A DNA stretch of 64,000 nucleotides from Polycladomyces abyssicola (GCF_018326425.1 NZ_AP024601.1:2282001-2346000); one strand, 5' to 3'; numbered from the stretch's first letter, positions 1-64,000 are shown. The notes: a model not told the origin generated them from the sequence alone. Numbers and translations: made by a program.

Positions 1-79
1 TCGCCAATCGAAAGTTGATTGCAGCTGAAAAATATCTTAACACATTTGTTGCATTCGTCCAAGAGAGCAAGTCCATTTT

Positions 80-108
80 TTGCAAAGGCGGCTTGAACGT
101 CTTACAAT
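80..108 (+). promoter_or_regulatory. Candidate sigma-A promoter for the CPBP protease gene
   Basis: A -35-like TTGCAA (80-85) and a -10-like TACAAT (103-108) are separated by 17 bp. A short inverted repeat, ATGTCC/GGACAT (107-122), sits at the expected transcription start and could be an operator. This is pattern matching only. Confidence 0.45.
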
Positions 109-155
109 GTCCAAAGGGACATGATTGATCACGAGACGAAAAAGGAGAAGATGTG

Positions 156-1004
156 ATGAACGTGCTAAAACTGGTCGGAAAATTGTTTCTCGTGTTCCTG
201 TTGTCGGTGCTGGGTATCGTATTTTTCGTTTCATTGCTCTTCCCCCTCTATCCTGTGCATCGCTCCCTGATGCCCGTGATCGTAGGACAGAACACCGCGT
301 TTGTGCTGGCCGCCTTTCTGGTATGGGCATGGTTGGAAAAAAAGCCGCTTGATGAGTTGGGTTTTGCGGAACCGTCCCCATTTCGCTCATTCCTTCGCGG
401 AGCCGGTTGGGGATCATTCGGAATCGCTGTTCCGTTTGTGCTCCTGTTGACAACCGGCTGGCTGAGGGTGGACGGATTCCACTTCTCCTCGTCGACGGTG
501 ACGGATTTCACATCCGCCCTGTCCGGCTTTTTGATCGTTGCCTTGGGTGAAGAAATCCTGGTCCGTGGCTACATACAGACCCTCATGGTACGACAATGGG
601 GACGCATGATCGGGATCATCACCGCATCCCTACTATTTTGTGCCCTCCATTTGGGCAATCCAAACCTCTCTTGGCTCGCTTTGTTCAATCTCTTTTTGGC
701 GGGTGTCATGCTGGGGACGGCCAAAGAAGCTTTTGGCGGATTGTGGACACCGATCGGGTTTCATTTTGCTTGGAATCTGTGCCAAGAGACGTTGTCGCTC
801 CCCGTTTCCGGTCTGCATCTGATTGAACATCCCGTTTTGATCACAAGAGAAACAGGGCCCGTTTGGGTGACCGGCGGCGGGTTCGGACTGGAAGCAGGGG
901 CCGCCGTCACCGTTTTGCTCATATCATTAACGGCGGCTTTTTGGCTCCAAAACCGCAATCGAACGAAATCCGATCATTTCCATACTTCCGGGTTGACCAG
1001 ATGA
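156..1004 (+). CDS. CPBP family intramembrane metalloprotease
   Basis: A 282-residue, very hydrophobic protein with several membrane segments and the three signature motifs of the CPBP (CAAX protease / bacteriocin-processing) family. These are an EExxxR motif in the stretch GEEILVRGY (about residues 132-137), a conserved His in ALHLGN (about 165) and a final HFAWN motif (about 203). The family cleaves or processes membrane-associated substrates; no substrate can be deduced here. The ATG at 156 is preferred because AAAGGAG (141-147) lies 8 nt upstream; a GTG at 153 is an alternative. Its 3' end overlaps the 3' end of the convergent dehydrogenase gene by 31 bp. Confidence 0.85.
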   Translation: MNVLKLVGKLFLVFLLSVLGIVFFVSLLFPLYPVHRSLMPVIVGQNTAFVLAAFLVWAWLEKKPLDELGFAEPSPFRSFLRGAGWGSFGIAVPFVLLLTTGWLRVDGFHFSSSTVTDFTSALSGFLIVALGEEILVRGYIQTLMVRQWGRMIGIITASLLFCALHLGNPNLSWLALFNLFLAGVMLGTAKEAFGGLWTPIGFHFAWNLCQETLSLPVSGLHLIEHPVLITRETGPVWVTGGGFGLEAGAAVTVLLISLTAAFWLQNRNRTKSDHFHTSGLTR

Positions 1005-1948
1005 GGAGGTTTCTCACCGCGGAGAACAGACAACAGATTCTCCGCGGCCAACTTCGCCATTTTCATCCGCGTTTCCCATGTGGCACTGCCCAGATGAGGG
1101 GCTAACACCACTTGCTCCAGCTCGGCCAATCCCTCCGCCAAACGAGGCTCGTCTTCGTATACATCCAGTCCAGCCCCGGCAATTTCCCCTTCCTGCAGCG
1201 CCCGCACCAGCGCCCGTTCGTCCACCAACGGGCCACGGGCGGTATTGATGAGATAGGCGGTTCGCTTCATCCGACGCAATTCCGCTTCCCCGATGAGGTG
1301 GTGGGTCTCTGGCGTATACGGCGCATGAAGCGACACGAAATCCGCTTTCGCCAACAGCTCGTGCAAGGGTTGATAAACGACGCCCAGTCTATTTTCCTCC
1401 TGCGGGGTGAGTCGTGTGCGGGAATAGTAAAGCACACGCATGTCAAAGGCTTGGGCGCGACGAGCAACCGCCCGGCCGATACGCCCGAAGCCGACGATGC
1501 CCAATGTGGAACCATACACGTCTTTCCCCAGCATAAAGCGGGGTCCCCAACCCTGCCAGCGGCCGGAACGGGTCAAACGGTCCCCCTCTGTTACCCGGCG
1601 CGCCACATCCAACAACAACGCCCAGGTCAGGTCCGCTGTAGCTTCCGTCAACACATCAGGGGTGTTGGTCACGGGGATGCCCCGCTTGGTGGCTTCGACG
1701 ACGTCAATATTGTTGTATCCGACGGCATAATTGCTGATCACGCGCAAACCGGGGCAGGCGTCCATCACTTCCGCGTCAATCCGGTCGGTCAACATGCACA
1801 GGATCGCATCTTTGCCGCGAACCCCCTTCAATAGTTCCTCCCGCGACAAATCCCGGTCCCGAGCACCGATCGTCACTTGTCCGTATTGTTTCAATTGCTC
1901 CGTCACTTCCGGAAACAGCTCGCGTGTCACGAAAATGTGTACCGACAT
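974..1948 (-). CDS. D-isomer-specific 2-hydroxyacid dehydrogenase (glyoxylate/hydroxypyruvate reductase-like)
   Basis: 324 residues. The NAD(P)-binding glycine motif GFGRIG lies in the middle of the protein, followed by the family's catalytic region with NTARGPLVDE and the late His in LAPHLGSAT. This matches GyaR/SerA-type dehydrogenases, which reduce 2-keto acids such as glyoxylate or hydroxypyruvate. There is no C-terminal ACT domain, so it is not a full SerA. The ATG at 1948 has AGGAG 9 nt upstream; an in-frame extension to 1990 lacks a ribosome binding site. Exact substrate is unknown. It may feed carbon from the neighbouring sugar genes into central metabolism, but that is inference. Confidence 0.88.
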   Translation of the reverse strand: MSVHIFVTRELFPEVTEQLKQYGQVTIGARDRDLSREELLKGVRGKDAILCMLTDRIDAEVMDACPGLRVISNYAVGYNNIDVVEATKRGIPVTNTPDVLTEATADLTWALLLDVARRVTEGDRLTRSGRWQGWGPRFMLGKDVYGSTLGIVGFGRIGRAVARRAQAFDMRVLYYSRTRLTPQEENRLGVVYQPLHELLAKADFVSLHAPYTPETHHLIGEAELRRMKRTAYLINTARGPLVDERALVRALQEGEIAGAGLDVYEDEPRLAEGLAELEQVVLAPHLGSATWETRMKMAKLAAENLLSVLRGEKPPHLVNPEVWK

Positions 1949-1978
1949 GGAGTCCACTCCTGATTGTCTAGATATTGA

Positions 1979-2175
1979 GACTGCTGACAAAGTGGTTTAG
2001 CGATTCCATTTCGGGAGAGCCGTTTTCTCTCTCGCTCCTCTTTCGGCAAGCTCAGAGGTCGCCCGTGGGAAAACGGCCACCCTTTTTGAAAGGAACGGAT
2101 CCGAATTTTCCGTCGAGCGACTCTTGCTATAGAGAGGAAAAGGGAAATCGGAGTCGGCGAACTTTGTCAACAGCC
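1979..2175. mobile_element. Possible MITE-like remnant with imperfect terminal inverted repeats
   Basis: The left end reads CTGCTGACAAAGT (from about 1980). The right end, on the other strand, reads CTGTTGACAAAGT (from about 2175). Weaker mirrored similarity (GCGATTCC-ATTTC, CCGTTTTCTCTCT) continues inward for roughly 50 bp. The piece is about 200 bp with no coding potential, which fits a non-autonomous insertion element. No clear target-site duplication was found. Confidence 0.4.
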
Positions 2176-2220
2176 TGGATATGGTGGCTTGTCAGCTATG
2201 ATGATACACGAAACCACCAT

Positions 2221-2248
2221 CTTTATCCAGTTAGCTTACTGGATAAAG
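2221..2248. repeat. Perfect 11-bp inverted repeat
   Basis: CTTTATCCAGT (2221-2231) and ACTGGATAAAG (2238-2248) flank a 6-nt loop, 48 bp beyond the nagA stop codon. It has no T-run on either strand, so it is not a classical terminator, though it could still be a 3' processing hairpin or a protein-binding site. The rest of the 1949-2295 gap holds only the MITE-like sequence. Confidence 0.5.
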
Positions 2249-2295
2249 CCGCTTGGGACACCTAAAGAGCCCAGGTGCTTCAGCCATGTGGAGTG

Positions 2296-3462
2296 TCAAA
2301 GGTCATGTCGGAACACGAGTTGCCCCCGCTTGTAAGTCGAGTGAACGGTCAAACGCTTCCCCTCATCCCCCCACATTACCTGGACAATATCGGGGGAATC
2401 GCCGACCCGCCATTTTCCATCAACCGACCACCCCAAGTACCGTGCAGGTGAAACGGAGGCCATCCACCAGGCTGTTTCAAGCGGGGTCAAACCCCTGACC
2501 ACCAAGCGCGAAACAGCCTCGATCAGCGGACAGGCCGATCCGGCCAGTAACCGCTCGTCATGTGCCAAATGCAAGCGGTTATCCGGGGTCAACACCACTT
2601 CTCCTCCGACAGGGGTTCGGTATTGACCGGGAGGCATGCCGCCCAGCGCAACCACATCGCTGACCAACACCGCTTTTTCCCTCTTCACCCGCAGGATGAC
2701 GCGAATGACGGCATCAGGGAGATGGTGTCCGTCGGCGATGAAACTGGTCCAAAGCTCATCGGCAGCCAGCTGTTCCCACAAATAATTGGGATGGCGTGGT
2801 AACATCACATGGGCGCCGTTGCCCCAATGGGTGCTCCAAGTCGCCCCCGCCGCCACCGCCTCCCTGATCTGCTTCGGAGTTGCTGCCGTATGACCGATCG
2901 CCACTTTGACACCGCTCGCCACGCACCGTTCGATGAAGCGCGAACTGTCCGGCCACTCGGGAGAAAGTGTGATCAGACGGATTCGCCCTTCCGCTGCTTC
3001 TTGCCACCGGCAAAACGTTTCCCAATCCGGCGGGCGCACCCACTTACGGTCATGGGCTCCCCTCGGGCCGTCTTCCGGCGAGACAAATGGCCCTTCCAAA
3101 TGAATCCCACCGACGGATGCATCCACCATCGCGTCTTCCCGACAAGCACGCGCCAAGGTGCGGAGGGAGCGCGTGATCGCTTTTTCACTGTTGGTAATCA
3201 CCGTCGGAAAAAAGGTGGTGACGCCGGTCTCCCACAACGATGCGGTTAACTGCCGGATGTCATTCGTATTGAACAAAGGGGCGTTTACATCCAACCCTTT
3301 GTAACCGTTCACCTGCAAATCGATCAACCCGGGAGCCACCAGAGGCGCGTCATCCGACACCTTCTCCGGTTCCACCACTTCGTAAATACGGCCTTCCCGG
3401 ATCTTCAACCGGATGGGCTTTCCCGTCTGCCAATCCTTCCCCTCAATGATGTGACAGGTCAT
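2296..3462 (-). CDS. nagA: N-acetylglucosamine-6-phosphate deacetylase
   Basis: 388 residues, the usual NagA length. It removes the acetyl group from GlcNAc-6-phosphate to give glucosamine-6-phosphate in the cytoplasm. Metal and substrate motifs are in order: PGLIDLQVNG near the N-terminus, HLEGPF with the metal-binding Glu, a His in IGHTAATP, THWGNGAH in place of the common THLFNAM, and the catalytic Asp in LVSDVVALGG. It overlaps the upstream nagB-like gene by about 20 bp, so the two are co-translated. A GTG at 3471 is an alternative start. The altered THWGNGAH loop may shift specificity toward a related N-acyl amino sugar. Confidence 0.9.
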   Translation of the reverse strand: MTCHIIEGKDWQTGKPIRLKIREGRIYEVVEPEKVSDDAPLVAPGLIDLQVNGYKGLDVNAPLFNTNDIRQLTASLWETGVTTFFPTVITNSEKAITRSLRTLARACREDAMVDASVGGIHLEGPFVSPEDGPRGAHDRKWVRPPDWETFCRWQEAAEGRIRLITLSPEWPDSSRFIERCVASGVKVAIGHTAATPKQIREAVAAGATWSTHWGNGAHVMLPRHPNYLWEQLAADELWTSFIADGHHLPDAVIRVILRVKREKAVLVSDVVALGGMPPGQYRTPVGGEVVLTPDNRLHLAHDERLLAGSACPLIEAVSRLVVRGLTPLETAWWMASVSPARYLGWSVDGKWRVGDSPDIVQVMWGDEGKRLTVHSTYKRGQLVFRHDL

Positions 3463-4252
3463 GGGTAACACCGCTTGATTCCAAATCCAGGTACAACGTA
3501 CAATCCGGATGATACCGGAGAATGGAGGCCGGACAGGAAGTGCTGACCGGTTCGCTCAACGTTTTGGCGACCGCGATTCGCTTGCTTTTTCCGGGTACGG
3601 CACAAACCAGGTACCGCCCCGACATGAGCGCCGGAATGGTCAGGGTCAACGCATGAGTGGGAACGGATTCCAGATCATCGAAACAACCGTCGTTCACCTG
3701 TTGTCTGCGACAGATGGGGTCCAATGCCACGCGTTTGATCACCTCCGGATCTTCGAAATCGGCCACCGGCGGATCGTTGAAAGCCAAATGACCGTTTTCT
3801 CCGATACCCAAACATACGATGTCCAGCGATTTTTCCCTGATCAATCTGGCATATCGCTCGCATTCGGCATACGGATCACGGTTTCCTTCGATCACATGCA
3901 CGGTTCCCGGGCGAACGCGGTCAAACAGATGGTGATGCAAAAAATGGGCGAATCGTTGGGGTGACGATTCTGGCAATCCGATATACTCATCCATGTGAAA
4001 CGCGATAACACGCGACCAATCGATTCCTTCGGCCTGACACAAAGTATCCAGCATCTCCAATTGGGAAGGGGCTGCGGCGAACACCATGCGCACCTCGGAT
4101 TGCTCCTTCAGCAGTAGACGCAGGCGCTCCGCCACCGATTCCCCCGCCGCCCGTCCCAATTCCCGACGGTCGGCATATACTCGCACCTTGAGCCGATCCA
4201 CCTGTTTGGTGAACAAGGGCTTGACGGAAGAAACCAACTCGTTCCCCCCCAT
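3443..4252 (-). CDS. nagB: Glucosamine-6-phosphate deaminase family protein (NagB-like)
   Basis: 269 residues. NagB converts glucosamine-6-phosphate to fructose-6-phosphate and ammonia. Family motifs are visible: the FHMDEYIGL segment with the catalytic Asp and the GIGENGHLAFNDP segment with the active-site His. The start is uncertain: ATG 4252 lacks a ribosome binding site, while a TTG at 4237 is preceded by a G7 tract at suitable spacing. A longer reading frame upstream runs through the neighbouring gene and is not believed. The stop overlaps the start of nagA, and the pair forms the classical amino-sugar entry route to glycolysis. Confidence 0.85.
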   Translation of the reverse strand: MGGNELVSSVKPLFTKQVDRLKVRVYADRRELGRAAGESVAERLRLLLKEQSEVRMVFAAAPSQLEMLDTLCQAEGIDWSRVIAFHMDEYIGLPESSPQRFAHFLHHHLFDRVRPGTVHVIEGNRDPYAECERYARLIREKSLDIVCLGIGENGHLAFNDPPVADFEDPEVIKRVALDPICRRQQVNDGCFDDLESVPTHALTLTIPALMSGRYLVCAVPGKSKRIAVAKTLSEPVSTSCPASILRYHPDCTLYLDLESSGVTHDLSHH

Positions 4253-4361
4253 GAAGTAGATTGTGAGGACGTGTCTGAATCTTGCCCGCTTCGATTCCCG
4301 GCTCAACCAAGGCAGCTCACCTAGGAAACGTTTCCGCCTGACCCGACACACCCTCAACCCA

Positions 4362-5222
4362 TCAGGCAAACTCACAGATTCGACGCAACCCGGAAATGGA
4401 TCGGCGTGTACCGTCCGCCGGTGTACCGCCTTTCGGAACGTAATGGGTTTCCACTGTATATAACCCGGTATACCCATCCCGTTCCAACGTGGACAATTGC
4501 TTTTCCAAACAGGCCTCCCCTTCGCCGATCGGTACGCATTTCCCTCCTTGTTCAGGAGTGTAGATGGCATCTTTCAGATGGACGTGTCCGATCCAAGGCC
4601 GTACCTGTTCATACCCGTCGGGAAACGGTACCTTCCCGCCGTATCGTTCGTTTCCGGGGTCCCATAAAACACGCAGAAACGGGGAATTCACCTTGGCCGC
4701 CAACAGCGCCACCTCGTCGGCGTAACCGCCGTTGGTGGAAGGTTCGTTTTCCAACCACAGAGCCACGCCCGCTTCCTCGGCCAACCGAGCCGCCTGATGG
4801 AGATGCTCCGTCACCTCATCCACGTACTGTTCCGGGTTGCGTTCCCGCCAGAAGGAGAAGATACGAATGCCGGGTGCCTGGAAAAAACCGGCCACTTCCA
4901 GTGCCCGTTTCAACATGTCCATATGGTCGTTCACCGTGCCTTCGGAAGCAAAAAAGGTGTCACCGTGCTCCACCGGCCGGTTCGGATCCAATGCGCATTT
5001 GAACACAGGGGAAGCCAGACCGGACACCCGTCCCCCCCGCTCGGCCAACGTGGAACGAAGATGGCGTAACCGTCCCGGCTCTATGTCCATCACATTGGCC
5101 CTCCACACGGACCGAAGCTCCACATAGGGAAGTTCATACTCTTCGACAAAAGCGAGTACTTCGTCCCAATCCTGAGACACTTCATCCGTCAACACACTGA
5201 GACGCGAAAAGACCGTCATCAT
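4362..5222 (-). CDS. TIM-barrel sugar phosphate isomerase/epimerase (AP endonuclease 2 superfamily)
   Basis: 286 residues with the xylose-isomerase-like / IolE-like barrel pattern: YVELRSVW early, WLENEPSTNGG with a metal-binding Glu, RVLWDPGNE, GHVHLKDA with His and Asp ligands, and VETHY near the end. Members include inosose dehydratase, hydroxypyruvate isomerase and keto-sugar epimerases; the actual substrate is unknown. AAAGGTGG precedes a tandem ATGATG start. It lies upstream of nagB and nagA and probably shares their transcript. Its placement suggests it handles a keto-sugar made by the linked aminotransferases or oxidoreductases (inference). Confidence 0.82.
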   Translation of the reverse strand: MMTVFSRLSVLTDEVSQDWDEVLAFVEEYELPYVELRSVWRANVMDIEPGRLRHLRSTLAERGGRVSGLASPVFKCALDPNRPVEHGDTFFASEGTVNDHMDMLKRALEVAGFFQAPGIRIFSFWRERNPEQYVDEVTEHLHQAARLAEEAGVALWLENEPSTNGGYADEVALLAAKVNSPFLRVLWDPGNERYGGKVPFPDGYEQVRPWIGHVHLKDAIYTPEQGGKCVPIGEGEACLEKQLSTLERDGYTGLYTVETHYVPKGGTPADGTRRSISGLRRICEFA

Positions 5223-5412
5223 TCCCACCTTTCTGCTTCGCTTGGAGAAAATTGCCCGCGATGATGTTCTCTGCTTTCGGGGTCTTCGCTCAGACAGGGC
5301 TTGGTCAGTCGCTCACCCCGCAAGCATTTGCTCTCTTACGGATTTATAAGACACGCCCTCGTTCGTTGCTCACTGGGGAAAACATAGCCCTCTTACGAAA
5401 CCAAGGTTACCG
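5223..5412. other. Gene-free 190 bp with a degenerate internal duplication
   Basis: Two segments resemble each other: GTCGCTCAC followed by CTCTCTTACG around 5311-5342, and GTTGCTCAC followed by CCCTCTTACG around 5365-5400. No promoter, terminator or coding sequence is recognisable. It may be an old insertion scar between the aminotransferase pair and the isomerase-nag genes. Confidence 0.3.
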
Positions 5413-6630
5413 TTACTTGGCCTGCTGTCTTTGGCTGGCGACCGCCTGAATCTTTTCGAGCGCCTGTGCGATCGAGGCCAAATCTTGGGATGTCCCCATC
5501 AACGCCGACTGCGGTAACCAAACCACTGTTTCGTCACAAGCACGCTCTGCCGACGGACATGGAGGGATGTCTTCCTCTTTCACGCCGAATTGTTCCCAAA
5601 GCGCTTGACGCATCGCCCGGTTTCGGTGAAGAGGGATATACCCCGGTGCCGCCGGAATCCCTTCTGCCTGCAAACATCGGATGAACGTGCTCTTGTCCAT
5701 CCCCCCGAACGCTGCAGGGTCATACCGAAAGAGGTATAGGTGCCATGCATGAGAAGTGACACGTGAGTCTACACTAAGCGGTTCCACACCGTCGATATGA
5801 GCCAACAAACCGGACAGTGCTGCCGCGTTCACCTGTCGGCGGTGCAATTGCTCCTCCGCCCGATCCAATTGACAAAGCAAAACGGCGGCCTGAAATTCGG
5901 TCATCCGTAAGTTCCATCCGATGCTTTCATGTTGGTACCACAACCCCCCCGGTACGCGGCCCACATTGTGAATCGACCAAGCGCGGGCAGCGAGGGCATC
6001 GTCGTTGGTCACCACGATTCCGCCTTCTCCAGCCGTGATGTTTTTACTCGATTGAAAGCTGAACGTACCGAGGTGACCGATCGCACCGACTCTGCGTCCT
6101 TTCCACGCCGCTCCGTGCGCCTGAGCCGCGTCTTCGATCACGGTGAAACCGTACCGCCCGGCAAGCGCCATGAGGGCATCCAAATCAGCGGGATGACCCG
6201 CCAAATGTACCGGAATGACGGCCCGTGTCCGACTGTTCACCCGTTCTTCCACTGACGCCGGGTCGATTTGCATCGTCTGTGGATCGACATCGGCGAAAAC
6301 CGGACGGGCTCCGACCGCCAAAACTGATGTGGCTGTCGCGATAAACGTGTACGACGGCACGATCACTTCGTCTCCTGGACCGACACCCGCCGCGCGCAAC
6401 GCCACCTCCAACGCCAATGTACCATTGACAACGCAAATGCCGTGTTTCGCATCCTGAAAAGCAGCGAACCGTTCCTGAAACTGCTTCACTTTGGAACCAT
6501 CCAAGGCTCCCCATTTTCCTGACCGCAACACTTCAATCAGTGCCCGCTCCTCTTCGGCCCCGAACACCGGCCACGCGGGAAACGGTTCCGTCCGTATTGG
6601 ATCTCCTCCGTCAATCGCCAATCGGTTCAT
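5413..6630 (-). CDS. DegT/DnrJ/EryC1/StrS family PLP-dependent aminotransferase
   Basis: 405 residues. These enzymes move an amino group between glutamate or glutamine and keto-sugars or keto-cyclitols. The PLP-binding lysine lies in SFQSSKNITAGEGG, with the cofactor-phosphate region VIEDAAQAHG upstream, VVNGTLALE at the N-terminal side and a late HLYLFRYD. The ATG at 6630 has AGGGAGG 9 nt upstream and overlaps the stop of the preceding aminotransferase gene in an ATGA, so the two are translationally coupled. Candidates are sugar aminotransferase or scyllo-inosose aminotransferase. In this catabolic setting it could deaminate an amino sugar or cyclitol (inference). Confidence 0.87.
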   Translation of the reverse strand: MNRLAIDGGDPIRTEPFPAWPVFGAEEERALIEVLRSGKWGALDGSKVKQFQERFAAFQDAKHGICVVNGTLALEVALRAAGVGPGDEVIVPSYTFIATATSVLAVGARPVFADVDPQTMQIDPASVEERVNSRTRAVIPVHLAGHPADLDALMALAGRYGFTVIEDAAQAHGAAWKGRRVGAIGHLGTFSFQSSKNITAGEGGIVVTNDDALAARAWSIHNVGRVPGGLWYQHESIGWNLRMTEFQAAVLLCQLDRAEEQLHRRQVNAAALSGLLAHIDGVEPLSVDSRVTSHAWHLYLFRYDPAAFGGMDKSTFIRCLQAEGIPAAPGYIPLHRNRAMRQALWEQFGVKEEDIPPCPSAERACDETVVWLPQSALMGTSQDLASIAQALEKIQAVASQRQQAK

Positions 6631-7910
6631 CCAGCAGCGCCTCCCTGATGCTTTTGCTGCCGATAATAGGTGACGACTTTTTTCAATCCGCTGGCGATCG
6701 CACGTACATGCTCTTCGGTAAACCCTTCGTTCCATGCCAACAAGATCATTCGCTCCGCCATCGCTTCGGCATGCGGGCACAAACCGTCGGGATAGATGAT
6801 TTCCTCTTTCCGCACCCCAACGAAAGGATAGCCAGACCGACCATACGTATGACGGTCCCGAATCGCCGGAACCTTGTACATCGGTTCCACATACCCGGCC
6901 CGTGCCGGCAACCCTTCCTGCTGAAGGGCATAGGCCAACACCTTCGTGCTTATGCCGAGCGATTCGGTATCGACATGCATCGGATACAGCCAATAGCTCG
7001 CACGGTCACCCGGTCCGAGCCGGATGGGACGTAATTCCGGCACATCCGACAATGCCAACGTCAATTGACGGGCGCGCTCCTCCCGCCTTCGCACCACATC
7101 ATCCAGTTTTTTCAGTTGGGCCAGACCGACCGCCCCCTGCAACTCCGTCATCCGGTAATTGGGAGACAAAAAGAGATGAGTGCGCAGATTTCCTTCCCGT
7201 GGCCATCCCTTATCTTGAAACAGGCGAATTCGCCATGCAAGCTCCTCGTCTTTGGTGATGGTCATGCCGCCGTCACCGCAACTCATGTGTTTGGATTGTT
7301 GAAAACTGAAACAGCCAATATCCCCGATCGTGCCGACCAGACGTCCTTTGGATTCTGTCAAAAACGCTTGCGAACAGTCTTCGATCACCCTTAACCCGTA
7401 ACGACGGGCGATGTCGAGGATTGGGTCCGGATCGGCCGGCCGGCCGAACAGATGCACGAGTATGATCGCCCGCGTGCGCTCGGTGATGCGCTGTTCCACC
7501 GAGGCGGGATCGAGACACCAGGTTTCCGGATCAATGTCGGCGAAAACGGGAACGGCATTTTGCATCAGGATGGGGATGATGGTACCGAAATCGGTGATGG
7601 GAGTGGTGATGATTTCATCGCCGGGATCGGGGTTGATCGCTCCGATGGCCAAATGGAGAGCCGCTGTCCCCGACGTGGATGCAGTCGCATGAGGGACGCC
7701 CCACCGCCGTGCAAACGCCTGCTCAAACACTTTGACTTTTGTACCTTCATTCCTGCCCAGCCGCCCCGAGCGGATTACCTCGGTCAACTCCGCCAGTTCC
7801 TCCTCGCCAAACGTTCTGCCGCTCGCATCCGAAACCGTCGGCAGACTCCCCGGCTCGATCACCGGCGTGCCGCCGTCCTTCGCCAAACGCCCCTCCCAAG
7901 CTTCCACCAT
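6627..7910 (-). CDS. DegT/DnrJ/EryC1/StrS family PLP-dependent aminotransferase (second copy)
   Basis: 427 residues, first gene of the leftward unit. It shares the DegT layout with its neighbour but is clearly diverged: ASTSGTAALHLA near the N-terminus, RVIEDCSQAF for cofactor binding, and the Schiff-base lysine in SFQQSKHMSCGDGG. Two different DegT proteins in tandem may form a heteromer or act on consecutive intermediates. Start at ATG 7910 behind GAGGAGGG; a TTG at 7922 is possible. A TTGACA-17-TAAATT promoter lies 40-65 bp upstream. Confidence 0.87.
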   Translation of the reverse strand: MVEAWEGRLAKDGGTPVIEPGSLPTVSDASGRTFGEEELAELTEVIRSGRLGRNEGTKVKVFEQAFARRWGVPHATASTSGTAALHLAIGAINPDPGDEIITTPITDFGTIIPILMQNAVPVFADIDPETWCLDPASVEQRITERTRAIILVHLFGRPADPDPILDIARRYGLRVIEDCSQAFLTESKGRLVGTIGDIGCFSFQQSKHMSCGDGGMTITKDEELAWRIRLFQDKGWPREGNLRTHLFLSPNYRMTELQGAVGLAQLKKLDDVVRRREERARQLTLALSDVPELRPIRLGPGDRASYWLYPMHVDTESLGISTKVLAYALQQEGLPARAGYVEPMYKVPAIRDRHTYGRSGYPFVGVRKEEIIYPDGLCPHAEAMAERMILLAWNEGFTEEHVRAIASGLKKVVTYYRQQKHQGGAAG

Positions 7911-7923
7911 ATCCCTCCTCAAC

Positions 7924-7947
7924 CAGTTGTATCTTACCTGTCTACAA
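7924..7947. promoter_or_regulatory. Candidate operator (left site of the divergent intergenic region)
   Basis: The segment contains TTGTATCTTACCTGTCTACAA, whose ends TTGTA/TACAA are mirrored. The core CTTACCTGTC recurs in reverse orientation at 8051-8068 and, less exactly, at 24879-24902 in front of the ceramidase-like operon. It overlaps the predicted transcript start of the aminotransferase operon, as a repressor site would. The GntR-type regulator at 26074-27527 is the nearest candidate binder. Confidence 0.4.
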
Positions 7948-7975
7948 ATTTATCCAATCCCTCCCTAGGTGTCAA
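7947..7975 (-). promoter_or_regulatory. Sigma-A promoter of the aminotransferase operon
   Basis: On the minus strand a perfect -35, TTGACA (7970-7975), is followed after 17 bp by TAAATT (7947-7952). The expected transcript starts about 25-30 nt before the ATG at 7910, within the candidate operator at 7924-7947. Confidence 0.6.
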
Positions 7976-8000
7976 TTGAATGTTCTGAAGTTTTCCCCGA

Positions 8001-8027
8001 TTGACGAAGTAGGAATGTTATGATAAT
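8001..8027 (+). promoter_or_regulatory. Candidate promoter of the sugar ABC importer
   Basis: TTGACG (8001-8006) is followed by GATAAT (8022-8027) with a 15-bp spacer, slightly short. An alternative -10 at 17 bp (TAATTT) is weaker. It faces away from the aminotransferase promoter. Confidence 0.4.
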
Positions 8028-8050
8028 TTTCCCATAGATGACCATATACA

Positions 8051-8068
8051 TGTAGGAGACAGGTGAAG
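8051..8068. promoter_or_regulatory. Candidate operator (right site, inverted relative to 7924-7947)
   Basis: TGTAGGAGACAGGTGAAG is the inverted counterpart of the left site (common core GACAGGTRAG). It sits about 25-35 bp downstream of the predicted -10 of the importer promoter, about 100 bp before the start codon. Confidence 0.35.
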
Positions 8069-8167
8069 GGAGAGGATGGACCAAAAGGGGGTCAACACGA
8101 TTTCATCGTCCACCAGCCTTACTGTCTGGTCACGGCATGATCGATATGAAATGAAGGAGTGATGAGG

Positions 8168-9472
8168 GTGAAATCCTGGGTATCCCGGATCGCGCTGTCC
8201 GTAGTCCTCGTATTGTTGCTCGGCGCCCTCGCGGGCTGCGGCATCCCGAAAAACGACGCTGATAATCCGAAGAAATCGGACGGTCCGATTACGCTGGAAT
8301 TTTGGACGATCAACTTGAAAAAGGATTTCTCCGATTATATTCAAGGTCTGATCCAGTCATACGAAAAGGCCCATCCCAATGTGAAAATCAAATGGGTGGA
8401 CGTCCCCGGACAGGAAGTGGACCGCAAGCTGCTGGCCGCTCTTGCTGCGGGTGAAGCGCCTGACGTCGTCAACTTGGACAGCATGAACCTGCCCAAATTC
8501 GTTGACCAAGACGCCCTTGCTCCTGTTGACGGGTTGCTCCAGCCAAACGATCTGAACGCCTACTTCGCCAACCTGCGCCAAGGCCTCACGTTCAACGGCA
8601 AACTGATGGCTGTGCCGTGGTATCACGCCGGTCCGTATATCGGTATGATCAACACGGATCTGTATAAAAAAGCCGGATTGGACCCGAACAAACCGCCCGC
8701 CAATCTGGATGAAGCACTCCAGCACGGCAAACTGATTCATCAGAAACTCTCCAACGTATACGGCTCCAACACGTTCCCCAACATCATGCTCATGGTCGCC
8801 GAAGGATTGCCGATCCTGAGTCCCGACAAGAAAAAAGCCGTCTTCAATTCCCCGCAACACGTCCAATTCGTCCAAAAATTCGTCGATGCTTACAAAACCG
8901 GTGCCATCTCCAGCGGCGTGATCGGCAAAGAGGAGCGTTCCCTGCCGCAAAACCTGGAAAACGAACAAGTCGCCATCGCCACGATGCAAGGAGCCTTCAA
9001 CCTGACAAAAATCGAGAAAAACGCACCCAACGTCTTTCAAAAAATCAAAGTGACCCCGCCGATGAAAGGAAAAGCAGGCATTATCCCGCTCAAGGGCATT
9101 CAGACCCTCGTCGTTCCCAAAGCGAGCGCCCATCCGAAAGAAGCGGCCGATTTCGCCAAGTTCGTCACCAGTCCGGAGAATCAGTTGGCATTCTGCAAAC
9201 TGGTCCCCATCTTCCCGTCGACCGAACAGACACTGAAAGATCCCTTCTTTACCCAATTTGAAGTAAAGACCAAACAGGATGAAGCCCGCAAGATCATGGT
9301 TTCCTCGATGAAAGAAGTCGTCAGCGATACCTTGGGCATTCAAAACGAGCAGGATTTGCGCGATGCATTTGATGAAGAAATGCGTGCGGTGCTGATGGGG
9401 AAAAAATCGGTCAAGCAAGGTCTGGATGATGCTGTGAAGAAATGGAACGAAAGCCTCGCCCAGTCTCAGTGA
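8168..9472 (+). CDS. Sugar ABC transporter substrate-binding lipoprotein (family 1)
   Basis: 434 residues: a signal peptide with a hydrophobic core and a LAGC lipobox, then an extracellular solute-binding fold (LEFWTINLKKDF, long bilobal domain). It captures a sugar or oligosaccharide outside the membrane and delivers it to the permeases encoded just downstream. The GTG at 8168 is chosen because AAGGAG (8154-8159) lies 8 nt upstream and gives a normal MKSW-type signal peptide; an ATG at 8162 is too close to that site. First gene of the rightward importer operon. Confidence 0.9.
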   Translation: MKSWVSRIALSVVLVLLLGALAGCGIPKNDADNPKKSDGPITLEFWTINLKKDFSDYIQGLIQSYEKAHPNVKIKWVDVPGQEVDRKLLAALAAGEAPDVVNLDSMNLPKFVDQDALAPVDGLLQPNDLNAYFANLRQGLTFNGKLMAVPWYHAGPYIGMINTDLYKKAGLDPNKPPANLDEALQHGKLIHQKLSNVYGSNTFPNIMLMVAEGLPILSPDKKKAVFNSPQHVQFVQKFVDAYKTGAISSGVIGKEERSLPQNLENEQVAIATMQGAFNLTKIEKNAPNVFQKIKVTPPMKGKAGIIPLKGIQTLVVPKASAHPKEAADFAKFVTSPENQLAFCKLVPIFPSTEQTLKDPFFTQFEVKTKQDEARKIMVSSMKEVVSDTLGIQNEQDLRDAFDEEMRAVLMGKKSVKQGLDDAVKKWNESLAQSQ

Positions 9473-9541
9473 TGCTTCGTATGTGAAACTACAGAACCGA
9501 TCGTTCAGGGACGTGTTTTCCCGCCTTCCGTCAACTGTGCC

Positions 9542-9578
9542 GATGCACCCCGACGGGAAAACCGTCCCTTGTTGCATC
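9542..9578 (+). other. Hairpin between binding-protein and permease genes
   Basis: GATGCA (9542-9547) pairs with TGCATC (9573-9578), and GACGG with CCGTC inside. There is no T-run. Hairpins here commonly stabilise the binding-protein message and partly block read-through, giving more binding protein than permease. The rest of the 9473-9740 gap shows no gene. Confidence 0.4.
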
Positions 9579-9740
9579 AACCGTTGTTTCGGATGTGACT
9601 GGTGATTACTGTCCACATTGCTTTCCCGGCTCGCTCTACCTGCACCCTGGGAGCGAGCGAAAAGAGACTACCCGAATAAATCGCTTTACCTGACACACCC
9701 TTATCGACCGCTTTTCATCTTCGTAAAAGGAGGCGATGTG

Positions 9741-10682
9741 ATGTCGATGCCCACACCGACACAACCGGTCCCGCAGTCGCAAGTCCCCCCTCGACCCCGT
9801 ACCCGCCTTGGCCTCCGCCGTTTTCCCTGGGTGCCGTATTTGTTTTTGCTACCGGGGGTGGCGTTTTTCGTTATATTTGACTACATCCCGGCATTCAACG
9901 CTTTGTATCTCTCGTTCACAAAATATCACGTACTCTCTCCACCTGAGTGGGTGGGACTGGAAAACTATCACGACATGCTGAATGATCCATCGTTCTGGAA
10001 GGCGCTGAAAAACTCATTTGCCTATATGGTGATCATGGTTCCCATGTTGGTGGTAATCCCGCTATTTCTCGCCATTCTGGTCAATCAAAAACTGAAAGGC
10101 ATCCATCTCTTCCGCGTCGCCTATTACCTACCCGTCGTCACGTCGATGGTCACGGTCTCGATCACGTGGAACTATCTCTATCACGAAAGCGGTCTTCTTA
10201 ATTATCTGCTGATCACGTTGGGGATTTTGTCCAAACCGATCAGTTGGCTGTTGGACGTGAACACGGCCATTTTTGCTGTGGCTCTCGTGGAATCTTGGAA
10301 ATCGATGGGCTTTTACATGATCATTTATCTCGCGGGTTTGCAGTCCGTTCCGCAGGATCTGATCGAAGCGGCCCGGGTGGACGGTGCCAACCGGTTGCGA
10401 ATCATATGGCACGTCATCATCCCGATGTTGCGGCCGTTTGTCGCTTTGTGCGTGGTCATGGCTGGCATGGGTTCGATGCAGGTGTTTACCAGTGTGTTCA
10501 TGCTGACCCAGGGCGGACCGCTGGACAGTACGACCAATTTAACGTATTTGATCTACGATCTCGCTTTCCAAAAGCTGAACATGGGCTACGCTAGCGCGGT
10601 CGGTATGGTGCTGTGGGTGATTCTATTGGTATTGTCCATATTGAATTTTCGACTGTCCCACGGAGGTGAACGCATGCAATGA
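9741..10682 (+). CDS. Sugar ABC transporter permease (MalF-type)
   Basis: 313 residues, about six transmembrane helices after a proline-rich cytoplasmic N-terminus. The ATPase-docking EAA loop appears as EAARVDGANRLRIIWHVIIP. With the next gene it forms the membrane channel of the importer. The ATG at 9741 has AAAAGGAGG 7 nt upstream; the longer frame from 9618 has no ribosome binding site. The stop overlaps the next start in ATGA. Confidence 0.9.
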   Translation: MSMPTPTQPVPQSQVPPRPRTRLGLRRFPWVPYLFLLPGVAFFVIFDYIPAFNALYLSFTKYHVLSPPEWVGLENYHDMLNDPSFWKALKNSFAYMVIMVPMLVVIPLFLAILVNQKLKGIHLFRVAYYLPVVTSMVTVSITWNYLYHESGLLNYLLITLGILSKPISWLLDVNTAIFAVALVESWKSMGFYMIIYLAGLQSVPQDLIEAARVDGANRLRIIWHVIIPMLRPFVALCVVMAGMGSMQVFTSVFMLTQGGPLDSTTNLTYLIYDLAFQKLNMGYASAVGMVLWVILLVLSILNFRLSHGGERMQ

Positions 10683-11524
10683 CCCACAAAAGATGGAGCC
10701 GGTTGAAGCGGATGGCGAAAACCGCAGGGATGTATGTTGTGCTTACGGCGATCGCCTGTCTGTTCGTCGGCCCTTTCATCCTGCTGATCTCCACCGCCTT
10801 CAAATCGGACAGTCAGCCGGTGTTCAGCTTTCCGCCACAGTGGATTCCCGATCCGCCGGTATGGGACAACTTCCATCAGGCGTGGAACGATATCCCGTTC
10901 CCTCGTTACATGTTTAACTCGTTTTTCCTGGTTGGCGTCATGGTGCCGCTACACCTTTTTCTTGCATCCATCACTGCTTACCCGCTGGCACGGATGCGTT
11001 TTTTTGGACGAAACTTCATCTTTTACGGGATTATCGCTACGATGTTTATTCCACCCGAAGTGATGTTGATTCCGCGTTTTCTCTTGGTTAAAACATTGAA
11101 CATGACCGACAGTTACTGGGGTATTATCATCCCCGGACTTTTGGGGGGATTTGCCGTCTTTCTCATGAGACAGGCCTATCTCGCCATTCCCAGAGAGTTG
11201 GAGGAAGCGGCCATTATCGACGGATGCGATCCTTTTCGCATGTGGTGGAGCATCATGTTGCCGCTGACGGCTCCCACCACCGCTGCTCTCGGCGTTTTTT
11301 CGTTCATCTCTGTGTGGAATTCGTTCATCTGGCCGCTGATCGTACTGAAATCACCCGAGCTTTATCCGTTGTCACTCGGCTTGGCCTACTTGGCCGGCAC
11401 CTTCGGATTTGATGTCAAATCGCTGGCCGCAGGTGCCGTCATCTCGGTCACACCCATCATCATCTTCTTCCTGCTGATGCAACGGTATTTCATCTACGGA
11501 ATGCAGGGTGCAGTGAAAAAATAG
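10679..11524 (+). CDS. Sugar ABC transporter permease (MalG-type)
   Basis: 281 residues, six predicted helices, with the EAA loop EEAAIIDGCDPFRMWWSIML. It is the partner of the preceding permease and translationally coupled to it; GGAGG at 10662-10666 helps initiation. No ATP-binding subunit follows, so the importer probably borrows a shared MsmK/MsmX-type ATPase encoded elsewhere, as many Bacillota sugar importers do. Confidence 0.9.
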   Translation: MTHKRWSRLKRMAKTAGMYVVLTAIACLFVGPFILLISTAFKSDSQPVFSFPPQWIPDPPVWDNFHQAWNDIPFPRYMFNSFFLVGVMVPLHLFLASITAYPLARMRFFGRNFIFYGIIATMFIPPEVMLIPRFLLVKTLNMTDSYWGIIIPGLLGGFAVFLMRQAYLAIPRELEEAAIIDGCDPFRMWWSIMLPLTAPTTAALGVFSFISVWNSFIWPLIVLKSPELYPLSLGLAYLAGTFGFDVKSLAAGAVISVTPIIIFFLLMQRYFIYGMQGAVKK

Positions 11525-11586
11525 GAAGGTTACAGAACAAAGTCGGTCCACCGACCCACGTCCAAAACGAATCCCCCACAGCAATT

Positions 11587-11615
11587 CACCCACCCTTTTT
11601 GAGCCGGGTGGGTGA
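11587..11615. terminator. Weak hairpin between convergent importer and YciI genes
   Basis: CACCCACCC and GGGTGGGTG form a 9-bp stem around a T-rich loop, between the permease stop (11524) and the convergent YciI gene. No T-run follows on either strand, so terminator activity is uncertain. Confidence 0.3.
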
Positions 11616-11624
11616 TACCAAACA

Positions 11625-11879
11625 TTATATCTTCCACTCGTGCAGTTCCAAACGCCGAACGCCATGAACCACATACGGATCACGTTCCGCCATCTCTCTA
11701 GCTTCCTCCAATGAATCGGCGATGTACACCACCATTCCTCCCGAACCGTCCGCAAATGGTCCTTTCGCAAAAATCTTTCCCTGTTCAGCCAACTGATCCA
11801 GATACGCCAGGTGATCCGGCCGATACTTCTGGTTCAGCTCCGGTTTCTCCATGTGCAATATGGCCGCAAAATATGCCAT
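11625..11879 (-). CDS. YciI family protein
   Basis: 84 residues: a small ferredoxin-like alpha/beta protein with the YCII-domain pattern (HLAYLDQLAEQGKIFAKGPF, then a Gly-rich strand, then a conserved Asp in AERDPYVV). Homologues are small dehydrochlorinase-like or uncharacterised proteins; the function is unknown here. The ATG at 11879 is chosen because AAAGGGAG lies upstream and the protein then begins like the family; the frame extends to 11939 without a better start. Confidence 0.75.
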   Translation of the reverse strand: MAYFAAILHMEKPELNQKYRPDHLAYLDQLAEQGKIFAKGPFADGSGGMVVYIADSLEEAREMAERDPYVVHGVRRLELHEWKI

Positions 11880-11980
11880 CGACGATCGATCTCCCTTTCT
11901 TTTTTCATCTATTTTAGCCATAGCAAAAGGGAGCAACAACTCCTCACGTCAACAGAAATCGAATCTGTCAGGTTCCCTGT

Positions 11981-14347
11981 TCATCCATCAACATTTTCTT
12001 TTTTTTCTCCTCCCAGTTGCAGAACGTCCTTGTACCGCTGATAGACAAACGAGACAGTCAGTAGGATCAGACCCAGACCGATGAAGGAGAAGATACGATA
12101 CAACGTATCGAGGAAGGACAAATCCAAAATGAAAATCTTCAGGATCGTGATGCCGAACAGTATGATCGACGTGATCCGAACCGTCTGGACCCGGCGGATG
12201 ATCCCGATCACTATCAGTCCGATCGAGTATAGCAACCATACGCCGGAAAGAGAGAGTTGTTGCAGGTTTTCATAGAAATGAATGGTGTCGGTTTTGGATG
12301 GATTGGTTGCAAGAATCAACCGGTCAAATATGTCCCTCGTCTCAGTGGACAACAGTTCCCAGATCAGCAGAAAAATCGCCACGTGCGCCGTCAAAGACAC
12401 CCAACGAGCAAATCGCGCGATACCGGGAGCTGTCTGCAACTGCCGTTTCAACAACCATCCGCCGACAGCCAAACAGACAAATGCCGCAAACCGCATATTG
12501 AACACCGGTACAAACTGACTCACGTCATGAGGATACCCTTCCCCCAGCACCATCGCCCACAAAACGGCCAGCACATACGTACCCGCTCCTGCCCAAACCG
12601 GAACCCCCAACCGGAACCGAGAACCGATCCATCCCATCGCCAATGAGTAGAGGAGCCAGGCAATCACATTCCATAATGGCTCTTGATTTGGCCACGCGTC
12701 GTGCGTCACCTTTTCCAGATAAAACGACCACACATCTGCCTGAAACGAGATCCAGCATAAAAGCGTGAACGCTCCCACACCGTGCCACACGCGGGACATC
12801 ACCATTCCTGTTTTTCCCGGTAAATGTCGGGCCCACCATCCCCCGATCGCAAGGGACGCCGCCAATACCCCTGAATGCAGCGTTTGCTGGTTCAAGAATG
12901 GCCATAACTGGGTGATATCGAAGGATTCACTTCGTTCGATCCACATCCAAAATGCCAAGAAGGCCAACCCGCTGGCAGCAAACCAGTCCATACGCGATTG
13001 CCGCACTGAACCCATTCGAGCCACTACGGCCGCTTCGATTGCCCAGATGATGCCCAGTGTCACACCGGAGAAAAACATCGCCGTTGCTACAGCCGCATGA
13101 GTAAGTGCCGACATCCGGTACTGAACGGCTTCGACAGTGGCCCATCCACGCCGGACGGCAATGTGCGACAGCCAGAAATACAACGCACCTGCAAACAACA
13201 ACAGCAAACCGCCCCATTTTTCATAGTTCTGATACGACGCGGCGTAGGACAGGCTCAGGAACCATCCCGTATTCACCCCAGCGACGATACGCCCGATCAT
13301 CTGCGCCGTTTCGGACAGATGTTGGCTACGGTTGGCACGGATGGTATCAAACCAGGTAAACAACGCCCAATACAAGGTGAGGAACAGGATTCCCATCCAC
13401 CACTGATCATGACGGGAAAGGAATGCGAACCAAACGACATACAGGAGATAAGTAGCACCTGCGGTCATCGGCAACAACCATGAGAGCCACACCATTTTTT
13501 TCCGGATCACCCACAACAATCCCGCTGACAACAGGGCGATGTAGCCCAGCAGTCCGATATCGTTGGGATTCTCGGAGCTGAGCAGAAAGGGGGTCAGATA
13601 TCCACCGGCCCAACCCAGTACGGAAATCGCAAGCGAATCATGACGGATCGCCACCCAAAAGGCAAGGACCGTCATGGCCGACATCAGCAACAGTGCCACG
13701 GATTGCGGTACCAGATGATAAAAGTTGAACGACGCATACACAGTCAGGTAACCGATGGCCACGCCTGCTCCAAACAATCCCTGGGCAAAAATGGGCAGAC
13801 CTTTATTGTGCCATCGGGAACCCAATCCCAGCAATGCGGCGGTCACCAATGCACCGATCAACACACGAGCCGTTTCATTCAGCCACTGATGATCAAACGC
13901 ATATTTGAGGAAAAAGCCCAAACCGATCATCAGGGCAACGGCACCGACCCGATTTAACCATTTCCCTCCGATCAGCATCTCCCACTCCGCACGCGTACGT
14001 GACGGTTTGGTGGGGCGGAAAGCAGCAGGAGAACCTGCGGTAACTCCCGGCGTAGCAGGAGCTGGAGCCGGCCGGGAGGGTACGGACGGTACCGTAACCG
14101 ATGGGTCCCAAGTCCAGTGCGGGGGTTGAGGGACATCAGCCGGCGAAGGTGGCGGTACCGATGCTTGGGTTTCACGGCCAGGCTGCGGCATTGTCTGTAT
14201 ACCATGCTCCAAATCCGCCATGCGCGACTTCAGTGTTTTGACTTGTTTCCATAAAGAAACCACTGCGAAAATCATGCCGAAATAAATAATGGACAGAACA
14301 AACAAAAATAACACCAGCAAAGTGAGAAGAAATCCATCCAAATCCAA
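11981..14347 (-). CDS. DUF2339 domain multi-pass membrane protein
   Basis: 788 residues. An N-terminal membrane helix is followed by a short charged region (about 35-55), a Pro-rich linker (about 60-120) and then some 20 hydrophobic segments. The segment MLIGGKWLNRVGAVALMIGLGFFLKYAFD (split here: MLIGGKWLNRVGAV then ALMIGLGFFLKYAFD) is typical of DUF2339 proteins. No enzymatic motif was seen; function unknown, possibly cell-envelope related. Translation appears to start at TTG 14347, with GGAGG 7 nt upstream. Confidence 0.82.
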   Translation of the reverse strand: MDLDGFLLTLLVLFLFVLSIIYFGMIFAVVSLWKQVKTLKSRMADLEHGIQTMPQPGRETQASVPPPSPADVPQPPHWTWDPSVTVPSVPSRPAPAPATPGVTAGSPAAFRPTKPSRTRAEWEMLIGGKWLNRVGAVALMIGLGFFLKYAFDHQWLNETARVLIGALVTAALLGLGSRWHNKGLPIFAQGLFGAGVAIGYLTVYASFNFYHLVPQSVALLLMSAMTVLAFWVAIRHDSLAISVLGWAGGYLTPFLLSSENPNDIGLLGYIALLSAGLLWVIRKKMVWLSWLLPMTAGATYLLYVVWFAFLSRHDQWWMGILFLTLYWALFTWFDTIRANRSQHLSETAQMIGRIVAGVNTGWFLSLSYAASYQNYEKWGGLLLLFAGALYFWLSHIAVRRGWATVEAVQYRMSALTHAAVATAMFFSGVTLGIIWAIEAAVVARMGSVRQSRMDWFAASGLAFLAFWMWIERSESFDITQLWPFLNQQTLHSGVLAASLAIGGWWARHLPGKTGMVMSRVWHGVGAFTLLCWISFQADVWSFYLEKVTHDAWPNQEPLWNVIAWLLYSLAMGWIGSRFRLGVPVWAGAGTYVLAVLWAMVLGEGYPHDVSQFVPVFNMRFAAFVCLAVGGWLLKRQLQTAPGIARFARWVSLTAHVAIFLLIWELLSTETRDIFDRLILATNPSKTDTIHFYENLQQLSLSGVWLLYSIGLIVIGIIRRVQTVRITSIILFGITILKIFILDLSFLDTLYRIFSFIGLGLILLTVSFVYQRYKDVLQLGGEKKENVDG

Positions 14348-14458
14348 AGCTTGCCCTCCTTTTCCAAATCTTTTCCTCCGGTCTTTTCATATTATGATGA
14401 AACCCTGTTATTTTCAACCATTTCCGACATCGCACGTATCCGACGCAAGTGTTTTGAC

Positions 14459-14487
14459 TTGACAAACTTTTCTTTCAAATGTTATTT
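14459..14487 (+). promoter_or_regulatory. Candidate promoter of the oxidoreductase operon
   Basis: A perfect TTGACA (14459-14464) is followed after 17 bp by TTATTT (14482-14487), a poor -10. TACAAT at 14494-14499 is a better -10 but badly spaced. An activator may be needed. Confidence 0.4.
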
Positions 14488-14529
14488 TTTCATTACAATC
14501 CTTTTCCATGAATTAACATAAAGGAGAGG

Positions 14530-15582
14530 ATGACCACGAAACAGGTTCGATATGCTCTGGCCGGATGCGGCTCCGTTTCCCAATTTCACGTCCAAGCCAT
14601 CCAATCCATTCCGCAGGCGGAGCTGGTCGCCGTGTTCAACCGGACACCGGAGAAGGCACAATCTATCAGCGAACGAACGGGTGCGGCGCGACATACGGAT
14701 TACGCGGATATGCTGTCCCGTCCGGACGTGGATGCGGTGATTCTCTGCACCGCCAGCGGTTTGCATGCGCCGATGGCTCTGGAAGCGATTGAGGCGGGCA
14801 AACACGTTGTTATCGAAAAACCGCTCGCACTCACATTGGAGGATGCCCGGGAGGTAATCCACTCTGCCAGGGAAAAAGGGGTCACACTATCTGTCATTTC
14901 CCAACGTCGTTTTGAACCGGCCCACCAAGTAGTGAAAAAGATGATCGACCATGGTGAGTTCGGCAAGATCCTGAGCGCCGAGGTACATGTGCGGTTTCAC
15001 CGGACACCGCATTACTATGCCTCAGGGGATTGGCGCGGCACACCCGAGATGGACGGCGGCGCCCTGATGAATCAGGCAATTCATTCGATCGATCTGTTGT
15101 GCTGGTTGTTGGGACCGGTACAATCGGTTTCCGGGGTTGTGCACACGCGCGTTCACGCGATCCGTGCCGAAGACACGGCTGTGGGGTGGGTTCAATTTAT
15201 GGATGGTGCAATTGGATTGATTCAAGGCTCTACCGCCATGTATCCCGGATTCGCCCCGGAACTCCATATCTACGGAGAACGCGGAGCGGTCCGCATCGTG
15301 GGTACCGACATCGTTACCTGGACGTTTGAGGGGAACCAACCACCTCCACCCGATCTCGCCACGTCTGCCGGCACCAGCGGAGCAAGCGACCCCCAAGCGA
15401 TTGGTGCCTACTATCATGAACAACAACTGCGGGATATCACGGAAGCCATACTAGATGGAAGATCCCCGCTCATCACCGGAGAAGACGGCTACCGTGCCTT
15501 GAAGGTCGTTCTGGGCATTTATGAATCGGCGAAAACAGGCCGGACGGTTGTTTTTTCACCCGAACCGGTGACGGGGTATTAA
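14530..15582 (+). CDS. Gfo/Idh/MocA family NAD(P)-dependent oxidoreductase
   Basis: 350 residues. An N-terminal Rossmann domain (YALAGCGSVSQFHVQ) is followed by the family's EKPLALT motif (about residue 98), which carries the conserved Lys and Pro, and a C-terminal alpha/beta domain with DGGALMNQAIHSIDLLCWLLG including the catalytic-type His/Asp. These enzymes oxidise or reduce sugar or cyclitol hydroxyls. AAGGAG is close to the ATG (3 nt), but no better start exists. First gene of a rightward unit with two more genes. Confidence 0.9.
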   Translation: MTTKQVRYALAGCGSVSQFHVQAIQSIPQAELVAVFNRTPEKAQSISERTGAARHTDYADMLSRPDVDAVILCTASGLHAPMALEAIEAGKHVVIEKPLALTLEDAREVIHSAREKGVTLSVISQRRFEPAHQVVKKMIDHGEFGKILSAEVHVRFHRTPHYYASGDWRGTPEMDGGALMNQAIHSIDLLCWLLGPVQSVSGVVHTRVHAIRAEDTAVGWVQFMDGAIGLIQGSTAMYPGFAPELHIYGERGAVRIVGTDIVTWTFEGNQPPPPDLATSAGTSGASDPQAIGAYYHEQQLRDITEAILDGRSPLITGEDGYRALKVVLGIYESAKTGRTVVFSPEPVTGY

Positions 15583-15640
15583 AGAAAATCGGGGAAGCTG
15601 AGGGGGGCCATCCGAATCCGGCAGAAGGAGTGTGCAAAGG

Positions 15641-17248
15641 ATGTTGAAACCCTATTACATCCGTGATATTTTGGGAGATTACGCCGGAGAACTACGGGAA
15701 AGCCAGCCCCGTGCCGACGGCGTTCGCCATGTGGACACGCCCGGCATGATTCAATCCTTACGGGAACTCAACGTCAATACGTACCTCTATTTGATTTGGC
15801 ACGAAAAAACAGACTGGGACGATTTGCGTAAAGAATTCCTGCCAGCAGCCAAACAAGCGGGTATCGACGTGTGGGTATATCTGGTACCCCCCAGCGAATC
15901 CGCCACCAAACGATCGGAACCATACGGTACGGATTATATCGCCTGGGCAGATGCGATCGGTCGTCTCTCCCGCCAATACGATAACTTGAAAGCATGGGCA
16001 ATCGACGATTTCAGCCACAATCTCGGTTTTTACACTCCCGAATACGTGCAGCAAATGCAAAACGCCGCACGTGCGCAAAATCCGTACTTGCAATTTCTGC
16101 CCCAGATGTATTTCCCCGATATCACACCGCAGTTTGTTGATCAGTATGCATCCTGCATTGACGGTATCATCATGGCCTACCGGGACGATCCGTACCGGAA
16201 CACGCAACGAACAGACACCCTGGAAGATCAGCTCGATCATCTAAGCCGTTTGCTGAAACCTTATCAGCTGCCGTACGTATTGATGGTGTATGCCAGCAAG
16301 TTGTCCGCCACACCTGCCAATCCCACACCTCGCTATGTAGAGGAAGTGGTGCGCACCGGACTGTATATGATGACACAGGACCGCGCCCAAGGTGTCGTCA
16401 CCTACGTATTGAAAAAAGAGTTTGAACCGGAACCGTCCGATGACGTCGCTTCTTCCGGCAAGGGGTATTTCAGCTTCTTCGTTCCCGCAGGAACGCCCAC
16501 GCTTGCCGGAGATCGCGCTGAAATCCAGCAAGTGATCCATCCCACCCCCGCTGCCCCCCAACAGAAACTGACATTCTCCCACTATGACACCTACAGCAAC
16601 CTGCTGGGCGCCGGTTATCACTACAAACAAGTATTGATCGATACCCAAGTGGTGTGGGAACAAGATGTGGCCACGGACAGCGATGGAACATGGAAAGAGG
16701 TGACGCTGGACCTCACACCTTACCTCAAGGGAAAACGGGTCGCAACCCTGATATTCCGGCTTTATGACAAACGCGGTGTGTCCAATTTCTGGGTCAATGT
16801 AGGATTTGATCGGATTCGCCCTGTCGGATTTACGCTGCAAGATCCCGACTTTGAGGAAGGTTACGGTTGGACCGTTCGAACCAGCACCCGAAGCATGGTT
16901 GCGGAAAATCTCATCTACAATCCCCAGCGGCAAGCCGATACGTTCGCCGCCGTACAAACAGCCTATCTATTCTATGATTTGTATGCTTCGGCCGTCCGTT
17001 CGACCGACTCTTCGGTGTGGGAACATGTCCGATGTTTGATCGAGATGGCTGATTGCGTATGGAACGGACGGGATCAGGAGGCACGCAGGTGGTTGGAAGC
17101 TTGGTTGTTCGCCTTGTCTAACTACAGCAGTGCTTGGTCGGATCATCACATCGAACACTTCCGCGCCAAAGGAGACAAATTGCGCCGACTGCTGCTCAAA
17201 GCGAAAAAAGCAGAATTGAAGCATCATCTGTCCTCATTGTCACCGTAG
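15641..17248 (+). CDS. Unrecognised 535-residue protein, glycoside-hydrolase-like N-terminal half
   Basis: I do not recognise the family. No signal peptide or membrane segment is seen, so it is probably cytoplasmic. Residues about 1-270 alternate strands and helices like a TIM barrel, with acidic positions at strand ends such as the Asp pair in AWAIDDFSHN and the Asp pair in IIMAYRDDPYR. Residues about 310-400 are strand-rich, like a carbohydrate-binding beta-sandwich. The last ~120 residues are helical. It sits between two sugar oxidoreductase genes, so a role on a sugar substrate is likely but unproven. The ATG at 15641 has AAGGAG 10 nt upstream. Confidence 0.75.
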   Translation: MLKPYYIRDILGDYAGELRESQPRADGVRHVDTPGMIQSLRELNVNTYLYLIWHEKTDWDDLRKEFLPAAKQAGIDVWVYLVPPSESATKRSEPYGTDYIAWADAIGRLSRQYDNLKAWAIDDFSHNLGFYTPEYVQQMQNAARAQNPYLQFLPQMYFPDITPQFVDQYASCIDGIIMAYRDDPYRNTQRTDTLEDQLDHLSRLLKPYQLPYVLMVYASKLSATPANPTPRYVEEVVRTGLYMMTQDRAQGVVTYVLKKEFEPEPSDDVASSGKGYFSFFVPAGTPTLAGDRAEIQQVIHPTPAAPQQKLTFSHYDTYSNLLGAGYHYKQVLIDTQVVWEQDVATDSDGTWKEVTLDLTPYLKGKRVATLIFRLYDKRGVSNFWVNVGFDRIRPVGFTLQDPDFEEGYGWTVRTSTRSMVAENLIYNPQRQADTFAAVQTAYLFYDLYASAVRSTDSSVWEHVRCLIEMADCVWNGRDQEARRWLEAWLFALSNYSSAWSDHHIEHFRAKGDKLRRLLLKAKKAELKHHLSSLSP

Positions 17249-17416
17249 TGTCCTCAAAGGTCACACACAAGAATTCGGCATCCAACTGTAGGATTTTGCT
17301 GACCAACTACTGTCAAAAGCGAGCCGTCTCCAGCCAAGCGACTCTGAAGAAAAGGAGCGAAGGCGGGAGGCGGCTGTTCGTGTCATCAGTCTCGGCTTTT
17401 GCGAGGAGCGATGCAT

Positions 17417-18553
17417 ATGAAAATGGGCGTGATCGGATACGGTCGACGTATTCGCAACATGTTGGCCGAAATCCGGAAAGCGGACACTGATTGCCGCGTC
17501 GTCGCGATTACCGACGTACGTAATGATGAAATTCGCGCGGCCGATCCGTCTTTGAAAGATGTCGCCTTTTACGAGGATTACCGCCTGATGCTGACCGAGA
17601 ACAAATTGGACGGACTTTTGATCGGCACCCGATGTTCCATGCACGCTACCATCGCCGTGGATGTTTTGCCTTACGGCATCCCGCTTTTTTTGGAGAAGCC
17701 GGTCGCCACCCGCATGGAGGATCTCGTTCGGCTGAAAAGCGTGGCCGACTCAACGAATACGCCAGTGGTCGTCTCCTTTCCGCTGCGAACGGCCCCCATC
17801 GTGCAACTGGCCAAGGAAATCGTGAATTCGGGCAGAATCGGGTCAGTTGAACACGTGCAAGCGATCAACAATGTACCCTACGGCGGCGTCTACTACCATC
17901 ACTGGTACCGGGACGAAAACGAAACGGGCGGCCTTTTTCTGCAAAAGGCAACACATGATTTCGACTACATTCAGTATTTGCTGGGGGAACGGAAGCCGGT
18001 CCGGATCTGTGCGGTGACCTCCAAACAAATCTTCAAGGGGGACAAACCGGCCGGGCTCAAATGCCGGGACTGCGACGAACGGGACACCTGTCCGGAAAGC
18101 ATGTATCGTGTCCATCGGGCCGCTCACGAGACACCGGCCGGAGAATACTGCTGTTTTGCTGTGGATACGGGCAACGAAGACTCCAGCAGTGCAATCATCC
18201 AGTATGATACCGGTATGCATGTCGCTTACTCGCAAAACTTTGTCGTCCGTCACCGGGCGGGTACGCGTTCCTGTCGTCTGATTGGATTCCGCGGCACGTT
18301 GGAATTCGATTTCTATACCAATCGCATCACCGTTCATTTGCATCACACCAAGCGCGTGGAAACCCATCAGATCGGAGATGACGGGGAACATTTCGGCGGA
18401 GACGCCGTACTGGCCCGCAATTTTATCGAGGTGATGAGAGGAACGGCCGTCTCCCTGTCGCCCCTGCAGTCCGGATTGGACAGTGCCCTACTCTGCTTAA
18501 AGGCGCGGGAGTCGGCACGCACCCACACATTCCAGGAAGTGAAATGGGATTAA
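17417..18553 (+). CDS. Gfo/Idh/MocA family oxidoreductase with Cys cluster
   Basis: 378 residues. Rossmann motif MGVIGYGRR at the N-terminus, then FLEKPVATR (Lys-Pro motif), then LQKATHDFDYIQYLLG. A distinctive insert, CRDCDERDTCPES, has three closely spaced Cys plus a later CC pair; similar inserts occur in some Gfo/Idh proteins and could bind metal. The ATG at 17417 is 8 nt from GAGGAG; the one at 17411 is too close. The 168 bp upstream (17249-17416) shows no gene. Last gene of the rightward unit, followed by a terminator. Confidence 0.88.
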   Translation: MKMGVIGYGRRIRNMLAEIRKADTDCRVVAITDVRNDEIRAADPSLKDVAFYEDYRLMLTENKLDGLLIGTRCSMHATIAVDVLPYGIPLFLEKPVATRMEDLVRLKSVADSTNTPVVVSFPLRTAPIVQLAKEIVNSGRIGSVEHVQAINNVPYGGVYYHHWYRDENETGGLFLQKATHDFDYIQYLLGERKPVRICAVTSKQIFKGDKPAGLKCRDCDERDTCPESMYRVHRAAHETPAGEYCCFAVDTGNEDSSSAIIQYDTGMHVAYSQNFVVRHRAGTRSCRLIGFRGTLEFDFYTNRITVHLHHTKRVETHQIGDDGEHFGGDAVLARNFIEVMRGTAVSLSPLQSGLDSALLCLKARESARTHTFQEVKWD

Positions 18554-18676
18554 ATCGGGTCAGAGATGATTTGGGTAAGCACAAACGTTTGTCGGATCAA
18601 GCGGTAGATTTGCAGTCTGACTTGAAAAAATGTATTTACAAGCTTGCCAACTGCTAGTAGGAAATAGTCGGAATAC

Positions 18677-18705
18677 AAAACCCAGCGGTTTTCCGCTGGT
18701 TTTTT
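18677..18705. terminator. Bidirectional rho-independent terminator
   Basis: CCAGCGG (18682-18688), loop TTTT, CCGCTGG (18693-18699), then T6 on the plus strand; A4 before the stem gives a T-run on the minus strand. It ends the oxidoreductase unit from the left and could end a leftward transcript covering the small ORF at 18719-18883. Confidence 0.8.
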
Positions 18706-18718
18706 CAAAGCTGTAAGG

Positions 18719-18883
18719 TTACCAGTGGACAATTGAGAAAAGAAGAAGGGAAAAAAATAGAATGAGAAGAGACACGATCGCCATCAATATCTTTCCAAAA
18801 GACCTCCTATGTTCCACTGCGGCTATTGTTAAAATATGGACAATCGCATAAAAAAGACGTAATTTGCTTTGATCTTGAGACAT
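18719..18883 (-). CDS. Possible small membrane protein (54 residues)
   Basis: An ORF starting MSQDQSKLRLFY and ending SIVHW, with a hydrophobic C-terminal helix (about residues 32-52, ILMAIVSLLILFFSLLLFSI). The stop is 14 bp from the bidirectional terminator, which supports transcription across it. The ribosome binding site is weak. No family was recognised. It lies downstream of the GH20 gene on the same strand, in an otherwise gene-poor AT-rich gap (18554-19180). Confidence 0.35.
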   Translation of the reverse strand: MSQDQSKLRLFYAIVHILTIAAVEHRRSFGKILMAIVSLLILFFSLLLFSIVHW

Positions 18884-18923
18884 TTCATCACATCTGATAA
18901 CAAATACAGAAAGAAAAGAGTGA

Positions 18924-18951
18924 AGACCCGTCCAAAATCTGTGACGGGTCT
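18924..18951 (-). terminator. Hairpin downstream of the GH20 operon
   Basis: AGACCCGTC (18924-18932) pairs with GACGGGTCT (18943-18951), a 9-bp stem with a 10-nt loop. On the minus strand it is followed by TTCACTCTTTTC, a loose T-rich tail. It may terminate the leftward four-gene operon that ends at 19181. Confidence 0.4.
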
Positions 18952-19180
18952 CCCATACACATAAGCAGACTAATATCAGTATAGCTCAGAAAATTCGTTC
19001 AAACAATGCCTGTTCACCTGAATCTTTTAAATGTACCTATTTGCAGGCATGCTAAATCATAGAGAAATCCAAAGAGAAGCATACAAGAAGCCGAAGATAT
19101 GGATTGGGCAACGATCATTATGGCCTTATTTTTGGCGATTTTTGAGAAGAAACACCAAACAGAACTTCGCTTACCGTTTC

Positions 19181-20962
19181 TTATGTTCCGTCACCCTGCC
19201 ACCTCTTCAGCGCATCACCCGCCTGCCGCCGGATAAGGTCCAGACGGGAGGCCAGCCATTCTTCGGCATCTCGCGGACGATAAAAGGCAGTAAATAGTGG
19301 CAGCGCCTCCTGTTCCCACTCATCGGCCATCCGTAACGCTTCTTTTACGTATCCGCACACGATGGCAGTTTCCGTTCGTGTACTCCATCCCCTGTCGATC
19401 CGGTATCCATGCTCCAATGCATGTTGGGTCCATAACTGCAAATGGCGCAGTTTGGCCATCATGCGGTACATTTCCGCTTCCCGACGCCGTCGTACGGCTT
19501 GACGGGCTAAAGCCTCCATCGCTTCCGGATCGTCGTACAGCCCGTTGGCATAATGGCCGGGATTGATGCGGTGAAAGGGGATTGTCGTCTTCGTCCCGAA
19601 CAGCCGACGGCTGACGGTATCGTCCACTCTCGTCAAGTCCGGTGGTTGTCCAGTCCAAAAACATTCGGCCGCCAACAGCGCTCCGTACCAGATCACCGGA
19701 AATGGTTCGGTGGGGGGATGGACACTCGTATACCGAGCCCATGCCGTCCCCACCGCCCCATCCCACGAACCAGTGGCCAGACGCTGAGCCCAATCGGCCA
19801 GGTTGTTCGCCCGCACTCTGTAATTGGGCAAATGGAATGCATGTTCATCAGCCCCCTGGATACAACCCGCGCCGAACAGATGAAACCCGAATGTCCGATA
19901 CCGTTCGATATGCCGGTCAATCTGTTGATGAATACGGTCACCGGTATAGTAGCACCAAACCATCAGGGAAATGTTTCGAGACAATTGATCCAGTGACCGG
20001 TCGGACATGCCCCGCAGCATATCGTCCCAGATGACCGGGATTTTCCCGTGTCGTCGCACCAGCTCCGCCATCCGGTTGACATGATGGACGTAATTGGTTT
20101 CGCGGCCGTCCTCCCCCCATCGTTCACGGCACCGGGAACATGCGTGCAAATGGAAGGTTTCATCCGCTCCGAGGTGAATGTGGCGGGACCCTTGGTGTGC
20201 CGCCATCATCCGTTCGACCAATGTTTCCACATAGGCGGCGGCTTCGGGATGAGAGGGGCAGAGATCCCCGATCTGATCCGGCAATTCGCGAAACCGAGCC
20301 CACCGGTCATGACGCAAAATGTAATGCAGGTGACCAAACGTTTGTTGTAACGGCATCACCTCGATGAAGTGATCGTGGGCGACTTGCTGCAGCCGTTCCA
20401 ACTCGGTCAATGTCAACGCATGGGGATGCCGCCACCCTTCATCCCCCCAGGGAACGCGATCCTCATACTCGACCAGCAACAGATTAATCTTGTAACGGGA
20501 CAGTTCGATGATCGCCTCTTCCAAATATGCCGTTGTCGGCACCCCGGCCTTGAAATCCAAGTGAATGCCGCGCAGGGAGACACACGGCTCGTCCTGGATC
20601 ATACATGCGGGAAACCCACCGTCCTCCTCCCGTAACTGTTGCAGGGTGAGCCAACCGTGGTACCATCCCCGGGCGGTGGGAGCAACCAGGCGGATTCCAC
20701 CTTCGTCCACCGACAAGGCATACCCATCCGGATGACGGGGACGCTCCCTTTCCGCGATGGGTGCGGGATCTCCCCATACCAGAGAAAAACCGGATACGGC
20801 TTCCACCCGAACGGTGTCAGAGAGACGGCGCACCTTGCGCATCAGCCGCTCATCACAGGCTGTATCCAATGAAACCGCGGGTGGTTGGGAAGCGTCGGGC
20901 ACAAACTTCCCCGCCCGCAAACAGATCTGCTTGGGTTCGGGCAATAACCGCATCGTATTCAT
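19181..20962 (-). CDS. Glycoside hydrolase family 20 (beta-N-acetylhexosaminidase-like)
   Basis: 593 residues. An N-terminal GH20b-like alpha/beta domain (about 1-130) is followed by the catalytic barrel starting LRGIHLDFKAGVP. The diagnostic Asp-Glu pair is present in LGADETFHL (D267, E268); GH20 uses these for substrate-assisted removal of terminal GlcNAc or GalNAc. No signal peptide, so it acts on imported oligosaccharide. GGGAGG lies 9 nt before ATG 20962, which overlaps the previous stop in ATGA. Last of four coupled genes. A ~200-residue C-terminal extension follows the barrel. Confidence 0.88.
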   Translation of the reverse strand: MNTMRLLPEPKQICLRAGKFVPDASQPPAVSLDTACDERLMRKVRRLSDTVRVEAVSGFSLVWGDPAPIAERERPRHPDGYALSVDEGGIRLVAPTARGWYHGWLTLQQLREEDGGFPACMIQDEPCVSLRGIHLDFKAGVPTTAYLEEAIIELSRYKINLLLVEYEDRVPWGDEGWRHPHALTLTELERLQQVAHDHFIEVMPLQQTFGHLHYILRHDRWARFRELPDQIGDLCPSHPEAAAYVETLVERMMAAHQGSRHIHLGADETFHLHACSRCRERWGEDGRETNYVHHVNRMAELVRRHGKIPVIWDDMLRGMSDRSLDQLSRNISLMVWCYYTGDRIHQQIDRHIERYRTFGFHLFGAGCIQGADEHAFHLPNYRVRANNLADWAQRLATGSWDGAVGTAWARYTSVHPPTEPFPVIWYGALLAAECFWTGQPPDLTRVDDTVSRRLFGTKTTIPFHRINPGHYANGLYDDPEAMEALARQAVRRRREAEMYRMMAKLRHLQLWTQHALEHGYRIDRGWSTRTETAIVCGYVKEALRMADEWEQEALPLFTAFYRPRDAEEWLASRLDLIRRQAGDALKRWQGDGT

Positions 20963-22692
20963 CCGCTATCTCCTCCCACTCGCACATGCGCGTCTCCTGC
21001 CCGAATCGTTCCCCTTACCTCGTAAAAATCAAAACCGTCCATCCGCTTCAACCGGACGCGATCCGCCGTCAAACCCGAGAATGACAGGGGTGGAATCGCG
21101 TGTCCCTGACCGTCCGGAGACAGAATCAGCAGGGTGGCATCCGGTATCTCATGAGGAGACCGGACGCGAATTTCCCACTCGCCTGACTCGTTTTTGCAGC
21201 AAACTAAATCAACCTGACGCCGGAGCCACTCCCAATGATCGATCTCCTCCGCTGTCCACCACACCAGCCCCATTTCTCTCCCCGCCTCAGTCAGGGCAAT
21301 CACCGCCCGCGCCACCTCCGGCTTCGTGTGAATGTGGTGCGGATGAAACAAAAAGTGGGCAACACCGTGATGTCGCATGCACCGATTCAACAAGGGAAAA
21401 CACACCTCAAATGGTACGGTCCACACGAGGTCCTGCGTCAGCAAAGGAATTTCCAACACATCCATTCGCCGCATTCCGTCTCCGGTATCCTCGATCGGGA
21501 ACCATGGATGACAACTGCCGAACAAAAAACCGATATCTCCCCGTTTGGTCGGCCCCTTGGTCTGATCCACCCGAATGCCTCTTCGTTCACACCACCGGTA
21601 AAATTCGGTTCCCCCTTCCCAGCGCAGATAATGGTTTTTGTTGGTCACGATCGGAACACCCGACCGTTCCCGCAACCAACGCCATTGGAAATCGAAATCG
21701 TCCTCCCCCCAACAGGAGCGCGCATCGTCTTTCATCGCATTGTAATGGAGGGCGAGCTCGTGGCCATGAGAACGGATGGCCGTGTAGGTCGCCGGACGAT
21801 AACCGCCCGGATACATCACGCACCATGTTGCCTTTACGTCGGCTTGATCGAGCACCCGTAGTGTCGACATCGCCGCCTCGTCTTCGTTCAAATCGGAGTC
21901 CAACGACAGATGCCCCACCGCAGATACACCACCCGGCCAATACCAGAGCATGGGCAGTGGCACACCCTGACGTCCTGCTCCCCACCAGATGAGACGGATT
22001 AACAAATTCCGCCATTCATCCGCCACCGGCACTTGGAAAAACGGTGCTCCCCCGTCGAACGGTTGTCGGTCCCGTTCCCAATCCAGCACCATTCCGTCTT
22101 CCGCTTTGAGAATCCCATCGTCGATCGGTGCGGTACCATCGGGGGCAGGCACCCCGTCCCGCTTGACCGGTATCCCTTGTTGAATACGGACGACCGTGGT
22201 TGCCACATCCGGTGAAATTGCCACGGCCAGTCCATTTCCCGTTTGCCGTACAGCGATACCGTCCCCCACACTCGCTCCCCGTGAAACGATCGTACCCAGC
22301 GACGTGGCGGTGAGCGCCTTCATTCCAGCGATAGAAAAGGCATGAAGCGGCACATGACATTCCCGGGTGACCGGATGGTCCGAAATTCCCGTCAACCACC
22401 CTTCTTCTTCAACCACACCCGTGTATCGGACGCCCAACACCTCGTCCAAACCCGTGCCGTCCCCGATCTGAATCAACGTGCCTCCCCTATGAACAAAACG
22501 CGCCAATCTCTCACATTCGGCCGCAGAGCACATCGGCCTGCCGACCGACAGCAACACAGCCGGTAAATCCCGCATCGCTTCCGCCACCGTTTCGTGGCGG
22601 GCAAAGGGTAATCCGGCATGAGACAGGATCTCTTCCAGATAAAGAGAATACGACGACACCTTCCCTCTGTCATGTACAAGCAACCCGATCAT
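20959..22692 (-). CDS. Two-domain protein: amidotransferase-like fold plus NodB-like deacetylase
   Basis: 577 residues. The first ~240 residues resemble the class I glutamine-amidotransferase-like fold seen in beta-galactosidase trimerisation domains, with no clear catalytic Cys triad. Residues about 255-480 look like a NodB polysaccharide-deacetylase barrel: HLSLDSDLNE carries the Asp pair and SHGHELALHYN the metal-binding His pair, with LFHPHHIH late. Deacetylation of an N-acetylated sugar is the likely role (inference). Both ends overlap neighbours in ATGA. Confidence 0.75.
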   Translation of the reverse strand: MIGLLVHDRGKVSSYSLYLEEILSHAGLPFARHETVAEAMRDLPAVLLSVGRPMCSAAECERLARFVHRGGTLIQIGDGTGLDEVLGVRYTGVVEEEGWLTGISDHPVTRECHVPLHAFSIAGMKALTATSLGTIVSRGASVGDGIAVRQTGNGLAVAISPDVATTVVRIQQGIPVKRDGVPAPDGTAPIDDGILKAEDGMVLDWERDRQPFDGGAPFFQVPVADEWRNLLIRLIWWGAGRQGVPLPMLWYWPGGVSAVGHLSLDSDLNEDEAAMSTLRVLDQADVKATWCVMYPGGYRPATYTAIRSHGHELALHYNAMKDDARSCWGEDDFDFQWRWLRERSGVPIVTNKNHYLRWEGGTEFYRWCERRGIRVDQTKGPTKRGDIGFLFGSCHPWFPIEDTGDGMRRMDVLEIPLLTQDLVWTVPFEVCFPLLNRCMRHHGVAHFLFHPHHIHTKPEVARAVIALTEAGREMGLVWWTAEEIDHWEWLRRQVDLVCCKNESGEWEIRVRSPHEIPDATLLILSPDGQGHAIPPLSFSGLTADRVRLKRMDGFDFYEVRGTIRAGDAHVRVGGDSG

Positions 22693-23564
22693 CTGGCATT
22701 GGCCCTCTTTGCGGAGACTTTGTCAATGATTGCGCGCAATGTCGCGATATCCGCTCTGGCGCGCTCCACATCAGGCAGAGGCGCATGCGATTCAATCGAC
22801 AAATATCCCGTATAGCCGATCTCCATCAATCCCTCCACCACCGGATGGTGGTCGACATCTCCCTCGCCCAACAACCGCTGTTGGAAATGCTCCATTCCGT
22901 GACGAGTCAAGTTTTGAAATCCGCCGGCCACATCCGAAGAGGGTACCCGCGCCACGTCCTTGATGTGAACATGAAACAGGTGATCTCTCAATTGGTGAAT
23001 GGACGATTTGCCGAAATCCGTATCAGTAATTGCCATATTCCCCGCGTCATGAATCAAACCTACATTGTCCCGGTCCACCAACCGCAGGAAGCGCAGCGCA
23101 TCGTTGACCGTTTCCACAAGTGAACCGTTATGAATTTCGATCATCAATTTGCAACCGTACATCGCGGCGCGATCAGCACACTTTCGGATCCATTCCGCCC
23201 CTTTGAGAAAATGGTACTCGTGCGCGCGAAATGCGTGCGGACCGCCGCATCCCACACGGATGAGCGGACAGTCCAACTCGGCGGCGTGTTCCAAAAAACG
23301 CTCCAATCGTTCCACGTCCCGTTGGCAATCCGCGTCGTTGTCAGTTGAGAAACGACCGAGATACGTGCCGATTCCGATCACAGGCAGTCCGTATTCTTTT
23401 GATAATGCCTTAATCTCCTCCAACCTCGCAGCGGAAGTCTCCTCCGACAAATGCGGTTCTCTTCCGTACAGCTCCACCCCGTCAACGCCTAAGTCTTCAC
23501 ATATGCGAAACGTTTGATGGATGCTCCGGTCTTTAAACAACACCGTAAATACGGAAATCTTCAC
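22689..23564 (-). CDS. TIM-barrel sugar phosphate isomerase/epimerase
   Basis: 291 residues, AP-endonuclease-2-like barrel: GVDGVELYGREPHLS at the start, LMIEIHNGSLVE with a metal Glu, GLIHDAGNMA, HLFHVHIKDVAR with the His/Asp ligands and LSIESHAP at the end. Probably isomerises, epimerises or dehydrates a keto-sugar intermediate. Coupled by ATGA overlaps to genes on both sides, so it is expected to work on the same substrate. It is a paralogue, not a copy, of the barrel at 4362-5222. Confidence 0.83.
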   Translation of the reverse strand: MKISVFTVLFKDRSIHQTFRICEDLGVDGVELYGREPHLSEETSAARLEEIKALSKEYGLPVIGIGTYLGRFSTDNDADCQRDVERLERFLEHAAELDCPLIRVGCGGPHAFRAHEYHFLKGAEWIRKCADRAAMYGCKLMIEIHNGSLVETVNDALRFLRLVDRDNVGLIHDAGNMAITDTDFGKSSIHQLRDHLFHVHIKDVARVPSSDVAGGFQNLTRHGMEHFQQRLLGEGDVDHHPVVEGLMEIGYTGYLSIESHAPLPDVERARADIATLRAIIDKVSAKRANAR

Positions 23565-24835
23565 GATCCTGCCTCCTCTTTTCGCTCGTTCCGCAAACCG
23601 GGGAGCGCGGCGATTCCCCGTTTGACCCGTTCCTCCGTTTCACGGGAAAACGGCGCGGGCAAACCGAAATACATATACGATTCCTCCACCTCGTATCCAC
23701 CTTCATCCACATAACGTGCCGGACATAGATACCCCAAACATCCATTCACATAACCGACGGGGATGACGCGGTGCCGAGGAAAGCGCCTTCTCAGCCACAG
23801 TCCGTATTCCACCGTCATTTCTGCACTGAACCCGTACAGAACGACCCGCTCGCTGATCTGTAGCCGTCCGATGTCCAAGCACGGCTTCCACCCCGTCTTT
23901 TTCCTAACCGACTCCCGCCATGCCGGGTACAGTTGACTTGTTTCGATGTCGGGTAGGAAAGGACGTGGAACGACCGTTTGCAATGGCAGTTCCACCTCGT
24001 GAGAATCGATTGACAAATATGGAAACTCGGTTTCCATTTCTGTCAAGAGACGAATTACCTCCTGCCCCAACAATCGGCCCAACCGTTCCACTTCCGCTGG
24101 ACCCCCGCGGTAGAAAGCACCGCGTTCATCTACCAAGCGCGGTCGGATGTCCCCACAGCATCCCTGCAAAAACATCGCCTTGACACCTGGGATGGCAGTC
24201 TCAATCCTACGACGTGCCGCCCCGGGGTAGTCGGCGGTAAAATGATATCCGCCTGCTACCGTCGGATGACAAGTGTAATGAAACCACAATGACTTCCAAG
24301 TTCCGTCGACACGGCGAAACCCGACCACCGTGACGCAGTCGTCGCGCGGACCGCTCTCCTCCGGTTTCATCACGACTCGACCGTCTTCCTGCCGGCGTCG
24401 GTTGACGCCGAAAGAACAACATCCTTGTGCAGAATATATCCTGACGTCTTCCAAATCGGCGGCGGCCTGAGCCGCCAACCGAAGAACCGTCTGTTTCAAC
24501 CAGATCAGATACTGATCAGACGGTTTCCCCAACACCGGGTGCATCCCCTTTGACGTTTGCGGACCGCTATGTGTGTGCGACGCGGCGAACCACACATCAG
24601 CCATTTGGGAATCTGTCGCCATCCAGACACGGCGAACCTCATCCGACCATTCGGCATCAAACCAGATTACATCCGCCGTGACCATTCCCACGCGTGTGTC
24701 GTCATGTTCGATCACCATCACCTGCATCGTCAACTCATCCCACACGCCTTCCGCTGGACGATCCCGGAACGCGTACCCCGCCATTTCGACCCCGGACGGT
24801 GGAGTAATAGTAGCGGATGCCACTCCCACTCGCAT
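23561..24835 (-). CDS. Neutral/alkaline ceramidase-like amidohydrolase
   Basis: 424 residues. The family signatures are clear: VGVASATITPPSG at the N-terminus, AASHTHSGPQ (metal-binding His pair), HYTCHPTVAGGYHFTADYPG and FLQGCCGDIRP. Neutral ceramidases cleave the amide of N-acyl sphingosine, but many bacterial relatives are much shorter, lack a signal peptide, and have unknown substrates; this is one of those. In the company of a hexosaminidase and a deacetylase it may cut another N-acyl amide. First gene of the coupled unit; the ATG at 24835 follows a G-rich ribosome binding site. Confidence 0.8.
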   Translation of the reverse strand: MRVGVASATITPPSGVEMAGYAFRDRPAEGVWDELTMQVMVIEHDDTRVGMVTADVIWFDAEWSDEVRRVWMATDSQMADVWFAASHTHSGPQTSKGMHPVLGKPSDQYLIWLKQTVLRLAAQAAADLEDVRIYSAQGCCSFGVNRRRQEDGRVVMKPEESGPRDDCVTVVGFRRVDGTWKSLWFHYTCHPTVAGGYHFTADYPGAARRRIETAIPGVKAMFLQGCCGDIRPRLVDERGAFYRGGPAEVERLGRLLGQEVIRLLTEMETEFPYLSIDSHEVELPLQTVVPRPFLPDIETSQLYPAWRESVRKKTGWKPCLDIGRLQISERVVLYGFSAEMTVEYGLWLRRRFPRHRVIPVGYVNGCLGYLCPARYVDEGGYEVEESYMYFGLPAPFSRETEERVKRGIAALPGLRNERKEEAGS

Positions 24836-24861
24836 TTGCGCCCCCCTCTCCCCACGATATG

Positions 24862-24875
24862 ATGGAAATTTCCAT
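24862..24875. promoter_or_regulatory. 14-bp perfect palindrome, candidate operator
   Basis: ATGGAAATTTCCAT lies 27 bp upstream of the ceramidase-like gene start, in its leader. Confidence 0.4.
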
Positions 24876-24878
24876 TTC

Positions 24879-24902
24879 AGTTGTATTTCACCTTCATCCA
24901 AC
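24879..24902. promoter_or_regulatory. Candidate shared operator motif
   Basis: CAGTTGTATTTCACCTTCAT here resembles CAGTTGTATCTTACCTGTCT in front of the aminotransferase operon (17 of 24 aligned positions over the whole segment). Both lie shortly upstream of leftward operons of the sugar island. Confidence 0.35.
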
Positions 24903-24950
24903 GTATCACCTCTATTTTGAATTATCAAAAATATAACGAAATAAATAAAG

Positions 24951-24987
24951 CGCGAATCACCGCCCTGCGTGATGTCAGGGCGGTGAG
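24951..24987 (-). terminator. Rho-independent terminator of the polysaccharide deacetylase gene
   Basis: CACCGCCCTG (24958-24967) and CAGGGCGGTG (24976-24985) form a perfect 10-bp stem with an 8-nt loop, 19 bp past the stop at 25005. On the minus strand a T-rich stretch (CGCTTTATTTATTTCG) follows. Confidence 0.65.
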
Positions 24988-25004
24988 GGTTGCTCCCGAA
25001 TCGA

Positions 25005-25898
25005 TCAAGATCGCAACTGACCCGCTACTTCTTGAAGAAGGACAAAACGATATCCCCGTTTTTTCAACAGAGGAATCGCTTGGATCACTCCTTCTGCCGT
25101 GTCGCCGTGGGGCATGTTCATGTGCAGAAGAACAATAGAACCGGGTTTGACACTCAACAGCGCCCGCTTCACTTGTACTGTACTGTACGTCGCCCCGGCA
25201 TCACCCAGTACATCGTAGTTGAGCGGCTTCAAACCCAACTGATGCACGATCTGAACAGCGACATCATCGAAATAGGCGGTACCCGGACGAAAAAACATCG
25301 GTTTACGTCCGGTGAGCCGCTCGATTTTCCGTTCATTGATCATCACTTCATCCACCACTTGCCCCACATCCTGAGTCCCGGCTATGCCGTAGGCCGATCG
25401 CCCATCCACCGACAGCGGCTTGTGCAGAAAACCGTGATTTTCGATCTCAAACAGCGGGTTGTGGGCCAATGACTGAAAGAGTTCTGGATTGGCGTCGATC
25501 CAGCGGCTGTTGATAAACAGCGTTGCCGGAATGCGTTGTTGGATCAGATAGTCAATCAATTTTTTGTCATAACCGCTTCCTTCCTTGCCACCGCAGGCAT
25601 CAAAGGTAAGGGCGACGATTTTTTCACTCGTTTCAAACCGCTGGTAGATCCCCGGCATGTGTTCGCCCCACCGTACGGGATGCTTGTTGCCGTATGTTGT
25701 CAGCAATCTTTGTTTCAGCAAAGCGTCATGGGTGGCTTCCTTAGCTTTATGCGTCTGCACATGTACAACCAGAGCAGGATGAGGGTGGTTGGAGGATGGT
25801 TGAGATCGTGCGTGCGAATGGGAACAACCCGCGAGGAACGTCACCGACAACAACCACACTATCCACATGTACCTTTTCTGATGATGCATCACTCTCAC
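25005..25898 (-). CDS. Polysaccharide deacetylase family lipoprotein
   Basis: 297 residues. A signal peptide with a FLAGC lipobox anchors it outside the membrane. The NodB domain shows LTFDACGG (catalytic and metal Asp), IENHGFLHKPL (His pair) and FFRPGTAYFD. PdaA/PdaC-like enzymes deacetylate peptidoglycan or its fragments. The start could be GTG 25898 (AGGA 7 nt upstream) or ATG 25889; both keep the signal peptide. It has its own terminator and is probably not part of the downstream operon. Confidence 0.85.
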   Translation of the reverse strand: MRVMHHQKRYMWIVWLLSVTFLAGCSHSHARSQPSSNHPHPALVVHVQTHKAKEATHDALLKQRLLTTYGNKHPVRWGEHMPGIYQRFETSEKIVALTFDACGGKEGSGYDKKLIDYLIQQRIPATLFINSRWIDANPELFQSLAHNPLFEIENHGFLHKPLSVDGRSAYGIAGTQDVGQVVDEVMINERKIERLTGRKPMFFRPGTAYFDDVAVQIVHQLGLKPLNYDVLGDAGATYSTVQVKRALLSVKPGSIVLLHMNMPHGDTAEGVIQAIPLLKKRGYRFVLLQEVAGQLRS

Positions 25899-26004
25899 CG
25901 TCCGATCCTAATCGGGATAAACTGGGCGCGTCCCTCTACAGCTGATCGGCCCCATCACCATTTTGCATGTTGGGACTCCCGTTGGATGTGACGTTTTGAT
26001 GACC

Positions 26005-26038
26005 AAAAAAGCCGTTTTCCCAAGTTGGGAAAGCGGCT
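26005..26038 (-). terminator. Rho-independent terminator of the GntR-type regulator
   Basis: AGCCGTTTTCCCAA pairs with TTGGGAAAGCGGCT (14 pairs with one G-U). On the minus strand it is followed by T6. It lies 36 bp past the stop at 26074. Confidence 0.85.
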
Positions 26039-26073
26039 ATGGAACTGCATGCATTCACCCAGTAACAATGTGA

Positions 26074-27527
26074 TTATGTCGTCGGCAATGCCGAACGGCG
26101 TCTCCACTCTTCCGCGATTCTGCGACACGCGACATCAGGCGACTCCACACGGGCCCACATCAAATGCAGTTCATTTTCCAAAAAAGAGAACTGTTCCTCC
26201 GTGACCCCCAAATCCCGAATGGATCGCGCATAGGGCAACACGTCGACAAACACATGATAATGTTCGGGGTGAACGTCAGATCGCCATAGCGTACGATCTT
26301 CCGCTACCTCTTTACGCGCCGGAATCGTACATGATTGCCTCTTGATCTCACACTGCGCTTCCCGACTCGTCAAAAAATCGACCAATGCTTCGGCGGCCGC
26401 CCGGTTGGGCGAGTTCACATTGATGGCCAGACCGTTGCCCAACAACAGTGTCGCCTCTTCGCGTCCCATCGGGGGAGGTAAAGGTCCCAGTCCATCCCCT
26501 GATATCGGAATTCATTCATGAAATAATACGTTGTCAAGATCATCGCCGCACGCCCCCGCATAAACAGATCCTCGGCCAAACGGTTACTTCCATGTGAAAA
26601 AACGGGAACGACGCGATGCTGATACATCAGATCCACACAAAAACGAAGCGCTTCGACATTACGGGGATAATCCAAAAGGAGCGTTCCGTCGGCATCAGCC
26701 AACCGTCCACCGTTTTGCAAAAGGAAAACTGGCCATCGATTGCGGGAAGCAGAGAAACAAAATCCGTACTGATCGCATTCGCCGTCCGGTGTTCGTATGG
26801 AACACCGGCGCGCCGTTTCCACCAACCCCATCCAATCACGAATCGGGTTGGGCCCCCGGATCCCCGCATTTTCCCACATCCGTCGATGATAGCCTATCTC
26901 CACAGGTGAAAAGACAAAAGGTGTGGCATACTGCACCCCGTCGTGTTGAAACATGCTCAATAATTGAGGATAAGACGATTGTTCCCGTTGCATCTCCTCA
27001 GGCAGATACGGATGGAGCTGATGAACCCAGCCTTGCTGAACCCACCGCAGAAAGAAAAAGTCGGGAAGGACGAAAACATCAATGACCGTTTCCGACGCAT
27101 TCCACTCCATCAATGTCTCCACACACTCCGGGGTCGGAATCGGCACCAACTGAACACGTAACATCGGAAACCGCTCTTCAAATCGTTGGAGTAATTGACG
27201 AACCACGGGTAATTCATAGGAAGGGGAAAACCATCCCAGTTTGATCGTGGCCAGACGAATGTCTCCTTTTCGAGGGTAAGTCACCATGTTTCCCCTGCCG
27301 GCGATTTTGAGCAACAATCCCTCGGACACCAGCTCCGACAGCGCCTTTCTCACCGAGCCGCGGCTCAGTTCGTACAGATCGGCCAATTCATGTTCAGATA
27401 GAATGAAGTCCCCGGGCTTCAGTTGACCGGTCACGATTTGATCCCGCAGCGAACGGACAAAACGTTCATACCGTCGGTCAAACGTACTGCGGCGCCGCAG
27501 TTTCGTCACTTTCTCACCTTCATCCAT
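26074..27527 (-). pseudogene. GntR-solute-binding-domain hybrid regulator, interrupted by a one-base frameshift
   Basis: The 5' part (27527 to about 26475) encodes a GntR winged helix (FILSEHELADLYELSRGSVR, about residues 42-61) fused to a family 1 solute-binding-protein-like domain starting near LATIKLGWFSPSYE. At a C5 tract (26471-26475) the frame is lost: the first frame runs to 26415 as nonsense, while the correct continuation (LLLGNGLAINVNSP to the end at 26074) is in the next frame. One added C restores a single ~484-residue protein. It is either a real loss-of-function mutation or a sequence error. Family logic suggests a cytoplasmic sugar sensor controlling the surrounding genes. A GTG at 27509 behind AAGGTGAG is an alternative start. 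Confidence 0.75.
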
Positions 27528-27587
27528 TTCGTCTATTGAGCCGGTTGTCCCGCTCCGTTGATAGGATTTCCCTCTCCATGATACAAG

Positions 27588-28559
27588 TCACATCGTGGCA
27601 GGCGTATCCGAGGGAAACCCTGTCGTCTGACGGGCCAACACCAACGCTCCCACCACACCAGCCTCATCCCCCAGCGCAGCCGGGACGATTTCTACGCCGT
27701 TGCCCACCCCTTGTAATACGAAACGTTGAAACTCGCTTCGGATAAACCCAAACAAACGGTCACCCAACAGAGATACACCACCCCCGATAATTACCCGCTC
27801 CACGTTCAACAGATTCACTGCATTGGCCAGAGCAAAACCCAAATACTTCCCGGCACGTTGGATCGCTTCCCGTGCCAGTGCATTCTGGGCATCAAACGCT
27901 GAGCCGATGCGTTCCACTGTGAGTTCATCATCGTCGAGATTTACCGCCACCCCATCCGCCATCCGTTCCCGTACGAACCGGACCAACGACGGACCCGATG
28001 CGATCGTCTCCAGACAACCGCGATTGCCGCACGTACACGGGATCCCATCAGGATCTACCACCATATGGCCGATTTCTCCTGAACCACCGGTTGCACCTGC
28101 ATAAATGCGACCATCCAACAACATCCCCGAACCAATCCCTGTTCCCAGTGTCAAACATAAAAAATGGCGAAAACCCTTGCCTGCTCCAAATTGATACTCC
28201 CCCAACGTGGCTGCCCGCACGTCGTTATCCACGTGAACCGGCACACCGAAGTGGCTGCGGAACACCTCGGACACCGCCACCTGGCGCCAATTTAAATTGA
28301 CTGCCAACCTCACCACACCACGCTTCGCGTCGACCAATCCCGGAACACCCAAACCGATGCCGCCCAATCGGGAAGCCGGCGTCCCCGTTTCCGCTAACAT
28401 GGCTTCGACCGCATCGATGATCCGCTTGAGCACCCTGGCTGCCCCGTCCGCCGCCAAGGTGGGGATCCGTTTTTTGGCGAACAAGTTGCCATCCCCATCT
28501 CCCAAAGCCATCACCACATTGGTGCCGCCGACATCAATGCCAAGCCAAACCGATTCCAT
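27588..28559 (-). CDS. ROK family sugar kinase
   Basis: 323 residues. N-terminal phosphate-binding motif GIDVGGTNVVMALGD, catalytic Asp in VHVDNDVRAA, LTLGTGIGSG, and the ROK zinc motif CTCGNRGCLE preceded by the His in GEIGH. Phosphorylates a hexose, with glucose, GlcNAc or ManNAc the usual substrates; this would supply the 6-phosphate that NagA and NagB need. No N-terminal DNA-binding domain, so it is a kinase rather than a ROK repressor. GGAG lies 5 nt before ATG, which abuts the preceding stop. Confidence 0.88.
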   Translation of the reverse strand: MESVWLGIDVGGTNVVMALGDGDGNLFAKKRIPTLAADGAARVLKRIIDAVEAMLAETGTPASRLGGIGLGVPGLVDAKRGVVRLAVNLNWRQVAVSEVFRSHFGVPVHVDNDVRAATLGEYQFGAGKGFRHFLCLTLGTGIGSGMLLDGRIYAGATGGSGEIGHMVVDPDGIPCTCGNRGCLETIASGPSLVRFVRERMADGVAVNLDDDELTVERIGSAFDAQNALAREAIQRAGKYLGFALANAVNLLNVERVIIGGGVSLLGDRLFGFIRSEFQRFVLQGVGNGVEIVPAALGDEAGVVGALVLARQTTGFPSDTPATM

Positions 28560-29603
28560 CTACAACTCCACCACCTGGGACAAATGACGCGGGCGATCCG
28601 GATCGTATCCACGACGGATGGCGTAATGCACGCCGAATTGTTGCACAGGCAAAAGGCCGATCAACCCACGGATCCAATCTCCCGCCGTTTCCTTCAGCGG
28701 CGTGTGACGGTCCATGTCGGCAAACAGTTCCGCACTCCCTCCGATCACCCAAACACGCCCACCCATCTGCTTCAATTCCCGCATCAACCGTGGTTCGTAC
28801 TCCCGGCCCCTGTCGGAAGCAAACAAGACGATCAACGTTTGATCATTCACGATCGATTTCGGACCATGACGGTATTCCAGCGGATGATATACTTCAGAAG
28901 GTTGAGCGGCCATCTCCTTTACCTTCAATGCGGCTTCCTGGGCAATTCCGTACAACGGTCCCGCCCCCAAACAAACCACTGTCCGGTAATCTTCTCCGGC
29001 CAAAGCCTTCCCCTCCGCTGCCAGTTGCGACCAATCGGCCGCACAATCTGGCAATCCCGCCAATTCAGCTTGTGCATGCCGATTTTCGCCCAGCAAAGCG
29101 GCACTGACGAGCAGCAGGTACAGCATGCTGGTGAAGGATTTGGTCATCACGACGCTTTCTTCCCGTCCGGCGGGTATTGCCAGCGTATCATCACAACGTT
29201 GGGCCAACGTACTGTCGGGGTGGCAGGTAACGGCCAAAGTACGCAAACCCGGCATTTTTTCCGCCGCTTCCGCCGCCCATAGGCACTCGGTCGTCGTACC
29301 GGACCGGGAGATGATCACCAACAGTGTGCGCTTGCCCGATGCATGCTGATCCGGATATAAAAGCCACTCCGATGCGGGCACGCTTTTGACAGGGTAAGTC
29401 GTCCATTTGGAAAATGCGGCTGCCGCCGAACTGGCAAGATAAAAGGACGATCCGCAACCGGTGAACACCAGTTCCTCGATTCGGCCCGCCGACAACAATT
29501 TGCGCCAAACAGCCTGGGACGAATCACGCGCTTCCCAAACCGTCCGCCATGCCTGAGCCTGCTCCGCCATCTCCTTCATGGTCACCTGACCGGGCAACAG
29601 CAT
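28560..29603 (-). CDS. SIS domain sugar isomerase/deaminase (GlmS C-half / AgaS-like)
   Basis: 347 residues with two SIS domains (about 30-170 and 190-330). FTGCGSSFYLA and ISRSGTTTE mark the first, CLGAGPLYGIAQEAALKVKE the second, followed by YRHGPKS. There is no N-terminal glutaminase domain, so it is not a glucosamine synthase but resembles AgaS/FrlB-type enzymes that isomerise or deaminate amino-sugar phosphates. It could be an alternative to NagB for a different amino sugar. It begins a SIS-ROK-GntR unit. Confidence 0.85.
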   Translation of the reverse strand: MLLPGQVTMKEMAEQAQAWRTVWEARDSSQAVWRKLLSAGRIEELVFTGCGSSFYLASSAAAAFSKWTTYPVKSVPASEWLLYPDQHASGKRTLLVIISRSGTTTECLWAAEAAEKMPGLRTLAVTCHPDSTLAQRCDDTLAIPAGREESVVMTKSFTSMLYLLLVSAALLGENRHAQAELAGLPDCAADWSQLAAEGKALAGEDYRTVVCLGAGPLYGIAQEAALKVKEMAAQPSEVYHPLEYRHGPKSIVNDQTLIVLFASDRGREYEPRLMRELKQMGGRVWVIGGSAELFADMDRHTPLKETAGDWIRGLIGLLPVQQFGVHYAIRRGYDPDRPRHLSQVVEL

Positions 29604-29613
29604 CTCCTCCTCA

Positions 29614-30153
29614 TTATCGGATCGGCCATTCTATGCCGAACCGTTCTTTCCATTCACGGATCAATCTCCTGCAGTAAGCGTCGCTCAAATGCCGCCTGGC
29701 TCCATTCATGATTAACCGGCAATACAATGGACTGGGGCGAAATTCCCGATCCGCCTTGTTCACCACCGTGTACGTCACCGCTTCGATCATACGGCTGTCC
29801 CAGATCACGTTCACCTTCATCCGCCGATAGGTTCCCTGTGAGACCCCTTCCCGTTCATCCAATGGCGGCCATGCGGCCAGCTTCAACCGGTACAAGACCC
29901 CTTCCATTTCACCGCCCGGATCCGGGAGGATGTCGCCCACACCACCACCTCCCCTGGATTGACTGTAGAGAGGAAATGCCAAACGATAATCCTTCAGCCT
30001 GGCACCACCCAGCAATTGATACTGGTCCTTTCCGACGGTTCCGGCAAAACTTGACTCATCCATGCACGAACCGTAGGCAAAATAATACAGCAGCTGTTCC
30101 CCCTTTCTTTTGACTATTTCGATATTTTCTAATATGAAATAATTTTTCGTCAC
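29614..30153 (-). CDS. Gamma-glutamylcyclotransferase-like (AIG2/GGCT family) protein
   Basis: The protein carries the family signature YYFAYGSCMDE near its start and the candidate catalytic Glu in LDEREGVSQGTYRR. Such enzymes release 5-oxoproline from gamma-glutamyl peptides. The start is unclear. GTG 30153 lies only about 9 nt from a TATAAT -10 element and would be nearly leaderless, while a good ribosome binding site (AAAGGGGG, about 30095) points to initiation next to LLYYFAYGS, where only CTG codons are available. Just upstream of the SIS-ROK-GntR unit, 10 bp away. Confidence 0.72.
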   Translation of the reverse strand: MTKNYFILENIEIVKRKGEQLLYYFAYGSCMDESSFAGTVGKDQYQLLGGARLKDYRLAFPLYSQSRGGGGVGDILPDPGGEMEGVLYRLKLAAWPPLDEREGVSQGTYRRMKVNVIWDSRMIEAVTYTVVNKADREFRPSPLYCRLIMNGARRHLSDAYCRRLIREWKERFGIEWPIR

Positions 30154-30161
30154 CCATGTTC

Positions 30162-30167
30162 ATTATA
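30162..30167 (-). promoter_or_regulatory. -10 element of the GGCT-like gene
   Basis: A perfect TATAAT on the minus strand. The -35 is poor (TTCCTA at 18 bp). It may drive the GGCT, SIS, ROK and regulator genes together. Confidence 0.4.
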
Positions 30168-30209
30168 ACAAAAAGCCGGGTAAAATAGGAAAAAGGTGGT
30201 GAAACGAAT

Positions 30210-30548
30210 ATGCAACCCACATCAACCGATAATCGGGACAAAGTGTGGTCAATCCTGTGCCATGCCAGTCTGGTGTTTTTTCCATTGTTGTTGCCGCTGT
30301 TGGTATATTTGGTTAAAGACAAATCCCCGTTTGTGGAACATCACGCCAAAGAAGCGTTTATGTTCCACGTCGGGGTGTTGGTCGCGCTGTTTACATCCAA
30401 AGTGTTGATGTTGGTGCTGATCGGATTCCTGCTCTTCCCACTCGTAGCACTGTCCGCTTTCATCCTTACGGTTTGGGCGGTGATCCAGACCTGGAACGGA
30501 CTGTGGTATTCCTACCCTGTCACGGGTCGGTGGGCACAAAAAATTTGA
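30210..30548 (+). CDS. DUF4870 (Tic20-like) small membrane protein
   Basis: 112 residues. An N-terminal polar stretch leads into three hydrophobic helices; WSILCHASLVFFPLLLPLLV and FVEHHAKEAFMFHV are hallmarks of DUF4870 proteins. Function unknown. AAAAGGTGG precedes the ATG. Transcribed alone and divergently from the GGCT-like gene. Confidence 0.82.
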   Translation: MQPTSTDNRDKVWSILCHASLVFFPLLLPLLVYLVKDKSPFVEHHAKEAFMFHVGVLVALFTSKVLMLVLIGFLLFPLVALSAFILTVWAVIQTWNGLWYSYPVTGRWAQKI

Positions 30549-30578
30549 TCACATTCATAGGGCACCGATGATAAATCG

Positions 30579-30610
30579 CCCCGGCCGATTCGGCCGGGGT
30601 GTATTGATTC
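30579..30610. terminator. GC-rich terminator between convergent DUF4870 and MFS genes
   Basis: CCCCGGCCG, loop ATT, CGGCCGGGG: a perfect 9-bp stem. The plus-strand tail is only moderately T-rich (TGTATTGATT). Confidence 0.55.
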
Positions 30611-30680
30611 ATTTGATCCCTCATGATCTGTATACCCATACGTTTTCCTGTTTCGCTGGCTGGAAACGGCTTAACGCCGG

Positions 30681-31919
30681 TCAAGAGCTTCCTGGTTTCG
30701 GTTTGGTGGTCATCGACACCGGCGGCACATGTCGCAGCGTCCACCAAACAAAAATCTGGACAAAACCGATGATCAGCAACAGCCAACGCAGCTGTTCCCA
30801 ATCATTCGTTCTGCTCACCCACCACAGAAAAAGCGCCAGACTCAGTACCCTTCCCAGATTTAACGCCAATTCCCGCGCCACTACATATTCAATCCTCAAA
30901 CGAGCCGATGTCTTGTTTTCACCGATCACATCGAAGACGGTGGACGTCAGCGGCACCATATACAGGGGATAAAACAGGGCTGCTCCTACTCCCAACAAAA
31001 ATAATGACCATGTGTCCACCTTCCAGACAAACGGCAGGACGACCACACCCATCATGAAAGTACCGACAAACAAGCTTTCATCGCGCCATTGCATGCGTAA
31101 ATAACGGCCCACCAACAAAAAAGCGATCAGGGAAACCAGTGAGCTGACTGTCAGAAAACTGCCCAATACCATCTCGTTTTGTGTGGTGACATAAATGAGC
31201 AGAGCGATCAGAAAAGCAAACACCCCTTCACGTGCCCCTTGCGCCACACTGGCTGCCATCACCCACCGCCAGCGCTCTTTCATGCGAAAGGACTGACGGA
31301 GCACACTGACCAACTGGTATTCCCCTTCCACTTTGCGTCGTTTCAACAAAAAACTGACCATGACCGCCGCCAGAAAAATGGCCATAGATAGACCGAAAAC
31401 GATGCGATACCCCGTTAACCTGTCCACGTGCGTAATGATCCAACCGGATAACAGAGGGGCAACGATTCCGGCTGCCGACCCCAAAAATCCGTTCATCCCA
31501 TTGAACACATCCCGGTTGTTCCGCTCGGTGATCTCAAAGTACAAAACATTGAATGCCAACCAGAACAGCCCGGCTCCAACTCCGAGCAAGCCGCCCAACC
31601 AGGAAATGTATCGAGCCGATCCGTCACCGAGCAACAGCACACATAAATAGAACAATGCATGCACGGCCACTCCCCAACGGATCACAATCACACGATCCAC
31701 ACTTTTGGCCATGCGCCCGGACACGATAAACGTGACCGCCATGGCCGCATACTGAAGCAGGTTGAACCAACCGATCAATCCATAGTCCCGTTTCAGCTTC
31801 CACAGATACACATTGACAAACGTGTTAGACAACGCAGTGGAGACGGCAAACAATCCACTGATCGCCAACAACAACCAAGCTTGCCGATCCAGTCGATTCA
31901 ATTGGTTGAGTATGCCCAT
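30681..31919 (-). CDS. MFS transporter
   Basis: 412 residues with about 12 hydrophobic helices in two halves and a charged central loop (KRRKVEGEYQLVSVLRQSFR). NTFVNVYLWKLKRDYGLIGW in the first loop is typical of a Bacillota MFS subgroup. No substrate can be assigned; efflux or sugar transport are both possible. The ATG at 31919 follows GGGTGA. Confidence 0.85.
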   Translation of the reverse strand: MGILNQLNRLDRQAWLLLAISGLFAVSTALSNTFVNVYLWKLKRDYGLIGWFNLLQYAAMAVTFIVSGRMAKSVDRVIVIRWGVAVHALFYLCVLLLGDGSARYISWLGGLLGVGAGLFWLAFNVLYFEITERNNRDVFNGMNGFLGSAAGIVAPLLSGWIITHVDRLTGYRIVFGLSMAIFLAAVMVSFLLKRRKVEGEYQLVSVLRQSFRMKERWRWVMAASVAQGAREGVFAFLIALLIYVTTQNEMVLGSFLTVSSLVSLIAFLLVGRYLRMQWRDESLFVGTFMMGVVVLPFVWKVDTWSLFLLGVGAALFYPLYMVPLTSTVFDVIGENKTSARLRIEYVVARELALNLGRVLSLALFLWWVSRTNDWEQLRWLLLIIGFVQIFVWWTLRHVPPVSMTTKPKPGSS

Positions 31920-32124
31920 GCAAATCACCCATTGATAGGGTAACCAGCATGCACAGCATTAAGCGATCTCTCCCAAGGTAAAAAATACTGGGGATGACAG
32001 GATGGTGAACGAGGCGGTGGTTCTACAGAAGAGGCAGGTGCCCCTTTTCCGGTTAGCGCCTTCAAGTTTAGAAAAAAGGCGAGAGGAAAAGGAGCACCCG
32101 GGTGAAACGGAGTACAGTCACGCC
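31920..32124. other. Intergenic region with a large nested hairpin (32037-32098)
   Basis: GGTGCCCCTTTTCC (32037-32050) pairs with GGAAAAGGAGCACC (32085-32098), 13 of 14 positions. Inside it CGCCTT (32057-32062) pairs with AAGGCG (32076-32081). No T-run follows on either strand. It could be a structured 5' leader for the MFS gene, a 3' element of the rhomboid gene, or a palindromic repeat. I do not recognise a known riboswitch. Confidence 0.45.
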
Positions 32125-32724
32125 TTAGGAGTGCCTACGCAACCGCAACAATGGTTCCGTCAGCAGAAAACCTGACAATAACCCTCCCAAATGTGCCGCC
32201 AGGTTGATATTGGGTTGAAACAGACTGATCAGCAAATTGATCCCGACAAGCGCCACTAATCCCTTTCCGGTTTCCGGATCGATCGAACGCCGCCAGTACA
32301 GATACAGATAAACACCGAACAGGCCGTATATGGACCCTGACGCCCCCGCCGTGATGACTGAATAATCCAGCCAATGAGTAACCAGGTTACCGATGGTTCC
32401 GCAAGCAAGATACAAAAGTAAAAACCAGATCCGCCCCATCAACCATTCCAACTGCGGCCCCAACAGATATAAGGCAAAACTGTTGAACAAAAAATGCATC
32501 CATCCGATATGAAGAAACACGGGGATAACCAACCGCCACCATTCGCCTTGCGACACCAGCATGCTTTCGTAGGCACCGTAACGGATGAGCACTTCCGGGT
32601 CGGTCGTCCCGCCCTGCAATGTCATCATGGCGAACAACCCCGTTTGTACCGCGAGAATGCCGGTGACGACCGGGAAGTAAGATGGAAATCGCTGCAACGG
32701 GATTTGTGTGTGCCCAAACACCAC
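32125..32724 (-). CDS. Rhomboid family intramembrane serine protease
   Basis: 199 residues, six or seven membrane helices. The catalytic Ser is in GASGSIYGLFG and the partner His in NLAAHLGGLLSGF; the oxyanion-side motif HIGWMHFLFNSFALYLLG is also present. It cleaves transmembrane segments of other proteins. It starts at GTG 32724 with GAGGGGG 5 nt upstream; a second GTG follows directly. Confidence 0.9.
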   Translation of the reverse strand: MVFGHTQIPLQRFPSYFPVVTGILAVQTGLFAMMTLQGGTTDPEVLIRYGAYESMLVSQGEWWRLVIPVFLHIGWMHFLFNSFALYLLGPQLEWLMGRIWFLLLYLACGTIGNLVTHWLDYSVITAGASGSIYGLFGVYLYLYWRRSIDPETGKGLVALVGINLLISLFQPNINLAAHLGGLLSGFLLTEPLLRLRRHS

Positions 32725-32756
32725 CGTTTCCCCCTCTTCGGATTAGGGTGTGCCGA

Positions 32757-33635
32757 TCATCTGCGCTGACTTAAAAGTGTGTCGGACCGGTGAAGCGCCT
32801 TTGCGATAGGTTGGCCCATTTGAACCGGATCTTCCGGACGCCAATCCCGACACCATTGTATCTTTCCATTTTCAAACAACAAAATGACGGTGGAACCAAA
32901 CTCAAACCGTCCTAACTCTTCCCCTTTTTCCAATTCCGGTTCGGGATCATACGATTTCTTCTTCAATTGCTTTTGACGCGGACGATTGGTGACGATTTCC
33001 GGGTCGTATGTCACTTTGACACTCCCCACGTTGGTCGCACCCACTTTGATGAGGGCCACCGTTCCCAATTCCGGGGAAGTCAGATAGGTGATCAAACGTT
33101 CATTGCGCACAAACAATCCGCGAACGGCTCGAACGCCAAAAGTATTGACCGGAAACAGCGTGCCGGGAATGTAGGTCAAACCCTGGATACGCCCTTTAAT
33201 TGGGGCGTGAATCCGGTGATAGTCACGCGGACTCAGATAAATGGTGACAAATGTTCCGTTTTCAAATTGTTTGGCCCGCTCACGATCTCCCCCCAACAGG
33301 TCCTCCAACTGATAATCCAATCCCTTTGCCTGGATCAGCGTGTCTCGGGTGATGGTTCCGAGCTGGGATATGGTACCGTCCACTGGGCTCACCACCGTAT
33401 CAGGAGAAGGATCGACCGGTCGTGCTCCCGGCTTTAGTCGTCGAACGAAAAACTCCATCAGGCTTTCATATTCATTCCATGGCTTTTCAACTTCCGACAG
33501 GTTGATGTCAAACCGTTTGATGTAATAAGGGATGAAGCGTTTGCTTACAGGACTGCGGGCGAAACGCCCCATCCATCGGGAAATCGTTTTTTTGGGCAAT
33601 GCATGCAGCAAAGTCATTAACATCCGGTCTTTCAT
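32757..33635 (-). CDS. psd: Phosphatidylserine decarboxylase
   Basis: 292 residues. It makes phosphatidylethanolamine from phosphatidylserine at the membrane. Motifs: FFVRRLKPGARPVD, VSPVDGTI, LSPRDYHRIHAPIKG with the conserved His, and the self-cleavage motif FGST in RFEFGSTVILLF, whose Ser becomes the pyruvoyl group. AGGAGG lies 5 nt before the ATG. The enzyme is autocatalytically split into a large beta and a small alpha chain at that Ser. Confidence 0.93.
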   Translation of the reverse strand: MKDRMLMTLLHALPKKTISRWMGRFARSPVSKRFIPYYIKRFDINLSEVEKPWNEYESLMEFFVRRLKPGARPVDPSPDTVVSPVDGTISQLGTITRDTLIQAKGLDYQLEDLLGGDRERAKQFENGTFVTIYLSPRDYHRIHAPIKGRIQGLTYIPGTLFPVNTFGVRAVRGLFVRNERLITYLTSPELGTVALIKVGATNVGSVKVTYDPEIVTNRPRQKQLKKKSYDPEPELEKGEELGRFEFGSTVILLFENGKIQWCRDWRPEDPVQMGQPIAKALHRSDTLLSQRR

Positions 33636-33702
33636 TATGTCCTCCTCAAATCCCGTGATGAATTTCCGCTCATTTCCTGTTCATGGTTCGAAATTCCATG
33701 AC

Positions 33703-33731
33703 TGAATCGCGTTTGGACGGGGAGAATACTG
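33703..33731 (+). promoter_or_regulatory. Candidate forespore (sigma-G) promoter of the SASP gene
   Basis: TGAATC (33703-33708) and AATACTG (33725-33731) are separated by 16 bp, resembling sigma-G elements (GAATR and CATNMTA). Expected, since SASP genes are read by sigma-G. Confidence 0.35.
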
Positions 33732-33748
33732 ATCGGAGGTGATCATCC

Positions 33749-33943
33749 ATGTACCAAAAAGGTACGCCGAAAACCAACGCTCAACAGGTCCGTCAGCAAA
33801 ACCAACAGTCTGCGGGCCGCCAAGCGTTCCAAACCGAATTCGCTACTGAATCGGCTGGCGCTGCTGGTTCCAAAACGAACGCTCAACAAGTTCGTCAACA
33901 AAACCAACAGTCCCAAAGCCGTAAACAGCAAAACCAACAGTAA
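33749..33943 (+). CDS. sspE: Gamma-type small acid-soluble spore protein
   Basis: 64 residues, rich in Gln, Asn, Ala and Ser and nearly free of bulky residues. Two repeats of KTNAQQVRQQNQQS are separated by a short segment with FQTEFATES, the usual GPR protease site region. Gamma-SASPs are an amino-acid store in the spore core, degraded at germination. A GGAGGTGATC ribosome binding site and a strong downstream terminator frame the gene. It marks the organism as a spore former. Confidence 0.92.
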   Translation: MYQKGTPKTNAQQVRQQNQQSAGRQAFQTEFATESAGAAGSKTNAQQVRQQNQQSQSRKQQNQQ

Positions 33944-33959
33944 GCGAAATGATCACCCA

Positions 33960-33993
33960 GCCCATCCTGTCCTTGTGACAGGATGGGCGTTTT
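33960..33993 (+). terminator. Strong rho-independent terminator after the SASP gene
   Basis: GCCCATCCTGTC (33960-33971) and GACAGGATGGGC (33977-33988) form a perfect 12-bp stem with a 5-nt loop, followed by GTTTT. Confidence 0.88.
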
Positions 33994-34011
33994 ACTTGTT
34001 GCGATGTCCTT

Positions 34012-34593
34012 TTATTTGGATTTTCCTGCCACACCGGCCGACAACACCATGCGAAGCGCTTCGTCAACGGGGAGATCCAACACCTCGATTTCACTCCGTT
34101 CGAACCAGTGCAAATCCCCGGCAAATTGCAGACTCTGGGGGAAATACACACCAACATACTCTTTTCCGTCTCGGGTGGTGAAGCATGGTTCTTTCACGGT
34201 CAGAAAACCGATCCGCTTTGTTCCCGCCACAGTGACGAAGACCACGGTATCAAACGATTTTTTCTCGCCAAAAAAGGAATGAATGGTATCCTTCAGTGTG
34301 CTGTAAATTCCCTTGATGAGCGGCAAACGTTGTATGATGGACTCCATCCAGTCCAGCAGCTTTTTCGTTACCCACAAACGGGCGAGAAACCCGACCAAAA
34401 GGACAAAGCCGATGACGACCAAAACGCCCAGCCCGGGTATTTCCAGGCGATCGGGCAGCCAAAACATCCCCCAGCCGTTCAGCAGCTGATACACATAGCG
34501 CAACAGGTACACGGTACCCGCCAGTGGCAGAACGACCAACAATCCGTTTAGAAAATAGACGGTGAGTCTTTTCATCACGCGCCACCGTTTCAT
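34012..34593 (-). CDS. DUF502 family membrane protein
   Basis: 193 residues: two N-terminal membrane helices followed by a conserved soluble part. LPLIKGIYSTLKDTIHSFFGE, TVVFVTVAGTKRIGFLT and YVGVYFPQS are typical DUF502 motifs. Function unknown. GGGAG lies 7 nt from ATG 34593. The stop of the penicillin-binding protein is 16 bp upstream, so the two may share a transcript. Confidence 0.87.
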   Translation of the reverse strand: MKRWRVMKRLTVYFLNGLLVVLPLAGTVYLLRYVYQLLNGWGMFWLPDRLEIPGLGVLVVIGFVLLVGFLARLWVTKKLLDWMESIIQRLPLIKGIYSTLKDTIHSFFGEKKSFDTVVFVTVAGTKRIGFLTVKEPCFTTRDGKEYVGVYFPQSLQFAGDLHWFERSEIEVLDLPVDEALRMVLSAGVAGKSK

Positions 34594-34609
34594 TGATAAT
34601 CTCCCCCCG

Positions 34610-36601
34610 TCAATGGGCCTGGTTCTGCATGAAACGCTGGTAATAAAGTTGTATCATCTTTTCCGCAATCGGGCCGGCCCCTACCGCACCATAGCCTCCT
34701 TCCGGCACCACAACGGCTACTGCGATCTGCGGATTGTCGGCAGGAGCAAAGGCGATGAATACGGAGTTTTCCACCCGGCCGCGTCCCGGAATATCCTGCT
34801 CCGACGTACCGGTCTTGGCGGCCACCTGAAACGGCAGTCCTTTGAACAGCTGAGAAGCGGTGCCGCCGGGTTGAGTAACCGCCACCATCCCCTTCGTTAC
34901 CGTATCAAAATACCGAGGATTGATCGCAGCGCGATTCAACACTTCCGGTTTCGTTTCTTCAATCACCTTATTGTTTGCATCTACTATTTTTTCCACCAAC
35001 TGCGGACGTAACCGTACCCCTTTGTTGGCCAAAGTGGCCGCATACTGTGCCAGCTGCAACGTGGTATAACGTTGGGCCTGCCCAAATGAGGCCAGCGCCA
35101 TCGCACCCAATCCGGAGAAACGCTTGGCGATGCTGCGATAGTCTTCCGTTCCGTCCTGTTCCCCTTTCAACCGGACGCCCGTCGGAACACCCAACCCAAA
35201 CTGGTGGGTGTAGTCCAGAAATTTTTTCAGCGCCTTTTCTTTGTCCCGCCGGTACCATTTCGTACCCAACCATGCCATGAAGGTGTTGGAGGACTTTTGC
35301 AGCGCCCGGATCGGATTCAGCACGCCGTAGTTGTGCCCGCCGGCATTGCGAATGGGCGGAGTCGCTTCCGCATAGTAAAATTTCCCCGGGTCCGCCCAAT
35401 AGGTCCACGGTGTGATCAACTTTTCCTGAAGCCCCATCAAAACCATCAGCGGCTTAAACGTAGACCCCAAGGGCAACACCGAAAATGGATGCCGGTTTAC
35501 CACCCGGTCCGGGTTATCGTAACCGCTGGCATCAAATGGCGCCTCTTCGATCGTGCCGTTGCGAATCACAAATCGCAGATTTTCGTAGTCTTTGGGCGAA
35601 ACGCGCCGATTCCAAATACTCGGATCGTAGTCGGGGTAACTAACCATCGCCCGGATCTTACCCGTTTTGACTTCCATCGCCACCGCGTAGGCCGATTTGG
35701 CGTATGGCGCCTGGTTTTTGCCTCCCATCGTCCGTAAATGGCGCAAATGCTCCTCGATAAATTTCTCTGTCTCCAACTGCATTTGTTCATCCAATGTCAA
35801 ATATAAGCTGTTACCCGGTCGAGGATGCACCTCTTTGAGTACCTGCACTACTTTTCCCGATGAATTTACCCTCACCAGACGGTATCCGTGCTTGCCTCGC
35901 AATTGGTCCTGGTAGCTGTACTCAATTCCATCCATCCCCACCTGTTCCCAATCCAGGTATCCCCCTTGATCCGGCTTTTCCGCAGCTGATTTGTATTTTT
36001 TCAAGGAGGATTTTGCTCCTGCGAATGATCGGACATAGCCAATCGTCTGCACTGCAAACGTATCATTCCGATATTTGCGCAGGGGTTCCATGATCACGTT
36101 AATTCCGGGAAACAGGGATGGATTTTCCACCAGTTCGACCACTTCTCGTTCCGTCAGGCGGTCCTTGATCTTTTTCGGATAATAGGGAGGCTCTCGGCGG
36201 GGCACATCATTTCCTTTGGCATCCAGACCTACATCCATCGACTGAAGAACTTCTTCCAACGGCAGATGCAATACTTGGGCCAACCGTTTGGCAGTCGCCA
36301 GCTTTCGATCTTTTGGGTCGTCCGTTTCCAAATAAATGGCCGTATACAGCGATTGGTTGGTCACAATCGGTTTGCCGTTCCGGTCGTAGATATTGCCCCT
36401 GGGGGCAAGAACGGGAATTTGCTTGAAGTTGTTCTCAGCAGCGAGGCGATGATATCGTTCTCCCCCGCCCAACTGCACCCAACTCAATCTGAGAACCAAT
36501 ATCACAAAAAGCAGAAAAACAAACAGCCACAACACATGCAACCGTTGAAAACTCATCTCTTTCGGTGTCATGTGATGTTTCGGTCTGATCATCCCGATCA
36601 T
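34610..36601 (-). CDS. Class B penicillin-binding protein (PBP2 / MrdA-like transpeptidase)
   Basis: 663 residues: short cytoplasmic N-terminus, one membrane anchor (about residues 18-40), dimerisation domain beginning APRGNIYDRNG, and C-terminal transpeptidase. The active-site Ser is S380 in SxxK (GSTFKPLM), with SSN further on and KTGTSE (K596). It cross-links peptidoglycan in elongation, septation or spore wall synthesis. The ATG at 36601 has AAGGG 5 nt upstream; an open frame reaching 36883 lacks family similarity and is not believed. The 36602-36926 gap holds only the protease promoter. Confidence 0.9.
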   Translation of the reverse strand: MIGMIRPKHHMTPKEMSFQRLHVLWLFVFLLFVILVLRLSWVQLGGGERYHRLAAENNFKQIPVLAPRGNIYDRNGKPIVTNQSLYTAIYLETDDPKDRKLATAKRLAQVLHLPLEEVLQSMDVGLDAKGNDVPRREPPYYPKKIKDRLTEREVVELVENPSLFPGINVIMEPLRKYRNDTFAVQTIGYVRSFAGAKSSLKKYKSAAEKPDQGGYLDWEQVGMDGIEYSYQDQLRGKHGYRLVRVNSSGKVVQVLKEVHPRPGNSLYLTLDEQMQLETEKFIEEHLRHLRTMGGKNQAPYAKSAYAVAMEVKTGKIRAMVSYPDYDPSIWNRRVSPKDYENLRFVIRNGTIEEAPFDASGYDNPDRVVNRHPFSVLPLGSTFKPLMVLMGLQEKLITPWTYWADPGKFYYAEATPPIRNAGGHNYGVLNPIRALQKSSNTFMAWLGTKWYRRDKEKALKKFLDYTHQFGLGVPTGVRLKGEQDGTEDYRSIAKRFSGLGAMALASFGQAQRYTTLQLAQYAATLANKGVRLRPQLVEKIVDANNKVIEETKPEVLNRAAINPRYFDTVTKGMVAVTQPGGTASQLFKGLPFQVAAKTGTSEQDIPGRGRVENSVFIAFAPADNPQIAVAVVVPEGGYGAVGAGPIAEKMIQLYYQRFMQNQAH

Positions 36602-36858
36602 CCCAACCCTTCTACGGTTATGGGTGTCTGGCAATCCGCTTTTTCGGGGTGAACCTGTTTCTTCTCGTTCCAGTTTCGCTTGATCTCCAAAATCACTTGT
36701 GGGAAACAGGCCCACTCTTTCATGAGGTCTACCATTACCAGAGACTACTGGCCAGACACTCCCTGAAAATCCTTCGCAAAATCCGTCTTCTAGTTTAACA
36801 CAAAACCTCGCGGCAAAAGGGGACAAAAGCGCAACTTTACGTGAAAAGGACAACGGTT

Positions 36859-36886
36859 GTGACAAACTTTTCCTACCAATCATAAT
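36859..36886 (+). promoter_or_regulatory. Candidate sigma-A promoter of the S8 protease
   Basis: GTGACA (36859-36864) and CATAAT (36881-36886) with a 16-bp spacer, each 5 of 6 to consensus. About 40 bp upstream of the ATG at 36927. Confidence 0.55.
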
Positions 36887-36926
36887 GTAAAACTATACGA
36901 GATTGATTGGAAGGAGAATCATCACC

Positions 36927-38207
36927 ATGTCTTACACTCATGCCGCATGGATTCACAAACACAGTAAACGGATGGATGGCGCTTTACGTACCCATCTCAT
37001 CCAACGGTATCAGACACTACGCCGTGTTCCCTGTTTTTTGCACCATCTGGCCACCCATGTTATACACGTACTGTCCCGCACCCGCGTACTCATCAAAATG
37101 TCCCCCTCCTCCACCGCCAGCCTGCAATGGGCCGAAAAGTGGATGTATGAAATCGGCTGTCCCACCATGAAATATTTCCACAGCATCGGGATGTTTGCCG
37201 CCCAGCTGTCGCTGTCCCAACTTCAGTCGCTTTTGGAAATGCCGTCAGTGGAAAAAGTATATTTGGACCGCAAGGTGCATGCGCTTCTGGACACCGCCGT
37301 TCCTTCCGTAGGTGCTCCCCAAGTCTGGAGCGGGGGAAATGAGGGGGAGGGTGTCACCATCGCCGTTGTGGACACAGGCATCCATCCGCATCCTGATTTG
37401 ACACAGCCGACCAACCGGATCATCGCTTTCAAGGACTTTGTTAAAGGGAAAACCAACCCGTACGACGATAACGGCCACGGCACACATTGCGCCGGATGTG
37501 CCGCCGGAAACGGATACCGTTCAAGCGGTAAGTACCGGGGCGCCGCTCCTAAAGCCCGTTTGGTGGGAGTCAAGGTACTGGACAAAATGGGTTCCGGCAG
37601 CTTGTCCACCGTAATCGAAGGGATCCAGTGGTGCATCGATCATCGCGATGAATACGGCATTCGTGTGATCTCCTTGTCACTGGGCAGCACCAGCCAACAC
37701 TCCTATAAAGACGACCCGGTATGTCAGGCGGTGGAAGAAGCATGGAATCACGGCATCACCGTCGTGGTCGCCGCCGGAAATGAAGGGCCCGAACCCCGAA
37801 CCATCGCCAGTCCGGGCATCCATCCTCGGGTGATCACTGTCGGGGCCACCGATGACCACAGCACAGTGGACAATAGTGACAACACGATCGCCTCATTTTC
37901 CAGCCGAGGGCCAACCATCGACGGGATCGTCAAGCCCGACCTTGTCGCTCCAGGCAGCCAAATCACTTCCCTGCGTGTGAAACGTTCCTACTTGGATAAA
38001 ATGTCTCCTGACAGGCGAGTGGGTGACAACTATACCTCCTTATCCGGAACGTCGATGGCCACCCCCATCGTAGCCGGTGTCGCCGCCCTGATTCTCACGT
38101 CCGATCCCGCCCTCACACCCGATCAAGTGAAACAACAACTGCTTGAAAAAGCACAAGATCTCAAGTTCCCGGAAAACGAACAAGGACGGGGTCAGGTCAG
38201 AGCCTGA
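36927..38207 (+). CDS. S8 family serine peptidase (AprX-like)
   Basis: 426 residues. The catalytic triad is visible: D149 in VVDTG, H184 in GHGTHCAG, S376 in SGTSMATP. The first ~120 residues act like a propeptide (SVEKVYLDRKVHALLD precedes the domain). No signal peptide was seen, as for B. subtilis AprX, an intracellular protease. AAGGAG lies 10 nt before ATG 36927. It ends 14 bp from the convergent second S8 gene. Confidence 0.9.
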   Translation: MSYTHAAWIHKHSKRMDGALRTHLIQRYQTLRRVPCFLHHLATHVIHVLSRTRVLIKMSPSSTASLQWAEKWMYEIGCPTMKYFHSIGMFAAQLSLSQLQSLLEMPSVEKVYLDRKVHALLDTAVPSVGAPQVWSGGNEGEGVTIAVVDTGIHPHPDLTQPTNRIIAFKDFVKGKTNPYDDNGHGTHCAGCAAGNGYRSSGKYRGAAPKARLVGVKVLDKMGSGSLSTVIEGIQWCIDHRDEYGIRVISLSLGSTSQHSYKDDPVCQAVEEAWNHGITVVVAAGNEGPEPRTIASPGIHPRVITVGATDDHSTVDNSDNTIASFSSRGPTIDGIVKPDLVAPGSQITSLRVKRSYLDKMSPDRRVGDNYTSLSGTSMATPIVAGVAALILTSDPALTPDQVKQQLLEKAQDLKFPENEQGRGQVRA

Positions 38208-38221
38208 TCACCCGCCCGATG

Positions 38222-39343
38222 TTACCGAGCCAATACACGCACACAACGATACGCATTTACCATCCCCAACAGCTCCGTTCCGCTGATCGGTTCACACGTC
38301 TGGATGAGGATTTTACGCATCTGTTCCGGCGTCAATTCGGAACGCAGATACAACATCAAGGCCACTGTGCCGGTTACGTGGGGCACCGACATCGACGTTC
38401 CACTCATCTCGCGGGTCGAATTGTTCAACCATGCGGAACGAATTTTGTCCCCCGGTGCCGCCAGATCCGTCCCTTCCCCCAGATTGCTGAAGGAAGCCAA
38501 CTGCCCGTTTTTCCCCGTAGCCGTCACCGCAATCGTTTCCGGGTAGCGAGCCGGATAGTCGATCATCGACCGGTTGCCCTGATTGCCTGCAGCGGCCACC
38601 ATCACGATGCCCCGCCTGTGAGCCATTTGAATCGCATGGCGAAGCGCCTCGCTCGCCTTGTCCATTCCAAAGCTCATGTTGACGACCTGCATCTGGTTTT
38701 CAATGCACCAATTGATCGCACTCAACAGGTCGGACAGATTGGCGCTGCCCTTTCGGTTGAACGCTTTGACCGCATATAGATGGGCGCGCGGCGCCACCCC
38801 TAAAACGCCCAGCTCGTTGGACCGTCCGGCGATCGTTCCCGCGACGTGGGTTCCGTGACCATTGTAATCATACGGAGAAAAAATGGGAGACAAAATGTTG
38901 CTGCCCCCTTGGTAATTGTCCCGGATCGCCGGATGATCATGAGCGATCCCGGTATCGATCACCGCCACCCTCACCGCACGCCCCCGGCTGATCCTCCACA
39001 CACGGTTGGCCTCAATTTGCCGAACGCCCCAGGGCACGGTATAGGGCTGTTCCGAGACCACCGCTCCCACATAGGGATCAGTGATCGTTACTTTGATGTC
39101 GGGTTCGATATATTCCAAACCCAAATAGTGCTCCGATTCACGAGGATGATCATGAACAAACTCGCCGATCACCATGTGGAGGTACGGCAGAAACCGAAAC
39201 GACCGACAGCCCATTTGGCGAAAATAGCGCATCAACGTTCGCGGATCGCTCCATTTCCTGACATAAAATATCTTTCGAACCCGCTGCTGTCTCGGATCAT
39301 GCCGGTAAGGAGGCGGGGAATTAAACCATTCCGGCATCTTCAT
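38222..39343 (-). CDS. S8 family serine peptidase
   Basis: 373 residues. Triad D130 in VIDTG, H163 in NGHGTHVAG and S317 in MSGTSMSVP. An N-terminal segment of about 100 residues (RKIFYVRKW to YVGAVV) is propeptide-like. No signal peptide. It differs substantially from the neighbouring S8 protease, so it is not a recent duplicate. GGGGAG lies 8 nt before ATG 39343; a GTG at 39352 is less likely. Confidence 0.9.
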   Translation of the reverse strand: MKMPEWFNSPPPYRHDPRQQRVRKIFYVRKWSDPRTLMRYFRQMGCRSFRFLPYLHMVIGEFVHDHPRESEHYLGLEYIEPDIKVTITDPYVGAVVSEQPYTVPWGVRQIEANRVWRISRGRAVRVAVIDTGIAHDHPAIRDNYQGGSNILSPIFSPYDYNGHGTHVAGTIAGRSNELGVLGVAPRAHLYAVKAFNRKGSANLSDLLSAINWCIENQMQVVNMSFGMDKASEALRHAIQMAHRRGIVMVAAAGNQGNRSMIDYPARYPETIAVTATGKNGQLASFSNLGEGTDLAAPGDKIRSAWLNNSTREMSGTSMSVPHVTGTVALMLYLRSELTPEQMRKILIQTCEPISGTELLGMVNAYRCVRVLAR

Positions 39344-39426
39344 CTTATTCACTCCCCATCATCACTTCTTCCACCGAAACCGAATATATTGAGACCGAAT
39401 GCGTGTACCACAGGAGGGTGGATACC

Positions 39427-39852
39427 ATGCCAGCCAAACGGTCTTCCAATGACAATTCCGCCAACAAGCGGAACCTGATTCAAGGGATGGAGAAAATGAA
39501 TCTCCTGACCAAAGAAATATCGTTGATGACTTCCCAAATGGAACAATGGATACAAGCGTTGACTAACCTCTCTTATGCCGTTAAAGACCAAGACCTTCTT
39601 CGCGACGTCATTTCCTCCCTGTCTAAAATGCAACCCAAATCGGATGGGAAAAACCCGAAACCGACCACTTCCCAGCAATCGCCCCAACCCAATAAGACAC
39701 CGACCACTTCCCAGCAATCGCCCCCAGCCAAGGATGAAAACAACTCCCCTTATAAGCCGCACTCCCCGGACGGGGACAGTTTGTTCGATCTCCTCAACGC
39801 ACCGTCATTGGAAAAAATAGTCAAACATGTGATGGAGAAAAAGAAGAAATAG
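39427..39852 (+). CDS. Unrecognised small hydrophilic protein with a short internal repeat
   Basis: 141 residues. An N-terminal helical part (about 10-75, Leu/Met rich, possibly coiled coil) is followed by a Pro/Ser/Gln linker holding two PTTSQQSP repeats, and a short C-terminal helix ending in a Lys run. GGAGG lies 9 nt upstream. Such architecture is seen in spore-coat-associated proteins, but no family is recognised. Confidence 0.6.
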   Translation: MPAKRSSNDNSANKRNLIQGMEKMNLLTKEISLMTSQMEQWIQALTNLSYAVKDQDLLRDVISSLSKMQPKSDGKNPKPTTSQQSPQPNKTPTTSQQSPPAKDENNSPYKPHSPDGDSLFDLLNAPSLEKIVKHVMEKKKK

Positions 39853-39929
39853 GGTGATGGGTTAACCTCACCATGGCAGGAACTCACTGGGGGTGGAAAG
39901 GGGGATAGTCGGCCGATGCCGGCAACACC

Positions 39930-40268
39930 TCAACGCCCCTGTTTTTTCTTTCGCGGGCGATGTTTTCGCGTTTTGGTCAACAGGTATGCAATCCGCTTGG
40001 CCTCCACCTGATCGGTACCTGAATCGTCTTCGCACCGCTCCGTGGGCGCAGTTGCCGACTGAGCGGATTGGATTTGGCGCAGGAGTTGCATGATCTTCTG
40101 TCGTCCCTGTTCTCCCTGTCCCTGTTCCGCAACCCAATCAAGCCAGCCCTGGGAACGTTGATGGCGATACGATTCACAAAACCGATCCAGCTCGCTCTGC
40201 AACCACTTGTTGTTTACCAATCTCGAGGCCGATTTCGAAATGTGCTGACGTGGCGATTGTGCAGTCAT
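39930..40268 (-). CDS. Unrecognised small basic protein
   Basis: 112 residues, rich in Arg, Gln and Ser, ending in a strongly basic RKHRPRKKKQGR-type tail. Probably helical, no membrane segment, possibly nucleic-acid binding from its charge alone. A good GGAGG lies 7 nt before ATG 40268. Convergent with the previous gene. Confidence 0.55.
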   Translation of the reverse strand: MTAQSPRQHISKSASRLVNNKWLQSELDRFCESYRHQRSQGWLDWVAEQGQGEQGRQKIMQLLRQIQSAQSATAPTERCEDDSGTDQVEAKRIAYLLTKTRKHRPRKKKQGR

Positions 40269-40546
40269 GACGTACCCTCCCCTTGCGAATGGTGTCACAT
40301 CATTTTTAACGGGTACCTTCCACTTTTTCTTCGTTTCGCCAAGTTAAAGGTCGCTTTGCCAGAAAAAGACCACCACAATTTTTATCCAATCATCCCCCGA
40401 TGCTTACACCATTACATGTATGTCTCGACTGGGAGAATGCACACGTTATTCACCCAGCCCGTCAAAAAAGGGCCTGGGCCTAAGGCGTGACAGATAAATC
40501 AATCCGATTCGTTTTCCTGGCTCACTCCACCGATTAGAAAAATAAC

Positions 40547-40716
40547 AATGATTTGGCTATCAAATTCGGACACACTTTGGAAGACCAAATCCAAGGGCAA
40601 ATCAGAGCCGGTTTTCGCATCGAGGGATTTTCGAAGATACCTACAGCGGACAAAGATTGATTGATCAGTAGTACACGAGTTCTTTCATCGCCACCAAGGC
40701 CGTGAAACCCTTGTGA
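40547..40716 (+). pseudogene. Remnant of a class I SAM-dependent methyltransferase gene (C-terminal end)
   Basis: The DNA translates to LAIKFGHTLEDQIQGQIRAGF and then, after a frame change near 40627, to FEDTYSGQRLIDQ, an in-frame stop, and YTSSFIATKAVKPL. This is the typical C-terminus of many Bacillota class I methyltransferases. Frameshift, internal stop and absent 5' part show that it is decayed. The surrounding 40269-40837 gap otherwise holds only the terminator at 40719-40754. Confidence 0.7.
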
Positions 40717-40718
40717 AT

Positions 40719-40754
40719 AAAAAAAGCCGCAAGCGAATGTTGTTCCGCTTGCGG
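40719..40754 (-). terminator. Rho-independent terminator of the sigma-54 regulator gene
   Basis: CCGCAAGCG (40727-40735) and CGCTTGCGG (40746-40754) form a 9-bp stem. On the minus strand it is followed by CTTTTTTTATT. It lies 84 bp past the stop at 40838. Confidence 0.85.
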
Positions 40755-40837
40755 GTTATATTTCATGAAGGCAGAGTCTTAGGCAGTAGATTTACTTGAC
40801 CAGCTAGAGCTTATTTGTAGTTTCCTCCAGACACTTA

Positions 40838-42238
40838 TCAGAAGGTAAGCTGATATTTTTTCAGCTTCATATAGAATCCCTTGCGGCTCATACCCAGACG
40901 TTGGATAGCTTCCGTCTTTGTTCTGGATTCCCGTAGGGCCTTGATGATCATCTCTTTTTCTACCTGCTCCATGACCTCTTTCAGGTTTGCTTTGGAAGGG
41001 ACCTCCTTTGCAAGGGGAGGTGCTGCGGCTTCTTCTCTCTCACCAATGACAACTGGGCTGCCTTTGACATACTCCCAGATATGTTGCGGCAGGTGCTGAA
41101 CATCCAGAAGCTGCCCCTCGGAGAGGACGTACATATACTCGATACAGCTTTGAAGCTCACGCACGTTGCCAGGCCAGGAATACCTTTTAATCATATCCAG
41201 GACCCGAGGAGAAAAGGCTTTCTGCCGACCATGCCGTTCCTCCAGCTTCCGCTTGAAGTGCTCTGCTAACAAAAGCACATCAGAACAACGTTCCCTGAGG
41301 GGTGGGAGGTGAATGGGGATGACACTGATTCGGTAGTAAAAATCCGGGCGGAACCTCCCGTTTTCCACCATAGACTCCAAGTCGCGGTTGGTGGCGGCGA
41401 TAAGGCGGAAGCGGACAGGGCGGGCTTTGGTCCCCCCTACCCGGATCACTTCCCGCTCCTGAAGAACTCGGAGCAGCTTGGATTGGAGCATGGGACTGAT
41501 TTCACCGATTTCGTCCAAAAACAGTGTCCCGCCCCCAGCCAACTCAATCAGACCAGGCTTACCGCCCTTTTGTGCTCCGGTAAATGCGCCAGCCTCATAG
41601 CCGAAAAGCTCCGATTCGATCAAGGTTTCCGGGATGGAAGCCATGTTGAGTGCGATAAAGGGGCCGTCAGAGAAAGGGCTGGCTTCATGGATGGCCTTTG
41701 CAAACACCTCTTTCCCTACCCCGGTCTCCCCTCTGAGGAGCACGGTGGTATCCGTCTGGGCCACCTTTTTTGCAATGTAAATCACATTTTTCAACTCCCG
41801 GCTCTCGCCGATCAAGCGACTGAAAGGGTCCCCTCCCTCTGCCGCCTTTTCTTTTTTGCACCATACGGGGGTTGACAGGAGAGAGGAGTCGGCGGAAAAT
41901 AACGAAACTGGGCGAAAAATGCCGATTGCTCCCACTTTTTCCCCTTCGTCGTAGACGGGAAAACTATTGCCCACGATATCCATGCCCACAGATTCGATAT
42001 AGGAGTAATCGTGATAGACTGGCCGCTCCGTCTCCAGCACCTCAATGATCCGCGCTTTGGGCTCGATGTCGGATAAACGCCTGCCGATCACCTTGTCCCT
42101 GGGGACGCCAATCAGACGGGAATAGGCACTGTTGGCATGAAGGATCTCCGTATCGTTACCGATAAACAGGAATATCTCATCCAAATGGTCCAATATACTG
42201 AACCAATTTTTTAACAAAACTTGCTGGCTCTTGCCCAT
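40838..42238 (-). CDS. Sigma-54-dependent transcriptional activator (PAS-AAA-Fis HTH)
   Basis: 466 residues: an N-terminal PAS sensor (about 15-110), the AAA+ domain with Walker A GETGVGKE, the sigma-54 contact loop GAFTGA in YEAGAFTGAQKG, Walker B FLDEIGE, and a C-terminal Fis-type helix-turn-helix (EAIQRLGMSRKGFYMKLKKY). It binds enhancer sites and remodels sigma-54 RNA polymerase. It lies at the end of a twelve-gene acyl-CoA operon whose front has a sigma-54 promoter and enhancer-like repeats, so it is the obvious regulator. The 154-bp gap upstream has only a weak TTGACT -35. Confidence 0.93.
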   Translation of the reverse strand: MGKSQQVLLKNWFSILDHLDEIFLFIGNDTEILHANSAYSRLIGVPRDKVIGRRLSDIEPKARIIEVLETERPVYHDYSYIESVGMDIVGNSFPVYDEGEKVGAIGIFRPVSLFSADSSLLSTPVWCKKEKAAEGGDPFSRLIGESRELKNVIYIAKKVAQTDTTVLLRGETGVGKEVFAKAIHEASPFSDGPFIALNMASIPETLIESELFGYEAGAFTGAQKGGKPGLIELAGGGTLFLDEIGEISPMLQSKLLRVLQEREVIRVGGTKARPVRFRLIAATNRDLESMVENGRFRPDFYYRISVIPIHLPPLRERCSDVLLLAEHFKRKLEERHGRQKAFSPRVLDMIKRYSWPGNVRELQSCIEYMYVLSEGQLLDVQHLPQHIWEYVKGSPVVIGEREEAAAPPLAKEVPSKANLKEVMEQVEKEMIIKALRESRTKTEAIQRLGMSRKGFYMKLKKYQLTF

Positions 42239-42392
42239 CTTTCCCCCCGGAAGAGCTGATACGTTGTTGTATTTATTTTTTCATTGATTCTGAAAAGAGT
42301 CAACATGAGGTATGATATTCCAGTAGTAGAGGGTATGGGGTCTCTACTTCTTCCATCAATTCTGTGAGTTCTTTCGGATAAACGCTTCCTTC

Positions 42393-44069
42393 TCATACTT
42401 GTTTTTGCTTTTTGAGTTCTTTTTCCTGCAGTACCCGCCAGAGGATTTTTCCGCTTCCAGACATGGGGAGAGAACGAACAAACTCCACAATACGAGGGTA
42501 TTTGTACACTGCCATCTGTCCCTTGGACCAGTCAATAATGTCTTGTTCCGTGACAGTGCCGACTGCTTGCTCTTTTAGAACGATAAACGCTTTCACCGTC
42601 TCGCCGCGGCGGTCGTCGGGCACGCCGATGACACACGCTTGCTCTACAGCGGGATGTTTGTAGAGGATGGATTCCACCTCTGTAGGCCATACCTTGAACC
42701 CGGCGGCATTGATCATGCGCTTGACGCGATCGACGATAAAGAAGTAACCTTCTTCGTCGTATTTGCCGATATCGCCAGTGCGGAAGAACCTCTTCCCATC
42801 GATCTCGATGAAAGCCTTGCTGTTTTCCTCCGGACGATTCCAATATCCTTTGAACACCTGTGGCCCGCGAACAACAATCTCTCCTTCTTCCCCCGGGCCG
42901 AGTTCCCGCAGGGTTTCGAGATCGACAACGCGTGCATCGACGTCGAAGAACGGAACCCCGGCGCACTGCAGTTTCGGACGATCTGGCGGATTGAGGTGAG
43001 TCTGCGCAATCGTCTCGGATAAACCATACCCTTCGACGTAGCGAATCCCCGTCAACTGGTACAACTTCTCTCCCACTGCTTCCGGCAGGGGCGCTCCCCC
43101 GCCCCCGATGAAACGCAATGAATCGATACGATATTTGGACAAATGGGGATTTGCCAAAAAATCCACAACCATTGTCGCGATGTTTGTCCAGTGTGTGCAC
43201 TTCGTCCGTTCAATCAACTTTGCCGCAATATCCCGGTTCCAGCGTGTTAAGAGCACAATCGTACTGCCTGTGTAAATCGGTACATTCATGCCGTGTTGCA
43301 AACCGGTTACGTGAAATAAAGGCAGTGTCGACAAAGTGACAGCTTCCGGTGTGGTCTGATTCCAGACACAACTACCGACGACGTTCGCCTGAACCGTCCG
43401 GTGCGTGTGGATACAGCCCTTCGGCTTTCCGGTCGTCCCCGACGTATATGGAATCACCGCCAGGTCATCCGCCACCACTTCAACCGGACCAGGTTGATGT
43501 CCTCTGTCCAGCGCTTCATTCCAAAAGACCACCGTCGAGTTGTTAATGCCACGCCGGGGAGCAGCTACGACCTCTGGCAGTTCATATTCGGTTGTGCCGG
43601 GTAAATAATCCGAATATGTGGCGACGATGAGGTGTTTGAGAACGCCTTTATGCAGGACGGGGGCGATCCGTTCGTACAGTTCCTGACCGATGACCGCTGC
43701 CTTCGCACCGCAATCGCCGACATAGAACGATAGTTCATCCGTGGTATTCATGGGGTTGATCGGGACTACCACCGCGTTCGCACGCAGGATGGCGTAAAAG
43801 GCAATAATGAATTGCGGTGAGTTCTGCATGTACAGAACCACTCTGTCACCTTTCCCCACACCCAGTTCCGCTTGCAGATACCCTGCGAGCACATTCACTT
43901 CATCACATAATTTCCGGTAGGAAATGGTGTTTCCGTAGTAATAGATGGCGGTCTTTTGCGGGTAACGGCGGGCAGAAACCTCAAGGTTGTCGTAAATGGT
44001 TGTCTCCGGGATGGTCAGTGTGGTCGGCAGACGTTTCGGCCAGAACTGAAAATGGCGCTCCGTCATCAT
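42393..44069 (-). CDS. AMP-forming acyl-CoA ligase
   Basis: 558 residues with the adenylate-forming signatures: YTSGTTGKPKG (P-loop), YGLSET, FFRTGDIG and the C-terminal Lys region SGSGKILWRVL. It activates a fatty or hydroxy acid to its CoA ester via an acyl-AMP. GGTGG lies 6 nt before ATG 44069 (tandem ATGATG). The last enzyme gene of the operon and one of two different ligases, perhaps for different chain lengths. Confidence 0.9.
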   Translation of the reverse strand: MMTERHFQFWPKRLPTTLTIPETTIYDNLEVSARRYPQKTAIYYYGNTISYRKLCDEVNVLAGYLQAELGVGKGDRVVLYMQNSPQFIIAFYAILRANAVVVPINPMNTTDELSFYVGDCGAKAAVIGQELYERIAPVLHKGVLKHLIVATYSDYLPGTTEYELPEVVAAPRRGINNSTVVFWNEALDRGHQPGPVEVVADDLAVIPYTSGTTGKPKGCIHTHRTVQANVVGSCVWNQTTPEAVTLSTLPLFHVTGLQHGMNVPIYTGSTIVLLTRWNRDIAAKLIERTKCTHWTNIATMVVDFLANPHLSKYRIDSLRFIGGGGAPLPEAVGEKLYQLTGIRYVEGYGLSETIAQTHLNPPDRPKLQCAGVPFFDVDARVVDLETLRELGPGEEGEIVVRGPQVFKGYWNRPEENSKAFIEIDGKRFFRTGDIGKYDEEGYFFIVDRVKRMINAAGFKVWPTEVESILYKHPAVEQACVIGVPDDRRGETVKAFIVLKEQAVGTVTEQDIIDWSKGQMAVYKYPRIVEFVRSLPMSGSGKILWRVLQEKELKKQKQV

Positions 44070-44144
44070 TTCACACCACCTTGAATATTGGTTCCATCGT
44101 CCCAATTGTGAAGCACTTGGCTTTTCCCATTCAGAATGGCTTCC

Positions 44145-44918
44145 CTATTTCGCTGTTGAACCACCATCAACCGCGAGGACCTGACCAGTTACGAAATCGG
44201 AGGCAGCTGAGGCGAAATACAGAGCCGCGCCTTGCAGATCGCGTTCTCCGCCGACCCGGCGCAGCGGCGTAGCCGCGATGATCCGGTCGTAACCGCGCTC
44301 CAGCACAACTTTCGTCATCTTAGTGGGAAAGAAACCTGGCGCGATCGCATTGACATAAATGTTGTAGCTGGCCCATTTCACAGCCAGATCTCTGGTCAGC
44401 GTGATAACCCCGCCTTTGCTTGCATTGTAACCGACCGCGTCCAATGCCTCCGGCTCGGAACCTCGCAATCCGGCCACAGACGCGATGTTAATGATCTTGC
44501 CGCCCCCCTGATCTCGCATGTGACGACCGACAGCCTGAGACATCAGGAATGTGCCTGTCAGGTTGGTCTGGATCACCTTTTGCCACGCTTCATAGGGCAT
44601 GTCAAAAGCCGGCGCTCCCCAAGAGGTACCGGAATTGTTGACCAGGATATCGATACGGCCGTAACGTTCGATGGTCTTGGAGACCACTTCGTTCACCGAG
44701 TCAGGGTTGGTGACATCCAATGCAAGAGCGAAAGCCTCTCCACCCTGTGCCTCCAGCTCAGCTTTCACTTGTTCACAGTTCTCTACCCTTCGGGAACAGA
44801 GCACCACTTTCGCACCCGCTTCCACATAAGCCTGAGCAATCTGCTGCCCTAATCCCCTTCCTCCTCCAGTCACGATGGCCACTTTTCCGTCCAAACGAAA
44901 TAAATCGAGTACGGTCAA
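44145..44918 (-). CDS. Short-chain dehydrogenase/reductase (SDR)
   Basis: 257 residues. NAD-binding TGGGRGLG, NNSG, and the catalytic Ser-Tyr-Lys (IASVAG, YNASK). Likely oxidises a 3-hydroxyacyl-CoA or other alcohol in the pathway. No ATG near the N-terminus; a TTG at 44918 with GAGGTG 6 nt upstream gives a protein starting like other SDRs. The gap of 123 bp to the MaoC gene shows no terminator. Confidence 0.87.
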   Translation of the reverse strand: MTVLDLFRLDGKVAIVTGGGRGLGQQIAQAYVEAGAKVVLCSRRVENCEQVKAELEAQGGEAFALALDVTNPDSVNEVVSKTIERYGRIDILVNNSGTSWGAPAFDMPYEAWQKVIQTNLTGTFLMSQAVGRHMRDQGGGKIINIASVAGLRGSEPEALDAVGYNASKGGVITLTRDLAVKWASYNIYVNAIAPGFFPTKMTKVVLERGYDRIIAATPLRRVGGERDLQGAALYFASAASDFVTGQVLAVDGGSTAK

Positions 44919-45041
44919 CTGTATCACCTCATCCAAGTTGGTTGACAATTAGTAGTGATCTGTCACAACGACGACACTTCCCCGGGAACCACCGACAAGT
45001 ATGGAAGCAGGAAATGGCCTTGGGCCATCACCTGCGTTTTT

Positions 45042-45464
45042 CTAATCCCTGAATACGAGAAAGTCGACGCTACCCTTGGCGACAACCTCCTCCTTTTGGT
45101 TTTTGGCAAAAACGTCGAAGGTGACGAGCTCCCCATCCTCTGTATATTGAGTTTCGACGACTTTACCGCTGATGGTGAGGACGTCGCCGACGAAAACCAT
45201 GCCTGCAAACCGGGTGTAAAAGCGCTGAATGAATCCCTTGTCCAGATAAGGGGTAAAAAGGCGCCCCAAGGTGGCCATGGTCAGCATCCCGTGAGCGATC
45301 ACCCCGGGCAAGCCCGCTTGTTCCGCTGCTTCGTCGATGGTGTGAATCGGGTTGAAATCCCCGGAGGCTCCGGCATATTTGATCAGCTGCAACCTCGTCA
45401 CCGGTGGTAGCGTCACTGGCGGTAGCTCTTGCCCTTTTTGCCACACAGTCGTAACCGGTTTCAT
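45042..45464 (-). CDS. MaoC family dehydratase (C-terminal-type hotdog subunit)
   Basis: 140 residues with the hydratase-2 motif YAGASGDFNPIHTIDEAA and GVIAHGMLTMA. R-specific enoyl-CoA hydratases of this kind act as heterodimers with an FAS1-like N-terminal partner, which is encoded directly upstream with an ATGA overlap. The pair probably hydrates an enoyl-CoA intermediate. Confidence 0.88.
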   Translation of the reverse strand: MKPVTTVWQKGQELPPVTLPPVTRLQLIKYAGASGDFNPIHTIDEAAEQAGLPGVIAHGMLTMATLGRLFTPYLDKGFIQRFYTRFAGMVFVGDVLTISGKVVETQYTEDGELVTFDVFAKNQKEEVVAKGSVDFLVFRD

Positions 45465-45910
45465 CCTGCCATCCCCCTTTTCACCGCTTCGGTGACCACC
45501 ACCGTCGTGGTGGCGGTAAAAATGGGCTCACCTTCCCGGTCCTCCCCGATACGGTCAAAGACCAAAAAGGTGAGGCGGCCACTTTTTCCCTTTTTCTCAG
45601 TAACATCCTTTAACACCGTGTAGCAGGAGACCTCTTCCCCGACAAAGAGGGGACGTTGGTAATGGAATGTTTGATCGCCGTGGATCAGCCCGCTCTCCGG
45701 CAGGATCAAGCCCTCGATCTGGCCATAGTCAAAAGTCATGGGAAAGGTGGGCGGGGCAATCAACCGTCCCCAACGGCTCTTCTTTGCCACTTCCTCGTCG
45801 AAATAGAGAGGATTCAAATCCTGAATCGCTTCGGCAAATCGCTTGACCGCTCCCCGTTCTACCCAGTTGGTCACCGACTCAGAACGCTTACCAATGAAGG
45901 GTTGCCACAT
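45461..45910 (-). CDS. MaoC N-terminal / FAS1-like dehydratase subunit
   Basis: 149 residues; hotdog fold with LNPLYFDEEVAKKSRWGRLIAPPTFP. Partner of the downstream MaoC subunit, coupled by ATGA. This subunit usually lacks the catalytic dyad and shapes the binding tunnel for bulky acyl chains. GAGGTG lies 7 nt before ATG 45910. Confidence 0.85.
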   Translation of the reverse strand: MWQPFIGKRSESVTNWVERGAVKRFAEAIQDLNPLYFDEEVAKKSRWGRLIAPPTFPMTFDYGQIEGLILPESGLIHGDQTFHYQRPLFVGEEVSCYTVLKDVTEKKGKSGRLTFLVFDRIGEDREGEPIFTATTTVVVTEAVKRGMAG

Positions 45911-45927
45911 GGGATTCACCTCGCGGA

Positions 45928-46686
45928 TCAATCTCTGGGTCCTCCGGCTACATACAGCACCTGGCCGTTGACAAAAGATGCCTCTTCCGAGGCGAAGAAA
46001 AGGCAAGCAGTGGCGATATCCTCCGGCTTTCCTACTCTTCCTACCGGTATCTCTTTCATCCATTCCTCCACGAGCTTGTCAAAATACACCCCGATCCGGG
46101 CCGCCGTCGCCCTGGTCATCTCGGTATCGATAAAGCCGGGGGCGACGGCGTTGCAGGTGATGCCGAATTTCCCCAGCTCGATGGCCAAGGTCTTGGTGAA
46201 GCCTTGTAGGCCCGCCTTGGCGGCAGCGTAGTTGGCTTGACCCCTGTTCCCTAAGGCGGAGGTGGAGGAGATGTTGATGATGCGACCATACTTTTGCTCA
46301 ACCATATACTTCTGAGCCGCCCTGCTGCAGAAGAAAGCTCCCTTCAGGTGGACGTTCATCACCGTCTCCCAATCCTCGTCGGTCATTTTAAAGAGGAGGT
46401 TGTCCCGGATCACTCCAGCGTTGTTCACCAGGATATCCAAGCGGCCGTAGCGGTTCACCGTCTCCTCGACGGCCGCCTCCACTTGGTCGCGGTCAGCCAC
46501 GTCCACCCTGGTGGCAAAGACCGTAAGCCCCTCCTTTTCCAGCTCTTCAGCAGAGGCGTGCACCCCTGCTTCATCGATATCCGTCAAGCACACCTTGGCT
46601 CCTTCTTGGGCGAAGCGCCGGGCGATCGCTTTGCCGATCCCCCGGCCGGCTCCCGTGATAAAGGCGACGCGGTCCTTCAGACGCAT
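45928..46686 (-). CDS. SDR, 3-oxoacyl-ACP/CoA reductase-like
   Basis: 252 residues, FabG-like: TGAGRGIG, NNAGVIRD, INISSTSALG, YAAAK. In a catabolic operon it more likely oxidises 3-hydroxyacyl-CoA than serves fatty acid synthesis. A GAGGAGG ribosome binding site precedes ATG 46686; 11 bp from the preceding gene. Confidence 0.87.
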   Translation of the reverse strand: MRLKDRVAFITGAGRGIGKAIARRFAQEGAKVCLTDIDEAGVHASAEELEKEGLTVFATRVDVADRDQVEAAVEETVNRYGRLDILVNNAGVIRDNLLFKMTDEDWETVMNVHLKGAFFCSRAAQKYMVEQKYGRIINISSTSALGNRGQANYAAAKAGLQGFTKTLAIELGKFGITCNAVAPGFIDTEMTRATAARIGVYFDKLVEEWMKEIPVGRVGKPEDIATACLFFASEEASFVNGQVLYVAGGPRD

Positions 46687-46697
46687 ATGATTCCTCC

Positions 46698-47480
46698 TCA
46701 CTTACCAATAAAGTTGGGCTTCCGTTTCTCGAAAAAAGCAGCGATTGCTTCCTTATGATCCGCTGACCTGCCGCAAGCCGCCTGGAACTCGGCTTCCCGG
46801 TTCAGCGCAGTGGCCAGGTCGCTTTCAAAGCTTTGCCACAACATCCTCTTGCTCAAGCCGAGGGCCTTGGTGGGGGCTTGGATCAAGCGCCGTGCGAAGG
46901 CTTTCGCCTCTTTGACCAGTTCTTCATCCACCACCACTTTGTTGACCAACCCGATGCGGTATGCCTCCTCAGCGTCCACCGGCTCCCCGGTCATGGTCAT
47001 CTCCATCGCCCGGCTCAGACCGATAATCCGGGGAAGGAAGAAGGAGGTACCGGCGTCGGGAACCAAGCCGATATTGATAAAGGCCATGCAGTACTTGGAG
47101 CTGGCAGCGGCGATGCGGAAGTCGCAGGCGAGAGCCACGCCCAAACCCGCCCCGTAAACCGGGCCGTGAAGGGCGGCGACAAAGGGTTTCTCGATTTCCT
47201 GGATCTTGAGCAAGAGTTGGTTATAGGTCTTCCTGAGGTACTCCCCGAGATCTACTTCCCCGGTTGCCTCCTTGATCACTTTGATGTCTGCACCAGCACT
47301 GAACCCCCGGCCGCTCCCAGTCAGAAGGATGCAATGAACATCGGCGTCTTCCGCTGCCAGGTTCACCGCTTGATAAACCTCTTCATGCATCTGCTCGTCG
47401 AAAGCGTTCAGCGCCTGGGGACGGTTCAGCGTGATTGTTGCCAGCCCTTCCTCTTTTTCAAAAAGGATCGTCTCAAACAT
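46698..47480 (-). CDS. Enoyl-CoA hydratase/isomerase (crotonase family)
   Basis: 260 residues. TLNRPQALNAFD at the N-terminus, GRGFSAGADIK forming the oxyanion hole, HGPVYGAGLGVALACDFR, and INIGLVPDAGTSFFL, where the position of the usual second Glu is an Asp/other residue, as in PaaG-type isomerases. AAAGGAG lies 8 nt before ATG. Hydrates or isomerises unsaturated acyl-CoA. Confidence 0.88.
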   Translation of the reverse strand: MFETILFEKEEGLATITLNRPQALNAFDEQMHEEVYQAVNLAAEDADVHCILLTGSGRGFSAGADIKVIKEATGEVDLGEYLRKTYNQLLLKIQEIEKPFVAALHGPVYGAGLGVALACDFRIAAASSKYCMAFINIGLVPDAGTSFFLPRIIGLSRAMEMTMTGEPVDAEEAYRIGLVNKVVVDEELVKEAKAFARRLIQAPTKALGLSKRMLWQSFESDLATALNREAEFQAACGRSADHKEAIAAFFEKRKPNFIGK

Positions 47481-47537
47481 GGGTCAGGCTCCTTTCATTC
47501 ATATTTTTATGGTGCATAGTGATTGACCTTTCCTGGT

Positions 47538-48599
47538 CTACCGTTTTCCGGCCCGGATTAAACCAGCGGCGTGTCGGATTAGATGGCGCACCCACTCTCC
47601 GAAGGAGGCAAACCGCTTATCCTTCGTCTGCCCCCTTCTCCAGCGAGCGTAGATCTGCTGCAGGATCACCGCATTTTTGAAATAGGCGAAGGTCATGTAA
47701 AAGTGCATGGAAGAGAGGTCACGGCCGCTCTTTCGGGCATATTGCTCAATAAATTCCTCCCGGGAGATAAAGCCGGGGTAAGTAGTCACCGTGGGCAGAA
47801 CATGGGTTAGCTCCTCGGGATCATCCGGCCTTACCCAATAGCTTAAAGCCACAGCCAGGTCAAAGAGGGGATCACCGATGGTGGTCATCTCCCAATCCAG
47901 TACAGCCACAGGTTGGGCCACATCCTCCGGATCCCACAGGATGTTGTTTAGCTTGTAATCGTTGTGGATTACCGTAGGAGCAGGACTCTCAGGCACGTTA
48001 TCCAACAGCCAGCGGACGAGGGGCGCCACCTCCGGGATCTCGTCGGTCTTCGCCTTTTCATACCGCATGATCCACCCCTTCACTTGCCGCTCCAAAAATC
48101 CCGTGGGACGGCCCATGGAGGCTAACCCCGCTTCCCGCCAGTCGATGTCATGGAGCTTCACCAAGGTGTCCACCATCGCCTCGGAAATCCGTCGGCAGAG
48201 ATCCGGTGTCGGCTTCACCCCTGGAGGGAAGGCATCATCGATGACGACACCCCGCCGGTGTTCCATTACATAGAAGGCAGCACCCAAGACGGAAACATCC
48301 CGGCAGATCACATAGGGCTTCGGTGCCAAGGGAAAAACGGGATGAAGCTTCTCCAGGAGCATTGCTTCCCGCTCCATGTCATGCGCCTTAGGCGGCAACG
48401 GACCCAAGGGGGGACGACGCAGCACCGCCTCCCACTCCCCGATCCGGATGAAATAGGTCAGGTTGGAAGCCCCGGTGGGATACTGCCGCACCTCCATGGG
48501 GACATCCGCCAGGCCGTCGATGTGTTCTCTTAAGAAACAAGCCACCTTATCCCGGTCAAATTCCTCCCCTTCGCGAACGGGAATCGTCTTATCCTCCAT
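47538..48599 (-). CDS. APH-like phosphotransferase (ACAD10/11 kinase-domain / LvaA type)
   Basis: 353 residues with the protein-kinase-like phosphotransferase fold: VIHNDYKLNNILWDP (Brenner-like catalytic Asp and Asn) and VLDWEMTTIGDP (metal Asp). In mammalian ACAD10/11 and bacterial levulinate degradation, kinases of this type phosphorylate the 4-hydroxyl of 4-hydroxyacyl-CoA. The ACAD10/11-type dehydrogenase in the same operon supports that role here. GGAGG lies 7 nt before ATG 48599; overlaps the ComB-like gene by 11 bp. Confidence 0.85.
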   Translation of the reverse strand: MEDKTIPVREGEEFDRDKVACFLREHIDGLADVPMEVRQYPTGASNLTYFIRIGEWEAVLRRPPLGPLPPKAHDMEREAMLLEKLHPVFPLAPKPYVICRDVSVLGAAFYVMEHRRGVVIDDAFPPGVKPTPDLCRRISEAMVDTLVKLHDIDWREAGLASMGRPTGFLERQVKGWIMRYEKAKTDEIPEVAPLVRWLLDNVPESPAPTVIHNDYKLNNILWDPEDVAQPVAVLDWEMTTIGDPLFDLAVALSYWVRPDDPEELTHVLPTVTTYPGFISREEFIEQYARKSGRDLSSMHFYMTFAYFKNAVILQQIYARWRRGQTKDKRFASFGEWVRHLIRHAAGLIRAGKR

Positions 48600-49335
48600 G
48601 TGCTTCCCTCCAATCCACTTTGCTCTGTAGCGGCACGAGCAGCCCATCTTGTAAGACGACCAATGTATCGCTGGCCCCTACTTCCCCCGTATGGCGGAAG
48701 ACGTGGGTCAGCCCTTCTCGTTCAAACCACCGGCCTACCCGCCCCTTTCTCAAAAGAGAGTGAATGTCTTCCCGGTGGCTGACGCCCAATTGCTGCAGCA
48801 ACAAGCTGGTATCGTCCAAATCCCACCCGGCAAGGTCCATCTCCGCCAAGATGACGGCGGCGCACAAGGTATCTTCAAGGGAAAACCACCCTTGGGAGCC
48901 GGCACAGATCAGCCAAACGGATTCCGTCTCCACCTTCCGCAAGTAACGAGCCACCGCCGGGGCATTGCGAAGGCAAGCGATCAACAGTTCGTCGGCAGTT
49001 TTGGCGCGGTGAATCGCCCGAGTGCCGTTTGTGGTGAGAAAGATCACATCTTTGCCCTTCACTTTTTCCGCGGGATATTCATCGGGGAAAGGGCCGCAAT
49101 CGAATCCGTCGACCATAACGCCGCCCTCCTCACCTCCAGTCAGGAGAAGGGGGGAGACCAATTCATCCGCCAACTGACGTGCCTCCTCCAGGCTGCCGGC
49201 GGGCAAGATCCTGCGAGCGCCCGCCTCAATGATGGCAAGTAGCGTCGTTGTCGCCAGGAGGACATCCATGACGACAGCCGTTGCCCCCGTTAGCCTGGCG
49301 GCATCGATCTCTTCTTTTTTCAGCCAGACACGCAT
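48589..49335 (-). CDS. ComB-type 2-phosphosulfolactate phosphatase homologue
   Basis: 248 residues: VVMDVLLATTTL, FDCGPFPDEY, FLTTNGTRAI and LICAGSQGWFSLED match the ComB family, which removes phosphate from 2-phosphosulfolactate (B. subtilis YitC is a related protein). Its presence in an acyl-CoA operon next to a kinase is unexpected; it may dephosphorylate another phospho-acid here. The ribosome binding site is weak, and its end overlaps the kinase gene. Confidence 0.82.
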   Translation of the reverse strand: MRVWLKKEEIDAARLTGATAVVMDVLLATTTLLAIIEAGARRILPAGSLEEARQLADELVSPLLLTGGEEGGVMVDGFDCGPFPDEYPAEKVKGKDVIFLTTNGTRAIHRAKTADELLIACLRNAPAVARYLRKVETESVWLICAGSQGWFSLEDTLCAAVILAEMDLAGWDLDDTSLLLQQLGVSHREDIHSLLRKGRVGRWFEREGLTHVFRHTGEVGASDTLVVLQDGLLVPLQSKVDWREAHGG

Positions 49336-49362
49336 TTTTTTGCCAATGGTATTCAGCTCCTA

Positions 49363-51066
49363 TTACGCTTTTTGCTGCTTCAAAGCTTCCTCCCTCGCCT
49401 GGTCTCTGAGCTGCCGGCGAAGGAATTTGCCCGTGGCCGTCTTGGGCAATTCCTTCAGAAAGACGATCTCCCGGGGGTACTTGTAATCCGCCATCCGCTC
49501 CTTACAGAATTGGATCAACTCCTCCTCCGTTACCTCAAACCCTTCCTTAAGAGAAACATAAGCTCTTACCGTCTCCCCTCGGTAAGGGTGGGGAACGCCG
49601 ACCACCGCCGCCTCCTTCACAGCGGGATGCTGATACAGGACGTCCTCCACATCCCGAGGCCACACCTTGAAGCCGGAGGCGATGATCATGTCCTTTTTCC
49701 GGTCAACAACGTAAAACCAGCCCTTTTCATCCATCTTGACCACGTCTCCGGTGAGGAACCATCCGTCGTGGAAGGCTTTTTTCGTCTCATCGGGCTTGTT
49801 CCAGTAACCGGCGAAGATCATCGGACCCCGCACGGCAAATTCTCCTTTCTCCCCGGCGGCGACCTCCTTGGAGGGGTCTGCGAGGTCCACCAGCTTCGCT
49901 TCGCAGTTGGGGACGGGAATGCCCACCGACAGGGCTCCACTCTCTGGATCTACCGGCGCTCGGGCACCAAAGGGCACGGCGTGGGTGGGGGAGTTGCTTT
50001 CTGTCAGCCCGTAAATGTTGTGGATATAAATGCCGAACTTCTCCATAAACTGATCGGTGATGCTGGGGGCGATGGGAGCACCACCGCTATAGCATTTTTT
50101 CAAAGAAGAAAGATCGACCTTTTCAGCATCGGGATGGTTCATCAGGGCGATGTAGACAGTGATGGAGCCTACAGTGAAGGTGGGCCGCCACTTTTCGACG
50201 AGACGCAGCATCTCCTTGACGTCAAATCGATGGAACAGCACCAGGGGGATACCGGCAAGGCCCGCCACGGCGATATGGCCCACGATGCCGGTGATGTGGA
50301 ACAAAGGGGCCACACCCAACACGCAGTCCTCGTCTCCCAGCTGCATCCAGGTTCGATACACCTCAGCGTTAAACGCGATGTTCTTGTGAAGGCTTTTTGC
50401 CCCCTTGGGAAGGCCCGTGGTGCCGGAGGTGTACACCAAGTAGGCGATGTCCTCAGGGGTGACCTCCTCCCGGGGGGTTTTTCGGTTCAACCTCTTTTGC
50501 ACCGCCTTTATCATGTCGGTGGTTTCGGCAAACTGCTGCTTATCAGAGTTTTCGAGCAGGATGATGGATTCCTTCATCCCCTTCGGAAGCAGGTCAGCCT
50601 CATGGGTGGTGACCACGTGTTCCACCATGGTCTTCGCCACCACTTGCTTGGCCACTGCTGCGTAGAGGGACTCCAGACAGATCAAAACCTTTGCGCCGGA
50701 GTCGTTTAAGTGGTACTCCAACTCCTTTTCCTTGAACATCGGATTGAGGGGTACCATGATCGCGCCGCGCTTCCAGGCGCCGTACTGGGCGATGAGGAAC
50801 TGGGGGTTGTTCTGCATGTAGACAGCCACCCGATCCCCTTTGCCCACTCCCCATTCCGCCAGGAGAACAGCGAAGGCTTCTGCCATGTCATCCAGCTCCT
50901 GATAGGAAATGGAGTGATCGAAATAATGGACAGCAGCCTGCTCAGGACGCCGCTTCACCGACTCTTCGAAACAACCGATCATACTCATTTTCGGCAGAGG
51001 AAGTTTCTGTGGAACATAAGGAGGGTACGATGCAAGCCAGGGTTTGTCTGCGTAAGGAGAAGACAT
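49363..51066 (-). CDS. AMP-forming acyl-CoA ligase (long-chain-type)
   Basis: 567 residues: YTSGTTGLPKGAK, YGLTESN, WFLTGDVVKMDE, and the C-terminal Lys in PKTATGKFLRR. Activates the carboxylic acid entering the pathway. GGAGG lies 7 nt before ATG 51066; 27 bp from the ComB-like gene. Confidence 0.9.
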   Translation of the reverse strand: MSSPYADKPWLASYPPYVPQKLPLPKMSMIGCFEESVKRRPEQAAVHYFDHSISYQELDDMAEAFAVLLAEWGVGKGDRVAVYMQNNPQFLIAQYGAWKRGAIMVPLNPMFKEKELEYHLNDSGAKVLICLESLYAAVAKQVVAKTMVEHVVTTHEADLLPKGMKESIILLENSDKQQFAETTDMIKAVQKRLNRKTPREEVTPEDIAYLVYTSGTTGLPKGAKSLHKNIAFNAEVYRTWMQLGDEDCVLGVAPLFHITGIVGHIAVAGLAGIPLVLFHRFDVKEMLRLVEKWRPTFTVGSITVYIALMNHPDAEKVDLSSLKKCYSGGAPIAPSITDQFMEKFGIYIHNIYGLTESNSPTHAVPFGARAPVDPESGALSVGIPVPNCEAKLVDLADPSKEVAAGEKGEFAVRGPMIFAGYWNKPDETKKAFHDGWFLTGDVVKMDEKGWFYVVDRKKDMIIASGFKVWPRDVEDVLYQHPAVKEAAVVGVPHPYRGETVRAYVSLKEGFEVTEEELIQFCKERMADYKYPREIVFLKELPKTATGKFLRRQLRDQAREEALKQQKA

Positions 51067-51082
51067 GTTGATCCCTCCTGTT

Positions 51083-51838
51083 TCATCGTTTAAAGGCGGC
51101 CGCCCCGTCGTCCACAAACAGGACGGATCCGTTGACAAAGGAAGCGTCATCGCTGGCGAGAAAGGACACCACCTTAGCCACTTCCACGGGATTTGCCGCC
51201 CTTCCGCGCATTTGCGCTTTTTCCACCGCTTGCCAAACTTCGGAGCGCTCTTTCAACGGCTGGACAATCTCCGTATCCACCAATCCCGGAGCGATGGCTA
51301 CGACGCGGATGTTGTAGGGTGCCAGCTCCAAGGCAGCCACTTTGGTCATCATCACGACGGCGCTCTTGCTGGTATGATAGGGAAAATATTTACGGTCGGC
51401 GATAAAGCCGTAAATGGAGGCGGTATTGATAATGACACCTCCGTTTTCCTTCATCGCCTTTCCCGCCGCCTTGATGCCATAGAAAACCCCGTGCTGATTG
51501 ACGTCCACGGTACGGTGATATTCATCCACCGGCAAATCCAAAAGAGACACACGCCGGTTGACGACGCCGGCGTTGTTGAACATGATGTCCAACTTGCCAA
51601 AGTGGTGGAGCGTATCCTGAACCAACTCTTTCACGCTGTCGTATAGAGAGGTGTCTGCCCGGAAGAAGCGTGCGCATCCTCCTTCCGCTTCAATCTCAGC
51701 CACTGTCCGCTCCCCGTTGGCACGGTCGAGATCCGCCACAACCACCTTGGCTCCCTCCCGGGCCAGCTCTTTGGCGGCGGCGCTTCCGATCCCCTTTGCC
51801 CCGCCGGTGACGATCGCCACTTTATCCTTTAACCGCAT
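51083..51838 (-). CDS. Short-chain dehydrogenase/reductase
   Basis: 251 residues: TGGAKGIG, NNAGVVNRR, NTASIYGF, YHTSK. One of three SDRs in the operon, each different; this one may oxidise a hydroxy group before or during chain shortening (LvaD-like role is possible). GGAGG lies 7 nt before ATG 51838. Confidence 0.87.
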   Translation of the reverse strand: MRLKDKVAIVTGGAKGIGSAAAKELAREGAKVVVADLDRANGERTVAEIEAEGGCARFFRADTSLYDSVKELVQDTLHHFGKLDIMFNNAGVVNRRVSLLDLPVDEYHRTVDVNQHGVFYGIKAAGKAMKENGGVIINTASIYGFIADRKYFPYHTSKSAVVMMTKVAALELAPYNIRVVAIAPGLVDTEIVQPLKERSEVWQAVEKAQMRGRAANPVEVAKVVSFLASDDASFVNGSVLFVDDGAAAFKR

Positions 51839-51885
51839 CGGTTGACCTCCGTTTTTTTGCATTGAAACGGGAGCAGAAGTTTTCG

Positions 51886-52890
51886 CTACACTTCCACCTT
51901 GGTGTGAACGCCGAACATCCGCGCCGGGTTTTTCACCATGATTTGATCGATCTGCTCCTCGGTAACCCCTTTTTCCTTCAGCTGCGGAATAATGTTGTCA
52001 AATACGTGGGTTATATGCCAGTTTTCCAGCAATTTAGCCAACTGATCCGGCCAAACCGGGGGACGGCCCAACCAGACATTCACCGTGTCATGGGAAAGGA
52101 AGATCTGCTTCTCGTAGCCTGCATTGATCAGTCCCAACAGGACAACGAGCTTCTCGGAATCCATCGGCATCCCAACAAATCCCTGGATGCCCATGCGGTC
52201 AAAGCCGACGGAACAGCCCGTCTGCAGCACGCGGATGTGGTAGCCCACATCGGTGTTTCCGTCCATGTGGCCGATGAGGATGCGACTGGGATCCGCCCCT
52301 TCGGAAACGAGGAACTCCGCCTGCTCCGGTCCCATGGTCCCTTCCTGAGTGTGGGTGATGATGGGTACCCCCGTCTCCTGTTGCGCTTTTGCCGCCGCCC
52401 GGAAGAACATCTGCTCGTAATCAGTGATGGCGTTCTTGCTGGAGGCCAGCTTGATTACACCGGCTTTGATGCCGGTTTTGCCGATCCCCTCGGTAATCTC
52501 CTTGATGAACATCTCGTAGATTTCCTGCTCCACATCCGACACCAAATTGCGGAACTTAAAGTAGTTGGGTGCTCCTTCGCCTTCGTAGTAGTACCCGGTG
52601 GAACAGACGATGTTGACCCCCGTCCGCTCGGAAATCTCCTTTAATAATTCGGGGTTCCGGCCACAGTCGTTGGGAGTGGCATCCACGATGGTCTTCACAC
52701 CGTGCGCTTTTGCCTTTTCTACCACCTCGATCCCTTTCTGCAGGGCCGTCTCCCTGTCGAACCCCCCTAAGGTGACATCGCCGTCAAAGCCGGGGTAACC
52801 AAAGACAATATGTTCATGGATCAAGGTTTTGCCCAATTCCTCCGCAGCGATCGGCCCACGAACGGTGTTCACCACATTTGCCATGTTCAT
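51886..52890 (-). CDS. Phosphotriesterase-like lactonase (amidohydrolase superfamily)
   Basis: 334 residues. All five metal ligands of the family are visible: His pair in LIHEHIVF, Lys in VIKLASS, His in ITHTQEG, His in IGHMDGN and Asp in LSHDT. Phosphotriesterase-like lactonases open gamma- or delta-lactones and acyl-homoserine lactones. In this operon the product, a 4- or 5-hydroxy acid, would be the substrate for the acyl-CoA ligases (inference). AAGGAG precedes ATG 52890. Confidence 0.85.
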   Translation of the reverse strand: MNMANVVNTVRGPIAAEELGKTLIHEHIVFGYPGFDGDVTLGGFDRETALQKGIEVVEKAKAHGVKTIVDATPNDCGRNPELLKEISERTGVNIVCSTGYYYEGEGAPNYFKFRNLVSDVEQEIYEMFIKEITEGIGKTGIKAGVIKLASSKNAITDYEQMFFRAAAKAQQETGVPIITHTQEGTMGPEQAEFLVSEGADPSRILIGHMDGNTDVGYHIRVLQTGCSVGFDRMGIQGFVGMPMDSEKLVVLLGLINAGYEKQIFLSHDTVNVWLGRPPVWPDQLAKLLENWHITHVFDNIIPQLKEKGVTEEQIDQIMVKNPARMFGVHTKVEV

Positions 52891-52917
52891 CCCTCTCCTT
52901 TTGGGATTGTGTCCTTT

Positions 52918-54120
52918 TCACTCACCACTGAGCTCCAGGCGGGCTATGGCCCGGCGATGCACCTCGTCGGGGCCATCGGCCAAACGCAGGGTGCGGGCAT
53001 TGGTCCACATGAAGGCGAGGGGGAAATCTTCGCTGACACCGGCAGCACCGAAAGCCTGAATCGCACGATCTATCACTTTGAGAGCCATGTTGGGAGCGAC
53101 CACTTTGATCATGGCGATCTCCTTTTTCGCCACCTTGTTGCCCACGGTATCCATCATATACGCCGCTTTCAGTGTCAACAGACGAGCTTGTTCGATCTCG
53201 ATCCTGGAGTCGGCGATCCACTCCCGGATCACCCCTTGCTCCGACAAGGGCTTGCCAAATGCAACCCGCTCTTTGACGCGGCGAACCATCAGTTCCAAGG
53301 CGCGCTCCGCCGCCCCGATCAGGCGCATACAGTGATGGATCCGTCCCGGTCCCAAGCGCCCCTGGGCGATAGCAAACCCCTTGCCTTCTCCCCAGATGAT
53401 GTTGGAGGCCGGCACGCGCACGTTGTCGTAGGTGATCTCCGCGTGACCGTGGGGGGCGTCATCATAACCAAACACCGGCAGCATTCGCTCGATGCGCACT
53501 CCCGGGGTATCCAGGGGGACGATGATCATCGAATGCTGTTGGTGCTTGGGCGCATCAGGATTGCTCTTACCCATCACGATGGCCACTTTGCACCGGGGGT
53601 CACCGGCACCGGAGGACCACCACTTCCGCCCGTTGATCACATACTCGTCCCCGTCGCGACGGATCGTGGTCTGGATGTTGGTGGCATCTGAAGAAGCTAC
53701 ATCGGGTTCCGTCATGGAGAAGCACGATCGGATCTCCCCGTTTAACAGGGGAATAAGCCACTTCTCCTTCTGCTCCTCGGTCCCATAGCGCTCCAAGACC
53801 TCCATGTTGCCCGTATCCGGGGCGGAGCAGTTAAACACCTCGGGAGCGATGGGGGAGCGGCCCATGATTTCGCACAGGGGAGCATACTCCAAGTTTTTTA
53901 AACCCGCCCCTTTGTCGCTATCCGGCAGAAACAGATTCCACAATCCGGCCTCCTTGGCTTTCGCCTTCATTTCCTCCATCACCGGCGGGACGACCCACCG
54001 CGTTGGGCTATCCCGTAGCTGTTCCACATAGATCCTTTCTGCCGGGTACACCACCTCCTCCATAAAGCGAAGCAACCGCTCTTGATACTCCTTCACCCGA
54101 TCGGAAAACGCGAAATCCAT
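52918..54120 (-). CDS. Acyl-CoA dehydrogenase, ACAD10/11 type
   Basis: 400 residues. [44 protein letters not shown] and [15 protein letters not shown] are hallmarks of the ACAD10/ACAD11 and LvaC branch of the family. In that branch the enzyme works with a kinase to remove a 4-hydroxyl as phosphate, giving an enoyl-CoA. First gene after the sigma-54 promoter; the GGAGG is only 3 nt from ATG 54120. Confidence 0.9.
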
Positions 54121-54271
54121 CAGCCTCCATCCTTTCCTCCCATGGTTTACCAATCCTGCAGCTCAAGGGATCTTTCCGCTTCCCGACAGGGAAGTTTGCG
54201 GATCTTTGTAGGACGAGGAAGAGAGTTGAAAATCGTTCAGGGACGTCGCATTGTCGTTCACCCCAATATAT

Positions 54272-54288
54272 AAGCAAGATGAATGCCA
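54272..54288 (-). promoter_or_regulatory. Sigma-54 (-24/-12) promoter of the acyl-CoA operon
   Basis: On the minus strand TGGCAT-N5-TTGCT with exact spacing, then T; consensus TGGCAC-N5-TTGCW. It lies about 150 bp before the first gene at 54120. Together with the activator gene at 40838 and the enhancer-like repeats upstream this is well supported. Confidence 0.82.
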
Positions 54289-54400
54289 GTCTGCTTATGG
54301 CTTTCCAATGATTTGTGAACAGAAAATTGTGTTGAATATACACAAAAAAAGCGCCTCATCGATGGTGGGACAGGAAAACAGGGCAGTAAGGACAGTGCTG

Positions 54401-54452
54401 TGTTTCTTCAGTGTGTTTCTTACGGGAACAAAATTTGTTTCTATAAGAAACA
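54401..54452. promoter_or_regulatory. Enhancer-like repeats (upstream activator sites)
   Basis: A 17-bp perfect palindrome TGTTTCTATAAGAAACA (54436-54452), a near copy TGTTTCTTACGGGAACA (54414-54430) and a half-site TGTTTCTTC (54401-54409). They begin about 110 bp upstream of the -24 element, the usual distance for a sigma-54 activator. Confidence 0.7.
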
Positions 54453-54556
54453 CCCCCGCTTTCAGTAGAGAATAACAGGATGGTCAAAGATACGTGTGAG
54501 GATGGATTAGCCGTTTTGTCTTTCAATACCCGCCTTCTTGTTACAATTCGGCACAC

Positions 54557-55681
54557 TTACATCATGACAACAAGCCGTGAAACCTCACCGCGATCCAGGC
54601 GGTCAAATCCTTCATTAATGTCCTCAAGACGCAAGCGATCAGTCAGAAGCCGGTTGACCGGTAAGCGACCTTGCTTATACAGCTCGATAAAACGAGGGAT
54701 GTCGCGTGCCGGAACGCAGCTTCCTACATAAGACCCCTTGATGGTTCGTTCTTCAGCGGTGAGCAGGACATGTGGGAAAGAAAAATGGTGCTCCGGATGA
54801 GGCAGACCCGCCGTGACGGTAGTGCCACCGCGACGCGTGATAGCGAATGCAGTCTGCATAGCAGGCACTGCACCAGCAGTTTCAATTGCGAATTCCACAC
54901 CGCCATTGGTGGCTGCGCGAATTTGTTGTGTCACTTCTGGATCTCGTGCATCAAATGCATCGGTAGCCCCCAGTTCCAGTGCCATCTTTAGTTTTGCAGG
55001 ATTTACATCCACAGCTATGATGCGCCTTGCCCCAGCTACGATGGCACCAAGTATGGCGCTCAGGCCGACTCCGCCCAGACCGACAACAGCTACACTGCTG
55101 CCCACCGGTACGCGGGCAGTATTCACCACAGCTCCAACTCCAGTCATAACCGCACATCCGAAGACTGCCACTTCATCAAATGGCACTTCCGGATCGACCT
55201 TGATCAAGGATTTCCTCGCTACGACCGCATACTCCGCAAATCCCGATATACCTAGGTGGTGATGAATGTCCGTCCCGTCTTTGTGTAATCTTCTCTCCCC
55301 GTACAATAGAGTCCCTGCGTTATTGGCAACAGCGCCCGGTTCACAGAGGGCTGGGCGCCCTTCTTGGCAGGGTAGGCAGTGTCCGCAACTGGGCACAAAG
55401 GCACAGACAACATGATCACCAGGACGGAGATCGGTTACACCAGGCCCCACTTCCACGACTTCACCCGCTGCTTCGTGACCGAGGGCCATCGGCATCGGAC
55501 GGGGCCGGCTGCCATTAATGACAGACAGGTCTGAGTGGCACAAACCAGCGGCTCGTATGCGAATCAGCACTTCGCCCATTTGGGGCGAGTCAAGGTCGAG
55601 CGTTTCTATTCGAAGTGGCCGACTATCCTTGTAAGGAGACGGCAGATTCATTTCATACAGGACGGCGGCGCGTACTTTCAT
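54557..55681 (-). CDS. Zinc-dependent alcohol dehydrogenase
   Basis: 374 residues, MDR fold: GLCHSDLS (catalytic Cys), GHEAAGEVVEVG, structural zinc Cys set in PSCGHCLPCQEGRPALC, and GLGGVGLSAILGA for NAD. Oxidises an alcohol to an aldehyde or ketone. A TATAAT (55714-55719, minus strand) and AAAGGAGG precede ATG 55681, so it probably has its own promoter. The 436-bp gap downstream holds the sigma-54 elements of the next operon. Confidence 0.9.
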   Translation of the reverse strand: MKVRAAVLYEMNLPSPYKDSRPLRIETLDLDSPQMGEVLIRIRAAGLCHSDLSVINGSRPRPMPMALGHEAAGEVVEVGPGVTDLRPGDHVVCAFVPSCGHCLPCQEGRPALCEPGAVANNAGTLLYGERRLHKDGTDIHHHLGISGFAEYAVVARKSLIKVDPEVPFDEVAVFGCAVMTGVGAVVNTARVPVGSSVAVVGLGGVGLSAILGAIVAGARRIIAVDVNPAKLKMALELGATDAFDARDPEVTQQIRAATNGGVEFAIETAGAVPAMQTAFAITRRGGTTVTAGLPHPEHHFSFPHVLLTAEERTIKGSYVGSCVPARDIPRFIELYKQGRLPVNRLLTDRLRLEDINEGFDRLDRGEVSRLVVMM

Positions 55682-55785
55682 CTGACATTGCCTCCTTTAT
55701 GAGGTGACATAGTATTATAAACTTTGAATCTCATTCGTAATATCCTTCCGTGGATTTCCGGAACGTGAATTGCTCTGAATCATAA

Positions 55786-56028
55786 CTAAACCAAATTTCC
55801 GGTGGATGTGATCGACCATAAAACCGGGTGATCTTTTGCGATCACCGTTTCCAGAGATGAGGTGTTGCTTGCCAGAATCGCCTCTAGTTTGGCCAATTCG
55901 TCCAATTGGCTGAACAGCGCTTGCTTAAGAGCAAGTCTTTCCGGAATTGCTTCGATTACAAGATCTGCCGCATCCCAGTTCTCCAGCCGAGCCATTGGGC
56001 GAATGCTTTGACCGGTTTTGCAAGGATC
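55786..56028 (-). pseudogene. Fragment of a 3-hydroxyacyl-CoA dehydrogenase gene
   Basis: Translation gives SIRPMARLENWDAADLVIEA, then PERLALKQALFSQLDELAK and AILASNTSSLETVIAKDHPV, the middle of the 3HCDH NAD-binding domain. The N-terminal GxGxxG part and everything after DHPV are missing, and the frame soon stops. Only about 80 codons remain of a ~280-codon gene, so it is a truncated relic, probably left by a deletion or rearrangement. Confidence 0.75.
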
Positions 56029-56043
56029 TATCTGAAAAATCGA

Positions 56044-56433
56044 TCAGCGCAGATGTTTCTCTAGTTGTATCCGAATGTGCTGCGGGATTGGTTCCGGTTT
56101 TCGCTCCACAAAATTGTAATGGACGTATGTGCATACTCCTCGCGCCCGTAATTCATTGTCTTGATACAACTCCTCTTCTATTTGAAAACTTGTATTGCCA
56201 ATCTTCTTGATCCACGTTTGAACCTCCACTTCCTGACCGTAGAAGGTTTCGTTTACAAAGTCTATGCTCATGTTAACCAAGACCAATTTCCAATTCTTAA
56301 ATGAGAAATCGGGTGTAAATAAACGAAAAATTTCATCTCTACCTGATTCAAACCAAATTGGTATGCTCGTGTTATTGATGTGACCGACTCCATCAGTCTC
56401 AGATACACGCGGACGAATCCTCGTGACAAACAT
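56044..56433 (-). CDS. Acyl-CoA thioesterase (4-hydroxybenzoyl-CoA thioesterase-like hotdog)
   Basis: 129 residues. VSETDGVGHINNTSIPIWFE is the family's N-terminal active-site region with the Asp. It hydrolyses an acyl-CoA, perhaps to release CoA from a dead-end intermediate. AAGGGGGG lies 8 nt before ATG 56433. Confidence 0.85.
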   Translation of the reverse strand: MFVTRIRPRVSETDGVGHINNTSIPIWFESGRDEIFRLFTPDFSFKNWKLVLVNMSIDFVNETFYGQEVEVQTWIKKIGNTSFQIEEELYQDNELRARGVCTYVHYNFVERKPEPIPQHIRIQLEKHLR

Positions 56434-56603
56434 TGATCGATCCCCCCTTTTAAGTAGACGGCATTTACCTTCTCAACAAATAAGGCTGCAAACCTTCTTT
56501 ATATCAGCAGCTCGGGAATCCGGGATAGGGTGGCCACAGTGCCCATTTCGTTTTGAGGGGTTTGTTTGACCCGCGTCAGAAAATCACCCGCTTGTTCTAT
56601 CGT

Positions 56604-57815
56604 TTAAACCAGTTTCTTCGCCTCTTCAAAGGGCCATGCGGGCAGATTTTTACGTAGTTCCTTGTCTTTTCGGTAACCCAAAGCGTACTCTGCTTGCATC
56701 ACTTGATGGATTTCTCTGGTTCCTTCATAGATAACGAGGGCTTTGGCGTTTCTCATATACCGCTCTACCGGAAACTCATGAGAATAGCCGTTAGCCCCGT
56801 GAATCTGAACCGCATCCACGGCAGCATTGAATGCGGCATCACAAGCGAACCATTTGGCGAGGGAAGTCTCCCGGGTATTGCGGATCCCTTTGTTTTTCAT
56901 CCAGCCGACCCGGTAGACCAGAAGCTTGGAGGCCTCGTAGCCTGCCACCATTTTGGCAATCATTTGCTGAACCATTTGATGTTTCCCGATGGATTTCCCG
57001 AAGGTTTCCCGTTCGTGGGCATACTTGACGCTTGCTTCGATACAGGCATCAATCAATCCTACAGCGCCGGCGGCAACGCTAAAGCGGCCGTTATCCAAAG
57101 CGGACATGGCAATCTTAAAACCTTCGCCTTCTTCGCCTACGAGATTCTCAGCGGGGACTCGCACGTCTTCCAAGAACACTTCACCCGTATTCCCGGCGCG
57201 GATGCCCAATTTGTTCTTGAATCCACGGGTCGTGACCCCGGGATAGGTCCTTTCCACGATAAAGCAGGAGATTCCACGGTGTCCTTGATCCGGAGAGGTT
57301 TTGGCAAAAATGAGGAAATGATCGGCGACGCCACACAGTGAGATCCAGGTTTTACTTCCATTTAGAATGTAGGAGTCCCCATCCTTGATGGCCCGGGTTT
57401 GAATGGCTCCCACATCGGACCCGGCGTTCGGTTCCGTTAAACCAAAAGCGCCCACTTTCTTCCCTTGCGCCTGTGGCTTGAGATACTTTTCTTTCTGAAA
57501 TTCATTTCCCCATTGCAACAGCGTCATGCTGTTCAGCGCTGTGTGAACGGAGACGAGCGTCCGGAACGCAGTGTCTCCGCGCTCCAGTTCGGAACAGACG
57601 ATGGCCAAAGTGATGTAGTCCATACCTTGGCCACCGTACTGTTCCGGGATGCAGACACCCATAAGCCCGAGATCTGCCAACTTATCGATAATGCTGTTTT
57701 CAAAGTGTTGATCTTCATCCCATTTTTCGATGTTCGGCATGATTTCCTTATCCACGAATTTCCGTACCAGCTTCTTGACAGCCAGTTGGTCTTCCGAATA
57801 AGAGAAGTCAAACAT
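56604..57815 (-). CDS. Acyl-CoA dehydrogenase
   Basis: 403 residues: GLTEPNAGSDV, NGSKTWIS, RFSVAAGAVGLIDAC, and EGTREIHQV near the C-terminus, where the FAD-dependent family has its catalytic Glu. Introduces the 2,3 double bond into a short or branched acyl-CoA. AAGGAG lies 8 nt before ATG 57815. Separated from the upstream hydratase gene by 105 bp. Confidence 0.9.
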   Translation of the reverse strand: MFDFSYSEDQLAVKKLVRKFVDKEIMPNIEKWDEDQHFENSIIDKLADLGLMGVCIPEQYGGQGMDYITLAIVCSELERGDTAFRTLVSVHTALNSMTLLQWGNEFQKEKYLKPQAQGKKVGAFGLTEPNAGSDVGAIQTRAIKDGDSYILNGSKTWISLCGVADHFLIFAKTSPDQGHRGISCFIVERTYPGVTTRGFKNKLGIRAGNTGEVFLEDVRVPAENLVGEEGEGFKIAMSALDNGRFSVAAGAVGLIDACIEASVKYAHERETFGKSIGKHQMVQQMIAKMVAGYEASKLLVYRVGWMKNKGIRNTRETSLAKWFACDAAFNAAVDAVQIHGANGYSHEFPVERYMRNAKALVIYEGTREIHQVMQAEYALGYRKDKELRKNLPAWPFEEAKKLV

Positions 57816-57920
57816 GATATTCACTCCTTGGGAAAAGGTTGGTATTCACTATATTTCGTTATCCGTATCGACCATTCCGCACCAAATTTCATATAGACGT
57901 CCTGTTCTTTATATGACTTG

Positions 57921-58700
57921 TTAACGTCCTTTGAAACGAGGCTTTCGTTTTTCCAGAAACGCGGCGGTGCCTTCTCGCATGTCTTCCGTCGTGTATAAGA
58001 GGGACTGGGCCAACTTTTCAAGGATCAATCCCGTTCGCTGATCCGTTTCAAAGCCGGTATGAACCACCATCTTCGCCAACCTGACCGCCAAGGGACCTTT
58101 GGAAAGGATCGCGTCGGCTACTTTTCGCACCTCCTCCATCAGCTGCCCTTGGCTGACCACCCGGGATACCAGACCGATCCGTTCCGCTTCCCGGGCATCG
58201 ATCACGGAGCCCGTCAAGATCATATCCATCGCCCGTCCTTTTCCAACCAGACGGGCCAACCGCTGGGTTCCGCCCGCTCCCGGAATGATGGACAAATTGA
58301 GCTCCGGAAGGCCGAACTTGGCATTCTCCTGCGCTATCCGCAGATCGCACGCCATGGCCAACTCACACCCTCCCCCCAACGCATAACCGTTAACCGCAGC
58401 GATGGTCGGTTTCTCGTACATCTCGATCTCATCATATAAACCCTGCAATCCCCCAGCCAATCCGTCTTGAAAGGTTCGTCGGTTCAGTTGGGCGATGTCC
58501 GCTCCGGCGGCAAAAGACCGCTCACCTGCCCCGGTAAACACCACCAACCGGACCTGATCGTTTTCCCGCCATTCCTGAAGAACCTCCCTCATCTCCCGAA
58601 TGACCTGTGAGTTCAAGGCATTCCGCACTTCCGGACGGTTGATCGTGATGATTCCCATTCCATCTGCAGTTTCCGTCAGGATCGTTTTCTTTTCCGACAT
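57921..58700 (-). CDS. Enoyl-CoA hydratase
   Basis: 259 residues. Oxyanion-hole segment RSFAAGADIAQL, ALGGGCELAMACDLR, and the catalytic Glu pattern LPELNLSIIPGAGGTQRL. A true hydratase by these residues. GGAGGGGG lies 8 nt before ATG 58700. Confidence 0.9.
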   Translation of the reverse strand: MSEKKTILTETADGMGIITINRPEVRNALNSQVIREMREVLQEWRENDQVRLVVFTGAGERSFAAGADIAQLNRRTFQDGLAGGLQGLYDEIEMYEKPTIAAVNGYALGGGCELAMACDLRIAQENAKFGLPELNLSIIPGAGGTQRLARLVGKGRAMDMILTGSVIDAREAERIGLVSRVVSQGQLMEEVRKVADAILSKGPLAVRLAKMVVHTGFETDQRTGLILEKLAQSLLYTTEDMREGTAAFLEKRKPRFKGR

Positions 58701-58719
58701 GCTAGAATCCCCCTCCCGT

Positions 58720-59424
58720 TTAAACTCCCAAGTAAACACCGTGCAAATCCCGGCTGCGAAGGAGATCATCCGCTTTGCCTTCGAACACCAGGGAGCCGTT
58801 GACCATCACATACCCCCAGTCGGATTCTCCCAGAGAAGAGGCGACATTTTGTTCCACCATCAAAAGCGTAATTCCTTGGTTTTTCAGTTTGGGTATCAAC
58901 GACCGAATTTGCCGCACCACGATCGGTGCCAGCCCCAGAAACGGCTCATCCAATAGCAACAGACGGGGCCTGGACATAAGCGCCCTTCCCAATGCCACCA
59001 TCTGCTGTTCACCGCCGCTCAAGGATCCAGCCGGCTGCTTTTCCCGCTCTTTTAACTTCGGAAGGAGAGAGTAAACGAAATCAAAACCTTCTCTGCGATA
59101 CTTGCGGGAACGGGAAGGATACGATCCCATTTCCAAGTTCTCCTTCACAGACATGTAGGGGAAAAGCCGACGCCCCTCCGGAACCATGGTAATACCGGCT
59201 TCCACCCGTCGATGGGTGGGCCAGTTGGAGATGTCTTCTCCTTCCAGCCGGATTTTGCCGTGGGTTTTGATCTCCACACCCATGATCGATTTCATCAAAG
59301 AGGTCTTCCCAGCCCCGTTGACCCCCACCACGCTGACAAACGATCCCCGCTCCACCGTCAAGGAGATGTCGTGCAGCACAGTCACGTCCCCATAACGACC
59401 GTAGAGTCCCTCAATTGTGAGCAT
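58720..59424 (-). CDS. livF: Branched-chain-type ABC transporter ATPase (LivF-like)
   Basis: 234 residues: Walker A GVNGAGKTS, signature LSGGEQQ, Walker B LLLLDEPFLGLAP. One of two ATPases of the importer. Overlaps the LivG gene by 14 bp. Confidence 0.9.
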   Translation of the reverse strand: MLTIEGLYGRYGDVTVLHDISLTVERGSFVSVVGVNGAGKTSLMKSIMGVEIKTHGKIRLEGEDISNWPTHRRVEAGITMVPEGRRLFPYMSVKENLEMGSYPSRSRKYRREGFDFVYSLLPKLKEREKQPAGSLSGGEQQMVALGRALMSRPRLLLLDEPFLGLAPIVVRQIRSLIPKLKNQGITLLMVEQNVASSLGESDWGYVMVNGSLVFEGKADDLLRSRDLHGVYLGV

Positions 59425-60145
59425 CCGGGTGCACCTCCCCCAAATACGCTTTAACCACTTCCGGATGGCGAAGTACCTCTTTGGACGGACCTTGGGTAAG
59501 CATGGCCCCGTGATGCAGTACGATCACCCGATTACACAACTCCGTGATCACCGGGAGAACATGTTCGATCACCACCAACGTCGTACCCGCATCATGGATC
59601 TTGTGCAAAACGTGGATGAGATCCCGTACTTCTTCTGCGGAAAGCCCTCCCATCACCTCGTCCAAAAACAGTAAAGAAGGTCGGGTAGCCAATGCCTTAG
59701 CCAGTTCCAGCTTCTTTTTCAACCCGATGGGTAATGTGTCCGTTTCGTGGTGTCGGTAGGATTCCAGTCCGACAAAACCCAGCACCTCATCCGCAACGTC
59801 ACGAGCTTCTTTTAAGGAACCGGTTGAACGGAGAGCGGCCACGGCCACGTTGTCCCGAACATCCAAATTTCCGAAAGGTTTCGTGATTTGAAAAGTCCGG
59901 GTTAATCCCAGACGACTGATCCGGTGCGCCTTCCATCCGGTGATCGGTTGGTTCCGGAAAATGACGGTTCCCCGATCTGGGCGCAAAAAGCCGGTAATCA
60001 AGTTGAACAATGTGGTTTTCCCCGCTCCGTTCGGGCCAATGATCCCCAAAATGTCTCCCGCGTTGACGGTGAAAGTAACACCATCGACAGCGGTCAATCC
60101 CCCGAATCTCTTGGTCAGGTCCTGCACCGCCAATATTTCAGCCAT
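59411..60145 (-). CDS. livG: Branched-chain-type ABC transporter ATPase (LivG-like)
   Basis: 244 residues: Walker A GPNGAGKTT, Walker B LLFLDEVMGGLS. The ABC signature is LPIGLKKKLE instead of LSGGQ, a substitution seen in LivG-like proteins. The ATG at 60145 overlaps the LivM stop by 8 bp. Confidence 0.9.
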   Translation of the reverse strand: MAEILAVQDLTKRFGGLTAVDGVTFTVNAGDILGIIGPNGAGKTTLFNLITGFLRPDRGTVIFRNQPITGWKAHRISRLGLTRTFQITKPFGNLDVRDNVAVAALRSTGSLKEARDVADEVLGFVGLESYRHHETDTLPIGLKKKLELAKALATRPSLLFLDEVMGGLSAEEVRDLIHVLHKIHDAGTTLVVIEHVLPVITELCNRVIVLHHGAMLTQGPSKEVLRHPEVVKAYLGEVHPDAHN

Positions 60146-61148
60146 TGTGCACACCCCCATTCTTCAAACGGAAACGACGTTTCATCCATGGGATCAATCC
60201 TTCCGGGATGAAAAGCACCACCAATACCAGCATCAACCCATAAAGCAACGCCTGGACGCCACCTTGTGCCCCTACCAACACATCTCGGAGAAACGTGTCC
60301 ATTCCCGTGACGATCAAGCTGCCAAAGATGGGGCCCCATTTTGTCCCCAATCCTCCGATCATGGTGATCAGTACCATTTGAACGGAAACGGCAAAGGAAA
60401 ACTCATGGTAGGGTTCAATGACGGTGATGTATTGGGCGTAAAAAGCTCCGGCCACGGCCGTGATCGCACTGCTGATTACGAGAATGCCCACTTTCACCCG
60501 CACCGAATCGATCCCCAGTGCCTGAGCCGCTGCCTCGTTGTCACGAACCGCCATCAATTCGTAACCGTACCGAGATCTCTCCAACCACCGGGCGATGAAA
60601 AAGGGGATCAAGCAGATGGCCAATGCCAGGAAGTAATAGGGTATCTTGGAGTCAAAAGCGATATTGGAAAATCCGGGATGATAGGGGATATTCACCCCCT
60701 TGGAACCGTTCGTCAGGTCGGACCAATTGACGGCTACGATCATCAACACTTCAGTAATGGCAATCGTGGTCAATGCGAAAAATGGGCCTTTCATCCGTAA
60801 GGTGACCATGCCGGTGACGAGCCCCAACACTCCGGCCAAAATGGCCCCTGCCGCCATCCCGATCCAGGGGGAGACTTCCAGCTTCACGTACATCAACGAA
60901 GAAGCGTATGCACCGATACCGAAAAAAGCAGCATGCCCCAGTGAAAGCAAGCCGCCGTATCCTCCCGCCAGATTCCATGCTCCCGCGGCCGAAGCCCAGA
61001 GCAGAGCCAAAATCAATGTATCGAGATAATAGAGTTCGCTTTGCAAAAGAAACGGCAACACCACCGTCAAAAGCGCAACCGATCCATATCCGATGATGCG
61101 AGGCCGGACGGTAGGAGTCAGTTTTCGGACCTCCTGTTTCACATCCAT
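60138..61148 (-). CDS. livM: Branched-chain-type ABC permease (LivM-like)
   Basis: 336 residues, about nine hydrophobic helices; AGGYGGLLSLGHAAFFGIGAY and AVRDNEAAAQALGID are family motifs. Its ATG at 61148 overlaps the LivH stop in TAATG. A longer frame upstream runs antisense-like through the LivH region and is not used. Confidence 0.9.
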   Translation of the reverse strand: MDVKQEVRKLTPTVRPRIIGYGSVALLTVVLPFLLQSELYYLDTLILALLWASAAGAWNLAGGYGGLLSLGHAAFFGIGAYASSLMYVKLEVSPWIGMAAGAILAGVLGLVTGMVTLRMKGPFFALTTIAITEVLMIVAVNWSDLTNGSKGVNIPYHPGFSNIAFDSKIPYYFLALAICLIPFFIARWLERSRYGYELMAVRDNEAAAQALGIDSVRVKVGILVISSAITAVAGAFYAQYITVIEPYHEFSFAVSVQMVLITMIGGLGTKWGPIFGSLIVTGMDTFLRDVLVGAQGGVQALLYGLMLVLVVLFIPEGLIPWMKRRFRLKNGGVHNG

Positions 61149-62023
61149 TACCGGTCCACCTCCGGCAAGCGTTGTCCGAATAATCCGGTGGGTCTGACGA
61201 TCAGGATCAGAATGAAAAGAAGCAAATAGACGAGTTCCTTCATGGAAGAACCGATGAAATATGCGCTTGTGGATTCCACAATGCCAACCATCAACCCTCC
61301 CAAAATCGCTCCCCTCAAACTTCCCAATCCTCCCAGGACCACGACCACAAAAGAGACCAACAGAAACTGTGCCCCCACCGTGGGATAAACAGTGTATACC
61401 GATGCCAACAATGCACCGGCAATTCCGACTAGAGCCGTCCCGATGGCAAAGGAAAGCGTGAAAATCTGTTGGGGTTTCACTCCCATCAAGATCGCTGCAT
61501 ACCGATCCATTGACGCGGCACGGATAGCTTTGCCCCAGTAGGTGTGGTTCAGAAAAGCGAACAACAGAAGAGTGACCAGAATCGCCACCCCAAAGGCGAT
61601 GAGAAGCGGGGCGGATAAGTGAAGCCCCTTCCACTCCACCGACCGCGTGGCCAGTTCGTTGTTAATCGAACGGTAATCCGCGGACCAGAGAATCAAAGCG
61701 GCGTTTTGAAGGACGATGGAAATCCCGATGGTGGCCAGGATAGACGCATCGTGGGACCGTCGAACGGCAAACCGTAGAACCCCCCAGTAAATCAAAGCAC
61801 CGAGACCGGCAGTAGCCGGAATGATTACCAGAAGACCTGTATAGTTGTCGATTCCAAAGAGCGTAAATAACCAGTAGGCCATGTACATCGCGATCATCAA
61901 CAGATCGCCGTGAACGAAATTGACGATGCGCATCACCCCGAAGACCAAGGTAAGCCCCAGGCTGATCAATGCATAAACACCGCCAATCAAAATGCCTGAA
62001 ATCAAGAGCTGCAGTAGAATCAT
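61148..62023 (-). CDS. livH: Branched-chain-type ABC permease (LivH-like)
   Basis: 291 residues; SLGLTLVFGVMRIVNFVHGD and ASMDRYAAILMGV are family motifs. Forms the channel with LivM. GGGGGG lies 7 nt before ATG 62023, 20 bp after the binding-protein stop. Confidence 0.9.
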   Translation of the reverse strand: MILLQLLISGILIGGVYALISLGLTLVFGVMRIVNFVHGDLLMIAMYMAYWLFTLFGIDNYTGLLVIIPATAGLGALIYWGVLRFAVRRSHDASILATIGISIVLQNAALILWSADYRSINNELATRSVEWKGLHLSAPLLIAFGVAILVTLLLFAFLNHTYWGKAIRAASMDRYAAILMGVKPQQIFTLSFAIGTALVGIAGALLASVYTVYPTVGAQFLLVSFVVVVLGGLGSLRGAILGGLMVGIVESTSAYFIGSSMKELVYLLLFILILIVRPTGLFGQRLPEVDR

Positions 62024-62043
62024 CACTCGTCCCCCCAAGGCCA

Positions 62044-63297
62044 CTATCGTTCCGATCCATCAGACATCGGAATCATGATGGGTTCACTCTTTTTGAAATT
62101 TTCCGGATATATCACCTTGAGTTTACCGTCCTGCCATTGCATGACCGACAAGGTTGCACGGGTGTTCTGGCCTGTTTTGTCAAACTTCACTCCCCATCCG
62201 ACAAGGGTGGAACCCACCGGCTGGTCAAGGGAAAGGGCTGACTGCCTGATCTTGTCCGGATTGTCCCCTCCCGCTTTTGGGATCACGTCGTGAAACAGAA
62301 TGTACGCCGAAGAAAAGGCCAACCGGGCGATCAAGTCCGGTTCTTTTCCAAACTTTTGTTTGTACCGCTGAATAAAGGTTTTTTCTATTTGGCGCATCTC
62401 CGGTATCAAGGCTTCCGGATTGACAGCAATGGCGCTGCTTGTGTCCAGGACACCGTTGGCGGCTTTGCCAAAGGTGTGCCCGAAATTGTCCGAACTCTGT
62501 CCCGCTCCGTTTCCAATAAACACCTTGGCGTTGAGTCCCAACTGTTTAGCCTGTTTCCAAAAGAGCTGAGCATCGGTGTCGTATTGAACCATGTTGATAA
62601 TATCGGGTTGAACTCTCTTCAGGCGCAAAATCGCCGAAGACAAATCATTGGTGGTTTTGGCATTGTAACGAATCTCCTCCACGATGGGAATGCCCGCTTT
62701 TTTGGCTGCTTCCCTCGTCGATGCCGCCACCCCTTCGCCGTAATCGCCGTCCTCATGGATTAATGCCATTCGCATTTCTTCTTTTTTCAGGCCCAGTTTG
62801 GGAGCGACCACTTCACTCAGAAAACGAACCGTTGCCGGACCGTACAAGACGGCATCGGGATTTGGACGAAACACATATCGGAATCCCTGTCGTGTCAACC
62901 GTGGATCGGTCGCTGCCACCTCCCACAACACCACCCGGTTTCGTTCGGTGATCCCGCTCGTAGCCATGCTGATGGGACTGGAGTAAGTCCCAACGATGAC
63001 TTTGATCTCTTCTTTCAGTATGAGCCGGTTCACCTGGTGAACCGCTGCCACGGCGTCGGGAACATCCACCTTCACCAATTCAATCTTGGGACGGATTCCC
63101 TGCTCATTGACAAGATCCGCAGCAATCTCGACTCCGTTGGTGCAAGATTGGCCGATTTTGGCCAGGTTGCCCGAAGTGGGAAACGCTACTCCGATTTTGA
63201 CCCGATTGGAATTCGCCTCTCTTTCGGGTAAACATCCCGTAAACAGGACAGCCACAGACAAGATCAGTGACAACATCAAGCAACGTTTTCCCTTCAA
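62044..63297 (-). CDS. Branched-chain-type ABC substrate-binding lipoprotein
   Basis: 417 residues: signal peptide with LFTGC lipobox, then a type I periplasmic-binding fold (IGVAFPTSGNLAKIG, ALIHEDGDYGEGV, NMVQYDTDAQLFW). Binds a small acid or amino-acid-like compound. Start at TTG 63297, which overlaps the preceding stop in TTGA and has GGGAGGGAG upstream. Confidence 0.88.
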   Translation of the reverse strand: MKGKRCLMLSLILSVAVLFTGCLPEREANSNRVKIGVAFPTSGNLAKIGQSCTNGVEIAADLVNEQGIRPKIELVKVDVPDAVAAVHQVNRLILKEEIKVIVGTYSSPISMATSGITERNRVVLWEVAATDPRLTRQGFRYVFRPNPDAVLYGPATVRFLSEVVAPKLGLKKEEMRMALIHEDGDYGEGVAASTREAAKKAGIPIVEEIRYNAKTTNDLSSAILRLKRVQPDIINMVQYDTDAQLFWKQAKQLGLNAKVFIGNGAGQSSDNFGHTFGKAANGVLDTSSAIAVNPEALIPEMRQIEKTFIQRYKQKFGKEPDLIARLAFSSAYILFHDVIPKAGGDNPDKIRQSALSLDQPVGSTLVGWGVKFDKTGQNTRATLSVMQWQDGKLKVIYPENFKKSEPIMIPMSDGSER

Positions 63298-63974
63298 TGA
63301 ACTCCCTCCCAACGATCCACTACGGTAAGTTGCGGGTGAATTTCATAATCCGCCGGGGTGATGGACTTCAATTCCTCCAAATCGAGGTGATCCCCGATTT
63401 CGACGAGTATCATCCTCCCTTCAGTAAAGTGAAACACCGCGTGTTCCGTCACCAACACGTCCACTTCGCCACGTGCGGTCAAGGGAAATGTGCATTCCGG
63501 AAGGATTTTGGGCTGTCCGTCTTTGTTTTGATGGGTCGTTGCGACGATCACCCGTTTGGCCCCCACAACGAGATCCATGGCCCCCCCGACCCCGAGGACT
63601 GTTTTTCCCGGAACGGCCCAGCTGGCAATATCCCCGGTCTGACTGACCTGCAAAGCCCCGATAATGGTGGTGTCCAAATGTCCGCCGCGCATCATGGCAA
63701 AAGAGAGGCCGCTGTCGAAATAAGAGGCACCGGGGAGCTCCGTTATCGGTTGACGGCTGGCATTGACAAGCTGAGGATCAACCTGGTCCGGCGGCGGAGT
63801 GGGTCCCACTTCCAGCATGCCGTTTTCCGTATGTAAATGGATGGCGACGCCGGGGGGAATGTAGTCGCTGACCAAAGTGGGGATACCAATCCCCAGGTTG
63901 ACCACATCCCCGTCCTTTAGCTCCCCGGCTGCTCTGCGAGCAATACAATGACGAATCCGATCTCGCTGATTCAT
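63294..63974 (-). CDS. 3-oxoacid CoA-transferase subunit B
   Basis: 226 residues: NLGIGIPTLVSDY, HTENGMLEVGP with the catalytic Glu of the B subunit, and GGAMDLVVGAK. It transfers CoA from a donor to the acid taken up by the linked importer. The ATG at 63974 has GGAG 8 nt upstream. The A subunit should be encoded upstream, beyond the window. Confidence 0.9.
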   Translation of the reverse strand: MNQRDRIRHCIARRAAGELKDGDVVNLGIGIPTLVSDYIPPGVAIHLHTENGMLEVGPTPPPDQVDPQLVNASRQPITELPGASYFDSGLSFAMMRGGHLDTTIIGALQVSQTGDIASWAVPGKTVLGVGGAMDLVVGAKRVIVATTHQNKDGQPKILPECTFPLTARGEVDVLVTEHAVFHFTEGRMILVEIGDHLDLEELKSITPADYEIHPQLTVVDRWEGVH

Positions 63975-63979
63975 TCTCC

Positions 63980-64000
63980 TCACTCCGTGACAAGAATGTC
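63980..64000 (-). CDS. Extreme 3' end of an upstream gene, probably the CoA-transferase A subunit
   Basis: The last six codons (DILVTE) and a TGA stop, 5 bp before the B-subunit start. Only position and the usual AB gene order support the assignment. Confidence 0.3.
   Translation of the reverse strand, partial: DILVTE

Follow-up and report, generated by a model that had tools for sequence, protein, structure and literature searches.

We found that four overlapping genes in a 64,000-nucleotide stretch of the Polycladomyces abyssicola genome (hereafter the window), encoding a ceramidase-like protein, a TIM barrel, a NodB-like protein and a GH20 enzyme, are a genus-level arrangement of parts from a larger conserved locus for sugar import and amino-sugar metabolism. 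The quartet is probably a single transcription unit within a larger catabolic island, which would dismantle an imported N-acetylhexosamine oligosaccharide in the cytoplasm and may have extra enzymes for a second amino sugar. The point of interest is the larger locus, in which a NodB-like gene is paired with a gene for a DegT aminotransferase. The aminotransferases and oxidoreductases, overlooked in an earlier sequence-only reading of this DNA, are the more conserved partners.

Gene layout of the quartet and its conservation in relatives

The four genes lie on the minus strand and are transcribed in the order ceramidase-like (24835 to 23561), TIM barrel (23564 to 22689), NodB-like (22692 to 20959) and GH20 (20962 to 19181). 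The sequence-only reading had described them as four ATGA-coupled genes. Overlaps of 4 nt were indeed found at all three junctions, but the first, between the ceramidase-like gene and the TIM gene, is GTGA (the start codon of the TIM gene is GTG), and the other two are ATGA. The same GTGA/ATGA/ATGA junctions are kept in both sister species of the genus examined (L023 and L024), whose quartet proteins are 86-96% identical to those of the window. Thus, the coupling goes beyond chance. In addition, a crude hydropathy check, which is not a signal-peptide predictor, found no hydrophobic N-terminal stretch in any of the four proteins, in agreement with the earlier claim that they lack signal peptides.

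The longer reading frame of the ceramidase-like gene opens at TTG 24928. However, the ATG at 24835 is preceded by a ribosome-binding site, GAGAGGGGGG, and is therefore favoured as the start. Between the quartet and a deacetylase-lipoprotein gene (25005-25898), a G+C-rich inverted repeat (24947..24990, minus strand) was seen by eye. It may terminate a transcript from upstream of the quartet, but this is a weak assignment because the terminator scan gave sites no more numerous than chance. The promoter scan was also at chance level.

To describe the distribution of these genes, 42 genomes of the order were surveyed, and one weak ceramidase-like hit (6e-4) was left out. The NodB-like protein was present in 15 of the 42 genomes and the ceramidase-like protein in 10, all of them among the 15. 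Under free shuffling, which ignores ancestry, this restriction to NodB-positive genomes gave 2e-6 by genome and 1.4e-4 by genus. The exact quartet is confined to the genus and is thus not itself the unit that is conserved, and the earlier idea of the quartet as a functional unit had to be abandoned. The co-occurrence of the four families, which had been put forward as a check, does not extend beyond the genus for the quartet itself, but the larger locus is conserved in relatives. Elsewhere, the NodB-like gene is accompanied by DegT2 and by a gene for a cytoplasmic hexosaminidase, and nagB-nagA or ROK-SIS genes accompany the ceramidase-like gene.

In each of the 14 Bacillota loci from other genera, DegT2 and the NodB-like gene are same-strand neighbours, and 12 of these 14 loci hold a further Gfo/Idh gene. 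The Gfo/Idh type most often tied to the NodB-like gene was not found in this genome, where Idh1 and Idh2 are present. A cytoplasmic-type hexosaminidase recurs near the NodB-like gene, namely GH123 in L025, L026, L032 and L034, and GH20C in L027, L029, L033, L037 and L038. In the four loci with GH123, a GNAT gene adjoins the NodB-like gene. Meanwhile, the ceramidase-like gene adjoins nagB in L031, L059, L060 and L061, and ROK-SIS genes in L025, L026 and L032. In L025 and L026, about 18 same-strand genes, several of them overlapping by 4 nt, bring these parts together in a single run. It holds the importer, Idh2, another Gfo/Idh gene, GH123, GNAT, NodB, DegT2, TIM2, Idh1, the ceramidase-like gene, ROK, SIS, a class-II aldolase, NagB and NagA. 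Outside the genus, the GH20, TIM and ceramidase-like genes are not strictly linked to the NodB-like gene, and three distant Planctomycete relatives of the NodB-like protein (L040-L042; 42-43%) occur without such a locus.

Genes for UxuA, a KdgK-like protein and a heparinase-like protein were found near the loci of relatives. UxuA is absent from this genome, although control genomes gave matches in the same search. A uronate-containing substrate was thus dropped for this organism, and the substrates may differ between species.

The amino-sugar island around the quartet

The genes within 25 kb of the quartet include those for a sugar ABC importer, NagA, NagB, a ROK kinase and a GlmD/AgaS-like SIS protein. 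Importer, kinase, 6-phosphate deacetylase and 6-phosphate deaminase of the nag/aga kind all lie within 2296-29603. On the minus strand are the NagA-like N-acetylhexosamine-6-phosphate deacetylase (2296..3471; 189 bits, below the equivalog cut-off), the NagB-like amino-sugar-6-phosphate deaminase (3443..4570; its true start is probably near 4300), the ROK sugar kinase (27588..28559) and the SIS protein (28560..29603), a candidate amino-sugar-6-phosphate deaminase of the GlmD/AgaS kind (GlmD 167 bits, AgaS 139 bits). NagA, NagB and SIS all score below their equivalog cut-offs, and the substrate may be GlcNAc or GalNAc. The importer is encoded on the plus strand (8159..11524), with the binding protein at 8159-9472 and the permeases at 9618-10682 and 10679-11524, and is 51-67% identical to the importers of relatives. 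A gene for a GntR-type regulator fused to a sugar-binding domain (26074..27527, minus strand) has a broken reading frame in this genome.

The island also encodes two PLP sugar aminotransferases on the minus strand, DegT1 (5413..6639) and DegT2 (6627..7922), the latter having the orthologues that adjoin the NodB-like gene in relatives. The PLP lysine, K211 of DegT2, is invariant across 8 aligned members, DegT1 included. The nearest solved relatives of DegT1 are deoxy-scyllo-inosose aminotransferases and AHBA synthase, which act on free rings and not on nucleotide-bound ones. Two Gfo/Idh oxidoreductases follow on the plus strand, Idh1 (14530..15582) and Idh2 (17399..18553), and Idh2 is 64-66% identical in the loci of relatives. 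Among solved structures, Idh1 is closest to 3q2k (215 bits) and 3q2i (205 bits), with the next at 116. These entries are labelled only 'oxidoreductase' or 'dehydrogenase', and we take them to be WlbA 3-dehydrogenases of diacetamido-mannuronate synthesis. By this similarity, Idh1 is a candidate WlbA-type 3-dehydrogenase. Between the two genes lies GHx (15632..17248, plus strand; 538 aa), which is kept beside the importer in relatives and has no match in Pfam, NCBIfam or PDB.

The TIM protein of the quartet (291 aa; 22689..23564, minus strand) is a xylose-isomerase-like barrel (PF01261, 3e-41, over the Pfam cut-off) and a candidate sugar epimerase or isomerase. Its nearest characterised structures are IolE, TM_0416 and 3-keto-D-glucoside 4-epimerase, and its best NCBIfam model is the IolO type, under the cut-off of that model. 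A second epimerase-like TIM barrel, TIM2 (4362..5228, minus strand), has a relative in the L025/L026 operon with 50% identity. The GH20 protein (593 aa; 19181..20962, minus strand) is a candidate cytoplasmic beta-N-acetylhexosaminidase, above both Pfam cut-offs (PF00728, 39.4 against 22.3). The catalytic Asp-Glu pair lies in HLGADE, which is aligned to HIGADE of 8qk1. It is the sole GH20 of the genome, and no GH123 was found in the genome. This is consistent with GH20 replacing the GH123 of relatives here, and is not proof of it. Two GH18 genes lie elsewhere in the genome.

The two candidate de-N-acylases

The NodB-like protein (577 aa; 20959..22692, minus strand) is a candidate deacetylase of the NodB/CE4 fold, with an N-terminal domain that resembles GATase and GH42-trimerisation domains and with a C-terminal beta region. 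For the single window protein, the deacetylase assignment falls under the Pfam cut-off, and the fold supports the assignment. The AlphaFold2 model is of moderate quality (pTM 0.63, mean pLDDT 58), and fold comparison placed a CE4-type barrel at about residues 251-494. Foldseek gave 7.3e-6 to 5jmu, VIA Z reached 17.7 (3rxz), and ChbG and chitin-oligosaccharide deacetylases were among the fold matches. Plasmid records held only remote, partial matches to this protein.

Motif 1 is Asp-x-Asp, with D265 and D267 invariant in 19 family members; judged by position, they would be equivalent to the Asp base and the metal Asp of CE4/CE18/CE21. In motif 2, H316 is invariant, but the +4 His of the His-x3-His metal pair is absent in all 19 members of the family alignment. 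Because this second metal His of the CE4/CE18/CE21 triad is missing, deacetylase activity of the NodB-like protein is not assured. Glutamine-amidotransferase activity was considered for the N-terminal domain and set aside, since its fold resembles GH42 trimerisation domains. From the modelled fold, a structural or binding role appears likelier.

The closest parallel in layout is found in PelA (CE21) and, as reported, in Agd3 (CE18), where a GATase-like domain at the N-terminus is likewise combined with a CE domain and a beta-rich end. The alignment of PelA with the NodB-like protein spans 424 residues (Z 14.9, rmsd 5.8), and motif 1 of PelA, D528/D530, corresponds to the Asp-x-Asp described above. 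In contrast to PelA and Agd3, the NodB-like protein is cytoplasmic, lies in catabolic loci and lacks the second metal His.

The ceramidase-like protein (424 aa; 23561..24835, minus strand) is a candidate zinc amidase of the PF04734 superfamily. The window protein scores 23.9 bits against a cut-off of 32.1, and all 10 members match the family (best 5.9e-16). A phmmer search of PDB with the single protein gave no match, but the profile of the 10 members matched neutral ceramidase (PaCD, 2zws) at E=1.5e-17. The single-sequence AlphaFold2 model (pLDDT 36) was discarded. In the profile alignment with 2zws, H87, H89, H190, E339 and Y369 correspond to the five zinc ligands of neutral ceramidase (H97, H99, H204, E411 and Y448) and are invariant in the 10 members, the assignment of E339 and Y369 depending on a weak second stretch of the alignment.

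However, R231 aligns with the catalytic Ser274 of neutral ceramidase, a position located by counting along the profile alignment, and is Arg in all 10 members. Furthermore, the match is limited to the N-terminal catalytic part, and the C-terminal part of ceramidase is unmatched. Because of the change of Ser274 to Arg and the missing C-terminal part, a ceramidase function is unlikely on sequence grounds, and ceramides, one of the substrates considered before, are disfavoured. The protein also differs from neutral ceramidase in being cytoplasmic and linked to nagB-nagA.

Proposed catabolism, alternatives and known systems

Import, glycosidase, kinase, 6-phosphate deacetylase and deaminase are the standard logic of amino-sugar catabolism, and we consider this broad reading of the island very probable. 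The sequence-only reading had suggested that an imported N-acylated amino-sugar conjugate is taken apart inside the cell, and this idea fits the importer, NagA, NagB, ROK and SIS genes around the quartet and with the clustering of the same gene kinds in relatives. From the observed gene presence, coupling, co-localisation, folds and catalytic residues, we infer the catabolic direction, the substrate and the order of steps as follows. The ABC transporter would import an oligosaccharide containing N-acetylhexosamine, which would be broken down in the cytoplasm. GH20 (GH123 or GH20C in relatives) would cleave the terminal beta-N-acetylhexosamine, and ROK kinase, NagA, and either NagB or the SIS deaminase would then convert the freed sugar to a ketose phosphate. 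The NodB-like and ceramidase-like proteins may be metal-dependent de-N-acylases that act on different forms of amino sugar, and the TIM barrel may epimerise a keto or aldose intermediate.

The extra enzymes would most likely serve a second, unusual amino sugar of the same glycan. The NodB-like protein would free its amine, and DegT would put a ketone in place of the amine, to be reduced or otherwise handled by a Gfo/Idh enzyme. An N-acetylated amine is not transaminable, so that a deacetylase beside an aminotransferase is chemically sensible. Gene order and family membership suggest that deacetylation, transamination and redox chemistry at the keto carbon run as the reverse of WbpB/E/D, a proposal we make tentatively. 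More speculative is the full form of the idea, in which rare N-acetylated amino sugars, such as the 3-acetamido sugars of bacterial polysaccharides, would be catabolised inside the cell by reversed WbpB/E/D chemistry on unactivated sugars, through a sugar-acting deacylase of the ceramidase fold and a new family of deacetylases whose metal site is altered.

Other explanations can be given for the same genes. First, C3 oxidation of an intact glycoside by Idh1 and Idh2 could be followed by epimerisation or elimination by the TIM proteins, as in YcjS-YcjR-YcjQ of E. coli, so that 3-keto-glycosides would be processed without transamination. The published ycj cluster is a precedent, the TIM protein matches 3-keto-D-glucoside 4-epimerase (6wn6), and Idh1 and Idh2 match DgpA and, weakly, glycoside 3-dehydrogenase models. 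However, the similarity of the TIM protein to 6wn6 is weak (41 bits) and lies below the IolE and IolO types, and the link to DegT is left unexplained, so we regard this route as unlikely.

Second, the island might serve ordinary use of chito-oligosaccharides, with chitobiose deacetylation in the style of ChbG or archaeal Dac, GH20 and the Nag pathway, and with the aminotransferases and oxidoreductases unrelated. NagA, NagB, the GlmD-like SIS, ROK, GH20, the chitin-related fold matches of the NodB-like protein and the two GH18 genes all agree with it. However, the constant tie of NodB to DegT2 (14/14 loci) is unneeded for chitin, and relatives have an FBA/TBP aldolase together with GH123 and GH20C, families with GalNAc-active members. 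This explanation is therefore rather unlikely.

Third, the WlbA-like dehydrogenase, DegT and, in relatives, GNAT could supply an envelope polymer with a 2,3-diamino sugar, and the deacetylases would trim this polymer. Enzymes of the Idh1 and DegT kinds serve in UDP-ManNAc3NAcA synthesis, GNAT adjoins NodB in the four loci named above, and the similarly laid-out PelA and Agd3 are biosynthetic. Nevertheless, the window island and the loci of relatives yielded no recognisable glycosyltransferase, nucleotidyltransferase, sugar-nucleotide 2-epimerase or exporter, which argues against synthesis; importers, NagA/NagB, ROK, SIS and glycosidases were found there instead. The quartet proteins also lack signal peptides, unlike deacetylases of exported polymers, and synthesis is improbable. 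Finally, breakdown of sphingolipids or glycolipids by a true ceramidase and a glycosidase is very improbable, for although the zinc site is conserved and some GH20C enzymes act on glycosphingolipids, the ceramidase-like protein has Arg for Ser274 in 10/10 members, a match confined to the N-terminal catalytic part, no signal peptide and a gene adjoining nagB-nagA.

For the proposed catabolism of a second amino sugar, the pairing of an acetyl-removing enzyme with an amine-swapping one suggests a way of consuming rare amino sugars that is not known to have been described. Such sugars, diamino sugars included, occur commonly in the surface polysaccharides of bacteria, but a bacterial route for feeding on them is, to our knowledge, undescribed. 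In the literature we found no account of this gene set, which is weak evidence of novelty because few subscription journals were covered. If true, the route would yield enzymes that strip or recycle rare amino sugars, and would give a sugar-related role to two little-understood groups, cytoplasmic ceramidase-fold proteins with Arg for the catalytic Ser and GATase-CE4 proteins without the usual metal pair.

The Thermococcales pathway of chitin deacetylase and glucosaminidase and the E. coli enzyme ChbG carry out intracellular deacetylation of imported amino-sugar oligomers, with a GlmD-type deaminase. Both features, the deacetylation being proposed here, are also in the block, whereas its glycosidases are N-acetylhexosaminidases and aminotransferases are added. 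With the GlcNAc/GalNAc (nag, aga/gam) clusters, the block shares NagA, NagB or an AgaS-type SIS protein (agaS encodes the E. coli GalN-6-P deaminase; PMC3668189), a kinase, an importer and, in relatives, a class-II aldolase. In contrast to these clusters, it has an ABC importer and a ROK kinase and not a PTS, and it adds the CE4-fold and ceramidase-like de-N-acylase candidates, DegT, Gfo/Idh and TIM epimerases. In the WbpB/WbpE/WbpD (WlbA/C/B) pathway to 2,3-diacetamido uronic acid, a Gfo/Idh 3-dehydrogenase and a PLP aminotransferase act on one carbon (PMC10622841). Both kinds of enzyme occur in the block, with Idh1 closest to WlbA-type structures. However, the block has a deacetylase at the place of the acetyltransferase and a setting of import and hydrolysis, which suggests the reverse direction.

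Relatives of the NodB-like protein and their neighbours

The NodB-like protein of the window (20959-22692, minus strand), a candidate CE4-fold deacetylase, has 42-43% identical relatives encoded by three Planctomycete MAGs (L040, L041, and L042), and their similarity equals that of other Bacillota members. In addition, within the DNA examined of these MAGs, no DegT neighbour was recognised near the NodB relative. These results suggest horizontal spread of the family or an older role.

Meanwhile, Heparinase II/III-like proteins are encoded near the pair of NodB-like protein and DegT2, a PLP sugar aminotransferase, in five genomes (L029, L030, L033, L035, and L038). Thus, an acidic polysaccharide is suggested as the substrate in those five genomes. 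Furthermore, a mannonate dehydratase gene, UxuA (L063, 7770-8861), adjoins the sugar-import and amino-sugar locus of one relative, and further uronate-like genes flank the relatives' loci (L063, L060, and L061). The window genome lacks UxuA.

Regulator and deacetylase genes beside the quartet

The gene for a regulator fusing GntR and sugar-binding parts (26074-27527, minus strand) falls in two frames in the window genome, with the break at about residue 395 in the numbering of the intact sister copy. Of the two sister species, L023 has an unbroken regulator, and that of L024 is broken at about residue 270. Because one regulator is broken at two different places, the breaks suggest either that control was lost in two species or that there are assembly errors.

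Directly upstream of the four coupled genes, a separate gene (25005-25898) encodes a PdaB-type polysaccharide deacetylase that resembles a lipoprotein.

The protein GHx

Searches of Pfam, NCBIfam, and PDB gave nothing similar to GHx (15632-17248, plus strand; 538 aa). Its relatives, 49-93% identical, adjoin a sugar importer in other genomes, and some have an apparent signal peptide. Furthermore, the acidic motifs AIDDF and AYRDDPYRNT are invariant. GHx possibly represents a glycosidase family not yet described.
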